This document shows, piece by piece, positions 1 to 64,000 of a stretch of 64,000 nucleotides of DNA (position 1 is the stretch's first letter; every line of letters starts with the position of its first letter). The DNA comes from Bryum argenteum. Taxonomy: Eukaryota; Streptophyta; Bryopsida; Bryales; Bryaceae. Below the pieces are notes generated by a model. That model was not told the DNA's origin, searched no databases, and saw only the letters and a program-made list of their open reading frames with translations. Made by a program: the position numbers and the translations under genes. The DNA lies in NCBI GenBank assembly GCA_037043015.1, contig CM073322.1, forward strand, positions 20,798,364 through 20,862,363. Direction: 5' to 3'.

Positions 1-183
1 GAATTGTGGTAGGTAGGTTGGGGTTGTACATAACCTTGTAGGAGGTTGCAAGCTCATCATTGATTGGATCATTCATGATGCCCAAGTTCAAAAAGTGCAC
101 TATTCATGATGCCCAAGTCCAAAAGATGTTGTGATCCAATTTTGGGCTGCCCCAATCCGTATAGCTAGACGTTTAAGGGTTAA
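1..183. mobile_element. Terminal part of a TTAACCC-type TIR element (cut by window edge)
   Basis: This stretch is the reverse complement, with few changes, of 48436-48620 further along the window. It ends at its right side with GACGTTTAAGGGTTAA, the same terminus as the other family members listed here. The other end lies outside the window. No coding potential is visible. Confidence 0.6.
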
Positions 184-1020
184 GATACTTGTTTGGAATA
201 AAATCTATAGTCGAACTGAACTATACCCTAAGTATATGCTACCGTTGGAGTGACTTTTGTTAAGTGACTAGTTTTATCTTCTAATAAGGAGTGTATCAAA
301 ATTTTCAAACCCAACTAAGTTCACGACAATGTCAAACTTCTACAAAATCACCATTGTTCGGAAAGGAAGAAAGTAGGATTGTTAAGAGAAGCATTTTTGT
401 ATTCTAAACCAAAACAAAGAAGAAAATCTCAATATTTTCAAAATGCAATTTTTTAAAACCAAAAAAATCAAAGGTATTTGTAACATGATACTTGATCATG
501 GACGGTGGGATGGACTCTTCTACGATTAAAGCCCATGATAAGAGTTCAAAGTACTTGACTTTTGGTTTAAAATTGTTGAAGTGATTGTGGCCATTACCCT
601 ACGTTGCTTAGTTGTGTGCGTTGTGTCAAGATGTTTACTAATATCTTTGACTAAGCAATGAAGGGTCTCTACTTATGGTAGGTCATTTGCCGTTGAGAAA
701 AGACCCTTTGCAACCTTCTTTTCACCATGTAACTTGTTTTTTGTCTTTCACCCTTTCACCAAGTGCCCACTTTTTAGTCCAAAATTACAAATATTCTTGT
801 AAATCTAAAATTAAAATGAGATGGATTTCAAATTTTTACCACATAATGTCCTTTCCATTGTTTACACATAGTAAAAACAATGGAAACTTCTCATTATCTC
901 TAATCGTTTGAAAGGTTGCCCAAATGTCATGAATCTCCAACTCGTTTTACAAAAGTCTAGGATTTAAATACAATAAATCAAGCAATGAACGTAAGTGTGA
1001 AGAATATTATGAAATACAAG
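184..1020. other. AT-rich intergenic sequence, nothing recognised
   Basis: No open frame here has coding character. I see no terminal repeats or RNA gene signatures. It is probably decayed repeat DNA. Confidence 0.4.
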
Positions 1021-3080
1021 CATACAAGAGAAGGGCCTACGCAGAAAAGTTCTATTTATACATGACCAAGGATTACATCATTATTACTCTAAGTCATTGT
1101 AATTCACTTATATAGATCCAAGATTCAAGATATTGTCAAACTAAAATTGCCAAGAGATGATGGAAACATGTGTTTGTCCTCGGTTTCTATAAATGCCATC
1201 ACCTCTCAAATGATACACTAATCACATTCTCCAGTAGGAGTCTTGTTCTCTAACAATGACATAAAACCATCTCTTTGTAAATGCACCACATGTTGAAGTG
1301 CAATCGTAAGTGGTTGGGCCTCCTTCAATGTTATATCGGAAATCAAAGTGGTAAGTTTGACCAAGTTTATCCCTCATCTTTGCCTATATCAATGAAACAA
1401 CAAATTTGGATCTAAAGGTTTTCTACAATCTCATTAAAGAAGGCAAGTGAGGCATTTCTAGCTTGAGCAGAAATTGTTGTATTTGAGTCTATTGCCAAAA
1501 GTGTGACTTTGAAGAATATGAATGATGTCATTGTAGGGGTTTTCATGTCCAAAGCAAAGACACTTCCATATTGAAATTTTATTTAGAAATATGCGCAATG
1601 TACACAAAAAAAACCTTGCACTACTAAATAATTTGAACATATACATTTGACCATGCTCAATTGCACCACTCCTATTGATTTCTAGTCAAGCAAACACAAT
1701 TGTGTGGAAGAATGAAAGCTACCTTGAGGCAAGACGCAATGTCTACTAGCAACACCAAGAGGTACAAAAACCTGCAAATATAATGCAATAACAATGGATC
1801 AGTAGAACTCATATGCAAAGACGCAAAGCACAAGACTTACTTCATAGCTATAACCCTCGACGTCCCAACCTATATACGGTATAGCCCAAAAAGACATTTC
1901 CAAAATAAGTGTCATGTATGTAATTGAAGTTATCTAGAAGTCAACCGTACAATCTTGTTGTAGACTTATTTTAGGTTTATCTTGTTGTAGACTTATTTTA
2001 GGTTTATCTTGTTGTAGACTTATTTTAGGTTTATTTTGGGTTTAGCAATTGCAAGTTTATAACGTATTAGTACTCAAAAAAGATTTCTAAATTTCAACAT
2101 TTTCACTTTGAGGTGGAATGGCTACCAATATACCTATTGCAATGAAAAAGCACCAACTAGAAAGATGTTCACCTTCATCTCAATGATACCTTTGCCTCAA
2201 AAAAAGTCATCAAAAAAACTCTTGTAATGGAGAAAATTGCCGCAAAATCTACCAAGGAAAAAAGTCCAAAACTAGACCCCTCCCACTAAAATGCATCTAA
2301 CAACATTACAGTCGCGAGTCTTCACAACTAATTAATTGTTTGTTTTCATAGGTTGGAGCTACACCAAGCCAATCAAAGCCCTTCTTATGAAAGAAGATGA
2401 CATTGCTGATGCAATCTGACAAACGGCTTATGGGTTGGGTATATAGCTTGAGGATACAAGCAAGTGATATCTTGTTCTTTTTCATGCACTCGGATGGTTG
2501 GATCAATTGCAATGCCAGTTAAAAATAAAAGCCCTCTTGTTTGGAAGTTTGACAAATTCATTTCATCAGCCCCAACACTTCTATAATGTCATCTTTTCAA
2601 AACAATCTTGCAAAGCTACTTAATTTTGAAGTGTTATGGAGATACTTTGGATTCAAAGCAAAAACCCTATTATCATTACAAGTTAACCATCCGCAGGGCA
2701 AATTTTTTCTTAAAACTACTCCAAACAAATTACATACTTGTAAATAGATTCATGTGATTAGATTGTCACAAAGATGTCTCAATAGCTTTCCCTGTGCACT
2801 TATGAATCAAGTGGCCCCGAGTCCCCGACCATGTTTAGGGGAGGTACAAGCACTCTGTCACAAAGTATTTTTATTGATCGTAGATCAAGATACGCAACCA
2901 CCCTCGTCAAAGAAGGAATGTACATCATGGAATTGAAATACAAAAGTGACAATTCCTACATCTTTTTCTTCATTCACTCAAACTATATGCATATTCTAAG
3001 ACATAGCCACATTCAAGGTCCAGGAGAGTCCATGTCTGTCCGTCTCATAAAAGAATGTACATAGCTACTCCACCCAACAC
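1021..3080. repeat. Decayed dispersed repeat, related to 62080-63420
   Basis: Several blocks match the region 62080-63420 in the same orientation. Examples are the stretch with 'attgccaaaagtg' at 1490-1510 against 62440-62460, and the 'tgaaagctaccttga' block at 1711-1726 against 62682-62697. The part at 1930-2310 also matches 45540-45900, inside a TTAACCC-type element. No reading frame is conserved between copies, so this is non-coding repeat debris. Confidence 0.5.
1952..2032. repeat. Three exact tandem copies of a 27-bp unit
   Basis: The 27-bp unit beginning atcttgttgtagac is repeated three times head to tail without a mismatch. It lies in a conserved block of the dispersed repeat, where other copies (around 45545 and 22705) have a single unit. 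The amplification is therefore local and recent. Confidence 0.85.
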
Positions 3081-3399
3081 AAAGCAAAATAACACTAATG
3101 AAATATACCAATATCTGATCACCACTAGGGTTGTCTTGTGCGACAAACTCGACACGACGTCGAAGACGACATGTTAGACAGACAAAGACCTTTGTTTGAG
3201 AATATATCATATTCCTAAAACATACTTAGAATATCCTAGAATATGCCCACATTCTTGGATATTCGAGCATATTTTATCCAAATTGTATAACGCACGAGAC
3301 ACCTGACTAACACGACAATTCAACAGACGTTGTCAAAAATGTGTCGAAGAAGACAACCCTGATCACCACAAACATCACTCTAGTTGCTTCCATCTGCAA

Positions 3400-3750
3400 T
3401 TGTAGAAAACAACAGCGTAGGAAAGATCGCATGAACGATAGGATCACTCCTCGGAATCTGAGGAGCTCGGAGCATCTGAAGACTCTTCAGAGTCGGAAGA
3501 TCCGGAGTCTCCCTTGTGCTGCATAGCAACACTCCAGAGCTCTCCTCCTTGACACGCTTGGATCGTCCGCCGGAAGACCCAGAAAGCGGACCCTGCTTCA
3601 CCACCCTGGCTTTCTTGCGTTTGCCACTCTTGGCCGAAGATGATGCTGTGTTGTCAGCAATTCCTCCTGCAGCCTCGTCGTTCGCTTCATATTACCACGC
3701 ACGGTCTCTGAGATCGACACCTCCACAGCAAAGCCCTGCATCAATCACTG
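3400..3750 (-). pseudogene. 3' end of an unrecognised nuclear-type protein gene
   Basis: Read on the minus strand, about 3700-3520 codes for a Ser/Gly/Lys-rich stretch with a basic cluster (GKRKKAR), typical of a nuclear localisation signal. A second open stretch at about 3514-3446 codes for an acidic serine tail (SDSEESSDAPSSSDSEE) ending in TGA. The two are in different frames and are joined plausibly by an AG acceptor near 3520. The region abuts the copia LTR, and other minus-strand exon-like pieces lie beyond the far LTR (36.2-37.5 kb), so all may belong to one gene broken by the retrotransposon. I do not recognise the family. Confidence 0.4.
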
Positions 3751-3945
3751 CGTTCCGGTTACATGAAATCGCTGGAACACTTTCCTCAAAGCGGCCGCGT
3801 ACACCGCGAAGAAAGTTGCTTACATGCCGAGGCACCGGTTCGGTTTTCTGGTTCGCAATTTGTGATCAATCAATACACATTTGGAAGCCCAGCAAGCTAA
3901 GGCCGTGCTCTCGATCACATGCATCACAAATGAGCGAGCAGAATA

Positions 3946-4247
3946 AGAGAAATAACTCGAAGTAAAACAGAGTAATGTGTACATACACACACACATATCA
4001 TCGGAAACAGAAGCTTGATGTATTTATAAAAGGCTTGCTAATACACTGTGCATGAATAGCACTCCCTGATCTTCTTGCTCATACAGTACACCTTCGATTA
4101 GCTGCTCCCATGCACTATCTACACCGGTGACTCGTAACAACAAAGACGAAACTAAACTACAGAGAAACAATGCTAAATGCAGCCATGGCAACGAGATGAA
4201 ACCCCAATCAACAGAGAAGAGTAACGAATGTTTCTATTCATCCAACA
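3946..4247 (-). repeat. 3' LTR of the copia element (302 bp)
   Basis: It is identical to 35733-36034 except for about three substitutions. In element orientation it begins TGTTGG, the usual start of a copia LTR. A purine-rich tract (AGTGGGAG) precedes it directly, in the place expected for the polypurine tract. The outer flanking pentamers GAATA (3941-3945) and GAACA (36035-36039) look like a 5-bp target duplication with one change. Confidence 0.9.
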
Positions 4248-4351
4248 CTCCCACTAAACATGAGTTACACAAAAACTGAAAAACTAAACTAAGTATAACA
4301 CTCAGACTCCCTTCCAAGTCGTTCACTTGTAAACTTCTCTTCCTGAGACGA

Positions 4352-6115
4352 TCAAAACCTAGTAGTCATCCCCATGAGACCCCGCAGCCTGCTGTTGGTA
4401 TCCCTCGGTACTCCTTTTGTTAAAAGGTCAGCAATTTGATGACGAGTGTGAACGTAACTGACTTCAACATCCTTCGCTTCAACACGCTCCCGCACATACA
4501 AGAATCGAATATCAACATGCTTTGTCCTTTTGTGATCGACAGGGTTTTTGATAAACCGTATTGTTGACTGATTGTCACAATGGATTGTAGTAGGCCCCTT
4601 CTGTGGAATTCCAATGCTGTTAAGCAAACGCTTCAACCAAACTACCTCACGACTGGCTTCATTCGCTGCAATCAACTCCGATTCTGTCGTAGATTGAGCC
4701 AAACACGGTTGTCTTCCTGAAACCCAAGCAATTGCACCGTGACCCATGATGAAAACATACCCTGTTCTTGACTTTCTGTCTTTGATATCATTTCCAAAAT
4801 CTGCATCGCTGTATCCAATAATCTTCAAGTCTTTTCTTGGATCACCATAGTAAAGTATCCCCAAATGAATTGTCCCCTTCAGATATCGAAAAATTCTTTT
4901 CACTGCCATCCAGTGAGATCTTCGAGGTCTTTTATTCCATCGTGCAGTATCACTTCTCGCAAAAAGAAATATTTGGCCTTGATATCACGCTTGCATACAT
5001 GAGAGATCCAACTGCGTTACTGTATGGCACAGTTACCTCAACGTCAAGATCATCTTCCCCGTCTTGCTCAACCAACAATTTCCTGGGTCTGCAGGTGTGG
5101 CTACCGGGTGGCAATCTGACATCCCAAACCTCTCGAGAATGTCGATTATATATCGTGACTGGTTGATAAAAATCCGGTCTCTTGAGTCACTCAATTTGAC
5201 CTGAAAACCCACATAGTAATCTATCTTCCCAGTCTTAACTTCGAATTCCTTCTCCAGATGGTATATGATCTTACTCAGCTCCATCTTGTCAACAGAGCAT
5301 GCCATACCATCATCCACATGTATTCCAACTATGGTTTTTGTATTTCCAGCTGTGTAGTAAACACACGCATCTGCTGAGCTCACCAGAAGATTGTACATTC
5401 GCAGAAACTGATCAAACTTCTTGTTCCATTTACGAGCAGCTTGCTTTAAACCATACAGGCTTTTCTTCAACTTATACACCGGATCACCTTCTTTCTCATA
5501 TCCTTCAGCTTGTTGCATGTAAATCTCTTCATCCAAATTTCTATTTAGAAAAGCTGTTGCTATATCAAACTGCATTATGTGCATTTTGTAAGCTGCTGCA
5601 ATTGCAAACATGCTTCTCACAGAATCATGCTTAATCACCGGTGCATATGTTTCCTCGTAGTCAATTCCTGCTTTCTGCGAATACCCCTTAGCCACCAGCC
5701 TTGCTTTGTATCTCTCTATTTCTCCATTTGGTTGATATTTTATCTTATACACCCACTCACACTTAACAACAGTTCTTCCCTTCGGTAATCTCACTACATC
5801 CCAAGTTCCATTCTTGATTAGTGATTCGAACTCTTGATCCATTGCCTTTTTCCATTTATCTGCATCGGGTAAATTCATCGCCTCAGTGTATGTCGTCGGT
5901 TCCTGTTTGATCCTTGTTTCATCGGTGCTTACACTATACGCTTGTGAATGAACAGTGTCTCCTTCAACGTCATCGTCTGTCAATTGTCCAGTCATCCCAT
6001 ATAACTCTGTTAGCATACGAAACTTTGGATTCAAAGGTTCACTCTGATTACTATCATCACAGGTAGGATTCGGCAGTTTAGAAAAATTCTCGTGGAGAAT
6101 AGTACCAGATTTCAT
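4352..6115 (-). pseudogene. Ty1-copia reverse transcriptase and RNase H (3' half of pol)
   Basis: This is the second half of a copia polyprotein. From 6115 down it shows the RVT_2 domain: first catalytic Asp in FDIATAFLN, and HVDD in place of the usual YVDD. RNase H follows from about 4909, with catalytic residues in GYSDADF, TTESE and HCDNQS. Around 4910-5035 the frame shifts twice, within the connection region that contains a SLMYASVISRP motif. The front half of the same polyprotein lies 26.7 kb away at 32844-34613. The gene is therefore broken both by the insertion at 6118 and by small indels. It lies directly upstream of the 3' LTR, as expected. Confidence 0.93.
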
Positions 6116-6207
6116 GGAAAGAATTTTTCATGAGGAGAAAATGAACGTAAACAGATATCAGACTCAATAGGTATGTATATTTCTCACCGTTATACAATTG
6201 CAATCAC

Positions 6208-9140
6208 TTTTGTAAATCCCTTCAAAATTTGTAATACATTCAAAGTTTTGCACATCTCTTCAAAGTTTTGTAGATCCTTTCAAAGTTTTGTGGATCCCTT
6301 CAAAGTTTTGTGGATCATACCTTCAAAGTTTTCTAAATCCCTTCAAAGTTTTCTAGATCCCTTCAAAGTTTAATAGATACCTTTAAACATATGTAGATCC
6401 CCTCAAAGTTTTGTAGATCTCTTCAAATTTTTCTATATACCTTCAAAGTATTGTAATCATACCTTTAAAGTTTTGTAGATCCCTTCAAAGTTTTGTGATC
6501 AAAGCTTCAAAGTTTTATAGATACTTTCAAAGTTTATAGATACCTTCAAAGTTTTGTATAGCCCTTCAAAGCTTTGTAGATCCCTTCAAAGTTTTGTAGA
6601 TACCTTCAAAGTTTTGTTAACATACCTTCAAAGTTTTGTAGATACCCTCAAAATTTTGTAGATTCCTTCAAACTTTTGTAGATCCCTTCAAAGTTTTGTA
6701 GATCCCTCCAAAGTTTTGTAGATCCCTTCAAAGTTTTGTAGATACCTTCAAAGTTTTGTAGACCCTTTCAAAGTTATGTGATACCTTCAAAGTTTTGTAG
6801 ATCTCTTCAAAGTTTTGTACATCCCTTCAAAGTTTCGTAGATCCCTTCAAAGTTTTGTAGATCCTTTCAAAGTTTTGTAGATTCCTTCAAACTTTTGTAG
6901 ATTCCCTCAAAGTTTTGTAAATCCCTTGAAAGTTTTGTACGTCCCTACAAGGTTTTGTAGATCCCTTCAAAGTTTTGTAGATCCCTTCAAAGTTTTGTAG
7001 ATACCTTCAAAGATTTGTAGATCCCTTCAAAGTTTTGTAATCATACCTTCAAAGTTGTGTAGATCCCTTGAAAGTTTCGTAGATTCCTTCATAGTTTAGT
7101 AGATCCCTTCACAGTTTTGTAGATCCCTTCAAGATTTTGTAGATCCCATAAAAGTTTTGTAGATCCCTTCAAAGTTTAGTAGATTCCATGAAAGTTTTGT
7201 AGATCCTTTCAAAGATTTGTAGATCTCTTGACAGTTTTGTAGATCTCTTCAAAGTATTGTGATCATACCTACAAAGTTTTGTAAATCCCTTCAAAGTTTT
7301 GTAGATCCCTTCAAAGTTTTGTAGATCCCTTCAAAGTTTTGTAAATACCTTTAAAGTTTTGTAGATCCCTTAAAAGTTTTGTAGATCCCTTCGAAGTTTT
7401 GTAGATTCCTTCAAAGTTTTGTAGATTCCTTCAAAGTTTTGTAGATCCCTCCAAAGTTTTGTAGATCCCTCCAAAGTTTTGTAGATCCCTCCAAAGTTTT
7501 GTAGATCCCTTCAAAGTTCTGTAGATTCTTTCAAAGTGTTGTAGATCCCTTCAAAAATTTGTAGATCCCTTCAAAGTTTTGTAGATACCTCCAAAGTTTT
7601 GTAGATCCCTTCAAAGTGTTGTAGATGCCTTCTAAAATTTGTAGATCCTTTCAAAGTTTTGTAGAAACCTTCGAAGTTTTGTAGATTCTTTCAATTTTTT
7701 GTAAATCCCTTCAAAATTTTGTAGATCCCTTCAAAGTTTTGTAATCATACCTTCAAAGTTGTGTAGATCCCTTGAAAGTTTTGTAGATCCCTTCAAAGTT
7801 TTGTAGATCCCATCAAAGTTTTGTAGATCCCTTCAAAGTTTTGTAGATCCCATCAAAGATTTGTAGATCTCTTGATAGTTGTGTACATCTCTTCAAAGTA
7901 ATGTAGATCCCTTCAAAGTTTTGTAGATCCCGTCAAAGTTTTCTAGACACCTTCAAAGTTTTGTGATCATACCTACAAAGTTTTGTAAATCCCTTCAAAG
8001 TTTTGTAGATCCCTTCAAAGTGTTGTAGATGCCTTCTAAACTTTGTAGATCCTTTCAAAGTTTTGTGGATACCTTCAAAGTTTTGTACATTCTTTCAATG
8101 TTTTGTAAATCCCTTCAAAGTTTTGTAGATTCCTTCAAAGTTTTGTAAATTCTTTCAAAATTTTGTAGATCCCTTCAAATTTTTCTAGATACCTTCAAAG
8201 TTTTGTCAACATACCTTCAAAATTTTGTAGATTCCTTCAAACTTTTGTAGATCCTTTCAAAGTTTTGTAGATACCTTCAAAGTTTTGTAGATACCTTCAA
8301 AGTTTTGTAGATCCCTTCAAAGTGTTGTAGATCCCTTCAAAAATTTGTAGATCTCTTCAAAGTTTTGTTGATACCTTCAAAGTCTTGTAGATCCCTTCAA
8401 AGTGTTGTAGATACCTTCAAAGTGTTGTAGATACCTTCAAAGTTTAGTAGATCCCTTGAAAGATTTGTAGATCCCTTCAAAGTTTTGTAAAGTCATTCAA
8501 AGTTTTGTAGATACCTTCAAAGTTTTGTGATCATACCTTTAAAGTTTTGTAGATCCCTTCAAACTTTTGTAGATTCCTTCAAAGTTTTGTAGATCCCTTC
8601 AATTTTTTGTAGATCCCTTCAAAGTTTTGTAGATACCATCCATATTTTGTAAATCTCTTGAAAGTTTTGTAGATCCCTTCAGAGTTTTGTGATAATACCT
8701 TCATAGTTTTGTAGATCCCATCAAAGTTTTGTAGATCCCTGCAAGGTTTTGTAGATACCTTCAAAATTTTGTATATCTCTTGAAAGTTTTGTAGATCCCT
8801 TCAAAGTTTTGTGATCATACCTTCATGGTTGTGTAGATCCCTTCAAAGTTTAGTAGATCCGTTCACAGTTTTGTAGATCCCTTTAAGGTGTTGTAGATCC
8901 CATCAAAGTTTTGTAGATCGCTTCAAAGTTTTGTAGATCCCCTCAAAGTTTTGTAAATCGCTTCAAAGATTTGTAGATACCTTCAAAGTTTTGTGATCGT
9001 ACCTTCAAAGTTTCGTAGATACTTTTATAGTTTTGTAGATCCCTTCAAAGCTTTGTGATCATAGCTTTAAAGTTTTGTGATACCTTTAAAGTTTTGTGAT
9101 ACCTTTAAAGTTTTGTGATACCTTTTAAGGTTTGTAATAG
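6208..9140. repeat. 2.9-kb minisatellite, 20-bp unit (about 145 copies)
   Basis: The unit CCCTTCAAAGTTTTGTAGAT is repeated almost without interruption. Single-base variants are common, and there are occasional longer units with gatcatacc in place of gatccc. The variants are scattered, not clustered, although runs of identical neighbours (e.g. three ccctccaaag units near 7440-7500) show local amplification. Short open frames on both strands simply read the repeat. It lies between the left end of the large DNA transposon and the surviving transposase exon, where the 5' part of the transposase gene would be expected. Confidence 0.97.
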
Positions 9141-10295
9141 GTTGTGAGCAATCTTGCACAAGGTTAGCATATAGTTTAGATATACCTTAAAAGGATTAAC
9201 CTACAAAGTCAAAATTGATGGGAATGGACCACAAAAGATATTTACGTATTTAATTTGAAATTTGTTTCACCGTTCCAATATACATGAAATTGGATTTCTT
9301 ACACGTTGGATGTAATTTGTTTTTTTATTTTCACAGGTTTAATTGACGAGTCACCTTTGTGGAGATTATACTATTTATATGGGTTTGATATTATTAATGA
9401 CCTCGTATTCGATGTTATGCATTGTCTTCCATTGAACATTTTCAAGAAGTTCATTGAAGACCTTTTAAAAAAAATTGGTGTTAGCTCTGCCCAGAAGACA
9501 ATCATTGAAGATGCATTGCATACCGTACGAACCTCTCGTTTGAAGTCCATGGCTCGAAGGTGGCCGACGAATCCAACAACGAGGCTCGGTCACTTCAAAG
9601 CGGAAGAGTACCAAGTATACATTCAATATTGTCTTCAACATACGATGGATTCTATGAATGCTGATTATGATTCCCCTTTTTTCCAATGCGGGTTGCTTCT
9701 TATATTACTAGCAAGACTATACTATTCTTACTCACGTGATAATGGATGGACCCAAGACATGATCAATTCAACTACAACCTTATTCCAAACATGGAGGCGC
9801 CTTTCTATGGGTTACGACGGACCCAATGCATCTATCTTGGAACATGTAGTTGGTTCAGGCCATTTAATGGACGATATCCGGAGGCATGGGCCAGCAGACG
9901 TTTATTGGTGCTACCAGTTCGAAAGAGAAGTGAGCACATACATGCAAATTGCCAAGAATACAAATTCTTATTTATATGATTTTACGTTTGCTACAAACAT
10001 TTGTCGTACCCTATTTACAGAAACTATGAATTTTGTTGATCTTGATCAAGATGGCATGTACCCTGAAGATCGAGCCTTAAGAAGATTACATTGCAATCTA
10101 TTCAAATCTAGGAATTGCCCACATGTGATTGCTCACACTACAAGTCAATGTTATGATTGGCATGAACAATGTGCAATTAGGGTAAATTCCCAAGAAATCG
10201 CGCTTAAAATATGGAAACGTGATATGCAACTTTTGTCAGAATCGTGCACTTGTAAAAAACTAATTTTACAGAAGGGCATTATAATCAGGGTTGTC

Positions 10296-10795
10296 AGGAC
10301 GACCGGACCAGGGGGCGACCGGTCGACCATGGTCCGGTCGTCCTCAGCCCCTAGGACCTGTCGGTGACATAACGGGTTTTTTATAATTTACCTAGGGTAA
10401 ATTACCGTCCGAACAATGGCCGACCGCACTTCGTCCCAAATGGCCGACCGCACCCCGTCCGACCGTTTGACCGGCCGACCGCACTTCCCGTCCGACTCTC
10501 CGACCGGCCGACCCGGTCGGTCCGGGACCGAGCGTTCGAGGCCGACCGGTGTCGCGGTCGGGCGAGGTCGGCCGCCGACGCCCCCCGAGACCGGCGAGGT
10601 CGGCCGCCCGACGACCGGGACGTGACGACCGGGTCGGTCGGGCCGACCGGGGGGTGACGACCGGCGAGTCGGCCGCCGACCATCATCCGCGACCGGGCGA
10701 GGTCGGCCGCCGATCATTAAGGCGACCGGCAAGGTCGGCCGCCGACCGCCGGCGGGCGACCGCCGAGGTCGGCCGGCTCAAGCCCGACCACTTGA
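10296..10795. repeat. GC-rich GACCG/CGGTC array, left end of hAT element
   Basis: This block of about 500 bp is built from short irregular repeats of CCGACC, GGTCGG and GCCGACC in both orientations. It contrasts sharply with the AT-rich surroundings. It lies between the terminal repeat and the TATA box of the transposase gene. Arrays of short motifs in this position are usually transposase-binding sites in hAT elements; that role is inferred. Confidence 0.85.
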
Positions 10796-10844
10796 ATTCA
10801 ACGGCAGAAATTCAAATTTCAACGGTCAAATTCAGGGTTGAAGG

Positions 10845-10851
10845 TATATAA
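10845..10851 (+). promoter_or_regulatory. TATA box of the hAT transposase gene
   Basis: TATATAA lies just inside the GC array. It is followed after about 25 bp by a leader (GGCCTCATTTCACTTCC) that resembles the leaders of the other three genes in the element. Confidence 0.65.
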
Positions 10852-11051
10852 GAGAAGAGACACAAGGCCTCATTTCACTTCCGAATTGTGAATGCGACCC
10901 AAAGTCTCTGAGCTGCATAACTTTATGTTATGTGTCCGTTGCTTGGTACGTATTGAGTTCGGAAGTGCAGAGTTCGTTTACGAACTTTTGACATTTTTTT
11001 CTACATATCTATTACCACGTTTGATCATTTTGAGGTGTCCTACCTATCAAA

Positions 11052-13923
11052 ATGGCCAACAAATCATCCTCACCTTGGTTCACCGATGTTCATGAAGTAC
11101 AAGGCCAACCTACCACGACCCCAACTCGTCCAATGCAATCTACATCATAAGGTTATGAGCAAGAGGCTAGAACGGCAAACGATCACCTTGGTTATGAAGG
11201 CAAGCGTGGGGTCCGCCTTAATACGATTACGCTTTGTCCAAAATTGAACACCCGAGTGATGGATTTATTTCAAGATGTGACGGGCGGTTCCCTCCACATA
11301 ATGGAGAAATGAGCGGTTTTCATTCAATACCATCGTCATCGAAGTTCCGAATGTTGGCACGCCAAGGTCCACCGGGTGGAGACTCTTGCGTGGGATCTTC
11401 TCAAGCTACCCCTTCGATTCCATCAACACCTTTAGTTGGATCAATCTCCGCTGTTCCTAACTTTGCGGGACAAGTGAGGTTGGTGGGCATATCAATAGGG
11501 CGATGAAACAATCGTGATTGAAGATGGTTTTTCTTTGAAGCGGATAGGCGGGAACTAGACATACTTTGGGCAAAGTTTTTTCTATGAAGCAAACGTACCG
11601 TTTCTTTGTAGCACGAATCCGATCTTCAAGGAAGCCGTAATGAAAACCGCTTCTTTCCGAAAACCATATGTCCCACCTTCTTACCATGACATTCGGACAA
11701 AGTTGTTGGGACAAGTAAAAAGTGATCTAGAAGGAAAACTCGATAGTAGACTCAAGGAGAGCCTTCGGAAGTTCGGGGAACTTTAGCCATGGATGGATGG
11801 TCATCTCGTGAGTAGTCGCCCTCTTGTAAATGCAATGCTAGTGACTCTGCTTGAGAGCTTTTTCTTAGGCGCCGTCGATACTACCGGCAAAGAAAAGACA
11901 AAGAATGTATATGGCCTCTATCATGGTCAAGTTCATCAAACAAGTTGGCCCGAGAACGCGTTGTCCAAGTCCGCACGGACAACGCTTCAGTAATGATTAA
12001 TGCCTCTCGATTAGTCGTTGAGGATTATCCCCATATATTCATTCGGGGATGCGCCACGCATGCGATGGATTTGTTGTTGGAAGATTGGGAAAGGCGTCAT
12101 GGGTGAAAGAAACTTTGGAAAAGGCCAAGGGCTTGGTCAAGTTCATCAAAAATCGTCAAATGCCTTTAGCCGTGTTTTTCGTAAACATGAGACAAGGTTT
12201 AGCCTATTGATGCCTGGAAAACAAGATTTGCGTGCAATTTTATAATGATAGATCGCTTATTGCAGGTTCGCGATTCTTTGGAGCAAACTGTTGTAGATCC
12301 CCAGTGGTTGTCATATGCCTCGAAGAAGTCTCTATCAGCTAGAGATAAATTACTGAGTCCCGCAACGTAAGAAAAGTGGTTTTGGATGACGGTTTTTGGG
12401 CGTTGTACAAACTTCCGAGATATGGTGGCCCCGATGAGTGTATGCTCTTCGAAATTCGACGGCAAGGAGCCTTGTACGGGCAAGGCTTTGCATATCGTTC
12501 GTCAGCTCGAGAAGCATGTACTGACGCTATCTACAGAACCATTTTCACTCCCGACGGATTTAGCGGACATTGCGAAGGAGAACTTCTACGCAAGGAAAAA
12601 GATGATGACAACAGATTCTGCTCTGTCTTTGGTGCACTTTTGAATCCTTATTTACTACATGACAAAGAGTTAGCGGATGATACCGCGAGGTCCGGCATGG
12701 GTGCGGGCGTGTTCTAAAAACTCTATGTGCTCCGGGCACTTATCATGATGTGGCGAATGAATATATGGCATTTCGAATGAGGAGTGCACCATTTCATGAG
12801 ATGTTGGATCCTCTTGAGTCGAAATGTTCTCCCTTTGTTTGGTGGGAAATTGAAGGGTTTGTTGGAAAACTCCTTGCTCCGATTGCAAAGCGAATCCTAG
12901 CTCAAACGGTGTCATCGTCGGCGTGCGTGCGAACGCAATTGGAGCAGATTACTCTTTCGTTCACGATAGGAAGCGGAATCGGTTGCTACCGGAAAGGGCG
13001 AGATGACTTGGTCTTTGTATACACCAACTCAAAGTTACTTGCAAACGCAAAGTTAACGGATGAGAAGAGGTGGTACTCGGAGAACTTGGATGTAGAGGAT
13101 CGTGACGTACGTGACTCGAGGATGAAGAAACCCCCATAACTCAATTGGTGAAGGCTTTTCGGATCACGTTTTGGAGGACCTAGAAGATGACCTCAATAGC
13201 ATCCCCGCTATGAGCTTGCAAGATGCTTTGAACGTCCCGAACACCACGTATGACTTTGTTGACGATGAAGGTTCGAGGCGGATGATCCGGATGAATTGTT
13301 GCCCCTAGCTCATTTACCACGGTTTTGAAGGATACCGACAAAGTCACATGTGATAATACCCCTCGTGCGGACTAACTCCAAATACGGACGAGAACGTTGT
13401 TCAATGTGAAAATCGTGGGGATGATACTCATGGCCGTACTGTTACGTTGGATCCAATAACGATAAATATGACGTCCGCCACTGCGGACGAACCTGCTTTG
13501 CCTGCTGTTGCCTCTCGGTCTCTATTTCAAAAATGTGATTTAGAGGTCCCTACAGTGATGGAGAAATCTTCCAAACGTTTGGTGTCACTTTCAAATCAAG
13601 TGCGACCTCGAACAGTACGTTCCAATTCCGGCGGAATCTCTAGTGACTCGGATGTACCGCTTCTTCAATTGGGATACAAGAACCTTCCAGGAGGTTCAGG
13701 GCTACGGAAGAAGGAGCCTCCAAGAGTTATGACGAAACGTAAAGCTCCAATGCTTCCGTTTCTTCATGATAAACCGAAGAATCCCCTTGATGCCATTGAG
13801 AATGCGGGAAAATTCAAGATCATTCATTCGGGAAGTCACAAACGAAGAATCAAACAAGAAGTTAGTAGTGATTTCAAGATGACCCTACGGGATCTAGCGG
13901 AGTCAAGTAAAAGGAGACAATGA
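11052..13923 (+). pseudogene. hAT transposase (DUF659 plus hAT dimerisation domain), frameshifted
   Basis: Several frames must be combined, so the gene is decayed. From 11580 to 12100 the plant DUF659 core is clear: a FFYEANVPF-like segment, a PPSYHDIRTKLL block, the first catalytic Asp in AMDGWS, and the second in VRTDNAS followed by a Cys/His motif (GCATHAMDLLLED). At 12750-13075 the C-terminal dimerisation domain reads WWEIEGF ... AKRILAQTVSSSAC ... DDLVFVYTNSKL, the standard end of plant hAT enzymes. A further 158-residue basic, low-complexity tail follows (13447-13923). Stops or shifts occur near 11147, 11312, 11790, 12100 and 12717. The ATG at 11052 is chosen because it lies a short leader downstream of the TATA box. 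The enzyme would cut at the CAGGG ends of the element. Confidence 0.9.
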
Positions 13924-14309
13924 TTATGCAATTCCTACCGATGTGGATGAATAGACATTAATTACATGCTCGGACACGTAGTAGAGGTCTAGCATACTTC
14001 GTGTATGCTAGAGATAGTATAGCTCGTGAAACTTTATTACCAAACTGTTGATATGTTCGTACTTTATTTTGTCTCGAAAATGTCGGTGAATAGTCAACAA
14101 AAGACTATTACATCATAAGAAATAAAAAACTTCATTATAATAACCATGCATTACAAATCCAAAATGGTATGCGACCCTATTCCGGGATCAGAAACCCTCC
14201 TTAACCGTCTACGCTTCTCTTTGGATTTCTATTACATCGCAATCAATGCTCTTCTCAGATCAATTGTATTTGCTATACTACGAGTCCGGGGTCTTTGGCT
14301 TGGTCTAGC

Positions 14310-17300
14310 AATTCTACCGCCCTCGTCGTATTCTTGATCCATCTGCAAGAATTTCTCTGTTGTTGTTGCCCGACATCCAATCGTCCGCTCTCATTGCCAT
14401 CATCCCTTTTCCGTTTCTTGGGTGGATTAGCATTTTTGAACGGAAGATTTTCATGGCCTCCTCGATTCGTCCCACCACATCCTTCACAAAGGAGTCCTCT
14501 GCGTGATAGACACCAATAACTCCGGCCGGGTCTTTGATCATTGTCGTCCAATGAGTAATGATGTTCTTAATGCGCGACTCAAATTTCTCTACCGCCTCCC
14601 GAAAAAGTACGATCTGCGTCTTTGAAAGATTCCTCCTTCGTTGAAATCCGTAAGTGTGCGGCCTCTTCCAACTTGGCTAGGACTAAAGCCCTTCCAATCG
14701 GCCTATCATCGTACTTCTTGTACTCCTCTCCAAACTCAATGTCACTTGTTACCTCATGCCACAAACCATCTTCTCCCTTCTCCACTCTCTTTGGAGGGAA
14801 TCGGAAGAAACGATTGTGTTCGATGCTCAATGTCCTCCAAAGTTGCGGCAAAACATCTCTCGTTGCTCATTGTCTTCAATATCTCGCGCCCTAATCTCCA
14901 CCTCGTAGTCACGTGTCATCCAAAGCAATGGATCTGTCTTGCCTACATCATGCATGAGGAGCTGGTGTTTTGATGTTGAACTATCCCATTCAAGTGCTTT
15001 CCCCACTCACGAAAGTTGTGAAGTTTCTTTGGAAGTTGATCCAAAGGGAGATTCCATCGGTTGAACTCGTGCCCGGTGGCATGACATCGCGCATCCCCAT
15101 CACTTCGTAGAATCTCGTGCTAATTGGAGAACGACATATAGGACATGATGATTTTCCCCGGGCAGCGCTTGCTATGCAAGTAACATGAAAGTTATGGCCA
15201 CATTGGCCTAGTGTGTACGCTCCTTCTGGACCGAAATGATATCGGCACATGCCACATTTTTCCTTCAGTATTGTCGGTGGGGGGTCGCATGTGTAAACGA
15301 CATTTCGATTTGATTCCACAAAATGCGATGAGAATGAGTTGTATGGCACCCATCCTTCTGCCACTTCCAAACTCCAATCAATATCATCATCTTTTCCCAT
15401 CCGATTGAAATTTGTTCGCTCCATCATCTCCTCGACATCACCCCAAATAGTGACCTTAGTAGGTTCGTGTTCTCGTAATCTTTCGTATTTTTTAAATTCC
15501 TCCAATGATGTATTCACATGTTCACTTGAACCACATGATTTGGCGGCGATCTTCTTCAGATTATGTTGTGCCTTTGAAACCATGGCCTCCCTATCTTGAA
15601 GTCGGTGAACCCAAGCCAACCAAGGCAATATGTTCTCTTCGCGTGGTGTATAATCCACATTTCTCAATGCCATTCGTATGGATTCTAGTTCAGCTCGTGC
15701 CTCATCTCTCTGCTTCATCATCGCTTCCAATTGCATTTCCAATGTTTATTTAGGACATTGATTATGTAGGCAATCTTTTCCCTTCGAATGTGTATCATCC
15801 TCTACACGCACGCCCCTCCTTCCATTGTCCTCCGATTCCGTATCATCGTCCAAATCGATGATTTGTTTTCCTTTCTCCTGCATCTTGAACCGTGCTTCCT
15901 TCTCTTGAATGTCCTCTCGCCTCGGGGCCCTCGCTCGCATGATGGAGTACCTTTCATCTCCGGGCCATCACTCTTATTATTCCCATCATTATTAGATGGG
16001 ATAAGATCACCTTCCCTTTCGATCCTTTCTCCAATTTTTGAAATTGGAGAATTATCTTTGGTTTACGGGGACATCTTCCACATCACCTTCTTCGGGAGGA
16101 TTCAAAATGTTCATCGCTTGCTCCATGAGATTGCGTGAGTACGGGGATTTTCTCGCGCTCATATCCATTAAGTTTGAAATCATAAACCACCTTGTCAATC
16201 ACGGTAATTGCTACGTTATACTTATCCTCAAGACTTATAAACTCCTCCGTATCCTTTATCCTTGCTTTCACATACGGGAGCCATGCCTCGATATCTTCTC
16301 GTAGTCTATAGTCGCTTCTAGCATTCGAGGCGTCATTATGGCAAGAGTTTGAGCCAATTCTAAAAACCGTGGAACCATAGCAAAGAACAACTTCAACCCC
16401 GACTTTCATCTCGGTCCCACTTGCAATATATGGGTTTTTTTGGTGTCTTCCCACTTCATCTTCGTCTCACCATCTGGAATGGTTTCGTCGTATATGACCT
16501 TCGCTACTTCGTCAATAGAAGTGAGATACTCTCAGCTTTCTTGTTGCTTGGTACTCCTTCATATAATTCTTCGAAATTTGACCACCAATCCTTCTCCATC
16601 TCATGAGTAATGGAATCGGCATGGATGTTGTTTCCATTGGTTTACTTGGCCCCGCCTCATTCGATTTTGGATTATTATCGGTCAAATTTAGGCCATTGGG
16701 AATAATAGGGTTATCTCGGAATGAGAGGGGAGAGTACCTCTTCCACTACATTCTCTAAGTCCCCACGTGATCTTGCACCGCATTCGCCTCTTCCAATGAT
16801 CGCTCTCCAATCGTTTACATCCCGAAGCCTATCAACTGCAGATTGTTCGTTTGATAGACCATCCGTGGCAAGAGGAATGTCCGTATCCTTTGTAACGACA
16901 TTCTCATCTTCCGTTGTATCCTCTTGACCTTTGTTTTTTTTTTTTTTTTCTCAAAACCTCCAAAATATGCTTTGTCAAGGCGGATTGTGGATCAAAGCAA
17001 TCCGGGATATGCTTCGCTTCCTTTCAATGCGAAGCGGAAATTGAGTATTAGTTTGGTACGTGCTCCAATTTATCTTCCATTTGTAGTATCAACTCAAAGA
17101 TATACCATTGCCAACAATTGGTAACAAAAGTACCCTTTTGTTTTGGCACGATCCCGAACAAGGCCCGCCATACTTCCTCCTCGCACACGGTGGATAAAGT
17201 GATCATCCTTGCATGTTGCCGGGTTGCAACAAAAAAAGTTCTTGGTATGAATCGCATGACATTCTTTAGGCCAAAGCTTGCCAATGTGAAACATCTTCAC

Positions 17301-17503
17301 ATATTTCTTGCAAATTTGAGCGGTCCAATACTCCGTCACCTCCGATTCCCAACCGCGTTCCACTTTAATGTCTTCGTTCTCTAAAATCTCCCAATTCACC
17401 CATGAGTTGCACCTTTTTGTTTATTCCTCTTCTTAGGCGCCTCTCGCGATATCATCGAATTCTCCACCTCCATACTCGTGTTCACGTTCTCGATCGACGT
17501 CAT
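14310..17503 (-). pseudogene. Transposon-borne RING-H2 protein gene
   Basis: Starting at the ATG at 17503, the frame gives a short Lys-rich leader, then a module with KGxxxNWE ... GWE ... CKKYVKM ... KLWP and a Cys/His cluster (about 17399-17230). After frame changes come an acidic region (IIDLDDDTESED, about 15850) and a charged helical stretch. A complete RING-H2 follows at about 15260-15130: CGMC, then CGHNFHVTC, then CPIC, with spacing C-x2-C-x14-C-x-H-x2-H-x2-C-x10-C-x2-C. A conserved-looking tail reads to about 14310. RING-H2 domains usually recruit E2 enzymes as ubiquitin ligases. Several stops and shifts mean this copy is probably dead, although the 250-residue RING part is open. It faces the transposase gene and shares its N-terminal module with the Y/G-rich gene at 23350. 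Confidence 0.75.
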
Positions 17504-17677
17504 CGTGCAAGTATCACCGAAGGGTCCACGGGACGGCAACGGCCGCAACAAATGTGAAAAAAACGACCCCTTCTCCTCTCCAACTAGAATGCAAAGCAGG
17601 GCGCCTTAGCAAATCGAGGCAATTCAATTGGGTTACCATGAGGAGAGGAAGTGGTGGAAAATGAAGCCGACGGCCCT

Positions 17678-17683
17678 TTATAG
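17678..17683 (-). promoter_or_regulatory. TATA box of the RING gene
   Basis: On the minus strand it reads CTATAAAGGG. It lies at the inner edge of the GC array and is followed by the leader GGCTTCATTTTCCACCACTTCC, similar to the leaders of the other three genes. Confidence 0.65.
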
Positions 17684-17689
17684 TGCCCT

Positions 17690-18045
17690 CATGCCGGACC
17701 GCCGACCAACCGACCGCCTAGCCAGCCGTCTGAGCCCCCGAAAGCCCGGGCTTGGCCATCGGACCGGCCGTCCGGTCCCGGACCTGCCGACCGCCCGGAC
17801 TGCGACCGCCCCGGGACTGACCCCGACCCGGACCTGCCGACCGCCCCCCGGACCTGCCGACCGCCCCCCCGGACCTGCCGACCGCCCCCCGGACCTGCCG
17901 ACCGACCCCCGGACCGGCCGTGGGGCCATCGGGACCGTCCGATTGATCGCCCGGACCGCCCGGGCCTGGCCGACCGACCCTGACGGCCGAACCTTCGCAG
18001 GCCGGGCCTGGCGGAGCGGCCGCCGGCCGCCCCTCTAAACCCTAA
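17690..18045. repeat. GC-rich CCGACC array, inner left
   Basis: Like the end arrays it consists of CCGACC/GGACCTGCCGACC units. It includes five near-perfect tandem copies of ggacctgccgaccgccccc at 17840-17910. No CAGGGTTGTCA terminus lies beyond it, so it does not look like the end of a separate element. Confidence 0.85.
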
Positions 18046-20796
18046 CCCCAAAATTTGTTGTGCCCCTTTACAAACCCTAGGCATCAACCAATGAAGATCT
18101 ATCTATCTCTAAAATATTAAATTTGGGCCCTCGAAGTGGGCATTAGGACTTTATATTGCAAGATCCACTCTATGACCCACTTTGTAAAGTAGAGCTAAAG
18201 TTAAGGCACACTTTAAGTCCAAGTGGGCTCAACTCCAAATGGGCCCAACTTCAAATGGCCTCTAGTATAAAGTAGCCGTAAAAAGTGCCAAAACCCCTCA
18301 AAACCAACTTGTTATGAATTTCACTTCAATCCGAAAATGATGAAATTTAGTAGATTCTCTTGTGCACTAATAAATTATCATCTCGCAATCTATGAGGCTC
18401 TATGAATCAAACTTTTATGCACATGACTTACAAGAGTATGTTTTTTAGGGCATCCTCAATGGAGACTAAATAACGGCCCTTTGTACCAAATTCTATGTTT
18501 TGAGTGATTTTGAATTAAAAAATACAATTACCAACGTAAGAAGCGCATGTAAAAAAACGTGAGATAGATCTCAAGAAATAAGAAATGTGGATAAAATTTT
18601 ATTCCCAAATTGTGTAAACTTTCCCTACAAATTTAAAGTTGTTTTATTTAAATTTGTTTTAGGTTTTTTTTAAAAAATTAGACCTAGCTGCTTAAAAGTT
18701 TCTACTTAACCGTCTCCCTTGCAACGAATTTCTTATACTAATAGGATAATTATAAACTGGTAATTACTGTTCTTCAAGAAGATAGATAGATACAAACTCC
18801 AATTTTCATATCGAATATAACAATTGTATATAAATATAACCAAAGAACTCACGACAAAAAATAGTCTCTTCCATCTTACCCATGAGTTTATATATCCACC
18901 TAAAAGTCTTTCTATAGTCTTTTACTTTCCAATTTCTAAAAACAAATCTTATTAATAGATCAATTATAGAAATCTAACTCTTCATGTATGTAAACCATTT
19001 ATATTTAAAGTAGGATATGTATATTTACGTATATACTATGTATTAATAAATTAGAATATGTATATTTATGTATGTACTTTATGTTTCATAGTATAATATG
19101 TATATGAAGGTATATATTATATGTAATATATATTATAATTGTATCGTATTATTGTTGAATTTATTATAAATATAATATTTCCTGTATACATCAATACATG
19201 TATAGTATATATACTTATGTATGTACTTTTTGATTTATAGTTCTCGCACACAAAGTAGAATTGATTTGCTTTACCTCTAAATATGTATTTAAGTAGAACC
19301 ACTATTTATATAGAACTTGTTTACCTCTAAATAAAATCTTAGCATTAAATCGCTATTTATGTAGAGTGACTTTACCTCTAAATATGTTTTTAGCAAAAAC
19401 CGCTCTATCTTTACCGTATAGTGTATATATATTATTTATTTTATTATTTTCATTTTAGAGGGGACCCCAGTTAAGAACCAACATCCCGGATGAGACTATA
19501 ACATGTCCAATATATAATAAAGGAATTAGCCTACAAAGGTTTGTAAAATAATGTATTGGATATGGAAAAATAAAAATATTAGCTAGGGGAAATTAATAAA
19601 TCCTAGACCATGAACCTTATATCCTATGCTCAAGTGATTTCATCCACAATATACTCTAAATGAAAAAGCAATGGCTATTCAAATCATTCTATTCCCTAAT
19701 CAATCCATCAAAGTTTCTAATATAAGAATAATCAACTTCATTTAACATAAAATAGAAGTACTATACGTGTACAAGATCAAATATGATTATAACTTTATAA
19801 GTTAATGCCGTTATTGCCATATGTTAAAAACTTATAGGGTGCGATATTTTTATTAATTTATTTGTAACGCTTTTTACTTCTCTTAATTTATGATCACAAT
19901 ATAGAAAACAATAGAATCAGTATATCAATTACCTTTACAAGAGGTAAATAAATAATTACTCAAATTAATACACAACGATGAAATTATTTCTAAATGCACA
20001 TGAAATAATATAGACCATAAAATGTGGACAACTTAAGGGCTAAATAGGAAGTTTAAATATTGACTAATACGGTAATACCAAAGTTATGAAAACAAAATAC
20101 TCACACATGCTCACCTACATTTAATATATACTTAGATCTCTCCAATGTTAGACATAAGTATACTCTCATCAAGGAATAGGTAAAAAGTCCGGAAAGTGAT
20201 ATGAGAGGATTTAGGGCCACCTCAAAGTGCACAATAGGGGCCAAGCCATTAATGGGGCCAATACATGAAAACATCTCCTTGTGAGAATGGATCAATATTT
20301 GACAAAAGTTGGGACATTCAAGAAATGAATGAAAATTCATGGCCTAAAAGCGTTCTCTTCATTCAAATTAAGAAAGAATATTTGTAAGAAATAAAATCAA
20401 TGAGAACAAATCTAAAACATGGACTCTCGCTAATAATAAGAATTGGCCCCATAACCTTCGTTTTCCTTCTAGAAAAAATGGGCACCAACTCCCAACACCT
20501 TCACTAATGGGGGAATAGGCATGGGAGATATGTTGGCCTTGACTCCTCTTGCAAGGAGTCCCTTATTATAGAATTATTTGGAGCCTAGAGTATCTTTGTC
20601 ATAAAACATTCTTGTTTCTGACAAAGAGATCTTCCCGACATTCCCTTGTCAGAACATTCCCTACCCCGATTTAGACGCCACGTGTACGCGAGACGCTAAA
20701 TATAGAAATGCAAATATGCAATGCAGGGAAGTGAGAGAAGTTGAGGAAACGGGAGTTCTGGCCTTCTGGGGAGAGGCAAGAAGAGGAGGGGGAGGG

Positions 20797-20980
20797 AGGT
20801 ACGCCGGCCGACCGCAGGCCGGCCGGCCGGCCGGTCTCCGGGCCGGTCCCCGGTCGCTCGGCCGGTCCGCGGTCGCCGGGCCGGTCGGTAGGCCGGTCAT
20901 GCGGTCGGTCCCATCGGTCGGCCGGGCACGAGCGGCCCAGATTGACCGATCGTACATCGCCATCGCCCGCTTCGGGTTTT
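20797..20980. repeat. Orphan GC-rich GGCCGGTC array
   Basis: This 180-bp block of CCGGCCGG/GGTCGG motifs lies in the middle of the AT-rich spacer. Unlike the four other arrays it has no convincing TATA box on either side and no reading frame beyond it. It may be the remnant of a fifth promoter or end module. Confidence 0.7.
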
Positions 20981-21188
20981 TCTTTTTTTTTTTTTATTCT
21001 TAGTTTCCATTGTGTTCCTGGAATCTTTCAAAATTACATAGGATCCTTTTTAAATTTTAATCCCTCTCAGATTTCTGTTATTAGATTCTCAGTGATTATT
21101 ACACAATGAAAAAAGGAATCCTATGTTGATTTGTGAAATGCTATATATTCTTTATTCACGGATATTGGTTTAGTGGTTTAGGGTTCCG

Positions 21189-21230
21189 GGTTTAGGGTTT
21201 AGGGTTTAGGGTTTAGGTTTATGGTTTACT
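21189..21230. repeat. Short interstitial telomere-like repeat (TTTAGGG)
   Basis: Three to four perfect GTTTAGG/TTTAGGG units with degenerate neighbours. This is the plant-type telomere motif, and it supports a plant source. It is too short to be a real telomere. Confidence 0.85.
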
Positions 21231-22923
21231 TAGAGATTTCATGATTGCAGTAGCTTTGTTATATGAATTTTCACTTTAATCTAGAAGTGATGAAATTTCG
21301 TAAATTCTCTTGTGTACTAACATATTATGATCTCGTAGTGTATGAGGTTATATGACTCAACTTTGGGGCACATGACCTACAACTATAACTCTATTTCAAT
21401 ATTGCATGGTTGAGAATGTAAGTTGAGGATCCTCATTTTAATATAGGACCCTTATTTTGGAAATGCGACATTTGGTAAAAAATGGACATTAGGTTTGGGG
21501 AGTCTATAATCTTAGATGCTATGTTGAATGTTGAAAATACTATCAATATATTCCTTGCAACAAACTCGTGATTTATTCCATGTCAATAATAATAACAATG
21601 CGATGGAGAAAAGTGGCATTCTAATTGATTAAAAATATAAATCAATACTACACCATGCATACACGAATCCCTTATTTTCATTCCACACACAATTGAGTTT
21701 CCAAAGATTTCCAACACCAATCTTTATAAGTTGATGCGATATGTTAAAAACTTTTAGAGTTGGATATTTTCAAAAATTTATTTGTCTCCTTTTTACTTCT
21801 CTTTATTTGTGATTGCGAAATAGAAAACAATAGAGTCCTCTTTCTATTACCTTTGTAAGAGGTAAATAAATAATTATTCAAATAAATACAATAAAAAAAT
21901 GGTACTAATAAATATGGAAAAAGAATATGTGCAAATTAAGTACAATGATATGTACTACATTATAAATATACTCCTACCTTAGTTCAAGGGTGTCAAACAA
22001 AAATAGCCAATAATAGAATGAGTTGTTTAGGCATAATGTTTTTTCAGTTAAGCCTATTCTTATGTCTAAATGTGGTCAATGTAAGGCCTAACACGGTAAT
22101 ACCAAAGTTATGAAACTAAATGGTCACACATGCTCTATAAGTCTATTACAATATTACATGTTTGAGAATGTAAATTGTGCATCTTCATTTCAATATAGGA
22201 CCCTTCATTTGATAATGCGTCATTTGGTTAAAAATAGGCACTACGTTTGGGGAGTATATAATCTTAGATCCAATTGGCAAAAAAAAAAAAACTTATTTTG
22301 TTCCTTTAAGTCATTTTGAAGTATTCTAATTATAATGTGAATAAGAATGAAATTAGAAAATACGAGTAATTATTATATACGGTATAAATAAAAAACCACG
22401 TCTATTTACATAAAACCTCATCATTGACATGGAAGACACAAATTAGGATATAGTAGATTCTATCATCCCTGGTTCTAAATTTGGGACGCATGTATGTATA
22501 ATGAAATTTATATGTTATATGTTTTATACGTACACATATTTTCATGAACGCCAATAGCCTTCTATTATAGTTCATGAGAAAATATATTTTTAAGCTAATA
22601 CATGTTCATTGTAAGTTTGTAACCCTTAACCTCAAATGCCCAAGGGGGTGTAGACTCTAGAGCCTAGAAACACACGTTTTGCAAAGTGCAAGAGATGAAA
22701 ATAAAGGTTAGCAATCTAGATCCCAACCGTACAACATTGTAGAAGACTTGGTTTAGGTCATGTGGAGGAAATTTGGACTCCAAGACTAGAACTATTAAAA
22801 AAAAATTCCTTTCTTTGTGGGCCATGGGAAAGCATGCCTCATGTTTGAAAAAATCCAAAAAACAAGACTTGGTTCTCCATCGCGTTCATTTTCTTCTCCC
22901 TATGGAAACCCAACAGTTGTTTA

Positions 22924-22925
<2 letters not shown>

Positions 22926-22973
<48 letters not shown>
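22926..22973. repeat. 48-nt poly(A) run
   Basis: An uninterrupted A run directly borders the inner right GC array. It may be a retroposed tail or a slippage-grown A tract; no retroposed gene is seen to its left. Confidence 0.95.
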
Positions 22974-22974
<1 letters not shown>

Positions 22975-22987
22975 AACAAAAAAACAA

Positions 22988-23275
22988 AGCCCCCGGGACG
23001 GGGACGGGGGCGGCCGACCGCGGGACGGCCGGCGACCGCCCTCGCCCCCCGTCGGACGGCGGCCGTCGGATCCGTCGGCCGCGACGGATCGGTCGGCGCG
23101 ATAGCCCGACCGATCCGGCGGCCGCGACGGATCTGTCGACCGACGGGCGGCTCGCATCGGCCGCCAATGCGGCCATCGGATTGGCCGACGATCCTGGCCG
23201 ACCGATGGCGGAATCGACCGCGGCCGACGGAGATCGGACGGCCGGGAAACGGGCGAATGCCGACCGCCGCGATCG
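22988..23275. repeat. GC-rich array, inner right
   Basis: Dense CGGCCGACC/GATCGG motifs, variants of the other arrays. It lies directly upstream of a TATA box (23277) and the Y/G-rich gene. Confidence 0.85.
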
Positions 23276-23276
23276 G

Positions 23277-23288
23277 TATAAATAAATA
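23277..23288 (+). promoter_or_regulatory. TATA box of the Y/G-rich gene
   Basis: TATAAATAAATA at the inner edge of the GC array, followed by the leader GGGCTCATTTCTTCTCACTCG, similar to the leaders of the other three genes in the element. Confidence 0.7.
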
Positions 23289-23349
23289 GCCGACCGGGCT
23301 CATTTCTTCTCACTCGTGCGCCTGCCCGTGTTGTGGTTTTCCATGTCGA

Positions 23350-25009
23350 TTGCGCTCCTCGAGTCCCCTCTTGATAATCGACGCCATTTTTTTGCGCTTT
23401 TTTTTCTTTGTGGGTGAACAATATGCCGAGGAACGACGTACTAGTGCACCCAAGGGCAAGGCCCCGGAGATGGATTGGGAAGCAAATCGACGATCCAAAT
23501 TGTGTTGCCAAGATGGATGGGAAGATGAACCGGCGAGAATTTGGAATTGCACCATGTGCAAGCGATATGTGAAGATGAAACACCTCATGAAGTTATGGCC
23601 AAGAAATCAAGCGATTATATCGGGCCACGACGCGAAGGACTAGCCAAATAGCTGATTCACAAGTCAACATTTCACACTTCGTTATCATGAAGTGACCATT
23701 GCCGTTGGAGTACGGAATACTAGGCCGGAAATCATGTTATATTCCAACATGGCTATGGTTTGGGCGTAAATCGTTCTACATAAGAACGTGAATTGGAGCA
23801 CCGTAATGTTTTGAATGTTGCCGAATTGGATCGGAGCCATGATTTCATACCAACTAGTTGGCTTGGACCCGATGATTGTATGCCCCTTTGGTCAAATCGG
23901 ACATATACGGAGATGTCGGAAGTTCAAGATGAAGAAAGTACACCTCCAAGGAGATATGGAGGTCGGACACGAATTTCTCAAGATACACCTCCGAGGGGAT
24001 ACGAGGGTCAAACACAACATCAACAAGACACACCTCCGAGGGGATACGAATGTCAATCAACATCAACAACATACACCTCCGAGGGGATATGGGGTCACAC
24101 AAAGAGATAATTATAATCGCAAAGAATAACAAGGGTATGGTACCAATCTCTTTTGGCATAGGAAGTGGTGGGTATTATCCCGGTAGCAATATATACGGTC
24201 CAGAACCACTACTCCCGAGACATATAGGCCGAGAGCATCCAAGGGATACGTACCAATCCGGAGGCCAACACGATACAAGTCCGAATCTTTGGAGGAAGAT
24301 ATATGCCAACATATCCTCGGGATACATACGAGTCGGAGGCCGATACGGTGGAATGAGTGCTCCGGAGAGCTATACGCCAACATATCCTCGGGAATTTAAC
24401 GATGTTCCCGGCCAATATGGTAGAGGACCGGTGAGTCCAGTAGTACCATATCCCAACACATCCAAGGGACACATACGAGTCTCGAGGCCGAGTATGGGAG
24501 AGGACCTAACATTCGAGAAAGGTACCCCACAACGTATCCTCTTTGGATCATACGATGCTCACAACCAATACGGTAGAAGACCCGAGGTTCCGTATAGCTT
24601 TAGACCAACGTATTCAAGAGATACGCATGATCATCACGGCGAGTGCGGTAGAGCTATTACCAATCCCGAGTACCGTACTCCAAGTCAAGCAAGAGATGAA
24701 TACGAGCCCAGTTGGAATTACCGGAACAAGGATCGTGAAGAGCATATCACTCAGTATCCATATCCAGGGTATGGCCAACATGCATATGGGAGTAACAACA
24801 CTCCCCCGCCACCATTCCGAACTCGTGAAGAAGAAGATGCAGAGTTTGAAAGACAACTACGAGAGGCAACAATTCAAAGTCAAGCGGAGTACATCCGCAA
24901 GCTTGAAAATGATCGTATTTACGACGAGCAGCGCTTGTATGATGCTTATTCGCGAGGGCGGTACTCAGACCAAGCAGGGCCAAGTGGAACACAATATGAT
25001 AAGGACTAG
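23350..25009 (+). CDS. Transposon-borne Tyr/Gly/Pro-rich protein gene, probably frameshifted
   Basis: The first part (about 23440-23640) carries the module KGKAPEMDWE ... GWEDE ... WNCTMCKRYVKM ... KLWPRN, clearly related to the N-terminus of the RING gene. It stops at 23643. From 23793 other frames read four tandem units of TPPRGYEG type (23936-24092). Then comes a long open frame (24050-25009) rich in YGR, YPR and SY repeats, with a coiled-coil-like charged end (TREEEDAEFERQLREATIQ) before the stop. I recognise no enzyme. Low-complexity aromatic/Gly proteins often form assemblies, but no function is claimed. Frame changes suggest decay or introns that I cannot place. Confidence 0.5.
23936..24092 (+). 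repeat. Four tandem copies of a ~45-bp coding unit
   Basis: The motif acacctccgaggggatac recurs at about 23940, 23984, 24029 and 24076 with intervening CAACATCAAC-type sequence. It encodes TPPRGYEG repeats. Confidence 0.85.
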
Positions 25010-25984
25010 GATGCAAAGTAGTTATACATTTACATATAGGCATGTTGTAATGTCTTTGTACGTACATGTAGTATTTGGATGAGAACTCTATTCTCCATAT
25101 GGTAGAGGTCATTTTTAAGACCTTCTTAACCATGTTTTGTTGGTAAACGGACATCATATGAATGATATACGGAATGTAGAACCATAACCTATATTACACA
25201 TTTATTTGAGTAAATATGTTATGATTCCATTTATTAACCAGTTTGTTTAAAACTTTATTTGGGATTTGCTTCGGAGGCAGTGTCTCCACGGTGCAAAGGG
25301 GAGTTGGCGATTGTTACCAACAAAATTTTGGACATATTTTTCCCTATATGTAATCAAATGTAGTAAATTCATGCAAAATTTGGGAGGCTCATTCCTCTTG
25401 ATTGACATTCTTACAAGTTATTTTCTAAAAGCGAGTCCGAACAATACTATAGTAAAACATGCACGTCATTACGTATATTTCGTATTATAAAGAACTTAGA
25501 GTGGGGTATGTGAGTGTAGGAGTTTGTGATTTTGAGGTAACTTAGTTCTAACATTTTCCATAATCTAGAATTTTGACAAATTAAAATATGTAATTCAAAT
25601 TTACTAATACATTTTGAGCTTGTGTTGGTAATTTACGGAGGTCGCCATCAAAATTGGTAAATATTATGACTTAAATAATATTGGAATTTCAGTAGTGATT
25701 CGCTTATAAACATATGAGAAGAAAAATAGAAGATAAATCGCTAAATTTGAATTACCCAACCAACACTTAAAAATTGAATCAATAGGTTTTTCTGGGCTTT
25801 ACCCTAAAGGCCTCATCCAAATGGTGCAAAGGGGCAAAATATTATAATAAACATAAGTATACTTGGTGGGCCAAAATTTGAAAGGCATGCAATGCATTTG
25901 AAACAAAGAGTATTGTTGCACTGAAAATAGAACAAACATACTAATTCATAAACTATAATAAAACCGATATGCGTAAAACAAATT

Positions 25985-27478
25985 CTACATTCTCCTATTC
26001 GTAATTCGTCCGAAAATGCTCACGAGGCGTAGGCCAATGAAACATATCGCTAAACCGTGAGATGATATGGGACAACCCTCCAGCGCCGTCACGACTCTCG
26101 TTGCATACTCTATCCATGTAAAGATGGAAAGCTTGTGCAAGGTCTTCATTGGAGAATACCGAAGTATTTCGGTTTCCACGTTGCAAGCTCTCGTACGCCG
26201 TAGACATGGTCATCCCATTAATTCTTTGTGCTATACGGGCCGTGGCAAACTCCTCCGAAGCAATCGAGTATTTTGGAATAACCTGTAAATCCTCACCCGC
26301 TTTGTACAAGAACGCCACTCGTGGATCTACCCAATAACGTTTTCGCAGGGTCTCCACCATCTCCTCACGTTTTGTAAATGTATAAAGGGATTGCATTGGT
26401 TCCTGAACCGTTGTGAGAACCCCAATCGCATACTCCGATATACACTCGTGATTCATCGGCGGGGAAGTGGAGAAGGATATTATCTGGAGATATATCATTA
26501 TGGAGGTGGTGGCTCTTGTGGACCTCGTTCATGATATGCAACAACGCCCAAGCAAGCTCTGTCCGTTTTTTACGGAATCGAATCAGTTGATGCGCCCGAA
26601 TAACTTCGTCGTCAGGGTAATTCCCAAAGTTCAAATGTACAAAGACATCGTCACCATAATCCATATCGCGTTCAAAGATCTCTCGAATAGTCCCGCCATT
26701 CCACCAAAACGCATAGCCTTGATTCTTCACTGGATGAATGGCCACAAAGCGGATCACACCCGGGTGTCCAATCCTTATCGCCATAGACTCATTCATATGC
26801 TCCAATTTTGCCAACTCCGGTCGTGTCAAGTGGTGAATGGAAGTTTTTGCAGCAAATTCCCAAAATGGTTCAATGCCTGCAACACCTTCGAAGCGAACTT
26901 TGACAATAGTACCATACCGTCCCTTCAACCTCGTGTCGTCAACTCGTATGATTTGAGCTGTATCCGGAATGGTAACCAAATGAGTCAATCGCATGGTTTG
27001 AGTTCGTCGTCCCTCTAGCGATTGCCACCATGTTCCGAGCCTCGACGGTGTGAATTCTTTGAAAATGCCCTCATTTGGGCGGAAAAACAATCATCACCCT
27101 ATTCACCACGTCAACGAAATCCTCATCACCCTCCCGAAATATCCTCCCATATTTGGCTATTACAACCTTGGGATTCCAGTGCATCCTTCACCCTATTCTC
27201 CAAAACCACATGAACCCTCGTTTTCTCTGTCTCTTTCTCCACCCACTGGATCTTTGAAGCACTTCTATCATGAGATCTCTCATTTCAATCTTGAACTTAC
27301 GGATGCCCTCCTCCCGATATCTCACATATTTGCTTTCCAATGCTCAAAGATCATTGGCCTCATAGAATTTGACGGTAAATTCTATCAAGAATACCTTACA
27401 AGCGTCGCCCGGGACCTCATGAGGCTCAAACTTCTCAAAGAAGTTCGCAACACCCTTCTTCTTCTTCTCCTTCGGCAT
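25985..27478 (-). pseudogene. Transposon-borne protein kinase gene, frameshifted
   Basis: The ATG at 27478 opens a Lys-rich start (MPKEKKKKGV), and an in-frame stop falls near 27343. A long frame from about 27090 to 26430 carries a kinase domain: a glycine loop GRYGTIVKV, the ATP-binding Lys in EFAAKT, the catalytic loop HNDISPDNILL with Asp and Asn in place, and CDWG in place of DFG. At about 26430 the frame shifts, and the C-lobe continues (KRYWVDPRVAFLYKAGEDL) to 25995. The HxD, Asn and DxG residues are all present, so the ancestral protein was probably an active kinase. It lies opposite the Y/G-rich gene. I do not know the exact kinase family. Confidence 0.8.
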
Positions 27479-27689
27479 CTTGATCCCAAAAAGGAAATAT
27501 GTAAAGTGTGAAGTTTTTAAAAAACTTTTCAAAAAAAAGAGCAAAAAAAACTCCCCCGTATAACAAGTGACTTCCTTCCTCCAAAAGACAAGGAGCCAGT
27601 GGGGACGGGAATCACAAAGAATTCCCGACCAGAGAGAAACTCCGCATCCTCTCTTCGTGAGAATGGAGGAAAGAAGTGAGAAAAAGGAG

Positions 27690-28260
27690 GCCGGTCGGCC
27701 TTTTATAGCGGCCGACGGCCCGCCGATCGGACGGGCCGATCGGTCGCCGGCCGACCCGATCGGACGGCCCGCCGGATGGCCGACGCGGCCGACCGGCCGG
27801 ACGGCCCGACCGCTGGCCGACCGCCCTCGAGCCGACCGACCGCCCGCCAGGCCGACCGACCGACCGCTGGCCGGCCGGCCGCCGCCGGTTTTGCCGAAGC
27901 GATCCGTCCGTCGACGGCCCGACCGCCTGGCCGACCGACGGTCGGCCGGCGCCCGATCCGGCGGCCGTCGGGCATGCGGACGCGCGCCAATCCAACGCCC
28001 GCAACGTTCCATCTTGATCCGACGGCCAGGATTTGATGCGGTCGGCGGCCGTCCGATTTGACGGCGACCAGACGGGGTCGGTCGGCCACCGGGATCAAGA
28101 TCGGCGGGCCGAGATCTTGCCAGTGGATGATCCAACGGCCCCGAGTTACCAGCACCGGGTAACTCCCATTTACCCCCCCGGACCATGGTCCGGACTATGG
28201 TCCCGGTCGACATAGTCCGGACTACGTCCGCGGACTAGGTTTACCCCGAATGTCGACCGA
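27690..28260. repeat. GC-rich array, right end of hAT element
   Basis: Dense CCGACCG/GGCCGACG motifs, then the palindromic block with GGACCATGGTCCGG and TAGTCCGGACTA before the terminal repeat. It mirrors the left end in composition and in the shared palindrome. Confidence 0.85.
27701..27707 (-). promoter_or_regulatory. TATA box of the kinase gene
   Basis: On the minus strand it reads CTATAAAAGGCC, at the inner edge of the GC array, followed by GGCCTCCTTTTTCTCACTTC. The layout matches the other three promoters. Confidence 0.7.
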
Positions 28261-28777
28261 TTTGACAACCCTGATTATAATAGGTCCAAAAAGATTGAAG
28301 AAAGAAGTAATTACATCTCGTGGAGAACAAAGTTGTCTACAACGTTTGTGGAAATTGAAATCCTCTCAACATTTTGATAAACACTATTATTTATTTCAGG
28401 CAATTGTTTGGAAGGGCAAGCTATATCGAGTTGGTGATACAGTGGTTGTGCGATCCGATAATGAAGATAGGGTATACTTTGGTATCATTAAGAAATTTTT
28501 CATAAATGTATATCGTGAAAAAGTTGGTGTGTTTTTTCAAGCCCACTATTATTCAGAAATCGAATACGAATCAAGAAATGAAAGAGTCATCGATCCCCAA
28601 TCGAATATGAGTATTATTGAAGAATCTACAACAATACACGAAGTGGATAATATAAGAGAGGTGTCGTACCTTCTTCACAAGTTCATGCGAATTCCTGTCG
28701 TAAAAGATGATGATTATCGTCGCAAAAAATACTATGTAGCATACGAACTAGAGGATTTAAAACCTAGATTTTTATAG

Positions 28778-29156
28778 ACTTTGACCTATTATCATCATGA
28801 TATAGCTCTTTATTCTTTCTCTCATCCGAATAGTTGAATTTCCATCCTAGGACCTCGAATTTCCATCATAGGACCGAACATTTAGAGGGTAAAATTTTGA
28901 AGCATGTATGAAATAGGGTAGTAATAAATCTCTTTGAGATTACACTCAAGATCCTTATTCTACCTTATTTAAGATAATGTATTTTCACTTTCTCAAACAG
29001 ATTCTCAAACTTTCTCAATTGCTTCCTTCAATTCACATAGGGATATCATGTTTCAATCAGTAGCCCAAATACCATTTGAACATATATAAGTGGAGCAAAC
29101 TATGAATCTAAATTTAGGATTGCTCTAAATTCCTCAGCCCTAAAAGAGATGCAGAT
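28778..29156. other. AT-rich sequence after the Tnp2-like gene
   Basis: Presumed 3' flank of the transposase inside the large DNA transposon. I see no gene or clear repeat. Confidence 0.4.
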
Positions 29157-29220
29157 GTCGCTTGCCTGTCACGGGTTCCATTAGGGTTCCATGACAGTTT
29201 TTGAGCTCAGATGTTGCGAT
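29157..29220. repeat. Left copy of an inverted repeat flanking the TPC1 relic
   Basis: About 60 bp beginning tcgcttgcc and including ccatgacagtttttgagctc recurs inverted at 31771-31831. The left copy has an extra gggttccat duplication. No target duplication is evident outside the pair. Confidence 0.75.
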
Positions 29221-31660
29221 GGCACTTACGGACGCCGCGAGGGCGCCATCACCAGCGGCAACATCTACGAAAAGCCTCAGCTATGGTGGATCAGGTACCG
29301 CTGATCAGAAACAGTACCATTTTGAAGTAATCTAGAGGTTTACAGTACGATCCAGTACTGCAAATGGGTGTGATGGTGTGAGCGCAGGCTGAGAATGGAG
29401 TGGGATTACCTGTCGAGGTTTTGAACTAACCCAATTTCGAGTACGCTGCGAAGCTCTACTTTTGGTTCATCGGACTCGACCCGATTTGGAATCTGAATTT
29501 GGCCTTGCTCCTCATGCTCAACTTTTTCGGATGAGTCTCGAGTTTGGGTGATTTGCATTCCAATGCGTGCTTGTGTGCTGATAATTGTGTCGTTAGGTGC
29601 CATTGTGGTGTCGGGAAGATTTTCCGAATCCGTGTGGTGATCCGAAGAAGTTCTACCTCAGGAACTTACCTTACTTAACGCAAACAGAGTCTCTCATTTT
29701 CGAGGTATGGAACCCGCACAGCTCTCTTTAGTGTAGAAAAAGCACAGCGATTGGAAAGTCAATTGCACCATTTTGGAGCAAGTTGTGTGACTCTAGATTA
29801 AAGTGGTCAAGTAATGGGTGAATCGTTTGAGTTAACGTTGTGAGCAGATGATTAGTGTGGTCATTCTTGCCGTGTACACCTTCTTCCCGATCGCCTTCAT
29901 CGGAAACAAGCTTTTATGGCATAGCCGCCTCGAGAACATCAAAGTAAGCAAAACAAGCCCGAATCGCATCAAATGGTAGTGATCGATTCATTGTTTTAGA
30001 TGCAGTTTTGAATAATTAATGACATGTTTGAATGTGTAAGTGCTTCTGTGGGTGTTGTTGGCTGGAGATGCCATTTTTAATCTAGTGTATGTGGCGCCAT
30101 GGGGTCCTCTTGATCATCTTCCATTTCGGTTGGGCCCTTGCATACGAGTGTTGCTCGTCGTCGTCAACGTTCGGTATGATGTCTTGTTGATAATGCCATC
30201 AAGAAAATCTAGACTATAACAGATTCTGGATTCTGTTTTGATGAGATGGTTACTATGCGAACTGAAGATTAACAACTAGGGTTTCAGTATTTGTATAGTT
30301 TCAAAAACTCCCCATTTTTAGTTCACATCTTGTTCACTAAAAAGTCCAGAAGAAGTTGAATTTGGCATCTGGCCGTTTTTTTGTTCACATGTATGCTTTT
30401 TGATTGTGCAGTGGTTTACGGGATTGTTCAAAAACCTTGATTGGCATCGTGAAAGACTTTCTCGACATCGCTGTAAGTAGCCATGCTTCGTGTTTTTGTA
30501 AACCTTCCGTGTAAGGGTGTGTACTGACAGTGTTGGTGCAACAGGCGCTCTTGCTTCTGTTTCTCATGTTCTTGAGCTGGCTTGCGTTCATTCTATTCGA
30601 GGATACAATGCAAGGGAAGACAATGTTCAAGACATATGATCAACGTTCTATCAAATGTCGATCCTGTATACAACTTCGAACAATCCAGAATGATGTTTGG
30701 GTTCCTACTTACAAGTAAGCCAAAAATTTTCGTGATCTACATCTTGTTTGGTGTCTACTTCATCACCAATCTTGTTCTTGCCGTTGTTTACGACAGCTTC
30801 AAGGGCCAGGTACTCAAATCTCCTCATGAAAGTTGGATTCTGGTGCTAGAGTTCGTAAATCATGATATGTTTTTGTTGTTGTTGTTGTTGTAAGTTGCAG
30901 TTAGCTAATCTGATGGTAGAGGCGGAGCCAGCAAGACATGAAGTGTTGAGTGCAGCATTCGACCTTCTAGACGAGCAGGTACAAAAAAAAGCTTCCGCTT
31001 CACACACTTGAGGATTTTTGCATTTTATGTTCGTAATGTTCATTCTTTGTTGATTTGTGCGAAAAGAGGATACTTGAATATCCATCAATGTGCGAAGTTG
31101 TTCAAGGAGCTCAACTCTTACAGTACATTCTTTAGTCACTTCAATCTACACATTTTGGTGCAATTTTATCATCTTCTGGGTGTTTTTTGCCAAATGTAAC
31201 ACCGCCACAAATTGCGGACGAGGAAATTGAAGCGATCTTTTACGCCTTAGATGACAAAGTGGTGAATTCATCGTTAGTCATAATTTCCACATTTCGTCAT
31301 AACAAAAACAAGTGATTTGTTGATACTTACGTGGTGATGTTTTGAGCTTGCAAAGATCGGTAGGGGAAGAATTTGCCGACCTCACGTAACGCAATCTTCT
31401 TGAAATTCGACAAAGCGGATGAAGTAAGTAACAATTTCATGTCCCTTTTTCTTCTTTTTGCTTGGCAAGACATTGAGCTAACATCATTTTTCTTTTTGGT
31501 ATGTATGTTGCAGCCAGCTTATGTCGAAAAGTTTCCTCGTATCTTTAATTCGAAGCAATTCCAGGGGGTAAAGAGATTTGTACGGAGCGATCTGTTTGAG
31601 AATATCGTCATTGGCATGCTTTTAGTCAACTTGGTTCTTTGTTATCATCGAGACTACGGT
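29217..31660 (+). pseudogene. TPC1: Two-pore cation channel TPC1 pseudogene (partial, intron-bearing)
   Basis: Exon-like pieces with GT/AG borders follow in the order of plant TPC1. Near 29217-29294 there is a possible N-terminal segment. Next, 29848-29943 has VYTFFPIAFIG and WHSRL. Next, 30087-30173 joined to 30412-30472 spells NVRGLRD across the splice. Then 30545-30809 covers repeat I S5-S6, with VWVPTYK and [23 protein letters not shown]-hand pieces follow at 30901-30978 (AAFDLLDEQ), about 31070-31121 and 31201-31258. After 31353-31422 (EFADL region), 31514-31660 begins repeat II. TPC1 is the vacuolar calcium-regulated channel of plants. Frameshifts near 30640, 30690 and 31370, and the lack of both gene ends, make it a relic. 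It lies inside the large DNA transposon, so it was probably captured. Confidence 0.88.
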
Positions 31661-31770
31661 TAGTCAACAAACTCTCTCACTTGCTTATTCTCCAAAGTGT
31701 TAGAAAAGTCTAAACCCGAAACCCTAACGGACGATTATGTGTGGGGTATGCAATGGATAATCAAAACTCG

Positions 31771-31831
31771 CATCTCAACATCTCGAGCTCAAAAACTGTC
31801 ATGGAACCCGTGACGGGCAAGTGGCAAGCGA
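31771..31831. repeat. Right copy of the inverted repeat flanking the TPC1 relic
   Basis: Reverse complement of 29157-29220 with few mismatches and lacking the small internal duplication. Confidence 0.75.
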
Positions 31832-32560
31832 GTCCGGAAGGAAGTCATGTACACGAGACGTTTTGAGCGACTCTCAATGGATGAAAGCAATTGTGGATGG
31901 CGAGGACGTTTCCATTCACAAGTCCTACGATTCGTAAGATCTTAGCTGTGACCCATCCTAGCTGAGTCCTATGATTCGTAAGATCTTAGAAATTCTCATT
32001 AATAGCCAGAGCCTGTTGACGGCATTCTGATGTAGCCGACTAATCTTACGTGAGCTGTGGATGAGCAGAGTGCCGCCGAACTCGTTTCGAAAGAGTCGTG
32101 GAGTTACTCTCGAAGCGTAGGAGGTCGCTCTGGGTCAGCTTTGCAAGGGCCCCGCTTGAAAACAATAGAGGAAGCGAGTGAGTTGTATGCACAGACCAAA
32201 GAACACAATTTCGAAGCAAAGGCAGATAAGAACACAATTTCGAAGCAAAGGCAGATGAAGCTTCTGCACTGAGGAGATTTCTGAGCTTCTGCACTGCCTC
32301 TAATCAGTCTTTAGTTGAGACGAGCTTGAGATTTTCAATTGGTAGGACAAACATAGTTGAAGTAGAACTAGTCAATTGATAGATATAGACACACGTAGTA
32401 GAATTAGTATTTAGGTAGACAGAATGAGTTGCCTCAATGTGCTCTATTTTTATGAAATGAAAATTTGAATCTTTTGTACTACAAAAAAACATGTGTTTTT
32501 CTCTCATCAAAGCTGGGTTGTTTCTACACATAAAAGTGCAAAATTTTCATGTTGTGATAA
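31832..32560. other. Gene debris between TPC1 relic and transposon end
   Basis: A 71-codon frame at 32057-32272 (SAAELVSKESWSYSRS ...) has coding-like composition. Two exact copies of acacaatttcgaagcaaaggcagat lie at about 32202 and 32231. A 22-bp direct repeat (cctaygattcgtaagatcttag) lies at about 31923 and 31969. I recognise no family. Confidence 0.35.
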
Positions 32561-32835
32561 AAATTCATGAGGAGAAATAAGACATTTTTCATGTGGAAAC
32601 TCAATTTTTATGTCAATAAATACTCAAGTTTTAATGATAGCAAAAATTCATGAAGAGAAATTGCTCATTTTTCATGGGGAACCACTTCCCCTATTCCCAT
32701 TAAAATCTTGACTTTTCATGACGAGAAACTCCAAAAATATGAGATATTCATGACATGAAGAGGTCATTTTTCATGAGGAGAAAATCCCATGAAAATTGGG
32801 GATTTTCATGTCATCTGCCCATGAAAATCCCCATT
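32561..32835. repeat. Subterminal repeats at right end of the large DNA transposon
   Basis: Variants of tttttcatgaggagaaa and its inverted form ccccatgaaaa occur about ten times. The same motif occurs at the left end (6125-6142). Such arrays typically bind transposase. Confidence 0.75.
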
Positions 32836-32843
32836 TTTCATGG

Positions 32844-34613
32844 GTCACATTCTAGTTGTGCATCAGAATGTACTGAAACTGTATCGCTGAGCATATTATC
32901 AATCTCATTATCTCCCACTGATAATTGCTCACAATCTGTATGACTCCCACTGATCTCACGTCCACGGCCAACAGGAGCATAGTCTTCGTGCCTATCAGGT
33001 ATAGACTCCAAAGTATCATGAGTTGAATTGACAACTTGGATGCTATCAGCAGGTGATCTCACGTCCACATTCAATTGCTCTGCTTCGAGAGGTAATTGTT
33101 CAGCCACTGCTCCAAATAAATGATCACTCAGAGTAATTGTCGATTCAGTCTCTTCTTCTGTAATATGCGTGAGATCAATACTTGCCCCTTCATCAAACAC
33201 AACGTCGCTGCTTTCTCGAACCTTGTTCGTTTGTGGTTCCCAGAGTCGATAGGCTTTACTGCTGTTGCTATATCCAACAAGAATTGTCTCTTTGCTTTTG
33301 GGGTCCAATTTACTCCTCACACCATCTCGGACAAACAAATATGCTTTGCATCCAAAATTACGATAGTGATCCACTGATGGTTTCATGCCAAAGATTCGTT
33401 CAAATGGCGTTTTATCTTTGCACCGTGAGTTGACTGTCCTGTTCAGAACATGCACTGCCCAATTAACTGCCTCCGCCCATAAACGCAGGGGTAGACCTTT
33501 TGCATGAAGCATACTTCTCATTGCTTCTACCATCATGCGATTATCTCTTTCTATGAAACCGTTCTGCTGTGGAGTGTAAGGTGCACTTGTCTGTCGTGCA
33601 ATCTTTTGCTCAAGCAAAAATGTTTCAAAGTCACTGCTCATGAATTCTCCTCCTCTGTCGCTTCTGAACTTCATTAGCTTATTTCCAGTGTCACGTTCAA
33701 TGATTAAAACCAGATGTCGAAAATACTGCAATGCCTCCGACTTCTTCTTGAGAAAGTAAACGTATCGATACCCTGTGCAATCATCTTTGAAAAGCAAAAA
33801 ATACCGAGCACCTCCAATAGACTTCTGTCCAGCATCGCAAATATCTCCATGCACAAGTTCACCGGGAATCTGCGATCGGATCTTGTCTGGATAAACAGTG
33901 TAAGACTTCTGATGTTGTTTTCCCAACATACAGCCAGAGCACACCTTGTCTTTGTGATCCTTCGCATCAGAGACTTCAAAGTGCCTCAAACAGTCAGCAT
34001 CCTTCATCGACTTGATAGTTGCTTCATTTATGTGCGCCATCCTCGCATGCCAAACTTTCAATGGTATTTTCTGGATTGTCTTGACCTCTGTGTGAACATT
34101 GTTCACATAAGACTGCACAACTGGATCAACGTGTATCATAAGCGAATAAAGTTTCCCAGACCGCTTGCCTTCCATAACAACTTTTCCATTGTCTGCATCA
34201 GTCCTCAATTCGCACCTGTCTCTAGTGCTGAAAAACGCTAAACCATTCTCAGTTGCTTGACCAATGGAAAATAGATTACGTTTCAGCTCTGGAATATGCA
34301 ATACTCCCTTAAGTACACCAGTTTTCTGTACTCCTTTCACCATTCGTTTAATGTAGATTTCACCTTTACCATAATCAGGTAGGTTACGATCATCTGCTAC
34401 CATGACCGAATGAATACCAGGTTCAATCGGTGAATATGTAGAAAACCAGTCCCTGCGATCTGTCATGTGCTCCGATGCCCCACTATCTGCATACCAAGTA
34501 TTGTTTTCACACTTTGCAATTAATGCATGTGATGTTATCATGAAAGCACAACATTCATCATCATCATCCTCGGAGCTTGAGTATGAAATCTTCAGATTAG
34601 TAACGTCTTCCAC
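32844..34613 (-). pseudogene. Ty1-copia protease and integrase (5' half of pol)
   Basis: A 590-codon open frame reads, in order, the aspartic protease active site YADSGASEH (about residue 42), the GAG-pre-integrase zinc motif (HARMAHINE ... CSGCMLGK), and the integrase core with Asp in HGDICDAG, Asp in FRSDRGGEF and Glu in IERDNRM. This part looks intact. It ends at 32838 where the large DNA transposon starts. The continuation of the polyprotein is at 6115-4352. Domain order and the split by insertion are seen directly. Confidence 0.95.
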
Positions 34614-34669
34614 GATATTGGCTCACCTTTCTGCAGATTACCACCTCTCTGCAGAGTAGTCTTGATCGG

Positions 34670-35465
34670 TTCAGGACAATCAATTCACCAATGACCCTTG
34701 CGTTTGTAGTTAAAGCACTTCGTTCTCAGCTTCAATTCACGTATGTACTCTTCATCACGCTCCTTTTGATGTACTCTGTTCATCTTGCCCGATGAAGACG
34801 ATTGCGCATGAAAACGAGAATTCCTGGTGAAGAATGCTGAATCCTCGGTGTTAGATTCACCGCCTTGCATCTTCAGCAGCAACCCATGTCGAAACAACCT
34901 TGAAGATAAATTTTCCATATAAAGATCCATTATTAGTTTCCACATTCGCCCAGGCAGATAGCACACTATTGTATGAAGGAGGTAGGCTACCAACTATCTT
35001 GTTCATGATTGACCGATCGCTGACTTGCTCCCCTAAATCACGCAAAGTTTGAGCCATCTCACAGAGTTTATCAATGTGATGATTGATTGTGTCACCCTTC
35101 CGCATCTTGTAATCAAAGAACTCTGTCTGTAGGATAAGAATATTCTCCTCTGTCTTCTGCTGATGAACGGCACAAAGCTTCCTCCACATCGCGCAGCTGA
35201 TGTCTTCTGTTGTGTCAACGTTTCCATAGCTCGCATGGAGAGTGCTTCGTACAAAATCATCTGAGCCTGTTCATCTTTCTCGATCCACTCATCGATCTGA
35301 TGCGGTGTTGCTCCGTCACATTGCTTTGGACAAGGAATTGAGCCGTCTACAATTCCCTTAAGCTTCTTGACTTTGAAAATAATCTCCATCCCGTATTTCC
35401 ATACCGGGAAATCTTCCTCCAATGTCGAACACCTTCACGTGTGTCTTCTCACTCTTAGAATCCAT
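34670..35465 (-). pseudogene. Ty1-copia gag, frameshifted
   Basis: Starting from the ATG at 35465, the frame shifts after about 13 codons. It continues as a UBN2-type copia gag (LEEDFPVWKYGMEIIFKVK ... FFDYKMRKGDTINHHIDKL ... LPPSYNSVLSAW), with another shift near 35190. The C-terminal zinc knuckle is broken: CFNYKRKGHW has Tyr instead of the second Cys, and a TGA follows before the fourth Cys. It lies between the primer-binding site and protease. Confidence 0.9.
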
Positions 35466-35717
35466 CTTGATCCACCACGTTTCCGCTGCTTGTGTTATTC
35501 TCCACCACGCTTCCGCAGGCAATTGTTCTTCTCCGTTAAACTATCATTAACTACAATATATGATTCTTGGAAAAACCCTAGCAGATCAAGAAAAATCTCT
35601 CTCGACTCTAGCTTCCTTATGTATTCACAAACTAATTCTTAAACCTGTACTCTCGGCTGATATGCTTCGAATGCTCCAGTACTCTGATCACTTCAAACCG
35701 CGCAGCTTCAAGCGTTT

Positions 35718-35732
35718 GGTGGGCCCATAACC
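35718..35732 (-). promoter_or_regulatory. Primer-binding site matching initiator tRNA-Met anticodon arm
   Basis: Directly downstream of the 5' LTR the minus strand reads TGGTTATGGGCCCACC. Its complement GGTGGGCCCATAACC corresponds to the anticodon stem-loop of plant initiator tRNA-Met (anticodon CAT), not to the tRNA 3' end. Copia-type elements such as Drosophila copia are known to prime from a 5' half of this tRNA. Confidence 0.75.
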
Positions 35733-36034
35733 AGAGAAATAACTCGAAGTAAAACAGAGTAATGTGTACATACACACACACATATCATCGGAAACAGAAG
35801 CTTGATGTATTTATAAAAGGTTTGCTAATACACTGTGCATAAATAGCACTCCCTGATCTTCTTGCTCATACAGTACACCTTCGATTAGCTGCTCCCATGC
35901 ACTATCTACACCGGTGACTCGTAACAACAAAGACGAAACTAAACTACAGAGAAACAATGCTAAATGCAGCCATGGCAACGAGATGAAACCCCAGTCAACA
36001 GAGAAGAGTAACGAATGTTTCTATTCATCCAACA
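35733..36034 (-). repeat. 5' LTR of the copia element (302 bp)
   Basis: Pairs with 3946-4247. In element orientation it begins TGTTGG. A TATTTATAAAAGG-like motif (about 35810-35820, minus-strand TTTATAAATACA) can serve as the promoter. Confidence 0.9.
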
Positions 36035-36179
36035 GAACAATTTCTTCAGCAAAAGTGCTTCCTGAACAAATTTCTCTAGGAAGTACACTTTCTTGCAAGC
36101 AACAGAATGCATTAGCGATTTTATACGGTTACTTACATTAATTCATACGGTGGATCACTTCAACAGAACCATGCTGGAG

Positions 36180-37470
36180 CTGATCTTTTGCCGTCTGCAG
36201 CGAGTTGAGTGACCGTCTTAACTTGCTCAAATTTGCTCCGAGGCCCCCTTATCGATGCTGAACTGAAGCCCTTGGATCGCATTCTCCAAACTCAACATCT
36301 AAATCGATGCATGCACATGATAACATTGGGATTGCACAGGCTCTTGCATCTCGAAGTTTTGGCGTATATATAGAGCTCAGAATCACCCAGTAAAGATCAG
36401 ATGAAGAAATCAGATTGTCAGTACATGATTCATCGAGAAGCTTCTTATATATCATCTAGCTCGTAAAAATGCTTAAAGAAAAGTGTTACTTGTGAGGCAG
36501 ATTGTGTGTAAGTGTTACCGTGCGGGATGGCTAACGTCTGATCCCGAGGTTGAGGATTGTCGTTTTGAAAAGACCGTGTGAGATACCAAGCTCCGTGACA
36601 AGTTTGTCTCCGCCAATGTTTGAAGAAGCGTGACAAATTTGGTACATTCATACAAATTTGGTACATTCATACGAATCGATATTCCCCACTGGTACATATT
36701 GAAAAGAAAGGACAATCATCATGACGCTGAAATGTAAATTAAATAAACTGAAAACTAGTAAGAAACAAAGAATGTAGATGCATGTACAAGGCTGAAATCA
36801 CTCACTTTATTGGTTATCAGAATCTTGGCGTTGTTGGTGTCATGGGCAGCCGTGTTTCCAATAGCAGCAACTTGATATTACCATTGCGATTAGCGAAAGT
36901 ACCAATGCCCAACGCATGAGGAGTCTTGTTTCCTTTGTGGATGACCGGTGTTGGTGTTCGTGCTTGTGTGATATTGCTCGATTCCAACACATCCACGAGG
37001 CATGATTTGTTACCTATGTGTTGTAGCACCTGTCCGAGAGTGCCTTCTTCTATATCTTTGGGGTCGCTTCCATCACCTTTGACCCTCTGAAGGCCAAGTA
37101 TACTAATATCGTCCGCGATGAAGCCAACCCACCGAGCAATACCCTAGAACTCCCCCATATATATTAATAGGACTACAATTTCAAACCAAGGTAGGGAAAT
37201 GACAAAATACTTTCATCAATACCCTAGAACTCCCCTACATATGTTAATAGGACTACAATTTCAAACCAACGTAGGGAGATGACAAAATACTTTCAAAGTA
37301 TTACAAGAATTAATACTAGTAAGAATATACCTCAAGCTCAACAATGAATTCTGTGCAGGTTCGGATGTGTGCCGTATGCCGACCCATTCAAACTCTCCAA
37401 TTTTGTACCTTGAATATCTTCTTGGTACGTAGAGAGTTTTCCAACGGAACAGGGAACTCTGCACTCTTAT
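36180..37470 (-). pseudogene. Exon-like pieces of an unrecognised gene beside the copia
   Basis: On the minus strand an open stretch of over 100 codons runs from about 37143 to 36817 (ARWVGFIADDISILGLQR ... EEGTLGQVLQHIGNK ... TPTPVIHKGNKTPHALGIGTF). Further open pieces lie at about 37465-37320 (SSLFRWKTLYVPRRYS) and 36720-36250, broken by stops and frame changes. Composition and borders with AG/GT suggest exons. All are on the same strand as the basic/acidic tail at 3400-3750 across the copia, so they may be one interrupted gene. I cannot assign a family. Confidence 0.4.
37138..37297. repeat. Two tandem copies of an 80-bp unit
   Basis: The unit beginning aataccctagaactcccc is duplicated head to tail with about five differences. 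It lies in an intron-like gap between exon-like pieces. Confidence 0.9.
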
Positions 37471-37599
37471 ATCCCATTACGCCAAGAAACTAAAAATATC
37501 CTCTTACGCTTCAAGAGTTCCGCTGAATGTCACCTAAAGAAAACAAGATGATACAAATAATATATATTAGACAAGAAAAGCAAGGAAAGGGGTAATTAG

Positions 37600-38460
37600 G
37601 CTCGTGTCAACCTTACAAGTCTCAGCTACTCCAAGCTAGGCGAAACGAATGCACATGTTTCCAAATAAAAAATAAAGAAGAAGAAAAGAGCAAACTCCCA
37701 ACCTTATGGGCGTCAACTATAAGCACTGCCCCTAGCGCGAACAAGGGAACATATCGAGGAAAAGAGAGGAAAATGGCAAAAGGTGATGAAGTTGCTTTGA
37801 CTAGCGTCTAGAGGAAAGGGAAGGAAGAAAATGGGCAAAAAAGTTGCTCCTAACCTAGTTTGCTTGGCTACGTGCTTTACATAACTGCTCAAATAAAAAG
37901 GCATGTGTGGGAGGAAAGGGAATAAAAAAATGGGCGGCAAATGAGTGTCTACTATTTGCGCCTCGGTTAGCTCGTACAAAAACGCATATGCATATGCAAG
38001 AGAAAAAGGAAACAAGGAAACGCTGCCAACGCATGTGTAGGAGGAAAGGGGAAGAAGAAAAGGGGCGGAATGTCATTTCTTACCCTACGATTGTCGACTA
38101 TTTGCGCCTCGCATATCTCGAACTAAAACGCTTTTTCATAAGAAAATGAAAAGGGAGAAAGTGACCGAGCCTTATCAGCTTTAACTAGCTGTAGCTCGCT
38201 ACCTATTGGAACAATTGTGATTGTGCACGAGAAAAGAGAATAAAGATAGGGGCTGCAAAGTTACTTCCAACCTTATAGGAATCGATTATTCGCACCTCTG
38301 CGTAATTGGAACAAAAATGCACGTGTATGTGGAAATGGAAACAAATAAAAAAAATGACAATCAAGTCACTCCCAAACTTATGAGCATTTGCTATTTAGTC
38401 GAACGAAAGTGCATGTGCACAAAATCTTCTAAACAAACAAGATGCCTTGATGGAGATGAT
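37600..38460. repeat. Degenerate ~120-bp tandem repeats
   Basis: Successive units share the pattern gcatgtg...aggaaaggg.a..aaaaggggc...aagt..ctcc.aaccttatgg...ctatttgcgcct.gctagctcg.ac.aaaa. Five to seven diverged units are visible. The small frames in it are by-products of the repeat. Confidence 0.6.
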
Positions 38461-38713
38461 TAAATTTCCATATTAACATGTGTAGAGTGAATGCCGTATT
38501 GGACACGACAAAAAAGATTGTATACATTTTAACATATGTCAAATTAGTATACGCTCATATTGGCTCAAATATTTGAATCACTTTGAGAATACCAAGTGGA
38601 CATTTTTGTCGAGAATGTCATTTTGAAATCCAAAGTCATTAAGAAGCCATTCTAAGTGCTCCACTCAACAAAATTGCCCTTCGTATAATAAGAAGATGCA
38701 AACAATTTAGACT

Positions 38714-39235
38714 CAAGATAGATAGATAGATAGAAACTCCGGTTCTTTCTAAGGGGCCGGCGTGAATGAAGTGTCCGTTCGTAATGCTAATATCCGGATG
38801 GCCACCGGACAAGGGGAAATTAGAACAATACTACTTCCCCCTCTCGAGGGTGGACACTATAACTAACGCTAGTTTCTAGTCTAGTTACTAGTGCCTTGAA
38901 GATACTTGACATAGTATCCCCAAAAGGCTTTGAGATACCCATACAACAAGGTCCAAGGACCTCCCACAATAGTTGGGTGGACTATAGTGGTGAGCACCAC
39001 GCCGGCATGGGGAATAGAACCCACGACCATGGTTGTCATATCAGACAAATTACTATTCATTTCATGTCCTACAGGGTGAGTTACTATTCATCACATGTAC
39101 TTGAAAGGTACATTTGATAAATGGTAACTCGTCCTATAGGACATGAAATGAATAGTAATTTGTCCAATATGACAACCATGCCCACGACCTCCTCAATGGG
39201 GGCCTAAGCCCTAACCACCAAGCCAAGGCTTGTGG
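38714..39235 (-). mobile_element. tRNA-derived SINE (minus strand), interrupted by a MITE
   Basis: Read on the minus strand, a pol III A box (TGGCTTGGTGG, 39217-39227) and B box (GGTTCTATTCC, 39011-39021) lie about 35 bp apart once the inserted MITE is removed. This is normal tRNA-SINE spacing. The body runs left to a (TATC)n tail at 38714-38735. Family membership is not certain. Confidence 0.6.
39028..39180. mobile_element. 153-bp hAT-type MITE with 8-bp target duplication
   Basis: Ends are CATGGTTGTCATAT and its inverse, with inverted repeats extending over about 45 bp. The flanking octamer CCCACGAC occurs at 39020-39027 and 39181-39188. The GGTTGTC core resembles the ends of the 18-kb hAT element. 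Confidence 0.92.
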
Positions 39236-39472
39236 TGCCTTTTTTTTTTGGTGCCCTCTACAGGTCCCAAACCTGTGACCTTCACGTTATCAGCATTTTA
39301 GACTCAATAGTATAATCAACTTAACTAAGAATAAGATAAAACTTTGTCACACAAGATTCCTATATTAGACATATCAAAGGAGGAAACCAAAATATGATCA
39401 GTCTTATAGATCCAATTAATATTGAACGGAATTAGTTAAGTGATGTTTTCTGCTTTAATTTCAACAATCAAT

Positions 39473-39721
39473 TTAACCCCTAAAGGTTCTTGATGCAAAA
39501 TTGTAAAAATGGACATTCCCTTACTTCAGGCCTAAAAACTCTCAATCTAAGAATTATTTGGTAGATCCAACCGTAGGATCTTGAAGTTAACTTAACCTTC
39601 TACTCACTTGCCAAAATTGAACCGTTGATTCTTCTTCATTTGTGAGATTATAATGGTCAAATTTGGCTGAATTTTGGACTCCGAAAAGCAGTTTCCGCTT
39701 TCCTGGACCTTTAGGGGTTAA
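39473..39721. mobile_element. 249-bp TTAACCC-type TIR element
   Basis: Inverted ends TTAACCCCTAAAGGT/ACCTTTAGGGGTTAA. Non-coding. Member of the family also seen at 45446, 48436 and 54979. Confidence 0.7.
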
Positions 39722-42700
39722 CTCCTTACATTATAAAAATAGGTCAATTGCGAAGCTTTAGTAAATGTCATATCTAAATTCGTAAAATATACAAACTATT
39801 TCACCAAGAAGCACAAGAAAAATGCACTTGGTAAACCGCAAGAGACACAGTGTGAATAAAAGCTCCACAACGCAATGGTTCTTCACCCCCGAAATTTTCT
39901 TGGTGTTTTCTTGGGAGCTTGAAACCTCAATATAACAATTTTCTACTTCTATGCATTTCTAGGGCTTGAACCAATTTATTTTTTTTCTTTTCTAAAACTT
40001 CTAACCGTACTTAAGATCTTGTACCACATACTACTTTTAGTTACTCTTTCAAAATTTGAGGGTTGGATGTTATTTTACCATTTAAGAGATCGTAACATTC
40101 AAAGTTTGTCTAGATTTCCCAACTTTTCTTCGACATTGTGAAGATTGGTTTTGAAATTTCACGGAGTGCCTTTGTAAAATTAACAGAATTCCTTGGTTAC
40201 TTTAGAATTTGAGTAATGATCTAGTAATGAACATATTTAGAAGAATTCTTTAAAAAAAAAATTACTTTTGACATTGCCCTCTTAGGACTTGAAACCTAAA
40301 ATTTCTACACGAAGGTTCAAGAATTCAAATTTAACGTTGTAAATATTACCACATACACTTTGCATTATATGGAGCACCTAGTTGTGAAGACCCTGTAACA
40401 ACACTTTGCTACCAAAATAGTTTTTTGGGCCCACAAAATACTACTTACCCTTTTTCCAACAAGTGAAAAACTCTTTATCCAACTTTGAACATTATGATCT
40501 CACAATTGGTAAGGAATTTGATTTTAATATTTGACACATATGCATAACAAGTTAAGTACAAGATTTTATGATTTACATACTCAAAAATACATCAAAAGTT
40601 TAAAATTTGCACCTTGCATTGGAAGAGGGCAATTTTGAGGGTTCTTTTGCACTTTCGAGGTCTTTCAATTTAAGGGGTTAATATTTAACAACTCTTCTAC
40701 TTAAACTTATGACATGTGGCTTTTATGTGGACAATGAGTTTCAAAATATGCACTCAACTCTACTCTATCTAATCTCTTTTAGAAGCTTAGAAGCTTTGCC
40801 AAACTATAAATATTCCATAAAAAACAATCAACATGAAGCAAAAGTTTAAAAAGTTGGCTATTATATGCAATATACAAAGCTCAATTAGGTGTGGAGCTTA
40901 ATTTTGTGAATCTTCAAACTAAAACATGGCAATATTTTTTTGGTATTGTGGCCATTGTATTGACTAATCAACTTTGAGTACTTGCATTTCATGAACAACC
41001 TTTTGAAGTGCCTAACATCATGAGTTTCAAGCATAGGCAAGAAGGATGATAGGGTTATCAAGAAATCACATTCTCAAATCCCATATTTCTTTGTTACTTT
41101 TTATTTTATTTATCTACTTATGTTTATAATTATTTGCTTTTTTATTCACTATGTGTTAAAGTGCAATCTAAAAGAAGAGTCCCCAAAGGGGCGATCTTTA
41201 TGTTGAACTTACCCAAATCATTATTTTTTTATTTTTTTATGATTCTTATTAAGTGGGTTTTTTGTGGATTTGTGTGTACCTTCGGTCATCGCACGTCCTT
41301 TCGATGATTTTGTAGACCTTTAATGATTGTAAGATAGATTAATAAGTGATAGGTAAATGTATTCTCCGACATAAATTTCAAGGGGTCCTTGTTTTTACTT
41401 TTAGGTGCGCCTACCTTAGATAGGATCAGTGTATTTCAGTGCTACGAGCATTTTTCGGAGCCCAAGGAGGGGATGGGTAAATGAGCATCCTAATTTTTTG
41501 ATGTATAGGCATTAAATGCCAAGGAGTAGGCTTCTACATGTAAATTGGGGTCGCTGACCTCAAATTTGAAATCAAAATTATCAAAAACGATTGTCGGGGG
41601 GTCCAAATGGAGAATTCCACAAAATTTGAAGAAAAAATCCTATTGGTTGATGGGGGCTCTGAGAAATGCTCGAAGCAGTGAAATACAGGGGGCCCCTTAG
41701 ATATTGTCCTGCTAGCATACATAATCGGATATGCAATAGGTATCAGTATGGAACTATCAATAGGAATCACTATGGATATGCAAATGGACCTATATCTTTA
41801 GATTCAACAATTGTTCTTTGCTCCCTTTTGATTTGTGGCTTTTATGTGGACAATGTATTTTCAAATATAGTGCATGTAAAATATTTGAGAAATCCATAAA
41901 TGAAATATTGCAATTGAGAGCTTACAAAGAGTACTTTCACTTTCAACTCTTTCACACATATAATTTTGTGAGTAAATTTAGCTTTTAGTAATGTATAGTT
42001 GTAAGTGACTACAACCATTGCGCAACGTCGATTGACTGCGTGTTTCATGTTTCTCTTCCAAACAACGTGATATGTCAACGATGTGATGACCGACGAAACC
42101 AAACTCCTACTTTTAAACGCTTCAGGGACAAGACTCTCTACATTTTTCTAAACAACGGTCACTTTTTTCCCAATGAACTCACTATACGACCAACTACCTT
42201 TGGCACCCCGCCAAAGAAATGCTCTAAACCCGTCAAAGGTAGTAGCCAGTAGTCAAAGCCCTGGCTACCCATCCAACTCCCACTTACACGCGTTGTTTAA
42301 TTTGAATCTTTGGGTACCGTCTCTTGTAAAACCTCACAACTTTTGGATTATTGGACTTCAATTACTTTTGAATTTTTGTTACAATGAAGTAGAAGACAAA
42401 ATATAGCAAGGTCTTTAGCTCTTGGGAAATGATGTTGACTCAAAGGGGTGTTATGTTTTAGCAACCCTCTTTTTTTGCTACATTTAGGAATGCCCTTAGA
42501 CAAAATTTTAGTGTTTTAGGCAATATCAATAAATCAATATATCAATGAATAAAGTAAAATGAAAAGATCACAATCATGAAGCAAGGATACGATATGCCAC
42601 CTAGGGTCGTCTAGGAATTCATCAAACACATATTATCCTCATTTAAAAGAATTTTCATTGGTATATATAAAGAAAGAAAACCTCAATCTAAAATAGATTG

Positions 42701-43217
42701 GGTCTTCCCAAAATTGTACAAATCATTAGGAATGAGCCATGTGTACTCCAACAAAACATAGAAAAGACCAACTCAACACTTTAAGGATAAGAATATAAAA
42801 TAATATTACATGCCGCCCAAGTAAGCAAACCTAAAATAGAATAATAATAATTATAATAAAGGGGGAGCCATACACAAAGCCATTAATTAACATTCATTTT
42901 TTATTCTTTTGGTGGTAAGTGGAAAATGCATAATGTTGGAAAGCAAGTGGATCTTTGCATGTTCTCAATTGCTCAGTGGTGAGTATATTTGTGAGTAGGA
43001 GTTATTACAATCCTTTTATGCCCTTTCTAATCCTAAACCACAAAATAAGAAAGGTTGTCTTTATTGCTTGCTTGCTTGCTCTTTACTGTTCACTCAATGC
43101 CACTTGAATTTAAAAGCTCTTGCACCAATTTGGAATGGAGTGGAGGAGCATCTTTGTGTGTGTTTTGTTGGTATCTTTAGTTTTGTTGATTGAATAAATG
43201 TTTGTATTAATTCTTGG
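39722..43217. other. AT-rich gene-free stretch
   Basis: No coding frames. A segment at about 40345-40380 (accacatacactttg...tatgg.gcacctagt) resembles 56107-56146, pointing to another diverged dispersed repeat. Nothing else stands out. Confidence 0.4.
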
Positions 43218-43908
43218 TAAGAGCATGCCCAGTCCGTACTCTGGGCCGGAGAGTGGAGCCTTGTTTGGAGTGTGAGGAAACCCATCCCATAAGGTAGACC
43301 ATGCTAAATCCGTGCATTTACGGACTACACTGCAATTGGAAAGTTGGAATATGTGAATCAATATTTTTCAATTATAAATACAAAAAAATGAAGAAGCTTC
43401 CATATTTTTTGATATTTTTAAGCACTTATAAAAATAAATAAAAAATTCAGAAGTGACATGTACCACATTACCTAAAAACATTCACATGCTCCATGTGCAC
43501 ACAAGGCACATTCTTCTACATGAAATCTAGAAAGTAGGCAAGAATCTAGAGTGGGTGGTTTAAGGAGATGCACGGATTTAGCATTGTCTACCTTAGACTG
43601 TCCATGTAACACATTCAAGAGGGTTGAGAGACAGGACATCATAACTCCAAGTTATCCCATGCCTTCATTCACCAATATTTTAGCATCCACATTAACCAAT
43701 GGAAGAATGCCATATGGCAGAGACTTTATTGGTATTAATTATTAAAACAATTTCTATTATAACCGGTGATTGGTGAGCAACTTTTTTCTCTGGCGTGTCT
43801 ATTGGCACCTGTCTTTCTCCTCTCCCTTGAAAATTATGGGATCGTGACACCAGCCGAGCGGCCATGCAGCCAAGTGGCCCACCGACCACAAGGTTGGGCA
43901 TGCTCTTA
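43218..43908. mobile_element. 691-bp TIR element with ends TAAGAGCATGCCCA
   Basis: TAAGAGCATGCCCA at 43218 is matched by its reverse complement at 43895-43908. Inside, a 28-bp inverted repeat (43290-43317 and 43568-43595, one mismatch) strengthens the fold-back structure. No coding frame, so non-autonomous. Confidence 0.65.
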
Positions 43909-45445
43909 GGCCCTCTTTACAGTAGAGTTGAGAAGCCATGAGGGGAAGGATTTTAAAACAATGGGTGGCTCAGGAATTAACAAGCCAACGAAGAGAGGCT
44001 TTACACAAGCAAATTTTAGTCCAAGGGAGAAAGGGGAGCCAAAAATGCCATGTTGGCACAAAAATTGCTTTTCTTGACGGCCCCTCCAGAATGTAGTTAA
44101 GCCCATCTCAATAAGGTGGCCTAATTAAAGATCCAAAGGGCCATTGGGCAAAAAAACCACCGGTCATATAGAATATTTCAAGGTCATTCTTGAAAAAGCT
44201 CAACATGGGAGTGTTTGGCCTTCTCTCACTTTATACTACATTCAAAGGTGACGGCTTCTCAAAGATTGGCTTCGTCAAGTATGAGCCATGGCCTAAGTGA
44301 GTTTGGTTGGAGGTATCCCATTTCAAATGTAGAGAGGGCCTTAAACGCCCAATTCCTTTGAAAATACACTAAAGAGCCAACCCGAGGGGCATGATTGGGC
44401 ATTTAAGGGTTAACCCATGGCCATATAATATTTTTCATCCTTATTTTGTATGACTCGATGAAATTTGATCAAGAATGGTCTTCCTCCTTTTTCGATTTCT
44501 CTAAGCTACTTGTACAAATTTTTGAAAGAATAGGGGTTTATTTTTTTAATTTGTTGGAATTAACAATGTATTAATCAATTGAGAGAAATGCGATTGTGAA
44601 CCAAAAATAGCAAGCTACTTGGCCAAGTTTATTTTTTGCGGGTTTTCTAGATAGTTCCGTGAAACTAGACTCCGATAAGTCTTTGCTACTCCAAATATAG
44701 TGGCACTCCCACACCGATACCCCATGCATGCTCTAAAAGCCTAAATGGGAAGAATAGAGGTTCACGTGGCCCTTACTTTCCTTTGAAATAATTAATGTAC
44801 AAGTCAGTGGAGAATTTCAAAACCGGCGGAATTCTCCGTAGTAGTGTAAACAAGCCAATGAGTAGTTTAATCTCAAACCAGTGTGAAGAAACATATCATC
44901 ATTCTTTATATATTATGAACTACGATAGATATTTTCTACCATGCTTCATAAAGAATATGGCCTTCAATTTTGCCTAGAAGTCGTTGAGTGCAATGTCACT
45001 CAACTATAAAACCTTTCTTATTGGTAATGGCTTTCCTATACCTATGGAGAAGTAGCCAAGCCAAAACAATACATTATTTTTGCACCAAGTTTCACAAAAC
45101 CATCTGTGACTTGGAACCTACTCCATCATAATTTTAAGTTTTTCGCAAATCCTCCTCTCCATCTTCAGACACATTTTTAGCCTTATTATATAATTGTTCT
45201 TAAGCATGCAAAAAAGGAATTCAACCAAACTAGATTTTTTGGAGTGATGGACTAAGTTAAATGTTTATAAGGGTGTGTTATACAAGCTGTACATAACTCT
45301 AAGCTTATAGGGTCTAAGACAATAATCGATGTTGTTGCACAAATTGTGAAGTTGCAAATAGAGCATGAGATTGAGATTTAGTTAATGATAACAACATCGA
45401 TTGTTATTTGTTGTAATATACGGACCTATATACCAATTACATATC
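43909..45445. other. Gene-free stretch
   Basis: No convincing gene. A TTAACCC-type terminus (atttaagggttaaccc, about 44401) suggests an end of another family member whose partner I could not place. Confidence 0.35.
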
Positions 45446-46060
45446 TTAACCCCTAAATGGTTTGACTCATTTGTAGTAAAATGAACACATCCTCAAAAGC
45501 ATTGTCATATGTGGAGGTAAAAGTGTGTTATCCAAATCTCAACCGTACAATCTTGTCGTAGACATATTGAACATCATGTGGGTCAAATTTTGAGTCATGA
45601 GGCTTCATAGATTGCGAGATCATAATGTATTAATACTCAAAAATGATCACATAATTTCATCATTTTCACTTTAAAGTGAAAATGCTACCATTAGACTTAT
45701 TGCAATGAAAAAGTCACCAATTAGAATGTTGTTCACCTTCATCTCAGTAGCATCCTTGAACAAAAAAAAACCATGAGAAAAATTTCTTTGTGCAAATTAT
45801 GGCCCTGCAATGGTGAAAACTGCCCTAAATTTTACAAAGGAAAAAATGTCTAAAACTAGGCTGCTGTCACTGAAATGCATGCCATTAATTCATACTTCAT
45901 TGTATGGGTCTGAGATTTTCATTACATGAACTAGACTTGATTTGGGACCCAACCCAAGTGATTTCGTCCAAAACGGAGTCCGGATGAAGAAGTTATGGCT
46001 CTCCAAAGTTGGTGTCATCCAAAATGTCGTTTTTCGACATTCGGCCCGCTTAAGGGTTAA
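45446..46060. mobile_element. 615-bp TTAACCC-type TIR element
   Basis: Starts TTAACCCCTAAATGG and ends CGCTTAAGGGTTAA. Its right half (with tgtcgtttttcgacatt) is the reverse complement of the left part of the element at 54979, so the two are related copies in opposite orientation. Non-coding. Confidence 0.7.
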
Positions 46061-48435
46061 GAGTGTAAGGTATTATGAACATAATGTTTGAAAGACTTAA
46101 GCTTTGTTAAGTCGCAATTAGAGCATGCAGTGTCACTTTGGAAGTTATGGTTGCTAACAGAGACATCATTCACAAGATAGATAATATACGGACCACAAAG
46201 GCCAATTTCTCTTATGGCTTTGTAAGATTCATGACATTATATGAATCATGTTCAAAAGAAAGAAGACCAATCATTTTGATATTACGCATAGAGAGGTTTT
46301 AAAGAGTGATATTTTAATGTTATTATGTTTATGTTTAATGTTTAATTTTTATGTTTAATGTTTACTTATTACTCATAATTCCAAATCTTATATTGTCTGT
46401 GGAGTGACCTTTTATGACATCATGGAATCTCAAATGACATCCACTAAGTGCAAATTGGGTGTACCTTTTTAGCTCCTAAAAGCCAAAACCGACATTTTTA
46501 GTACAATTTTGAAGCCTTACTGGGTGGTGGTCTGGTTAGGGTACCCAAAAAGGTTGTCCCATGAACAATTGAGCTCTATGCTAGTGTGTCAAATATATCC
46601 ATTTTTAAACTGTAATACAATAAGACTTTATTTAATGTGGTTTTAGTTGTCTATACTTATAATGTATCAAGAATTTTTTTTAGAAATTTTAAAGAATTTT
46701 ATGAAGTAATTTTATTTGAATTTTTAGTTGAAAAAGTAAGTCATGTCCCAATAACCTAAAATCCATAGAATCAAGCAAATGGAATATCAACCATTTTTAT
46801 TTTAGTATAATTTTTGAATATGACCTACATCTTCTTGTATAGAATACAAAATAATTTATTTAATTATAAAAAATTAATTCATTGTGCACTATAATGCCTG
46901 CAAATCCCCAAATTCAGCATTTTTTCCCTCATCTATGAATGGATCCAAAAAAAAAAAAAAATCTAAGAGAAACTCTATAGACATATATACTTTGATTTCA
47001 TTGAGGTGCATGATATTTTATTTTTCATTTTAGGGTCTTTTTACTTGATTAAAATGGACAAATCAGACAAACTTTGGAGGCTTTCAATAAAAATAACCTA
47101 ATTAGTGTGTCCAAAAAGTGATACCCCAAGCTTACCATTGCCCTACTAAGCCTAATGAATGATTGTGAAAGATAAGATATGTGAGGTAAACGCTCACTAA
47201 ATTAGCTATCAATTAAAATGTACATTTCTTCATATGATCATGTGGTTTACATTTTATAAGTCTCAAACTCAAACATGGCAAGATAATTTTTGAGTTGTTT
47301 GGGAGGCCAATTTTTGTACTACTTAGGCTTCAAGTATTTCTATTCCAAAGACAACCCTTCAAGTTTCTACTATCAAAAAATGTAACAGGGGCAACCAAGG
47401 TCAGAGGATCACATATTATTCACTTTGACGAATTCGGTTTTGAAATTATTAAGATACTATGCGTCAAAGAATGATTTGGAAGAGATGTGGTGTCTTTTAA
47501 AGAAAATAATTCCAAAAGCTCTTGTGAGGTTGAAAGCACTTGTAATCCATTCCAAGTACCGTCACTTATAATATATTGTCACTTCACTTCACTATATGTT
47601 ATAGAGCAAGTCATATCAAGAGTCTCTTCAAAGGATTCGTCATTTTGAATTTGTTCAAATAATTATCATGTTTTGAGTTGTTTTGATAAATATTGAGCTA
47701 TAGTGTACCTTCACTCGTTTCGAGCATCAAGTAGAAGGTTTGTACCCCCTTAGGCCTTTAGAGCATTCCAATAGACTAGCTACTAAGTAGCTAAATGTAG
47801 TAAGACAACGAGGGTTGTTAAGATTAGCACCCCTTTGAATTGACACCCTTTTATAGCACCCTTCTCGCATGCCTTAATGAAACATACGTCATTCCATTTT
47901 AGTACCAGGCTATCAGTGCACGAACTCCTTATGATTGCTATACAACTTTTGTTTTTACAAAGAAATGGAAAGCGTGGAGTTCCATGAATAGGGCTCTGAG
48001 AGGCAGTTGTGACCAATGTAAGTATAATTGAGGGCCAATGGCCTGTATAGAAACAAGGCCGAAGGAACCCCTATTTGTAATTTCCCTTGCACAATGTAGA
48101 ATAAATGTATCTTGCATGCCAAGTGCACTACTAGATTGCACTGACTTAAAATGAAGATATGTAGATCATGTTTACGTATCAAATAAAGTCTATGTGTTTG
48201 AAAAGGCCTTTCTCTTGTATGTTTTCAATGGTCATCTCAAACTCGTTGGCTAAAACTTCATAAAGTATGATAAAATGGAAAGAGGCCATGAATAACCGAA
48301 CGAAAATACCAATAGTTTCTTGAAGTAGTTAGTTTCACAGAAAGTATGAAAACCTTGCCCCGTTTGTGTTTGAAGGCTTGGTGCAAACAATCTATGATTC
48401 CAAACGACCCTGTTTATAATGAATGTAGTTCTCAT
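46061..48435. other. Gene-free AT-rich stretch
   Basis: No coding frames or clear termini. A short tandem patch of tgtttaatgtttaatttttatg lies at 46320-46362. Confidence 0.4.
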
Positions 48436-48804
48436 TTAACCCTTAAACGTCAGGCTATACGGATTTGGGCAGCCCAGTATTGGATCACAACATCTTTTGG
48501 ACTCGAGCATCATAAATAGTGCACTTTTTGAACTTAGGCATCATGAATGATCCAATCAATGATGAGCTTGCAACCTCCTACAAGTATTGTACAACCCCAA
48601 CCTACCTACCACAATCCTTTCAAAGCACAAAATCACTCATACAAATTGTAATTTGAATTGTAAAATTTCACTTTTTGAATGCATCAGAAGAAGGTGACCA
48701 CTTTGACATCAAAATATAAGTGAAAAGTTGAGTACATTGAGAGCTACACATAAGATTCTGTTGGAAAAAGACCCCTCGGGTCTCCTTAGATGTTTAAGGG
48801 TTAA
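48436..48804. mobile_element. 369-bp TTAACCC-type TIR element
   Basis: TTAACCCTTAAACGTC at the left is matched by GATGTTTAAGGGTTAA at the right, with one mismatch in 16. Its left half matches window positions 1-183 inverted. Non-coding MITE-like element. Confidence 0.8.
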
Positions 48805-49900
48805 CAAACTTTTGAAAAACAAAAATAATAGTTGAACCAAAGTCTTCTTTTAGGTATCAACTGCTCCTTGAAAATTGGGATCCACTATAAAATGGTTGAT
48901 TGGGCTCCTAGGGATTAAGAACACACAACCCACAAACAAAAGCTCTCTTCTCTACCGATTGATATCTATATATATATAAAATAAATACTATTCGGCGACC
49001 CTTCCTACCCACCTATGTGCCAACCTACTGACATACAGACCTACCAACCCACAATCTTACCAACCTACCTACCTTTTTTTATGTTCATTGGATCATGTAC
49101 TAAAAATATGAGGAATAAAAAATACACTGAAATGAGAAAATGCGGACACAGGATACTTTTTTTAAAGTACCATGTAAAGACCTTTCCCATCGGGGCGACG
49201 AGAACCTTACTCATATTTTTATATTATATTTAGATAGGGTACATTCACCAAAGGTACTCATAATGTTACAAGAAATTCCATCATTCATTAACTCAGTTCT
49301 AATAGACAGACCTTTCGGCATAGAATATATGAAAAGTGGGAAAGAATGTCCAGATGAACGACCTATATAGCTCAGTGATGTGAAATTTGAAAGTACGAGC
49401 CTAGATTCTGACACAGGCCAGCAGTGAGTGTCATTTATGGAAGGTACTGTACACAAGGAATTCCTCTACAGTGGCGGCCTCTTAAACTGGGAGCCTCGGA
49501 AGCAGTAGGATGGGGAACACGTGATGGCAATTAATAGCTCATACTAACACTTGTTAATTGATGCAATTGATGCTATGATCCAAGAAGCGGAAGGTCTCTA
49601 ATAGTTGAAAGTACATACAGTAGGTTGATCGAACCACGTCTTCGACATTCTTCGATCGATCGATCACTGATTGTGAAAAAAAATGAATAGTATGTTATAT
49701 GGTCTCTCTCTCTCTCTTACAGAAGAGATCAACACATGTGGTGAGCACGGACGTTTCTTAACGACGGCTACACACACCTGCCTACTCTTTTTCTATACTA
49801 AATTGCCAACACTGGTGATATCACACTCACCCTGTACAAAAAGTAGCTACTTGCCTGGAAGGAGCAAAATTGGTTGGTATTTGTATGGAGGCTATGTATG
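48805..49900. other. Gene-free stretch downstream of the ERF gene
   Basis: Contains a degenerate (CCTACCAA)n simple repeat at 49003-49073 and a (TC)n run at 49701-49717. The last few hundred bases should include the ERF 3' UTR. Nothing else recognised. Confidence 0.5.
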
Positions 49901-52245
49901 TTAGACGTAGAGCATGGATGAGTCCTCCACGAGATGCGGGAACAAGAAGCCGTCGTCGTAAGCGTTGGAGTATTGCAACAGTGGATTGGAGTTGGAGTCC
50001 ATCATCATGTTCATGTCATTGTTGTTGTTATCGGAGAAGTATGCCAGGGAGTCGTGATCCCAGTCGGGAGAGTTGTCGGAGTTGTAATTATTCTCGCCGA
50101 CTCCCTGCAGATTCATTTGCCACTGGTTGCGTCCCGGTGATCCTGCCTCGTACGATCGCTGCTGTAGATAGTCAAGCTCTTGTAGCTGCACGTCGTTGAG
50201 GACAACTGGTGGATACTGGCCCGGCAGATTCGGCTGCGGTGGCTGTTGCTGTGTTGGAGCTTGACAAGTCAGGAACGGTGAGACGGGCTCCGGAAGCTCG
50301 CACAAATCCGGTCTCCAAGTTGGATGATTGTACACTGTGTTGGTGGTGTTGCGATAAGAATCACAGGGCTTGAATGGAGTGAGATTCGTGTGGGGTTGCA
50401 GCCACTCTGATCGGGGTGGCGACGGGCTGCGCTTGAACGGAGCGAGATTTGTGTGAGGATGCAGCCACTCTGATCGAGGTGGCGACGGGCTGCGCTTGAA
50501 CGGAGCGAGAGTTGTGTGGGGTTGCAGCCACTCTGATCGCGGCGGGGACGGGCTGCGGTGGAAGAATGAGGACGGCAGAATGCTCTCCAGAGTGTCGGGG
50601 CTTGGGCTTCGGCTTGGGTTCTTGAGTTTGGGCGTGTTCACCGGCTGGGTGCGCTTAGGAAGCTCATTCACCGTGGTTGTTGCAGCGGAGACGCTCCCGT
50701 ACGTCGACTTGACTTCTGAAGAGAGAGAGAACAGTCCGGGATGTGGAGCAGCTGCTGTGGCACTTGTGGTGGGTGACTGTGATGAATCCCCGCTGTACGT
50801 TGTTGTTGATGTCGACGTTGAGGATTCCTCCGAGTACGGAACTTGCGTCGACAGCAAGCATTGTTCCGGAACGCCACCACCTCCGGAGTCCTTCGGTCCG
50901 TTGGAGTCCATGTACTTCGACACTACCTGGTCCAGTGTCCCGCCTGCAAAACACCCTGACTGAAATTCCCGCTTCTGCTCTGGAAGCTTGCATGGGGACG
51001 TTGTCGTCGTCGTAGATGTCGTTGCAGTGGATCGTGCGAACAGGGAGACGTTGCTGTTGTTGTTTCCCGTCATTGACATCAGGCTGTCCTCAGTTCGAGA
51101 GACCTGCAATGTAACGATTCCATTGGCTGCTTGATGTCCATGATATGTTCACTCCGCATGCAACATGTTAAGAAGGTGAGTGGTGTATGAATACGTGCAT
51201 GTGCGGAGGCTTACCTGGAATGGTTGCGATCCTGTGCCGGCGCAGTAACGGGAGACAAAAAGCTCAGGGTTCACGATGGAGGAGCTCCTGCTTTCGAATT
51301 GGGAAAGACGAAACTGTGGGTCAGGCTCGCTAGAGTGCCACTCCTCTTGACGCCCGGGGCTGACGCGAAAGGCCTCAACCTCAACCTTGTTGAACAGACC
51401 TGCCTCGACTGGAGGCGGTTTGACGTCGTGGTGCTGCAAGGTGTCGGGCGTCCTCTCTGCAACGATCCTCCTGTCCACATACCTGCACCCATCTCCTGGC
51501 AACCTGGACCCAAAATCCCCCATCTGCTTCGGATGCATGTTTCCGGCTCCGTTGCCAAACACATCTCGGGAGGCAGCTGCCGCGTCGTCGTTCAAGAGCT
51601 GCGTGGTGCGCCAGTCGCAGCTGGTAGCAGGCTTCTTGTTGTTGGAGGACAGGAGGAGGAGCACTTCTCCGAGTGTCTTCTGCGCAATCAACTCCACCTG
51701 ATGGTACTGCTGGGAGGCATGGTGATCGCCATTGGGTGCCGCGAGCGCAGCCGCGGCCGACAACAGGCACGTCTCGTGTGTAGGGTACATGAAGTTGGTG
51801 CGAGCTTTCAGTCCTCGCATAGATCTCGCCGCTGCCAGCAACCAATACAATGGGGAATAAGGAACATGCAGAATTTCAAAACGAGGCACCAAACGCGCGC
51901 GGCGCGCATCACATACTTACCAGTGTCGTAAGCCAAGGCAGCGTCCTCGGCGGTGTCGAAGGTGCCCAGCCAGCGGCGTTCCTTCGTGTTAGGGTCTCTA
52001 ATCTCAGCCGCGTACCGGCCCCAGGGCCGGCGCCGCACGCCTCTGTAGCGCCCCTCCTGAACCTTCTTGGTGCTCTTGATGCTCGCGGCTTTCAGCTTCT
52101 GCGACACAGGCCTTGAGCTTCCCACTGTGCTCTCACTCACCAACTTGCCTAGGGTGTGACGACTGCCTCGACTTCCAGCATGCCCACCCACCATCGCCGA
52201 CTGATCGCCCCCTATCGACGACGCCGCCTGCACTTTACCCACCAT
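49901..52245 (-). CDS. AP2/ERF transcription factor, group VIII (LEP/ESR)-like, three exons
   Basis: Exons at 52245-51921, 51831-51215 and 51103-49901 join at clean GT/AG sites and give 714 residues. A single AP2 domain spans about residues 67-125 ([19 protein letters not shown] ... [16 protein letters not shown] ... ARTNF), and the first intron falls inside it, right after AYDT. Ala and Asp at the usual discriminating positions (AEI ... LGTFDT) mark the ERF, not DREB, branch and predict GCC-box binding. The MRG-x-x-ARTNF ending resembles the LEP/ESR/DRN group. The long C-terminal region is Ser/Thr/Gln-rich with three 21-residue repeats (about 497-560) and an acidic, Asn-rich end that could activate transcription. 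I chose the ATG at 52245 because the region upstream (to 52365) looks non-conserved. Acts in the nucleus. Confidence 0.9.
50372..50563 (-). repeat. Three tandem 63-bp coding repeats in the ERF gene
   Basis: The 21-residue unit [21 protein letters not shown] is repeated three times in frame with two or three changes per copy. The SPSPP parts are potential proline-directed phosphorylation sites; this is inference. Confidence 0.9.
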
Positions 52246-53148
52246 CTTGCACACTCCTCTAATTCCCCAAAGCACATGCAGCAGCAACACGTACTCCCAC
52301 CCGCCCCACTCTAAAAGATCCCTTCCGTACTCACTGTCGCCCCCAATTGCCAAAAATGTAACCAACCTCCAAACTCAGATCGAGTACCCTTTTCAAACCC
52401 GATCTCAGTGGGTAAGTCCACTATATCGATCTCAGTGCCAAGTCGGCAAGGCTCAACCCATCGGTCCTAGATCGGCCGCAAGAGTAGCAGGAGTGGATCG
52501 GGATCACGGAGACGCGGGGTACGGCAACTTGAATTAGCTAGCGAGCAGCGGGGTAATGTGCGAGAGAAAAGGGGGAATGAATGTCCAGAGCCTGCAGGGG
52601 AGGAAGGGGAGGGAAGGGAAGGAAGTGTTTGCTGTGGATCTGACTGGGAGAGAGCAAAGCTAGGATTGATCCAGTGGTGTTGCCCAGTGGAGCAAGCTTG
52701 CGCAGAGCATCTTTGTTGGCAATACCGTTAAAAAGCAAAGCCGCGCAGCAGGGCGCAGCCAGTGAGCCAGGTATTTAAGAATAGGCCTGGCCACATGGTA
52801 CGCCTCATGCCGGGGCCACACTGGAGCTTACTCCGCAGCCGCCGCTCCTACTCCTCCACCACCACCACGGTTGCCACTTCGATATCTCACCATTCCGCTC
52901 CCCTTCCGACTCTCCCTTCGACCCTTCCTTCCAATTCCGGCCTTCCTTCCGACCCTTTTGTCTTTTCTTCTTGTCCTTTCCTCTTGTTTTATCTTGTCTT
53001 GTCCTTCTAACTTACCATTATCCTTCCAAGGCTCATTCTTCCTTGTAGATTCCAAGAATAAGATAGAAAGTTGGTATAATGTCGAAACTTATCTTTTGTG
53101 AAAGAGCTCAAATTGGGAACGTCCAGAGTAACATTCTCTACATACACA
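52246..53148. other. ERF upstream region
   Basis: Holds the presumed 5' UTR and promoter. A strand-biased C/T-rich tract (52880-52990, ccttccgaccctt-type repeats) lies about 650 bp upstream of the ATG. I see no certain TATA box; TTAAATA on the minus strand near 52775 is a weak candidate. Confidence 0.4.
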
Positions 53149-53149
53149 T

Positions 53150-53377
53150 GGTTTATGGGTGGTCTTGTAAGGCTATCTAATTCCGTTACGTGACGGACGA
53201 GGAAAATAAATGTGGAGTGTTGTAAGACGGGCATGCGGCACTTAGTGTAAATGATTGTGAGGTGGTTTATAGGTGGTCTTGTAAGGCTATTCAATTCTGT
53301 TGTGTGACGGACGAGGAAAGTAAATGTAGAGTATCATCAAACCGGCATGTGGCAGTTAGCGTGAATGATTGTGAGCT
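53150..53377. repeat. Tandem duplication of a 114-bp unit
   Basis: The segment starting ggtttatgggtggtcttgtaaggctat is repeated at 53264 with about 85-90% identity. No coding function. Confidence 0.9.
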
Positions 53378-54978
53378 TCATAAATATATTGAGATTCTTT
53401 GCAACCTTTCCGATCGTTGCCATAAGTGTTACAGAGCGAATTGACACCAAATTGGTGTCAGAATTATCTACATGTTGTGATAGGTATTTATATATGATGG
53501 CTTGCATGTTTGCCTACTCTCTCTAAACTCTATTTGACCGTATTGGCAGAACCCCATGTTCCATATGAATTTTGTGAAGGGGTAAATGCCACCCCTTTAT
53601 CAGTATTTGAAGTGTTTAGATATGGAAAGTTACATTTCAAAATTCTTCTCGTTGAAATGCATTCAAAGATATCAATTACTTTTTTTGTTTGAGATTATGA
53701 GCATGAGCAGTATCATTTTGTAGTGAATGTTAAGGTTTTTATGGTTTTTATCTGTAGTCGCGCCAATTGATTCATTTGTGCATTTTTCCTTGTACATTCA
53801 AAACTAAGAAATAATAATGCCTCATTTTAGCCAATTAATCGATTACTATAGTGTTAGAACTTCTCTCATTACAGATAACGAAAACGAACCTACATTATAG
53901 CCTTCTGTATGCACATGTGTTTTGGGTTTGAAATCATCGTCTGTATTTCATGTGGCTCTGAAGAGGCTCTTGATTTTGATATGCTTATGTGATAGATAAG
54001 GCTATTTTATGTAAAGGGACATATGACCACTTATAGCGGGTAATCAGAATTAGCATGATGGATTAAAAGGTGATTAAGTGGTGACCTTTGAGCATTGTAG
54101 ATATCTTTCTTCATTATTGCCACCTTCCAAGTCATCACCATAAGTGCTGTAACTAGAGTAAGTTGTATCGAAGATTGAACACAAGCAAAGTTATTGTAAG
54201 AATGATCTTCATGCATATACATTTCTATATGTTGGCTCCTTTAGGGCCGTCCTATCTCATCTTGCCACAAATTCATAGGTGATTCAAATTGAGCATAAGT
54301 ATATGAAGGAGGCTACATATAATTACTATTAAACCTCCCAAAAACCGGGAGTTGCTAAGATGTGAGCCATGAGCAGCGAGCAGCGAGCCACAAGCAGGCT
54401 CAGGGAGTTAACTTTGTGGGGAAAAGAAGAAAACAGTCTTGGCATAGAGGTTCTATGACCGTGGATTTTTGGAAGTTTATTTATTATTAATGGAAGACTC
54501 TTGTTATAATTAGGGAGACCAATTCTGGGAATGGAGTGAAGTAAAGAGAATAACACCTATGACCGTGGACAAATGTAAGAATGTAAAATGGGAAAACTCT
54601 ATAGAAACCCCGATTGTTGTTTTTAAAGTTTGTGTACAAGAATGGTAATGTTGAAAGCAAGATTTATACCATGTCGGAGTGTTTGACTTCATAAAAAAAT
54701 TCTTCGTCGTTGAATAAGACGACTCCTAGATCTATTGTTGCGGAAAGACGTATATGAAGACGTATATATATTCCTACAACTTTTATGAGCTCATTGATTA
54801 ACATTCCAGAACTTAACCTAGTACTTGTTAGCCACTGTTATGAGAGAATAGGCAATTCCTTAGAAGTCATTGCTTGTGAAACAATTTTACTGGATTTGGT
54901 GTAGCGTAGAGAGATTACGTCACGTACACGGGTCGCAGTTGGACCCTACTTTGTAATTGGTGATATGTGATCCTGTAA
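53378..54978. other. Gene-free AT-rich stretch
   Basis: No coding frames with family features and no clear repeats or termini. Confidence 0.4.
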
Positions 54979-55958
54979 TTAACCCCTGAACGTCCCCAGT
55001 GTCGAAAAACAACATTTTGGATGAAGGGCAGAAACTTTGAAGAGCCATAACTTCTTCATCCAAACTCCGTTTTTGACAGAATCACTTGGGTTAGGTCACA
55101 AATCAAGTCTAGTTTATGTCGTAAAAATTTCAGATGTATAAAATAAAGTATGAATAAATGGCATGGATTTTAGTGAAGGCAGCTTCTGTTTTTGGGTTTT
55201 CAAACATTTGGCATGTTTTACCATTGCAAGCCAATTATGTGAAATCTAAAATAGTTTTTCATGAATTTTTTTTCACAAGTTTGATATTTAGATGCATCCC
55301 AACAACTTTGTAGTTGGAAGTTTTTTGATCTAGATAACTTTGGTATTGGCTTTGCAATGATGTTTCTACGATGAAAAAAGTGTAGAAATGGATGATTTTT
55401 GAAGAGCTAGATCTCCTTCATCCACCGTTAGATTTTGACTTTATTTTTTGGGATGGATTCCAATTCTAGTCTATTTTTAGTGGTAAAAACCTTGACCCAA
55501 TCGAGGATATATTGAAGAAAAGGCATGGATTTGAGTGCGAGGGGTCTAGTTTTGGACTATTTTTCCTTTGTAAACTTTTTGGCAGTTTTCATGACTACAA
55601 GGCTACTATTTGAGCCAAGATTTTTTTTTGATGAATTTTTTTGGTACAAGAGTGTCTTTGAGATGAAGATGAACAACTTTCTAGTTGCTGATTTTTTGAT
55701 TGCAAATTTCATGTTGGTAGTATTTTCACTTTAAAGTGGAAATGATGGTGTTTTGTAGCATGTTTTGCGCACTAATATGTTATGATCTCGCAATCTATGA
55801 AGTCCCATGAGTCAAGTTTTGGTCCAAATGATTTACTACAAGTCTATTACAAGTTTGTACGGTTGAGATCTGAATAGCTTATCTTTATTTTCATCCATAT
55901 CACTTTTTTTGAAAATGAGTTTTTGGCTAAAAATACCCCAAGGACGTTTAGGGGCTAA
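54979..55958. mobile_element. 980-bp TTAACCC-type TIR element
   Basis: Left end TTAACCCCTGAACGTCC and right end GGACGTTTAGGGGCTAA. Internal sequence matches 45446-46060 (inverted) and the spacer repeats near 18310 and 21265. It contains two diverged internal copies of a 'catccaaactccgtttttgac / catccaccgttagattttgac' module. Non-coding. Confidence 0.75.
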
Positions 55959-57300
55959 ACAAGGTTTTAAGCTGTGCTTAAAGCATGTATTATAAGACAA
56001 AGTTTTAAATCCATGCTTAGCCACTATGGGTTTTTGGGATTTTGGAGAGGCCATTTGAAGGGATTAAAATTGATATTATTTTTCTTGAGATTTCAAGTTT
56101 TGAAATTTTACCACATACACTTTGGAGTATAGGGAACACCTAGTAAATAGGTTTCAAGTTTCAAATGGGCAGTTTAAATTTAGATTTTTTTGGATACTTA
56201 ATTTATAACCAAACCACTGCTGAAGTTCCAAAGTGACAAAAGTAAAAATGTTTACCAATTTTACAAGGGCAGACCTTAAAAACTTTAAAAACAATCTGAA
56301 CAATTTATAGTAACTTTACGATTTTTTCTTTCAAAATTTGTTAAATTTGAGATTTGGGAACTACTCCATATTTTTTTATTTTTTTTTATCAAAACTTACA
56401 AACTCAAAGTGGCACCTACTCATTGTACAACATTTTTTAAAAATAAATTTATCTATAAGCATGTTTTTTCTATTTTATTGTTATTATACCTTCTTCAAGA
56501 AAACAATTTGCATGAAGGTAAAAAAGAGGAATGATTCTCTAAAAATTTGCATGAGCGAACTCAACTTGATTACCTACATGGAAAAAAATATAACCAATCT
56601 GTGTGGGATAACAATCTTCAAGTTTCCCTTTGCTTCACGGAGACAGTGTCTCATGAGCAATATCAAAAAACCTTTGCACAAACTTTGGATGTTACAATCT
56701 TGCAAATGACAAACATCCAACGGTCACTTTTTGGAATAGTAAGTAAAAATAGCCTCAAGTGTAAGATCTTACGATTGAAATATTAAAAAAAAGTAATAGA
56801 AATTTTGGTTCACACCCAGGGGAGTACATAGAGGTAGAAAATTGCGGTTTTGAGGTTTCAAGGTCTCAAAAACCCAAGGAATTTGAGGAATTGAATCACA
56901 TATTATGAGACAATTTTTTTGAAGCTTTGCTTGAATTATATAAAATTAATTTGTTTGATTTAAAGGGCTTAGTACATATGTATTAGATACATTGAGGATA
57001 TGGGAAATGTAGTCAATATCTTTCATACATTCATCAAGTAAGGTAATAACATACTAAAGAAATACAATATTTGAAGCGCTATTCCAAGGTCCCTTTACAC
57101 TATGGACCAAGAGCTGTGACCATGAAAAATAGAAAATAAAATTATTGAGTGGCTCAGTCACTCTTCTAGTATAAAGTGGAATCGAAACGGGACAACTTCA
57201 AGCTCAATTCTTGAATATTAATTCTTATTATTCTCTCATTTACCCTCCCCTTTTTTTTTCCTCATTTGTCATTCAATAATTGAACACTAGCCAATCAATG
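55959..57300. other. Gene-free AT-rich stretch
   Basis: No coding frames of note. About 56107-56146 resembles 40345-40380. Confidence 0.4.
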
Positions 57301-57311
57301 ATTTTTGAGTC

Positions 57312-57380
57312 TCATGGTCTCCTTGATTGTAGTTGAGTCGAGGTATTTGCTTCAACTCAAATATAATCAAGGAGACCATG
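57312..57380. other. Short hairpin, 26-28 bp stem
   Basis: CATGGTCTCCTTGATTGTAG is followed after a small loop by ATAATCAAGGAGACCATG. The arms pair with few mismatches around a loop of about 15 nt. The size is compatible with a small MITE remnant or a small-RNA precursor; nothing in sequence alone decides. Confidence 0.6.
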
Positions 57381-58021
57381 AAAACATTATCCACTATGCA
57401 AAATTTAGCATACTTTGGGGACCTCAAAGTTAGTAGTCATTCTTCTTTTTCAGGGTAGTGTAAAGCCAAATAGGACCAAGAGCACTTTACTCTCCAATCA
57501 CAAATTTTAGAAGGCCATGGTCAATCTTCGTGGTGCATAGTGTGAAGCAACCCTCATCATGTTTTCATCAGTGCCCAAAAATTTTGGTCAACTTTTATAA
57601 ACTTAGGCATATATGCGCTACTTTAGAAAGTGTTATTTGTATATCAAGATTCATTACCCAGGGATTTAATTTCAAGATTTTACAATTGGAAATCAAATTC
57701 TTGAAATTTCTACACCAATAAAATTTGATTAAAACCAAATTATTGTGCAACAAGTATTGGTTTTAGATTTGCTTGAGGCCAATCCATCTTGAACTTTGGG
57801 GGTTTCTAATCACCTCAAGATACTATTTATTTGAATCTCTTATTGCTGAAATTAGTGCTTGGATAATTTATTACCGAAATAAATGTTATCAATGAAAAAG
57901 AATAATAAGGTAATCCTTCCTTGTGGAATAACAAAATGAGTCGTAATAGTCTTTACGGGTAAATTTATATAGATATAAATGAATATTAAGATTCTAAACT
58001 TTCCGGTATGAATTACCTTCT

Positions 58022-58240
58022 TGTTGAGACTGTAAGTATAGGATAAGTATAGAATTTATTGATTAGTTGTTAAGCTTGAACACTATAAAACATAGGTATT
58101 GGAACTAGAAGTTATACCATCATAAGAATTGAAGGTGAACCATGTGTAAGAACCAATAGTTTTGTGTTTTGTAGAAGTTTAAGAATCTATGGAAATATTT
58201 TCATTTGAGTTTTTGTGATTCCGTGTTGTATATGAGAAGA
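58022..58240 (-). repeat. LTR of the decayed copia (left copy)
   Basis: Matches 60870-61085 in the same orientation: both start with TGTTGA, share aggataagtata and the block aagtttaa.aatctatggaaatattttyatt. Identity is roughly 80%, so this element is old. Confidence 0.75.
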
Positions 58241-58262
58241 GACTCGGATTACTAAAAAATTG

Positions 58263-58300
<38 letters not shown>
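58263..58300. repeat. (AT)n microsatellite
   Basis: Uninterrupted AT dinucleotides over about 37 bp, just inside the left LTR of the decayed copia. Confidence 0.95.
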
Positions 58301-58302
<2 letters not shown>

Positions 58303-60010
58303 TCAAGAATTGGTGGTGAGAACTTACCACTTAAAGTAATGATGCACCAAGTTTTGCCAAAGAAGACAAAAGTTGGTGGTTGGAAGGATTTCGCAAAAAT
58401 GTTTGCCATATTCTCGTGGCTCGCAATTGGTGCAAGTTCTAATTTGGTTTTTTTCTTGGAGGTTGTAGACATACCAATATTTGACAACCACATACTTTGT
58501 CTGGTTGGTTTTGATGTACGCAATTCTTTTTGGAAATTGCATACGTGATTATCCTTGTCAATAATCGTTGGCTCGACTTGGCTCGACTTTGTTGTTTCAA
58601 TTTAAAATCTTGATTTCCTTGTGAATAAAGCCAAAATATTTGCGGTAACCAAATTGCATTCATTGCTCCTTTGTAAAGAGCAATGATCTCCGAGAGATTT
58701 ATAGAAGTTGCAACCATCGTTTGTTTTTAAAATTTCCATCACATTGCGATGCCAGTAAATACTAAAAAAGGTACTTGATCTTAACTGGTGTGGATCCAAG
58801 AGGTAGCCCACGTGCACATAATCCAACAAGACTGATGAAAGAAGTCCAAATTCTACGGTCTTTCTCAAGTATCCCATTACATGTTTCACCCTCTCAGATC
58901 TAGATGTCTTGTGGTAAGAGATTTATTGTTTCACCCCTCTCAGATCTAGATGTCTTGTGGTAAGAGATTTATTGTTTCACCCCTCTCAGATGTAGATGTC
59001 TTGTGGTAAGAGATTTATTGTAGCGGACAAGCTGGAGGTTGTCTTCAATTGCAATGATCGGACGAGTATTGAAGGGAAAATACATAAGACCTCTAGTTGC
59101 CGCCATAAATGGCGTCTCCGTCAACAGGGCAAAATCGATGGATGTGAACTCCCCAATATTGAACCACCATTGGTGTACTTAGTGGGTGGGCTTGTGACAT
59201 TGAAGAACCTTCCATCAAATGGTGAATATATGTCGTTTGGTGTATGAAAAGTCCCCTTGATATTCGTTGAATTTGGTGGTCAAAGCAAAAGAGAATTTTG
59301 TCCAAGTTGGTTATTTCAATGGTTGCCTTGAGTGTTTTGGCAGTCGCCAATTTCATCCCCTTGTGTCCAAAACTATTCAGGTCGTTGACGTAGATGGCTA
59401 AGATAATACAATCCATTTCCCTATCTTTTGATGTTCCACTAGGAGGATCTGTCCCTTTGGAATCATCTCCTTGGTAATCACTCAAGGATACTCAAGGATT
59501 GACAATTGACGCAGTGCGATCTTCTCCCTCGTACTCACTCGGAAATTGATGCGTTCACGATGCTACCATCTTTACTTTTGGCGGAATCATAAATCGAAAG
59601 TCTAAAATCCATAGCCAAACATAAGGCGTTTCCTCTAAAGGAGACTCCAGAAGGCACTAATACATCAATGGTAATGTCCACCACGCCATAAAGATAAGCT
59701 GTAACCACATCCATCTATCTTATATGTAAATTATGTTCAAAATCAAATGAAAGTAAAAAGTGGTGTAATATTATCCATAACGGAGGAGTAGGTGTCTTTG
59801 TTATTGGTACCATATGAAGGGTGTAGCCTTGTGCCACAAGTCTTGCCTTGCGTAAGATGACTTCGCCATTTGCATCGCATTTTTGAGTAAACACCCAACA
59901 AAGCCCAACTTGGAAGCGTTTTGAAACTTCTCTTGCTGAAATCATGGAAAAAACTTGTCGTTTGTCAAGTGAGTTAATTTCGGAGAGATTCGCTACATTC
60001 CAATTCAATA
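58300..60010 (-). pseudogene. Copia reverse transcriptase and RNase H debris
   Basis: Read in several frames on the minus strand: KCDANGEVILRKARLVAQGYT (RT start, about 59890-59830), then AIYVNDLN in place of YVDD (about 59400), then SQ/TPM-type thumb motifs. Next comes KHVMGYLRKTVEFGL (about 58885) and the RNase H end ELAPIASHENMANIFAKSF (about 58440-58390). The catalytic Asp of YVDD is replaced by Asn, and many stops occur. Clearly dead. Confidence 0.85.
58883..59020. repeat. Three tandem copies of a 46-bp unit
   Basis: gtttcacccctctcagatctag... repeated three times with one or two changes, inside the copia debris. A 46-bp period breaks the reading frame each time, so it arose after the element died. 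Confidence 0.92.
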
Positions 60011-60078
60011 AATTTTGACAATTTATACAATCTTGAATTTTTTGTCAAAGGTTTTGCTTGAGAAATATAGGATGCAAG

Positions 60079-60750
60079 CTATGCAGCAAAGGCTTTAATT
60101 AGATCAAATCTTGTACGATCAATTATTGATATATGAACAAAATTGATGGAAAGTTCCAAGTGTGAGATAAGAACTGCTTGTTTGATTCTTGGTATTTTTG
60201 TTGCTAGTATGTAGATTTTGTGATGGATGAAACTATCTTTCTCAAATTCTTTGTCACAAAGGTTACTAGCACATATGGAGTCCATCTTAGGATTCATTCA
60301 CTTGTGGATCTTTTCGGCGTCCGTTTTTGTAACACGACGATAAACGAGTGCATACGAGATAGATGATAGATGTCAAAGCTTGCTTACAGTCGCAAATAGT
60401 CTTGAAATCCATTGTCTATAATTGGTTCCATTCTACCATCGCGTCATCCATAGCTCCTTGGGATCTTCAATAAGACAAGAGCATTAGATCCTCTTCTAAA
60501 TTTAATTGAATAAGTGAATATGCATGTGCTAATTGGGATCCCCGAGGTATTATCTCCGAATTGCTTGTAATAACAAAAATTAAATCTTGTGATTGTATCC
60601 TGGTAACTAAAGGATGTTAAAGGCCCAAATAAGGTAATTGGACCAAAAAAATTCAAATGAAAAAAATGACAAGATTTATGTGTATCGACTTCATTTGTCC
60701 TAAACATTCTGAAATTGTGCAAAAATGTACTTATGAGAATATGCAAAGTC
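60079..60750 (-). pseudogene. Further copia pol debris
   Basis: Short minus-strand frames with FFHLNFFGPI-like character lie between the RT part and the right LTR. They probably stem from the integrase-RT linker. Too decayed for firm assignment. Confidence 0.4.
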
Positions 60751-60869
60751 TATACTATGGCACATTTGCAAAATTCATACTTATGCAAATTGCAAAGTGT
60801 ATAAGAAATAATAGAAAATGCAATAGAAGAGATGCAATAGATGCAATGTAGAGGCAAGTATTGGTAACA

Positions 60870-61085
60870 TGTTGAAAATAGGATAAGTATAGGATAAGTA
60901 TAGGATTGACTGATTAGTTGTTAAGCTCAAACACTATATATACACAAGTATTGTAAGTAGAAGATACACCATCACAAGATTATGACGGTGAATCAGATGT
61001 AATAACCAATCATTTCATGTTCTATATAAGTTTAAAAATCTATGGAAATATTTTTATTCCACTTCTGTAATTTACATAATTTAAT
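60870..61085 (-). repeat. LTR of the decayed copia (right copy)
   Basis: Pairs with 58022-58240. A further fragment of the same LTR is seen at about 61645-61715 (agatacaccatcataag ... aaccaattgtttcatgttct). Confidence 0.75.
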
Positions 61086-63465
61086 ATTATGAAACCCGCT
61101 CATTAATAGATTTATAAACTATAATAATTTTAAATTTTCCTACTATATGAAAAGATACATATCCTAAAAAAATTTCCACTACTTTGTTAGTAAGTTAAGC
61201 CAGGGCATATCATCAAGGGTAGGTCGAACGGGCATTTTATTCACGCCAGACCTACAAGGGTTTGGTGTTCTTATTTATTTATTTATTTATTTAAGTTAAG
61301 CCTTGTTCTTACTATATGTGGTGGAATAAAATGAGTTTACTACTTGCTCATAGTTGTTTATTGTTGTGAATTATGTATTCATGTCATTTAATCAATTGAA
61401 CACATATGTTTTTTTATTTCAAAAATTATAAGTCAAAGAAATATATCATAAGTAGAGACATTCAACCTCTCAAAAGTGATATAAAATTTCCTGAACAATC
61501 TAAATGACAATAGAAAAGGAATGATCTACTCGTGATCTTATGAAGTGATATCAGATCATCTATGTAGCAAGTGCTAGTACCCAGCACTCACTATAAACCA
61601 AAGTTATAATGGGCAATAAGTAGATTGCACCTAGTAGAATAGTAACTAAAAGATACACCATCATAAGAAAATGACGGTAACCAATTGTGTAATAACCAAT
61701 TGTTTCATGTTCTAATGGGCAATAAGTAGATTATCAAATACCAATAATTTTCTTACACTTATTGAATCTTTGTATTCACACCATCATCGACAACCAACCA
61801 TTTGCATACTAAAACTTGCACAAAGGGCAAACTCCTTTAAGTAGTATGATACTAAAAAAATGTTGGAAATCCTTATGACTTGCACCAAAAATAGCTCATG
61901 ATATGAGACTCTTATATGAATTAAATACCAAGTAAGAAATAAACGTTGAAAAATCTAGAAAATATTAGTTTAAAACACTTATAGCATCTTCATGATGTTT
62001 CTTGAAAAGCATTCATGAGAATGGCAAATACATGTATGTATCATTTTATTCTCAACCAAGATTTTCATCTCCCTCACTTCAAATTACTTTAATCTAGTAA
62101 TGTACTTGGAGGGCAAGATTCTTTCAAACTATTGCCTTCATGCAAAGATTAAATAAGACGTTTGTCCGCCTCGTTTCTCTTTTATTTTTTTAATAAACAA
62201 AAGAGAGAAACCTCAACAGCCTGAATAGAGTATTTGTTTGACCTTTTCTTGTAACATTGTATCCTCAAAACTCCAAATCAACAAAGCGTTTGAACAAATC
62301 TAGAGAGCGTATGGTATCTCACACTTTTGCTTACATCATTACAACAATAAGTTTCAATTCAAGTTTCCCCACCTTCAATCTCAACGAACAAGGTAACCAA
62401 GACACCCTTAGCTTGAGTAAAAATTATGGTACTTGACTCCATTGCCAAAAGTGCAACAATGAACGAGATGATAAATGCCATCGATTGGACTTTCATCTCA
62501 CAAAAAACAACTACATATTAGGTCTTACATACTAGGATTTGGTTGCACAAAACAAAATGCAAAATATCTATAAAAAAATACCTAGCAATCCTAAGTTGTA
62601 AAAGCAATTACTTGTGACTATATTCAATTGCACTAATTTTTACGATTTCTAGTCAAACTTTTATAACAATTTCAAAAAATGAAAGCTACCTTGACACAAG
62701 AGGATGCAACTTTTTACAAAACAAGTGCCAGAACAATAAAGTGGTAGAGCTCATGTATGCATTTATACAAATCAAAAGGCGGTGTGTATAGCCTCTGAGT
62801 TTATTTTTTCACCTTCTTTGATATTTACTGAATAAACAAAAATGATAGGATATTGGATGAAAAGCACGATAACCAAGTGAACACTTTATCATAATATGAT
62901 AATTATTTGGAAATTTTGAAAGAAAGGGTTGCTTCAAAAGACACCTTTTTATAACTTTTATTTCAACATATTGTAAAGTAAAAAGCAACAAACCATAACC
63001 CCGTCTCTATCTCAAATATAGCACACTATTCTAAGTAAAATAACATTTTCTAATCACGATCTTAAGCAATTGATTGAGAGAATCACAAGTAACCCTCACA
63101 CCCTTTTCACCTTCAAAGTTGACCATTTGAAATTGTTGCTCACCTCATAACAATACTCAAGTTTTATTGGTTCATTATTTGGCCTCTACACTACCTATGA
63201 GAAAGATCTCGCCTTGAAAAAAATTATCAACAAAACCAAATCCTGTAAATTGTATATAGAATAAAACTCACCAAAACTATACTCTATGTTATCTTCTTAT
63301 TAAGACCTATCAAATTTTAAGTGTGACACCTTTTTGAAATTAATCATCAACCTAAAAATAATTCTTTAGATTATGTAGGGATTCATCTAGAAAAAGCCAT
63401 TATGGCAGCACCAAATCACCTCTATTTTCCTTTTTTCCAAATTTATTTGTTTCTTATTCAAAAGA
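61086..63465. repeat. AT-rich region with a dispersed repeat shared with 1021-3080
   Basis: From about 62080 blocks match the start of the window (see 1021-3080). A (TTTA)n patch lies at 61270-61294. No genes recognised. Confidence 0.45.
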
Positions 63466-63567
63466 CTCCCTCTGTTCCATTGTAATTGTCCACTAGGTTC
63501 TCTCAAATCTGTCTCCCAAGGTAGATTTCAGAGAACCTACTGGACAATAATAATGGGACAGAGGGAG
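63466..63567. mobile_element. Stowaway-like MITE (102 bp)
   Basis: CTCCCTCTGTTCC at the left and GGGACAGAGGGAG at the right are the classic Stowaway (Tc1/mariner) ends. Nearly the whole length folds back on itself. The right flank is TA as expected; the left flank is GA, presumably a mutated TA. Confidence 0.88.
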
Positions 63568-63873
63568 TACCTTGTTTTGGTTGTTCCAACCGTAGAAGAC
63601 TACAAGGTTGGTCCAACGATGAATCGACATTACAAAACACTTGAAGACGACGGGTGACGCGTTCACACCGCAGAAGTGAAAATGGATAAGAAGTGTCCAT
63701 GAACGTCGTGGCCATATCCGCCGTAGCTGCGAGCTCGCATCAAGCTCGTCAATTGCTGCAAAGCCACCGCCATTTCGTAACTCCCATCACTCTCTTCTCT
63801 TTCAAATTCACCGAGATTGCTAGTTTTCTGGTAACATCAATCAAGCGATTTCTCTTGCATCGTGGGAAGAGCC

Positions 63874-64000
63874 ATGGCAGCAACCACGATGAGTCTGTAC
63901 ATAGCAGCACCTCCTGGAGCGGGGACCTCCAATGCCTCAGTAGCATTCGCCAGCTTTGCCCCGATCATGCGGGTGCGAGCGGTATCGCAGCAGCAGCGAC
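63874..64000 (+). CDS. 5' end of a gene with plastid-transit-like N-terminus (partial)
   Basis: The frame from the ATG at 63874 stays open to the window edge (42 codons). The ATG context is GCCATGG, a strong plant start. The residues (MAATTMSLYIAAPPGAGTS...) are rich in Ala, Ser and Thr with no acidic residues, and end in a MRVRAVS segment resembling a transit-peptide cleavage region. The local GC content rises sharply, as at the ERF gene. Too little is present to name the product. Confidence 0.6.
   Translation, partial: MAATTMSLYIAAPPGAGTSNASVAFASFAPIMRVRAVSQQQR

Follow-up and report, generated by a model that had tools for sequence, protein, structure and literature searches.

A giant hAT transposon of a moss genome, present as a dead 18-kb copy, with RING, Y/G-rich and kinase genes that probably work for the element

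The window analysed here, a 64,000-nt stretch of DNA from a moss, includes, over 18 kb, a giant cut-and-paste transposon of the hAT type, present here as a dead copy. The whole element, a member of what we call family 1, spans 17,988 bp (10286..28273, + strand) and is recognized by its ends, an 8-bp duplication and colinear copies elsewhere in the host genome. Its terminal inverted repeats, CAGGGTTGTCA, lie at 10286..10296 (+) and 28263..28273 (−), and these are the only two exact matches to this sequence in the window. Directly outside them stand the two copies of the target-site duplication ATTATAAT, on the left at 10278..10285 and on the right at 28274..28281; the inverted ends and perfect flanking octamer of the original prediction are thus both present. 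Removal of the element and one octamer rejoins the flanks into a single open frame of 497 codons, and we therefore regard the element as a real insertion.

Four genes lie between these ends in the orientations +, −, +, −, as expected from the earlier proposal of a hAT transposase gene and three further genes in two convergent pairs. The order and orientation given there were right and the gene limits too narrow; the transposase gene was correctly called a relic, but this state is not confined to it, as all four frames are interrupted in the window copy. The transposase gene (about 11034..13951, +) encodes DUF659 and hAT dimerisation domains and is open over 972 codons in copies elsewhere in the host genome. 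The hAT dimerisation domain (PF05699) scores 36.9 bits in the transposase frame of copy E02, against a cut-off of 21.4, and just 12.4 bits in a broken frame of the window copy, while DUF659 scores 127 bits in the frame of copy E03. Hermes matches the transposase weakly (E 0.06), and candidates for the catalytic D, D and E of hAT enzymes can be picked out by eye in MDGWS, TDNA and ACERNW.

The RING-H2 gene (14235..17632, −), of about 1,100 codons, combines an N-terminal domain common to the Y/G-rich protein, a RING domain and a conserved C-terminal part. The RING domain (PF13639) reaches 36.2 bits against a Pfam cut-off of 27.3, with the C3H2C3 spacing C-x2-C-x14-C-x-H-x2-H-x2-C-x10-C-x2-C, and the protein is, by its form, a putative E3 ubiquitin ligase. 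The Y/G-rich gene (about 23290..25009, +) encodes a conserved N-terminal domain of ~150 aa, a disordered Y/G/P-rich middle and a C-terminal helix. The N-termini of the RING and Y/G proteins are homologous (E 2e-21), and family and fold searches gave no trusted match for this common domain. The kinase gene (25998..27478, −) encodes 494–495 aa where open, and copies elsewhere in the host genome retain an open frame of 494 aa. Residues K212, E231, D329, N334 and D352 are invariant across 41 aligned kinase sequences of the 120 listed. For the kinases P0001, P0002 and P0043, PF00069 falls below its cut-off and PF07714 passes barely in P0002 alone (23.2 against 23.1); a pre-computed PF00069 annotation is present on many kinase relatives.

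Arrays of GCCGACCG-like words are found near both ends of the element and ahead of each of the four genes. They form GC-rich blocks in subterminal position before the transposase gene (10451..10778) and the kinase gene (27713..28022), and before the RING gene (17700..18029) and the Y/G gene (23009..23237). A further GC-rich repeat block (20773..20936) lies within an AT-rich non-coding centre (18045..22740) that separates the two divergent genes and has modules conserved in a sister family. The repeat words are enriched over shuffles in the GC-rich blocks of both families, and CGACCG occurs 62 times in the element and not once in the remaining 46 kb of the window.

In the host genome, family-1 ends with at most two mismatches were found 94 times (left) and 111 times (right), with none for a reversed-pattern control. 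When all 94 left ends were matched to the 100 listed of the 111 right ends, 79 pairs resulted, including 32 at 17–20 kb, 16 at 20–30 kb and 19 at 6–9 kb. Twelve family-1 copies, ten of them picked by end spacing and one (E12) by its open frames, were read end to end; all contain the four genes in the same order, although copy E07 has lost part of its RING gene by deletion. The window copy and ten copies with ~18 kb between their ends are colinear, at 93.7–97.8% identity. An element-order, same-orientation partner gene accompanies 284 of 405 scored places of the four proteins, compared with a mean of 6.1 and a maximum of 17 in 200 randomised controls, where the scored places are the best 71–150 of 852–1221 candidates per gene; the other 121 are without a listed partner. 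Fifteen four-gene sets in the same order occur among the scored places. The search for further copies proposed with the original prediction thus finds the same four genes recurring between the same ends with 8-bp duplications.

No copy with all four frames open was found among the copies read, where any small indels due to assembly errors would make a copy seem more decayed than it is. In the best of these, E12 on contig C9, the kinase frame is open, the transposase frame is broken and the Y/G gene contains a stop; the RING frame is open over 1122 codons, but its last part lies off the usual frame, and the match to P0121 covers only residues 1–389 of 429. Family-1 ends are also borne by shorter derivatives, one of which, at 1.26 kb, keeps just ~430 and 350 bp of the element ends; the centre and the genes are therefore dispensable in cis. 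Perfect 8-bp duplications flank 12 of the 14 insertions for which both ends were read. In copy E03 the octamers at the two ends do not match, and in E06 they agree at five of eight positions after the end is moved by 2 bp, which is our own interpretation.

The sister element, family 2, is 17,364 bp long, with ends CAGGGATGTCA and the 8-bp duplication TTCATCGC. It has the same four genes in the same order, with a kinase 55% identical to that of family 1, and the same kind of ends, in that the terminal inverted repeats start with CAG in both families (CAGGGTTGTCA and CAGGGATGTCA). Only the kinase frame is open in the sister copy, and open RING frames come chiefly from family 2. Comparison of E12 with the sister gives dN/dS values of 0.28 for the transposase, 0.21 for RING, 0.15 for Y/G and 0.28 for the kinase, and four other copies give 0.11–0.30; all but the kinase values come from alignable fragments of broken frames, which favour conserved parts, and dS is nearly saturated. 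The two full-length open kinases differ by a dN of 0.385 and a dS of 1.41. Because the sister shares the set and order of genes and dN/dS is low between the families, selection seems to have kept the accessory genes as parts of the element, not as cargo. The original prediction, in which accessory genes of signalling type belong to a giant hAT lineage, gains support from the recurrent copies and from this independent second family.

Typical hATs are a few kb long (usually less than 6 kb) and carry one gene between 8-bp duplications, and most cut-and-paste transposons are small and dependent on one enzyme. No hAT with the present gene set was found in a literature search that covered part of the moss literature. 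The moss element shares 8-bp duplications, short inverted ends starting with CAG and a hAT dimerisation domain with Ac, Tam3, Hermes and Tol2, but differs in its size of about 18 kb and its four conserved genes; its transposase also has DUF659 beside the hAT features. VANDAL elements with VANC proteins are Mutator-type, for which 9-bp duplications are the norm, and Lanisha elements are reported for Ceratodon; the hAT dimerisation domain and 8-bp duplications rule out either identity for the moss element.

Lanisha (Maumus, McDaniel and Carey 2020) is EnSpm-related, in a clade with 2–5 bp duplications (PMC12730594), and so shares with the moss element a cut-and-paste mechanism but is not a hAT. 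The same paper describes TET/JBP genes in two kinds of rust-fungus transposon, hAT7 and IS3EU, with an alpha-kinase gene also in IS3EU (PMC12730594). Like the moss element, these are DNA transposons, one lineage being hAT, in which a gene for an accessory enzyme is conserved; they differ in the 7-bp duplications of hAT7, their fungal hosts and their other genes. The word "ring" is absent from its text, and "kinase" is used solely for the IS3EU alpha-kinase genes. VANC proteins of Arabidopsis elements are anti-silencing factors with targets that are often tandem repeats within the elements (PMC5735166). Here too a plant transposon has an extra protein; VANC action was tested by experiment, whereas for the moss element, where repeat arrays are the observed parallel, anti-silencing is an idea.

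Taken together, these data make it likely that the element represents an 18-kb hAT lineage in which a transposase and three accessory proteins are fixed parts, and the three accessory genes probably serve the element itself. The transposase would bind the ends and cut and paste as in other hATs, also mobilising the derivatives; the common N-terminal domain would bring the RING and Y/G proteins to one place, and the kinase would modify this machinery or host factors. Tentatively, and with somewhat less than even confidence, we suggest that the accessory proteins may jointly regulate the level or activity of the transposase or work against silencing of the element by the host. The GCCGACCG-like arrays are putative binding sites that could couple expression to transposition, a suggestion that we rate as less likely than not. 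A fuller reading, which we consider unlikely, is a self-targeted counter-silencing module built on ubiquitin and phosphate signalling. In such a module the common RING/Y/G domain would read the arrays found at the ends and at each promoter of the element, Y/G would form a local assembly, RING would ubiquitinate and remove silencing factors there and the kinase would set the timing; the AT-rich centre would serve the two divergent genes as a conserved common control region. If true, mosses would have, in a hAT element, a counterpart of VANC anti-silencing that arose independently. A lineage that keeps RING, partner and kinase genes through deep divergence would indicate that hATs are able to build up larger gene sets resembling those of viruses, and the three proteins and the repeat motif may offer handles on the ways in which large transposons of plants evade silencing or control it.

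Fragments of host DNA are often found in DNA transposons, and the proposed roles are read from sequence, so that the RING, Y/G and kinase genes might be host genes that an ancestral hAT acquired and that do nothing for the element. We give this little weight: each is a single long frame in all the copies read end to end, the order is kept in the diverged sister under the low dN/dS of the accessory genes (0.15–0.28), and open kinase frames persist, in seven of 14 kinase matches spanning residues 1–495 at at least 92% identity and in 11 of 33 family-2 kinases (54–57% identity). It is very improbable that the element is a composite of nested elements, with RING and kinase parts bounded by their own ends near 18045 and 22988, an outcome that would have refuted the original prediction. 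GC-rich blocks do adjoin both positions and resemble extra termini, but they lie directly before the RING and Y/G gene starts as two of the repeat arrays found ahead of each gene in both families, and the 17–20 kb unit recurs in end pairs, ordered four-gene sets and colinear copies.

The accessory genes might instead act on the host, for example by favouring inheritance of a carrier chromosome, with contig C1 possibly a sex chromosome. C1 makes up 17% of the genome, yet 44 of 71 transposase, 53 of 98 RING, 101 of 150 Y/G and 43 of 86 kinase places fall on it, although these were counted on the best-scoring subset. Among relatives with a plausible named host, those nearest to the element come from a moss, Ceratodon purpureus. 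The gene names of a Ceratodon kinase (47% identity, with 126 member sequences) and of a RING relative (46%, with 107 members) contain VG and UG, and the two are listed with contigs of 110.5 and 112.2 Mb; P0002, at 82% the nearest Ceratodon kinase with a name, has 3G instead and lies on a 24-Mb contig. Build-up on a poorly recombining chromosome would account for the bias without drive, and we consider action on the host improbable. The large size, several genes and weak sub-cut-off Pfam matches (poxvirus kinase, E 0.14; phage tail family, E 0.067) might suggest an integrated virus or virus-transposon hybrid, which is scarcely credible given the hAT transposase, the 8-bp duplications and the lack of any viral family above cut-off in the Pfam searches. 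When viral contigs were scanned with a single relative of the kinase, no match was confirmed, in a set that may not include host-genome records.

The target preference of hATs is nTnnnnAn, and by hand count the 12 perfect octamers have T at position 2 in ten cases and A at position 7 in seven. The giant hAT is a common resident of its host genome and is strongly biased towards a single chromosome.

The element at window positions 10286-28273 lies on a contig (C2:20798364-20862363 for the window) of an assembly of 258.8 Mb in 25 contigs. Its inverted ends are exact over 11 bp, with no other exact match within the window, and the 8-bp duplication ATTATAAT borders it on either side. Joining the flanks (9288-10285 and 28282-28777) with a single octamer kept gives one open frame of 497 codons spanning the site; the insertion is therefore real, and the element sits inside another coding frame. 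The inverted ends and perfect octamers of the original prediction are confirmed. A Pfam search of the two flanking frame pieces returned no match; by eye, the interrupted frame looks like part of an EnSpm-like transposon protein. Elsewhere in the window, long frames at 5033-6127 (-) and 32838-34622 (-) resemble, by eye, pieces of a Ty1/copia polyprotein, and a S/T/N/P-rich frame of 415 codons at 49901-51148 (-), with near-copies of an 18-residue repeat, is perhaps a host gene exon. An inverted pair of CATGGTTGTCA at 39028-39180, 153 bp end to end and with one mismatch to the element end, is possibly an unrelated small inverted-repeat element.

Whole-genome searches used 301 bp from the left end of the element and 254 bp from its right end; 40 of 116 candidates for the left query and 40 of 112 for the right were scored, and these matched. 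We read ten copies in full, picked as end pairs about 18 kb apart, so that their length is partly a product of selection. With the window copy these make 11 copies of the giant element (family 1), which share 93.7-97.8% identity and are colinear over their full length apart from short gaps and occasional deletions, among them part of the RING gene (copy E07), about 340 bp of the center (E02) and a GC-rich block (E04). Perfect 8-bp duplications flank nine of the 11; E03 has no 8-bp duplication at its borders, and the E06 octamers agree at 5/8 positions after a two-base shift of the end. Both borders were also read for three other insertions (copy E12 on contig C9, a copy of a diverged sister family on C8 and a 1,264-bp derivative on C4), and all three have perfect duplications, bringing the total to 12 of 14. 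The proposed giant hAT lineage therefore has further copies, found with its terminal sequences, colinear between the same ends and mostly with 8-bp duplications. Copies at loci L017-L042 carry many small indels, which disrupt the genes of almost every copy read and to which assembly errors in repeats could add.

A pattern search allowing up to two mismatches found 94 left and 111 right ends, while the reversed-pattern control found none at the same tolerance. Pairing the 94 left ends with the 100 right ends listed (of 111) gave at least 79 pairs. Of these, 32 are spaced 17-20 kb apart, 16 are spaced 20-30 kb and 19 are spaced 6-9 kb, with the rest below 2 kb (3), at 2-6 kb (1), at 9-17 kb (2) and above 30 kb (6).

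That the transposase, RING, Y/G-rich and kinase genes form one unit was examined at the best-scoring places genome-wide (71 of 1122 candidates for the transposase, 98 of 852 for RING, 150 of 1221 for the Y/G domain and 86 of 1125 for the kinase), counting as partners genes in the expected order and orientation whose spacing was 0.5 to 2 times that expected, with 1.5 kb added. The four genes do recur together as predicted: 284 of the 405 scored places have at least one partner gene, whereas 200 randomly shifted controls had 6.1 on average and never more than 17, and at 15 of the scored transposase places all three other genes are present in the expected arrangement. The remaining 121 of 405 places lack a partner, and some partners may fall outside the scored best places. 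Depending on the gene pair, between 2 and 5 scored places have the other gene within 30 kb solely in the wrong order, orientation or distance. A separate count of RING and kinase genes gave 37 pairs that are 5-30 kb apart and ordered as expected, four on opposite strands within 30 kb, and no same-strand pair in the wrong order.

Comparison of copies yields four long frames, readable from the sequence without any intron: transposase (+, 972 codons), RING (-, about 1,100 codons), Y/G-rich (+) and kinase (-, 494-495 residues). All four are broken in the window copy. Among the places scored, stop-free 972-codon transposase frames occur at two family-1 places, and 7 of the 14 kinase matches that cover residues 1-495 with at least 92% identity are stop-free. 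The longest family-1 RING frame (1122 codons, C9) departs from the usual frame near its end, matching residues 1-389 of 429; in family 2, the sister family, four places have stop-free RING frames of 1042-1159 codons matching residues 1-423.

The transposase has DUF659 and hAT dimerization domains, both above cut-off, and the RING protein is of the H2 type. Catalytic residues are kept in all 41 aligned sequences of the kinase family, but the PF00069 score is below cut-off for P0001, P0002 and P0043. Of 161 kinase relatives 120 were listed, and those among them named by organism are P0002 (82%) and P0043 (47%) from Ceratodon purpureus and P0023 (54%) from a metagenome-assembled genome labeled Bacilli, which we infer to be a mis-binned plant contig; one of the 31 RING relatives is so named, P0134 of Ceratodon (46%). 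The RING and Y/G-rich proteins are related in their N-terminal parts (34% identity across 110 residues, E 2e-21). In the Y/G-rich protein, this domain is predicted to fold, and all 34 aligned relatives (of 46 found) conserve it. Searches of known families and structures with the shared domain gave no trusted match.

The sister element on C8 is 17,364 bp long, with ends CAGGGATGTCA and a perfect duplication TTCATCGC; it has the same four genes in identical order, an open frame in the kinase only, and a kinase 55% identical to that of family 1. Comparing E12 with this copy by NG86 gave dN 0.296 and dS 1.04 for the transposase (788 codons), 0.282 and 1.36 for RING (441 codons), 0.273 and 1.86 for the Y/G-rich gene (98 codons) and 0.386 and 1.39 for the kinase (495 codons), where all but the kinase values come from alignable pieces of broken frames, which biases them toward low values, and dS is close to saturation. 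Four more family-1 copies, including E08, for which there is no Y/G value, have dN/dS of 0.11-0.30 against the sister. The kinase frames of E12 and the sister, both open and full-length, gave dN 0.385 and dS 1.41 when compared alone, and the open kinases of E11 and E12, within family 1, dN 0.024 and dS 0.060. From these sequence comparisons we read all four genes as having been under selection while the element lineage existed.

The non-coding parts are also shared. GC-rich blocks composed of GCCGACCG-like words stand near both ends and directly before each gene, with one more mid-element in family 1, and the sets of leading words in the two families overlap. The element has 62 copies of CGACCG and the other 46 kb of the window has none; the sister element has 57, with none in its 2.6 kb of flanks; the blocks alone hold 48 in the window copy (order-1 shuffle mean 10.1, maximum 20) and 42 in the sister (mean 7.7, maximum 15). 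The AT-rich center (18045-22740), 4.7 kb without a long frame, gave no RNA family and no unusually stable fold. In the sister center, 2652 of 4800 bases have a match in family 1, averaging 77.5%, on a single strand and in largely changed order; an in-order alignment covers just 18% of the family-1 center, at 81%; a shuffled center gave no match. Such conservation is unexpected for neutral DNA because the genes are close to saturation at synonymous sites, and it could come from selection or from exchange between families.

The 1,264-bp derivative (L044, C4:3735660-3736943), with its own 8-bp duplication, has only the giant's ends in common with it, about 430 bp and 350-490 bp; since it holds just these parts, they probably suffice for being moved. 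A class of 6-7.4 kb also carries the giant's ends. The 3 kb sampled inside one member (L043, C5:1157900-1160899) has no match to the giant, so the class, on this partial sample of a single member, looks like a non-autonomous family.

hAT transposases bind element ends and cut and paste. In the giant element, the RING and Y/G-rich proteins might act jointly through their common N-terminal domain, the kinase could target these two proteins, the transposase or host factors, and the repeat arrays may be docking sites. Small derivatives without genes in cis are expected for trans-acting proteins, yet are no proof of such action. Our literature search found no hAT element with a RING, Y/G-rich and kinase set; most subscription papers and Repbase lay outside its scope, so absence is unproven. 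The closest published case found is that of rust fungi, where TET/JBP genes have been captured by hAT7 and other transposons and an alpha-kinase occurs in IS3EU (PMC12730594). By analogy, VANC of Arabidopsis (PMC5735166) could be a model for a counter-silencing reading of the accessory genes.

The scored places are unevenly spread: C1 (44.1 Mb) makes up 17% of the bases, yet between half and two thirds of each gene's scored places are on it. This contig may be a sex chromosome; two Ceratodon relatives, one of the kinase and one of the RING protein, have V and U gene names, respectively, and are listed with contigs longer than 110 Mb.
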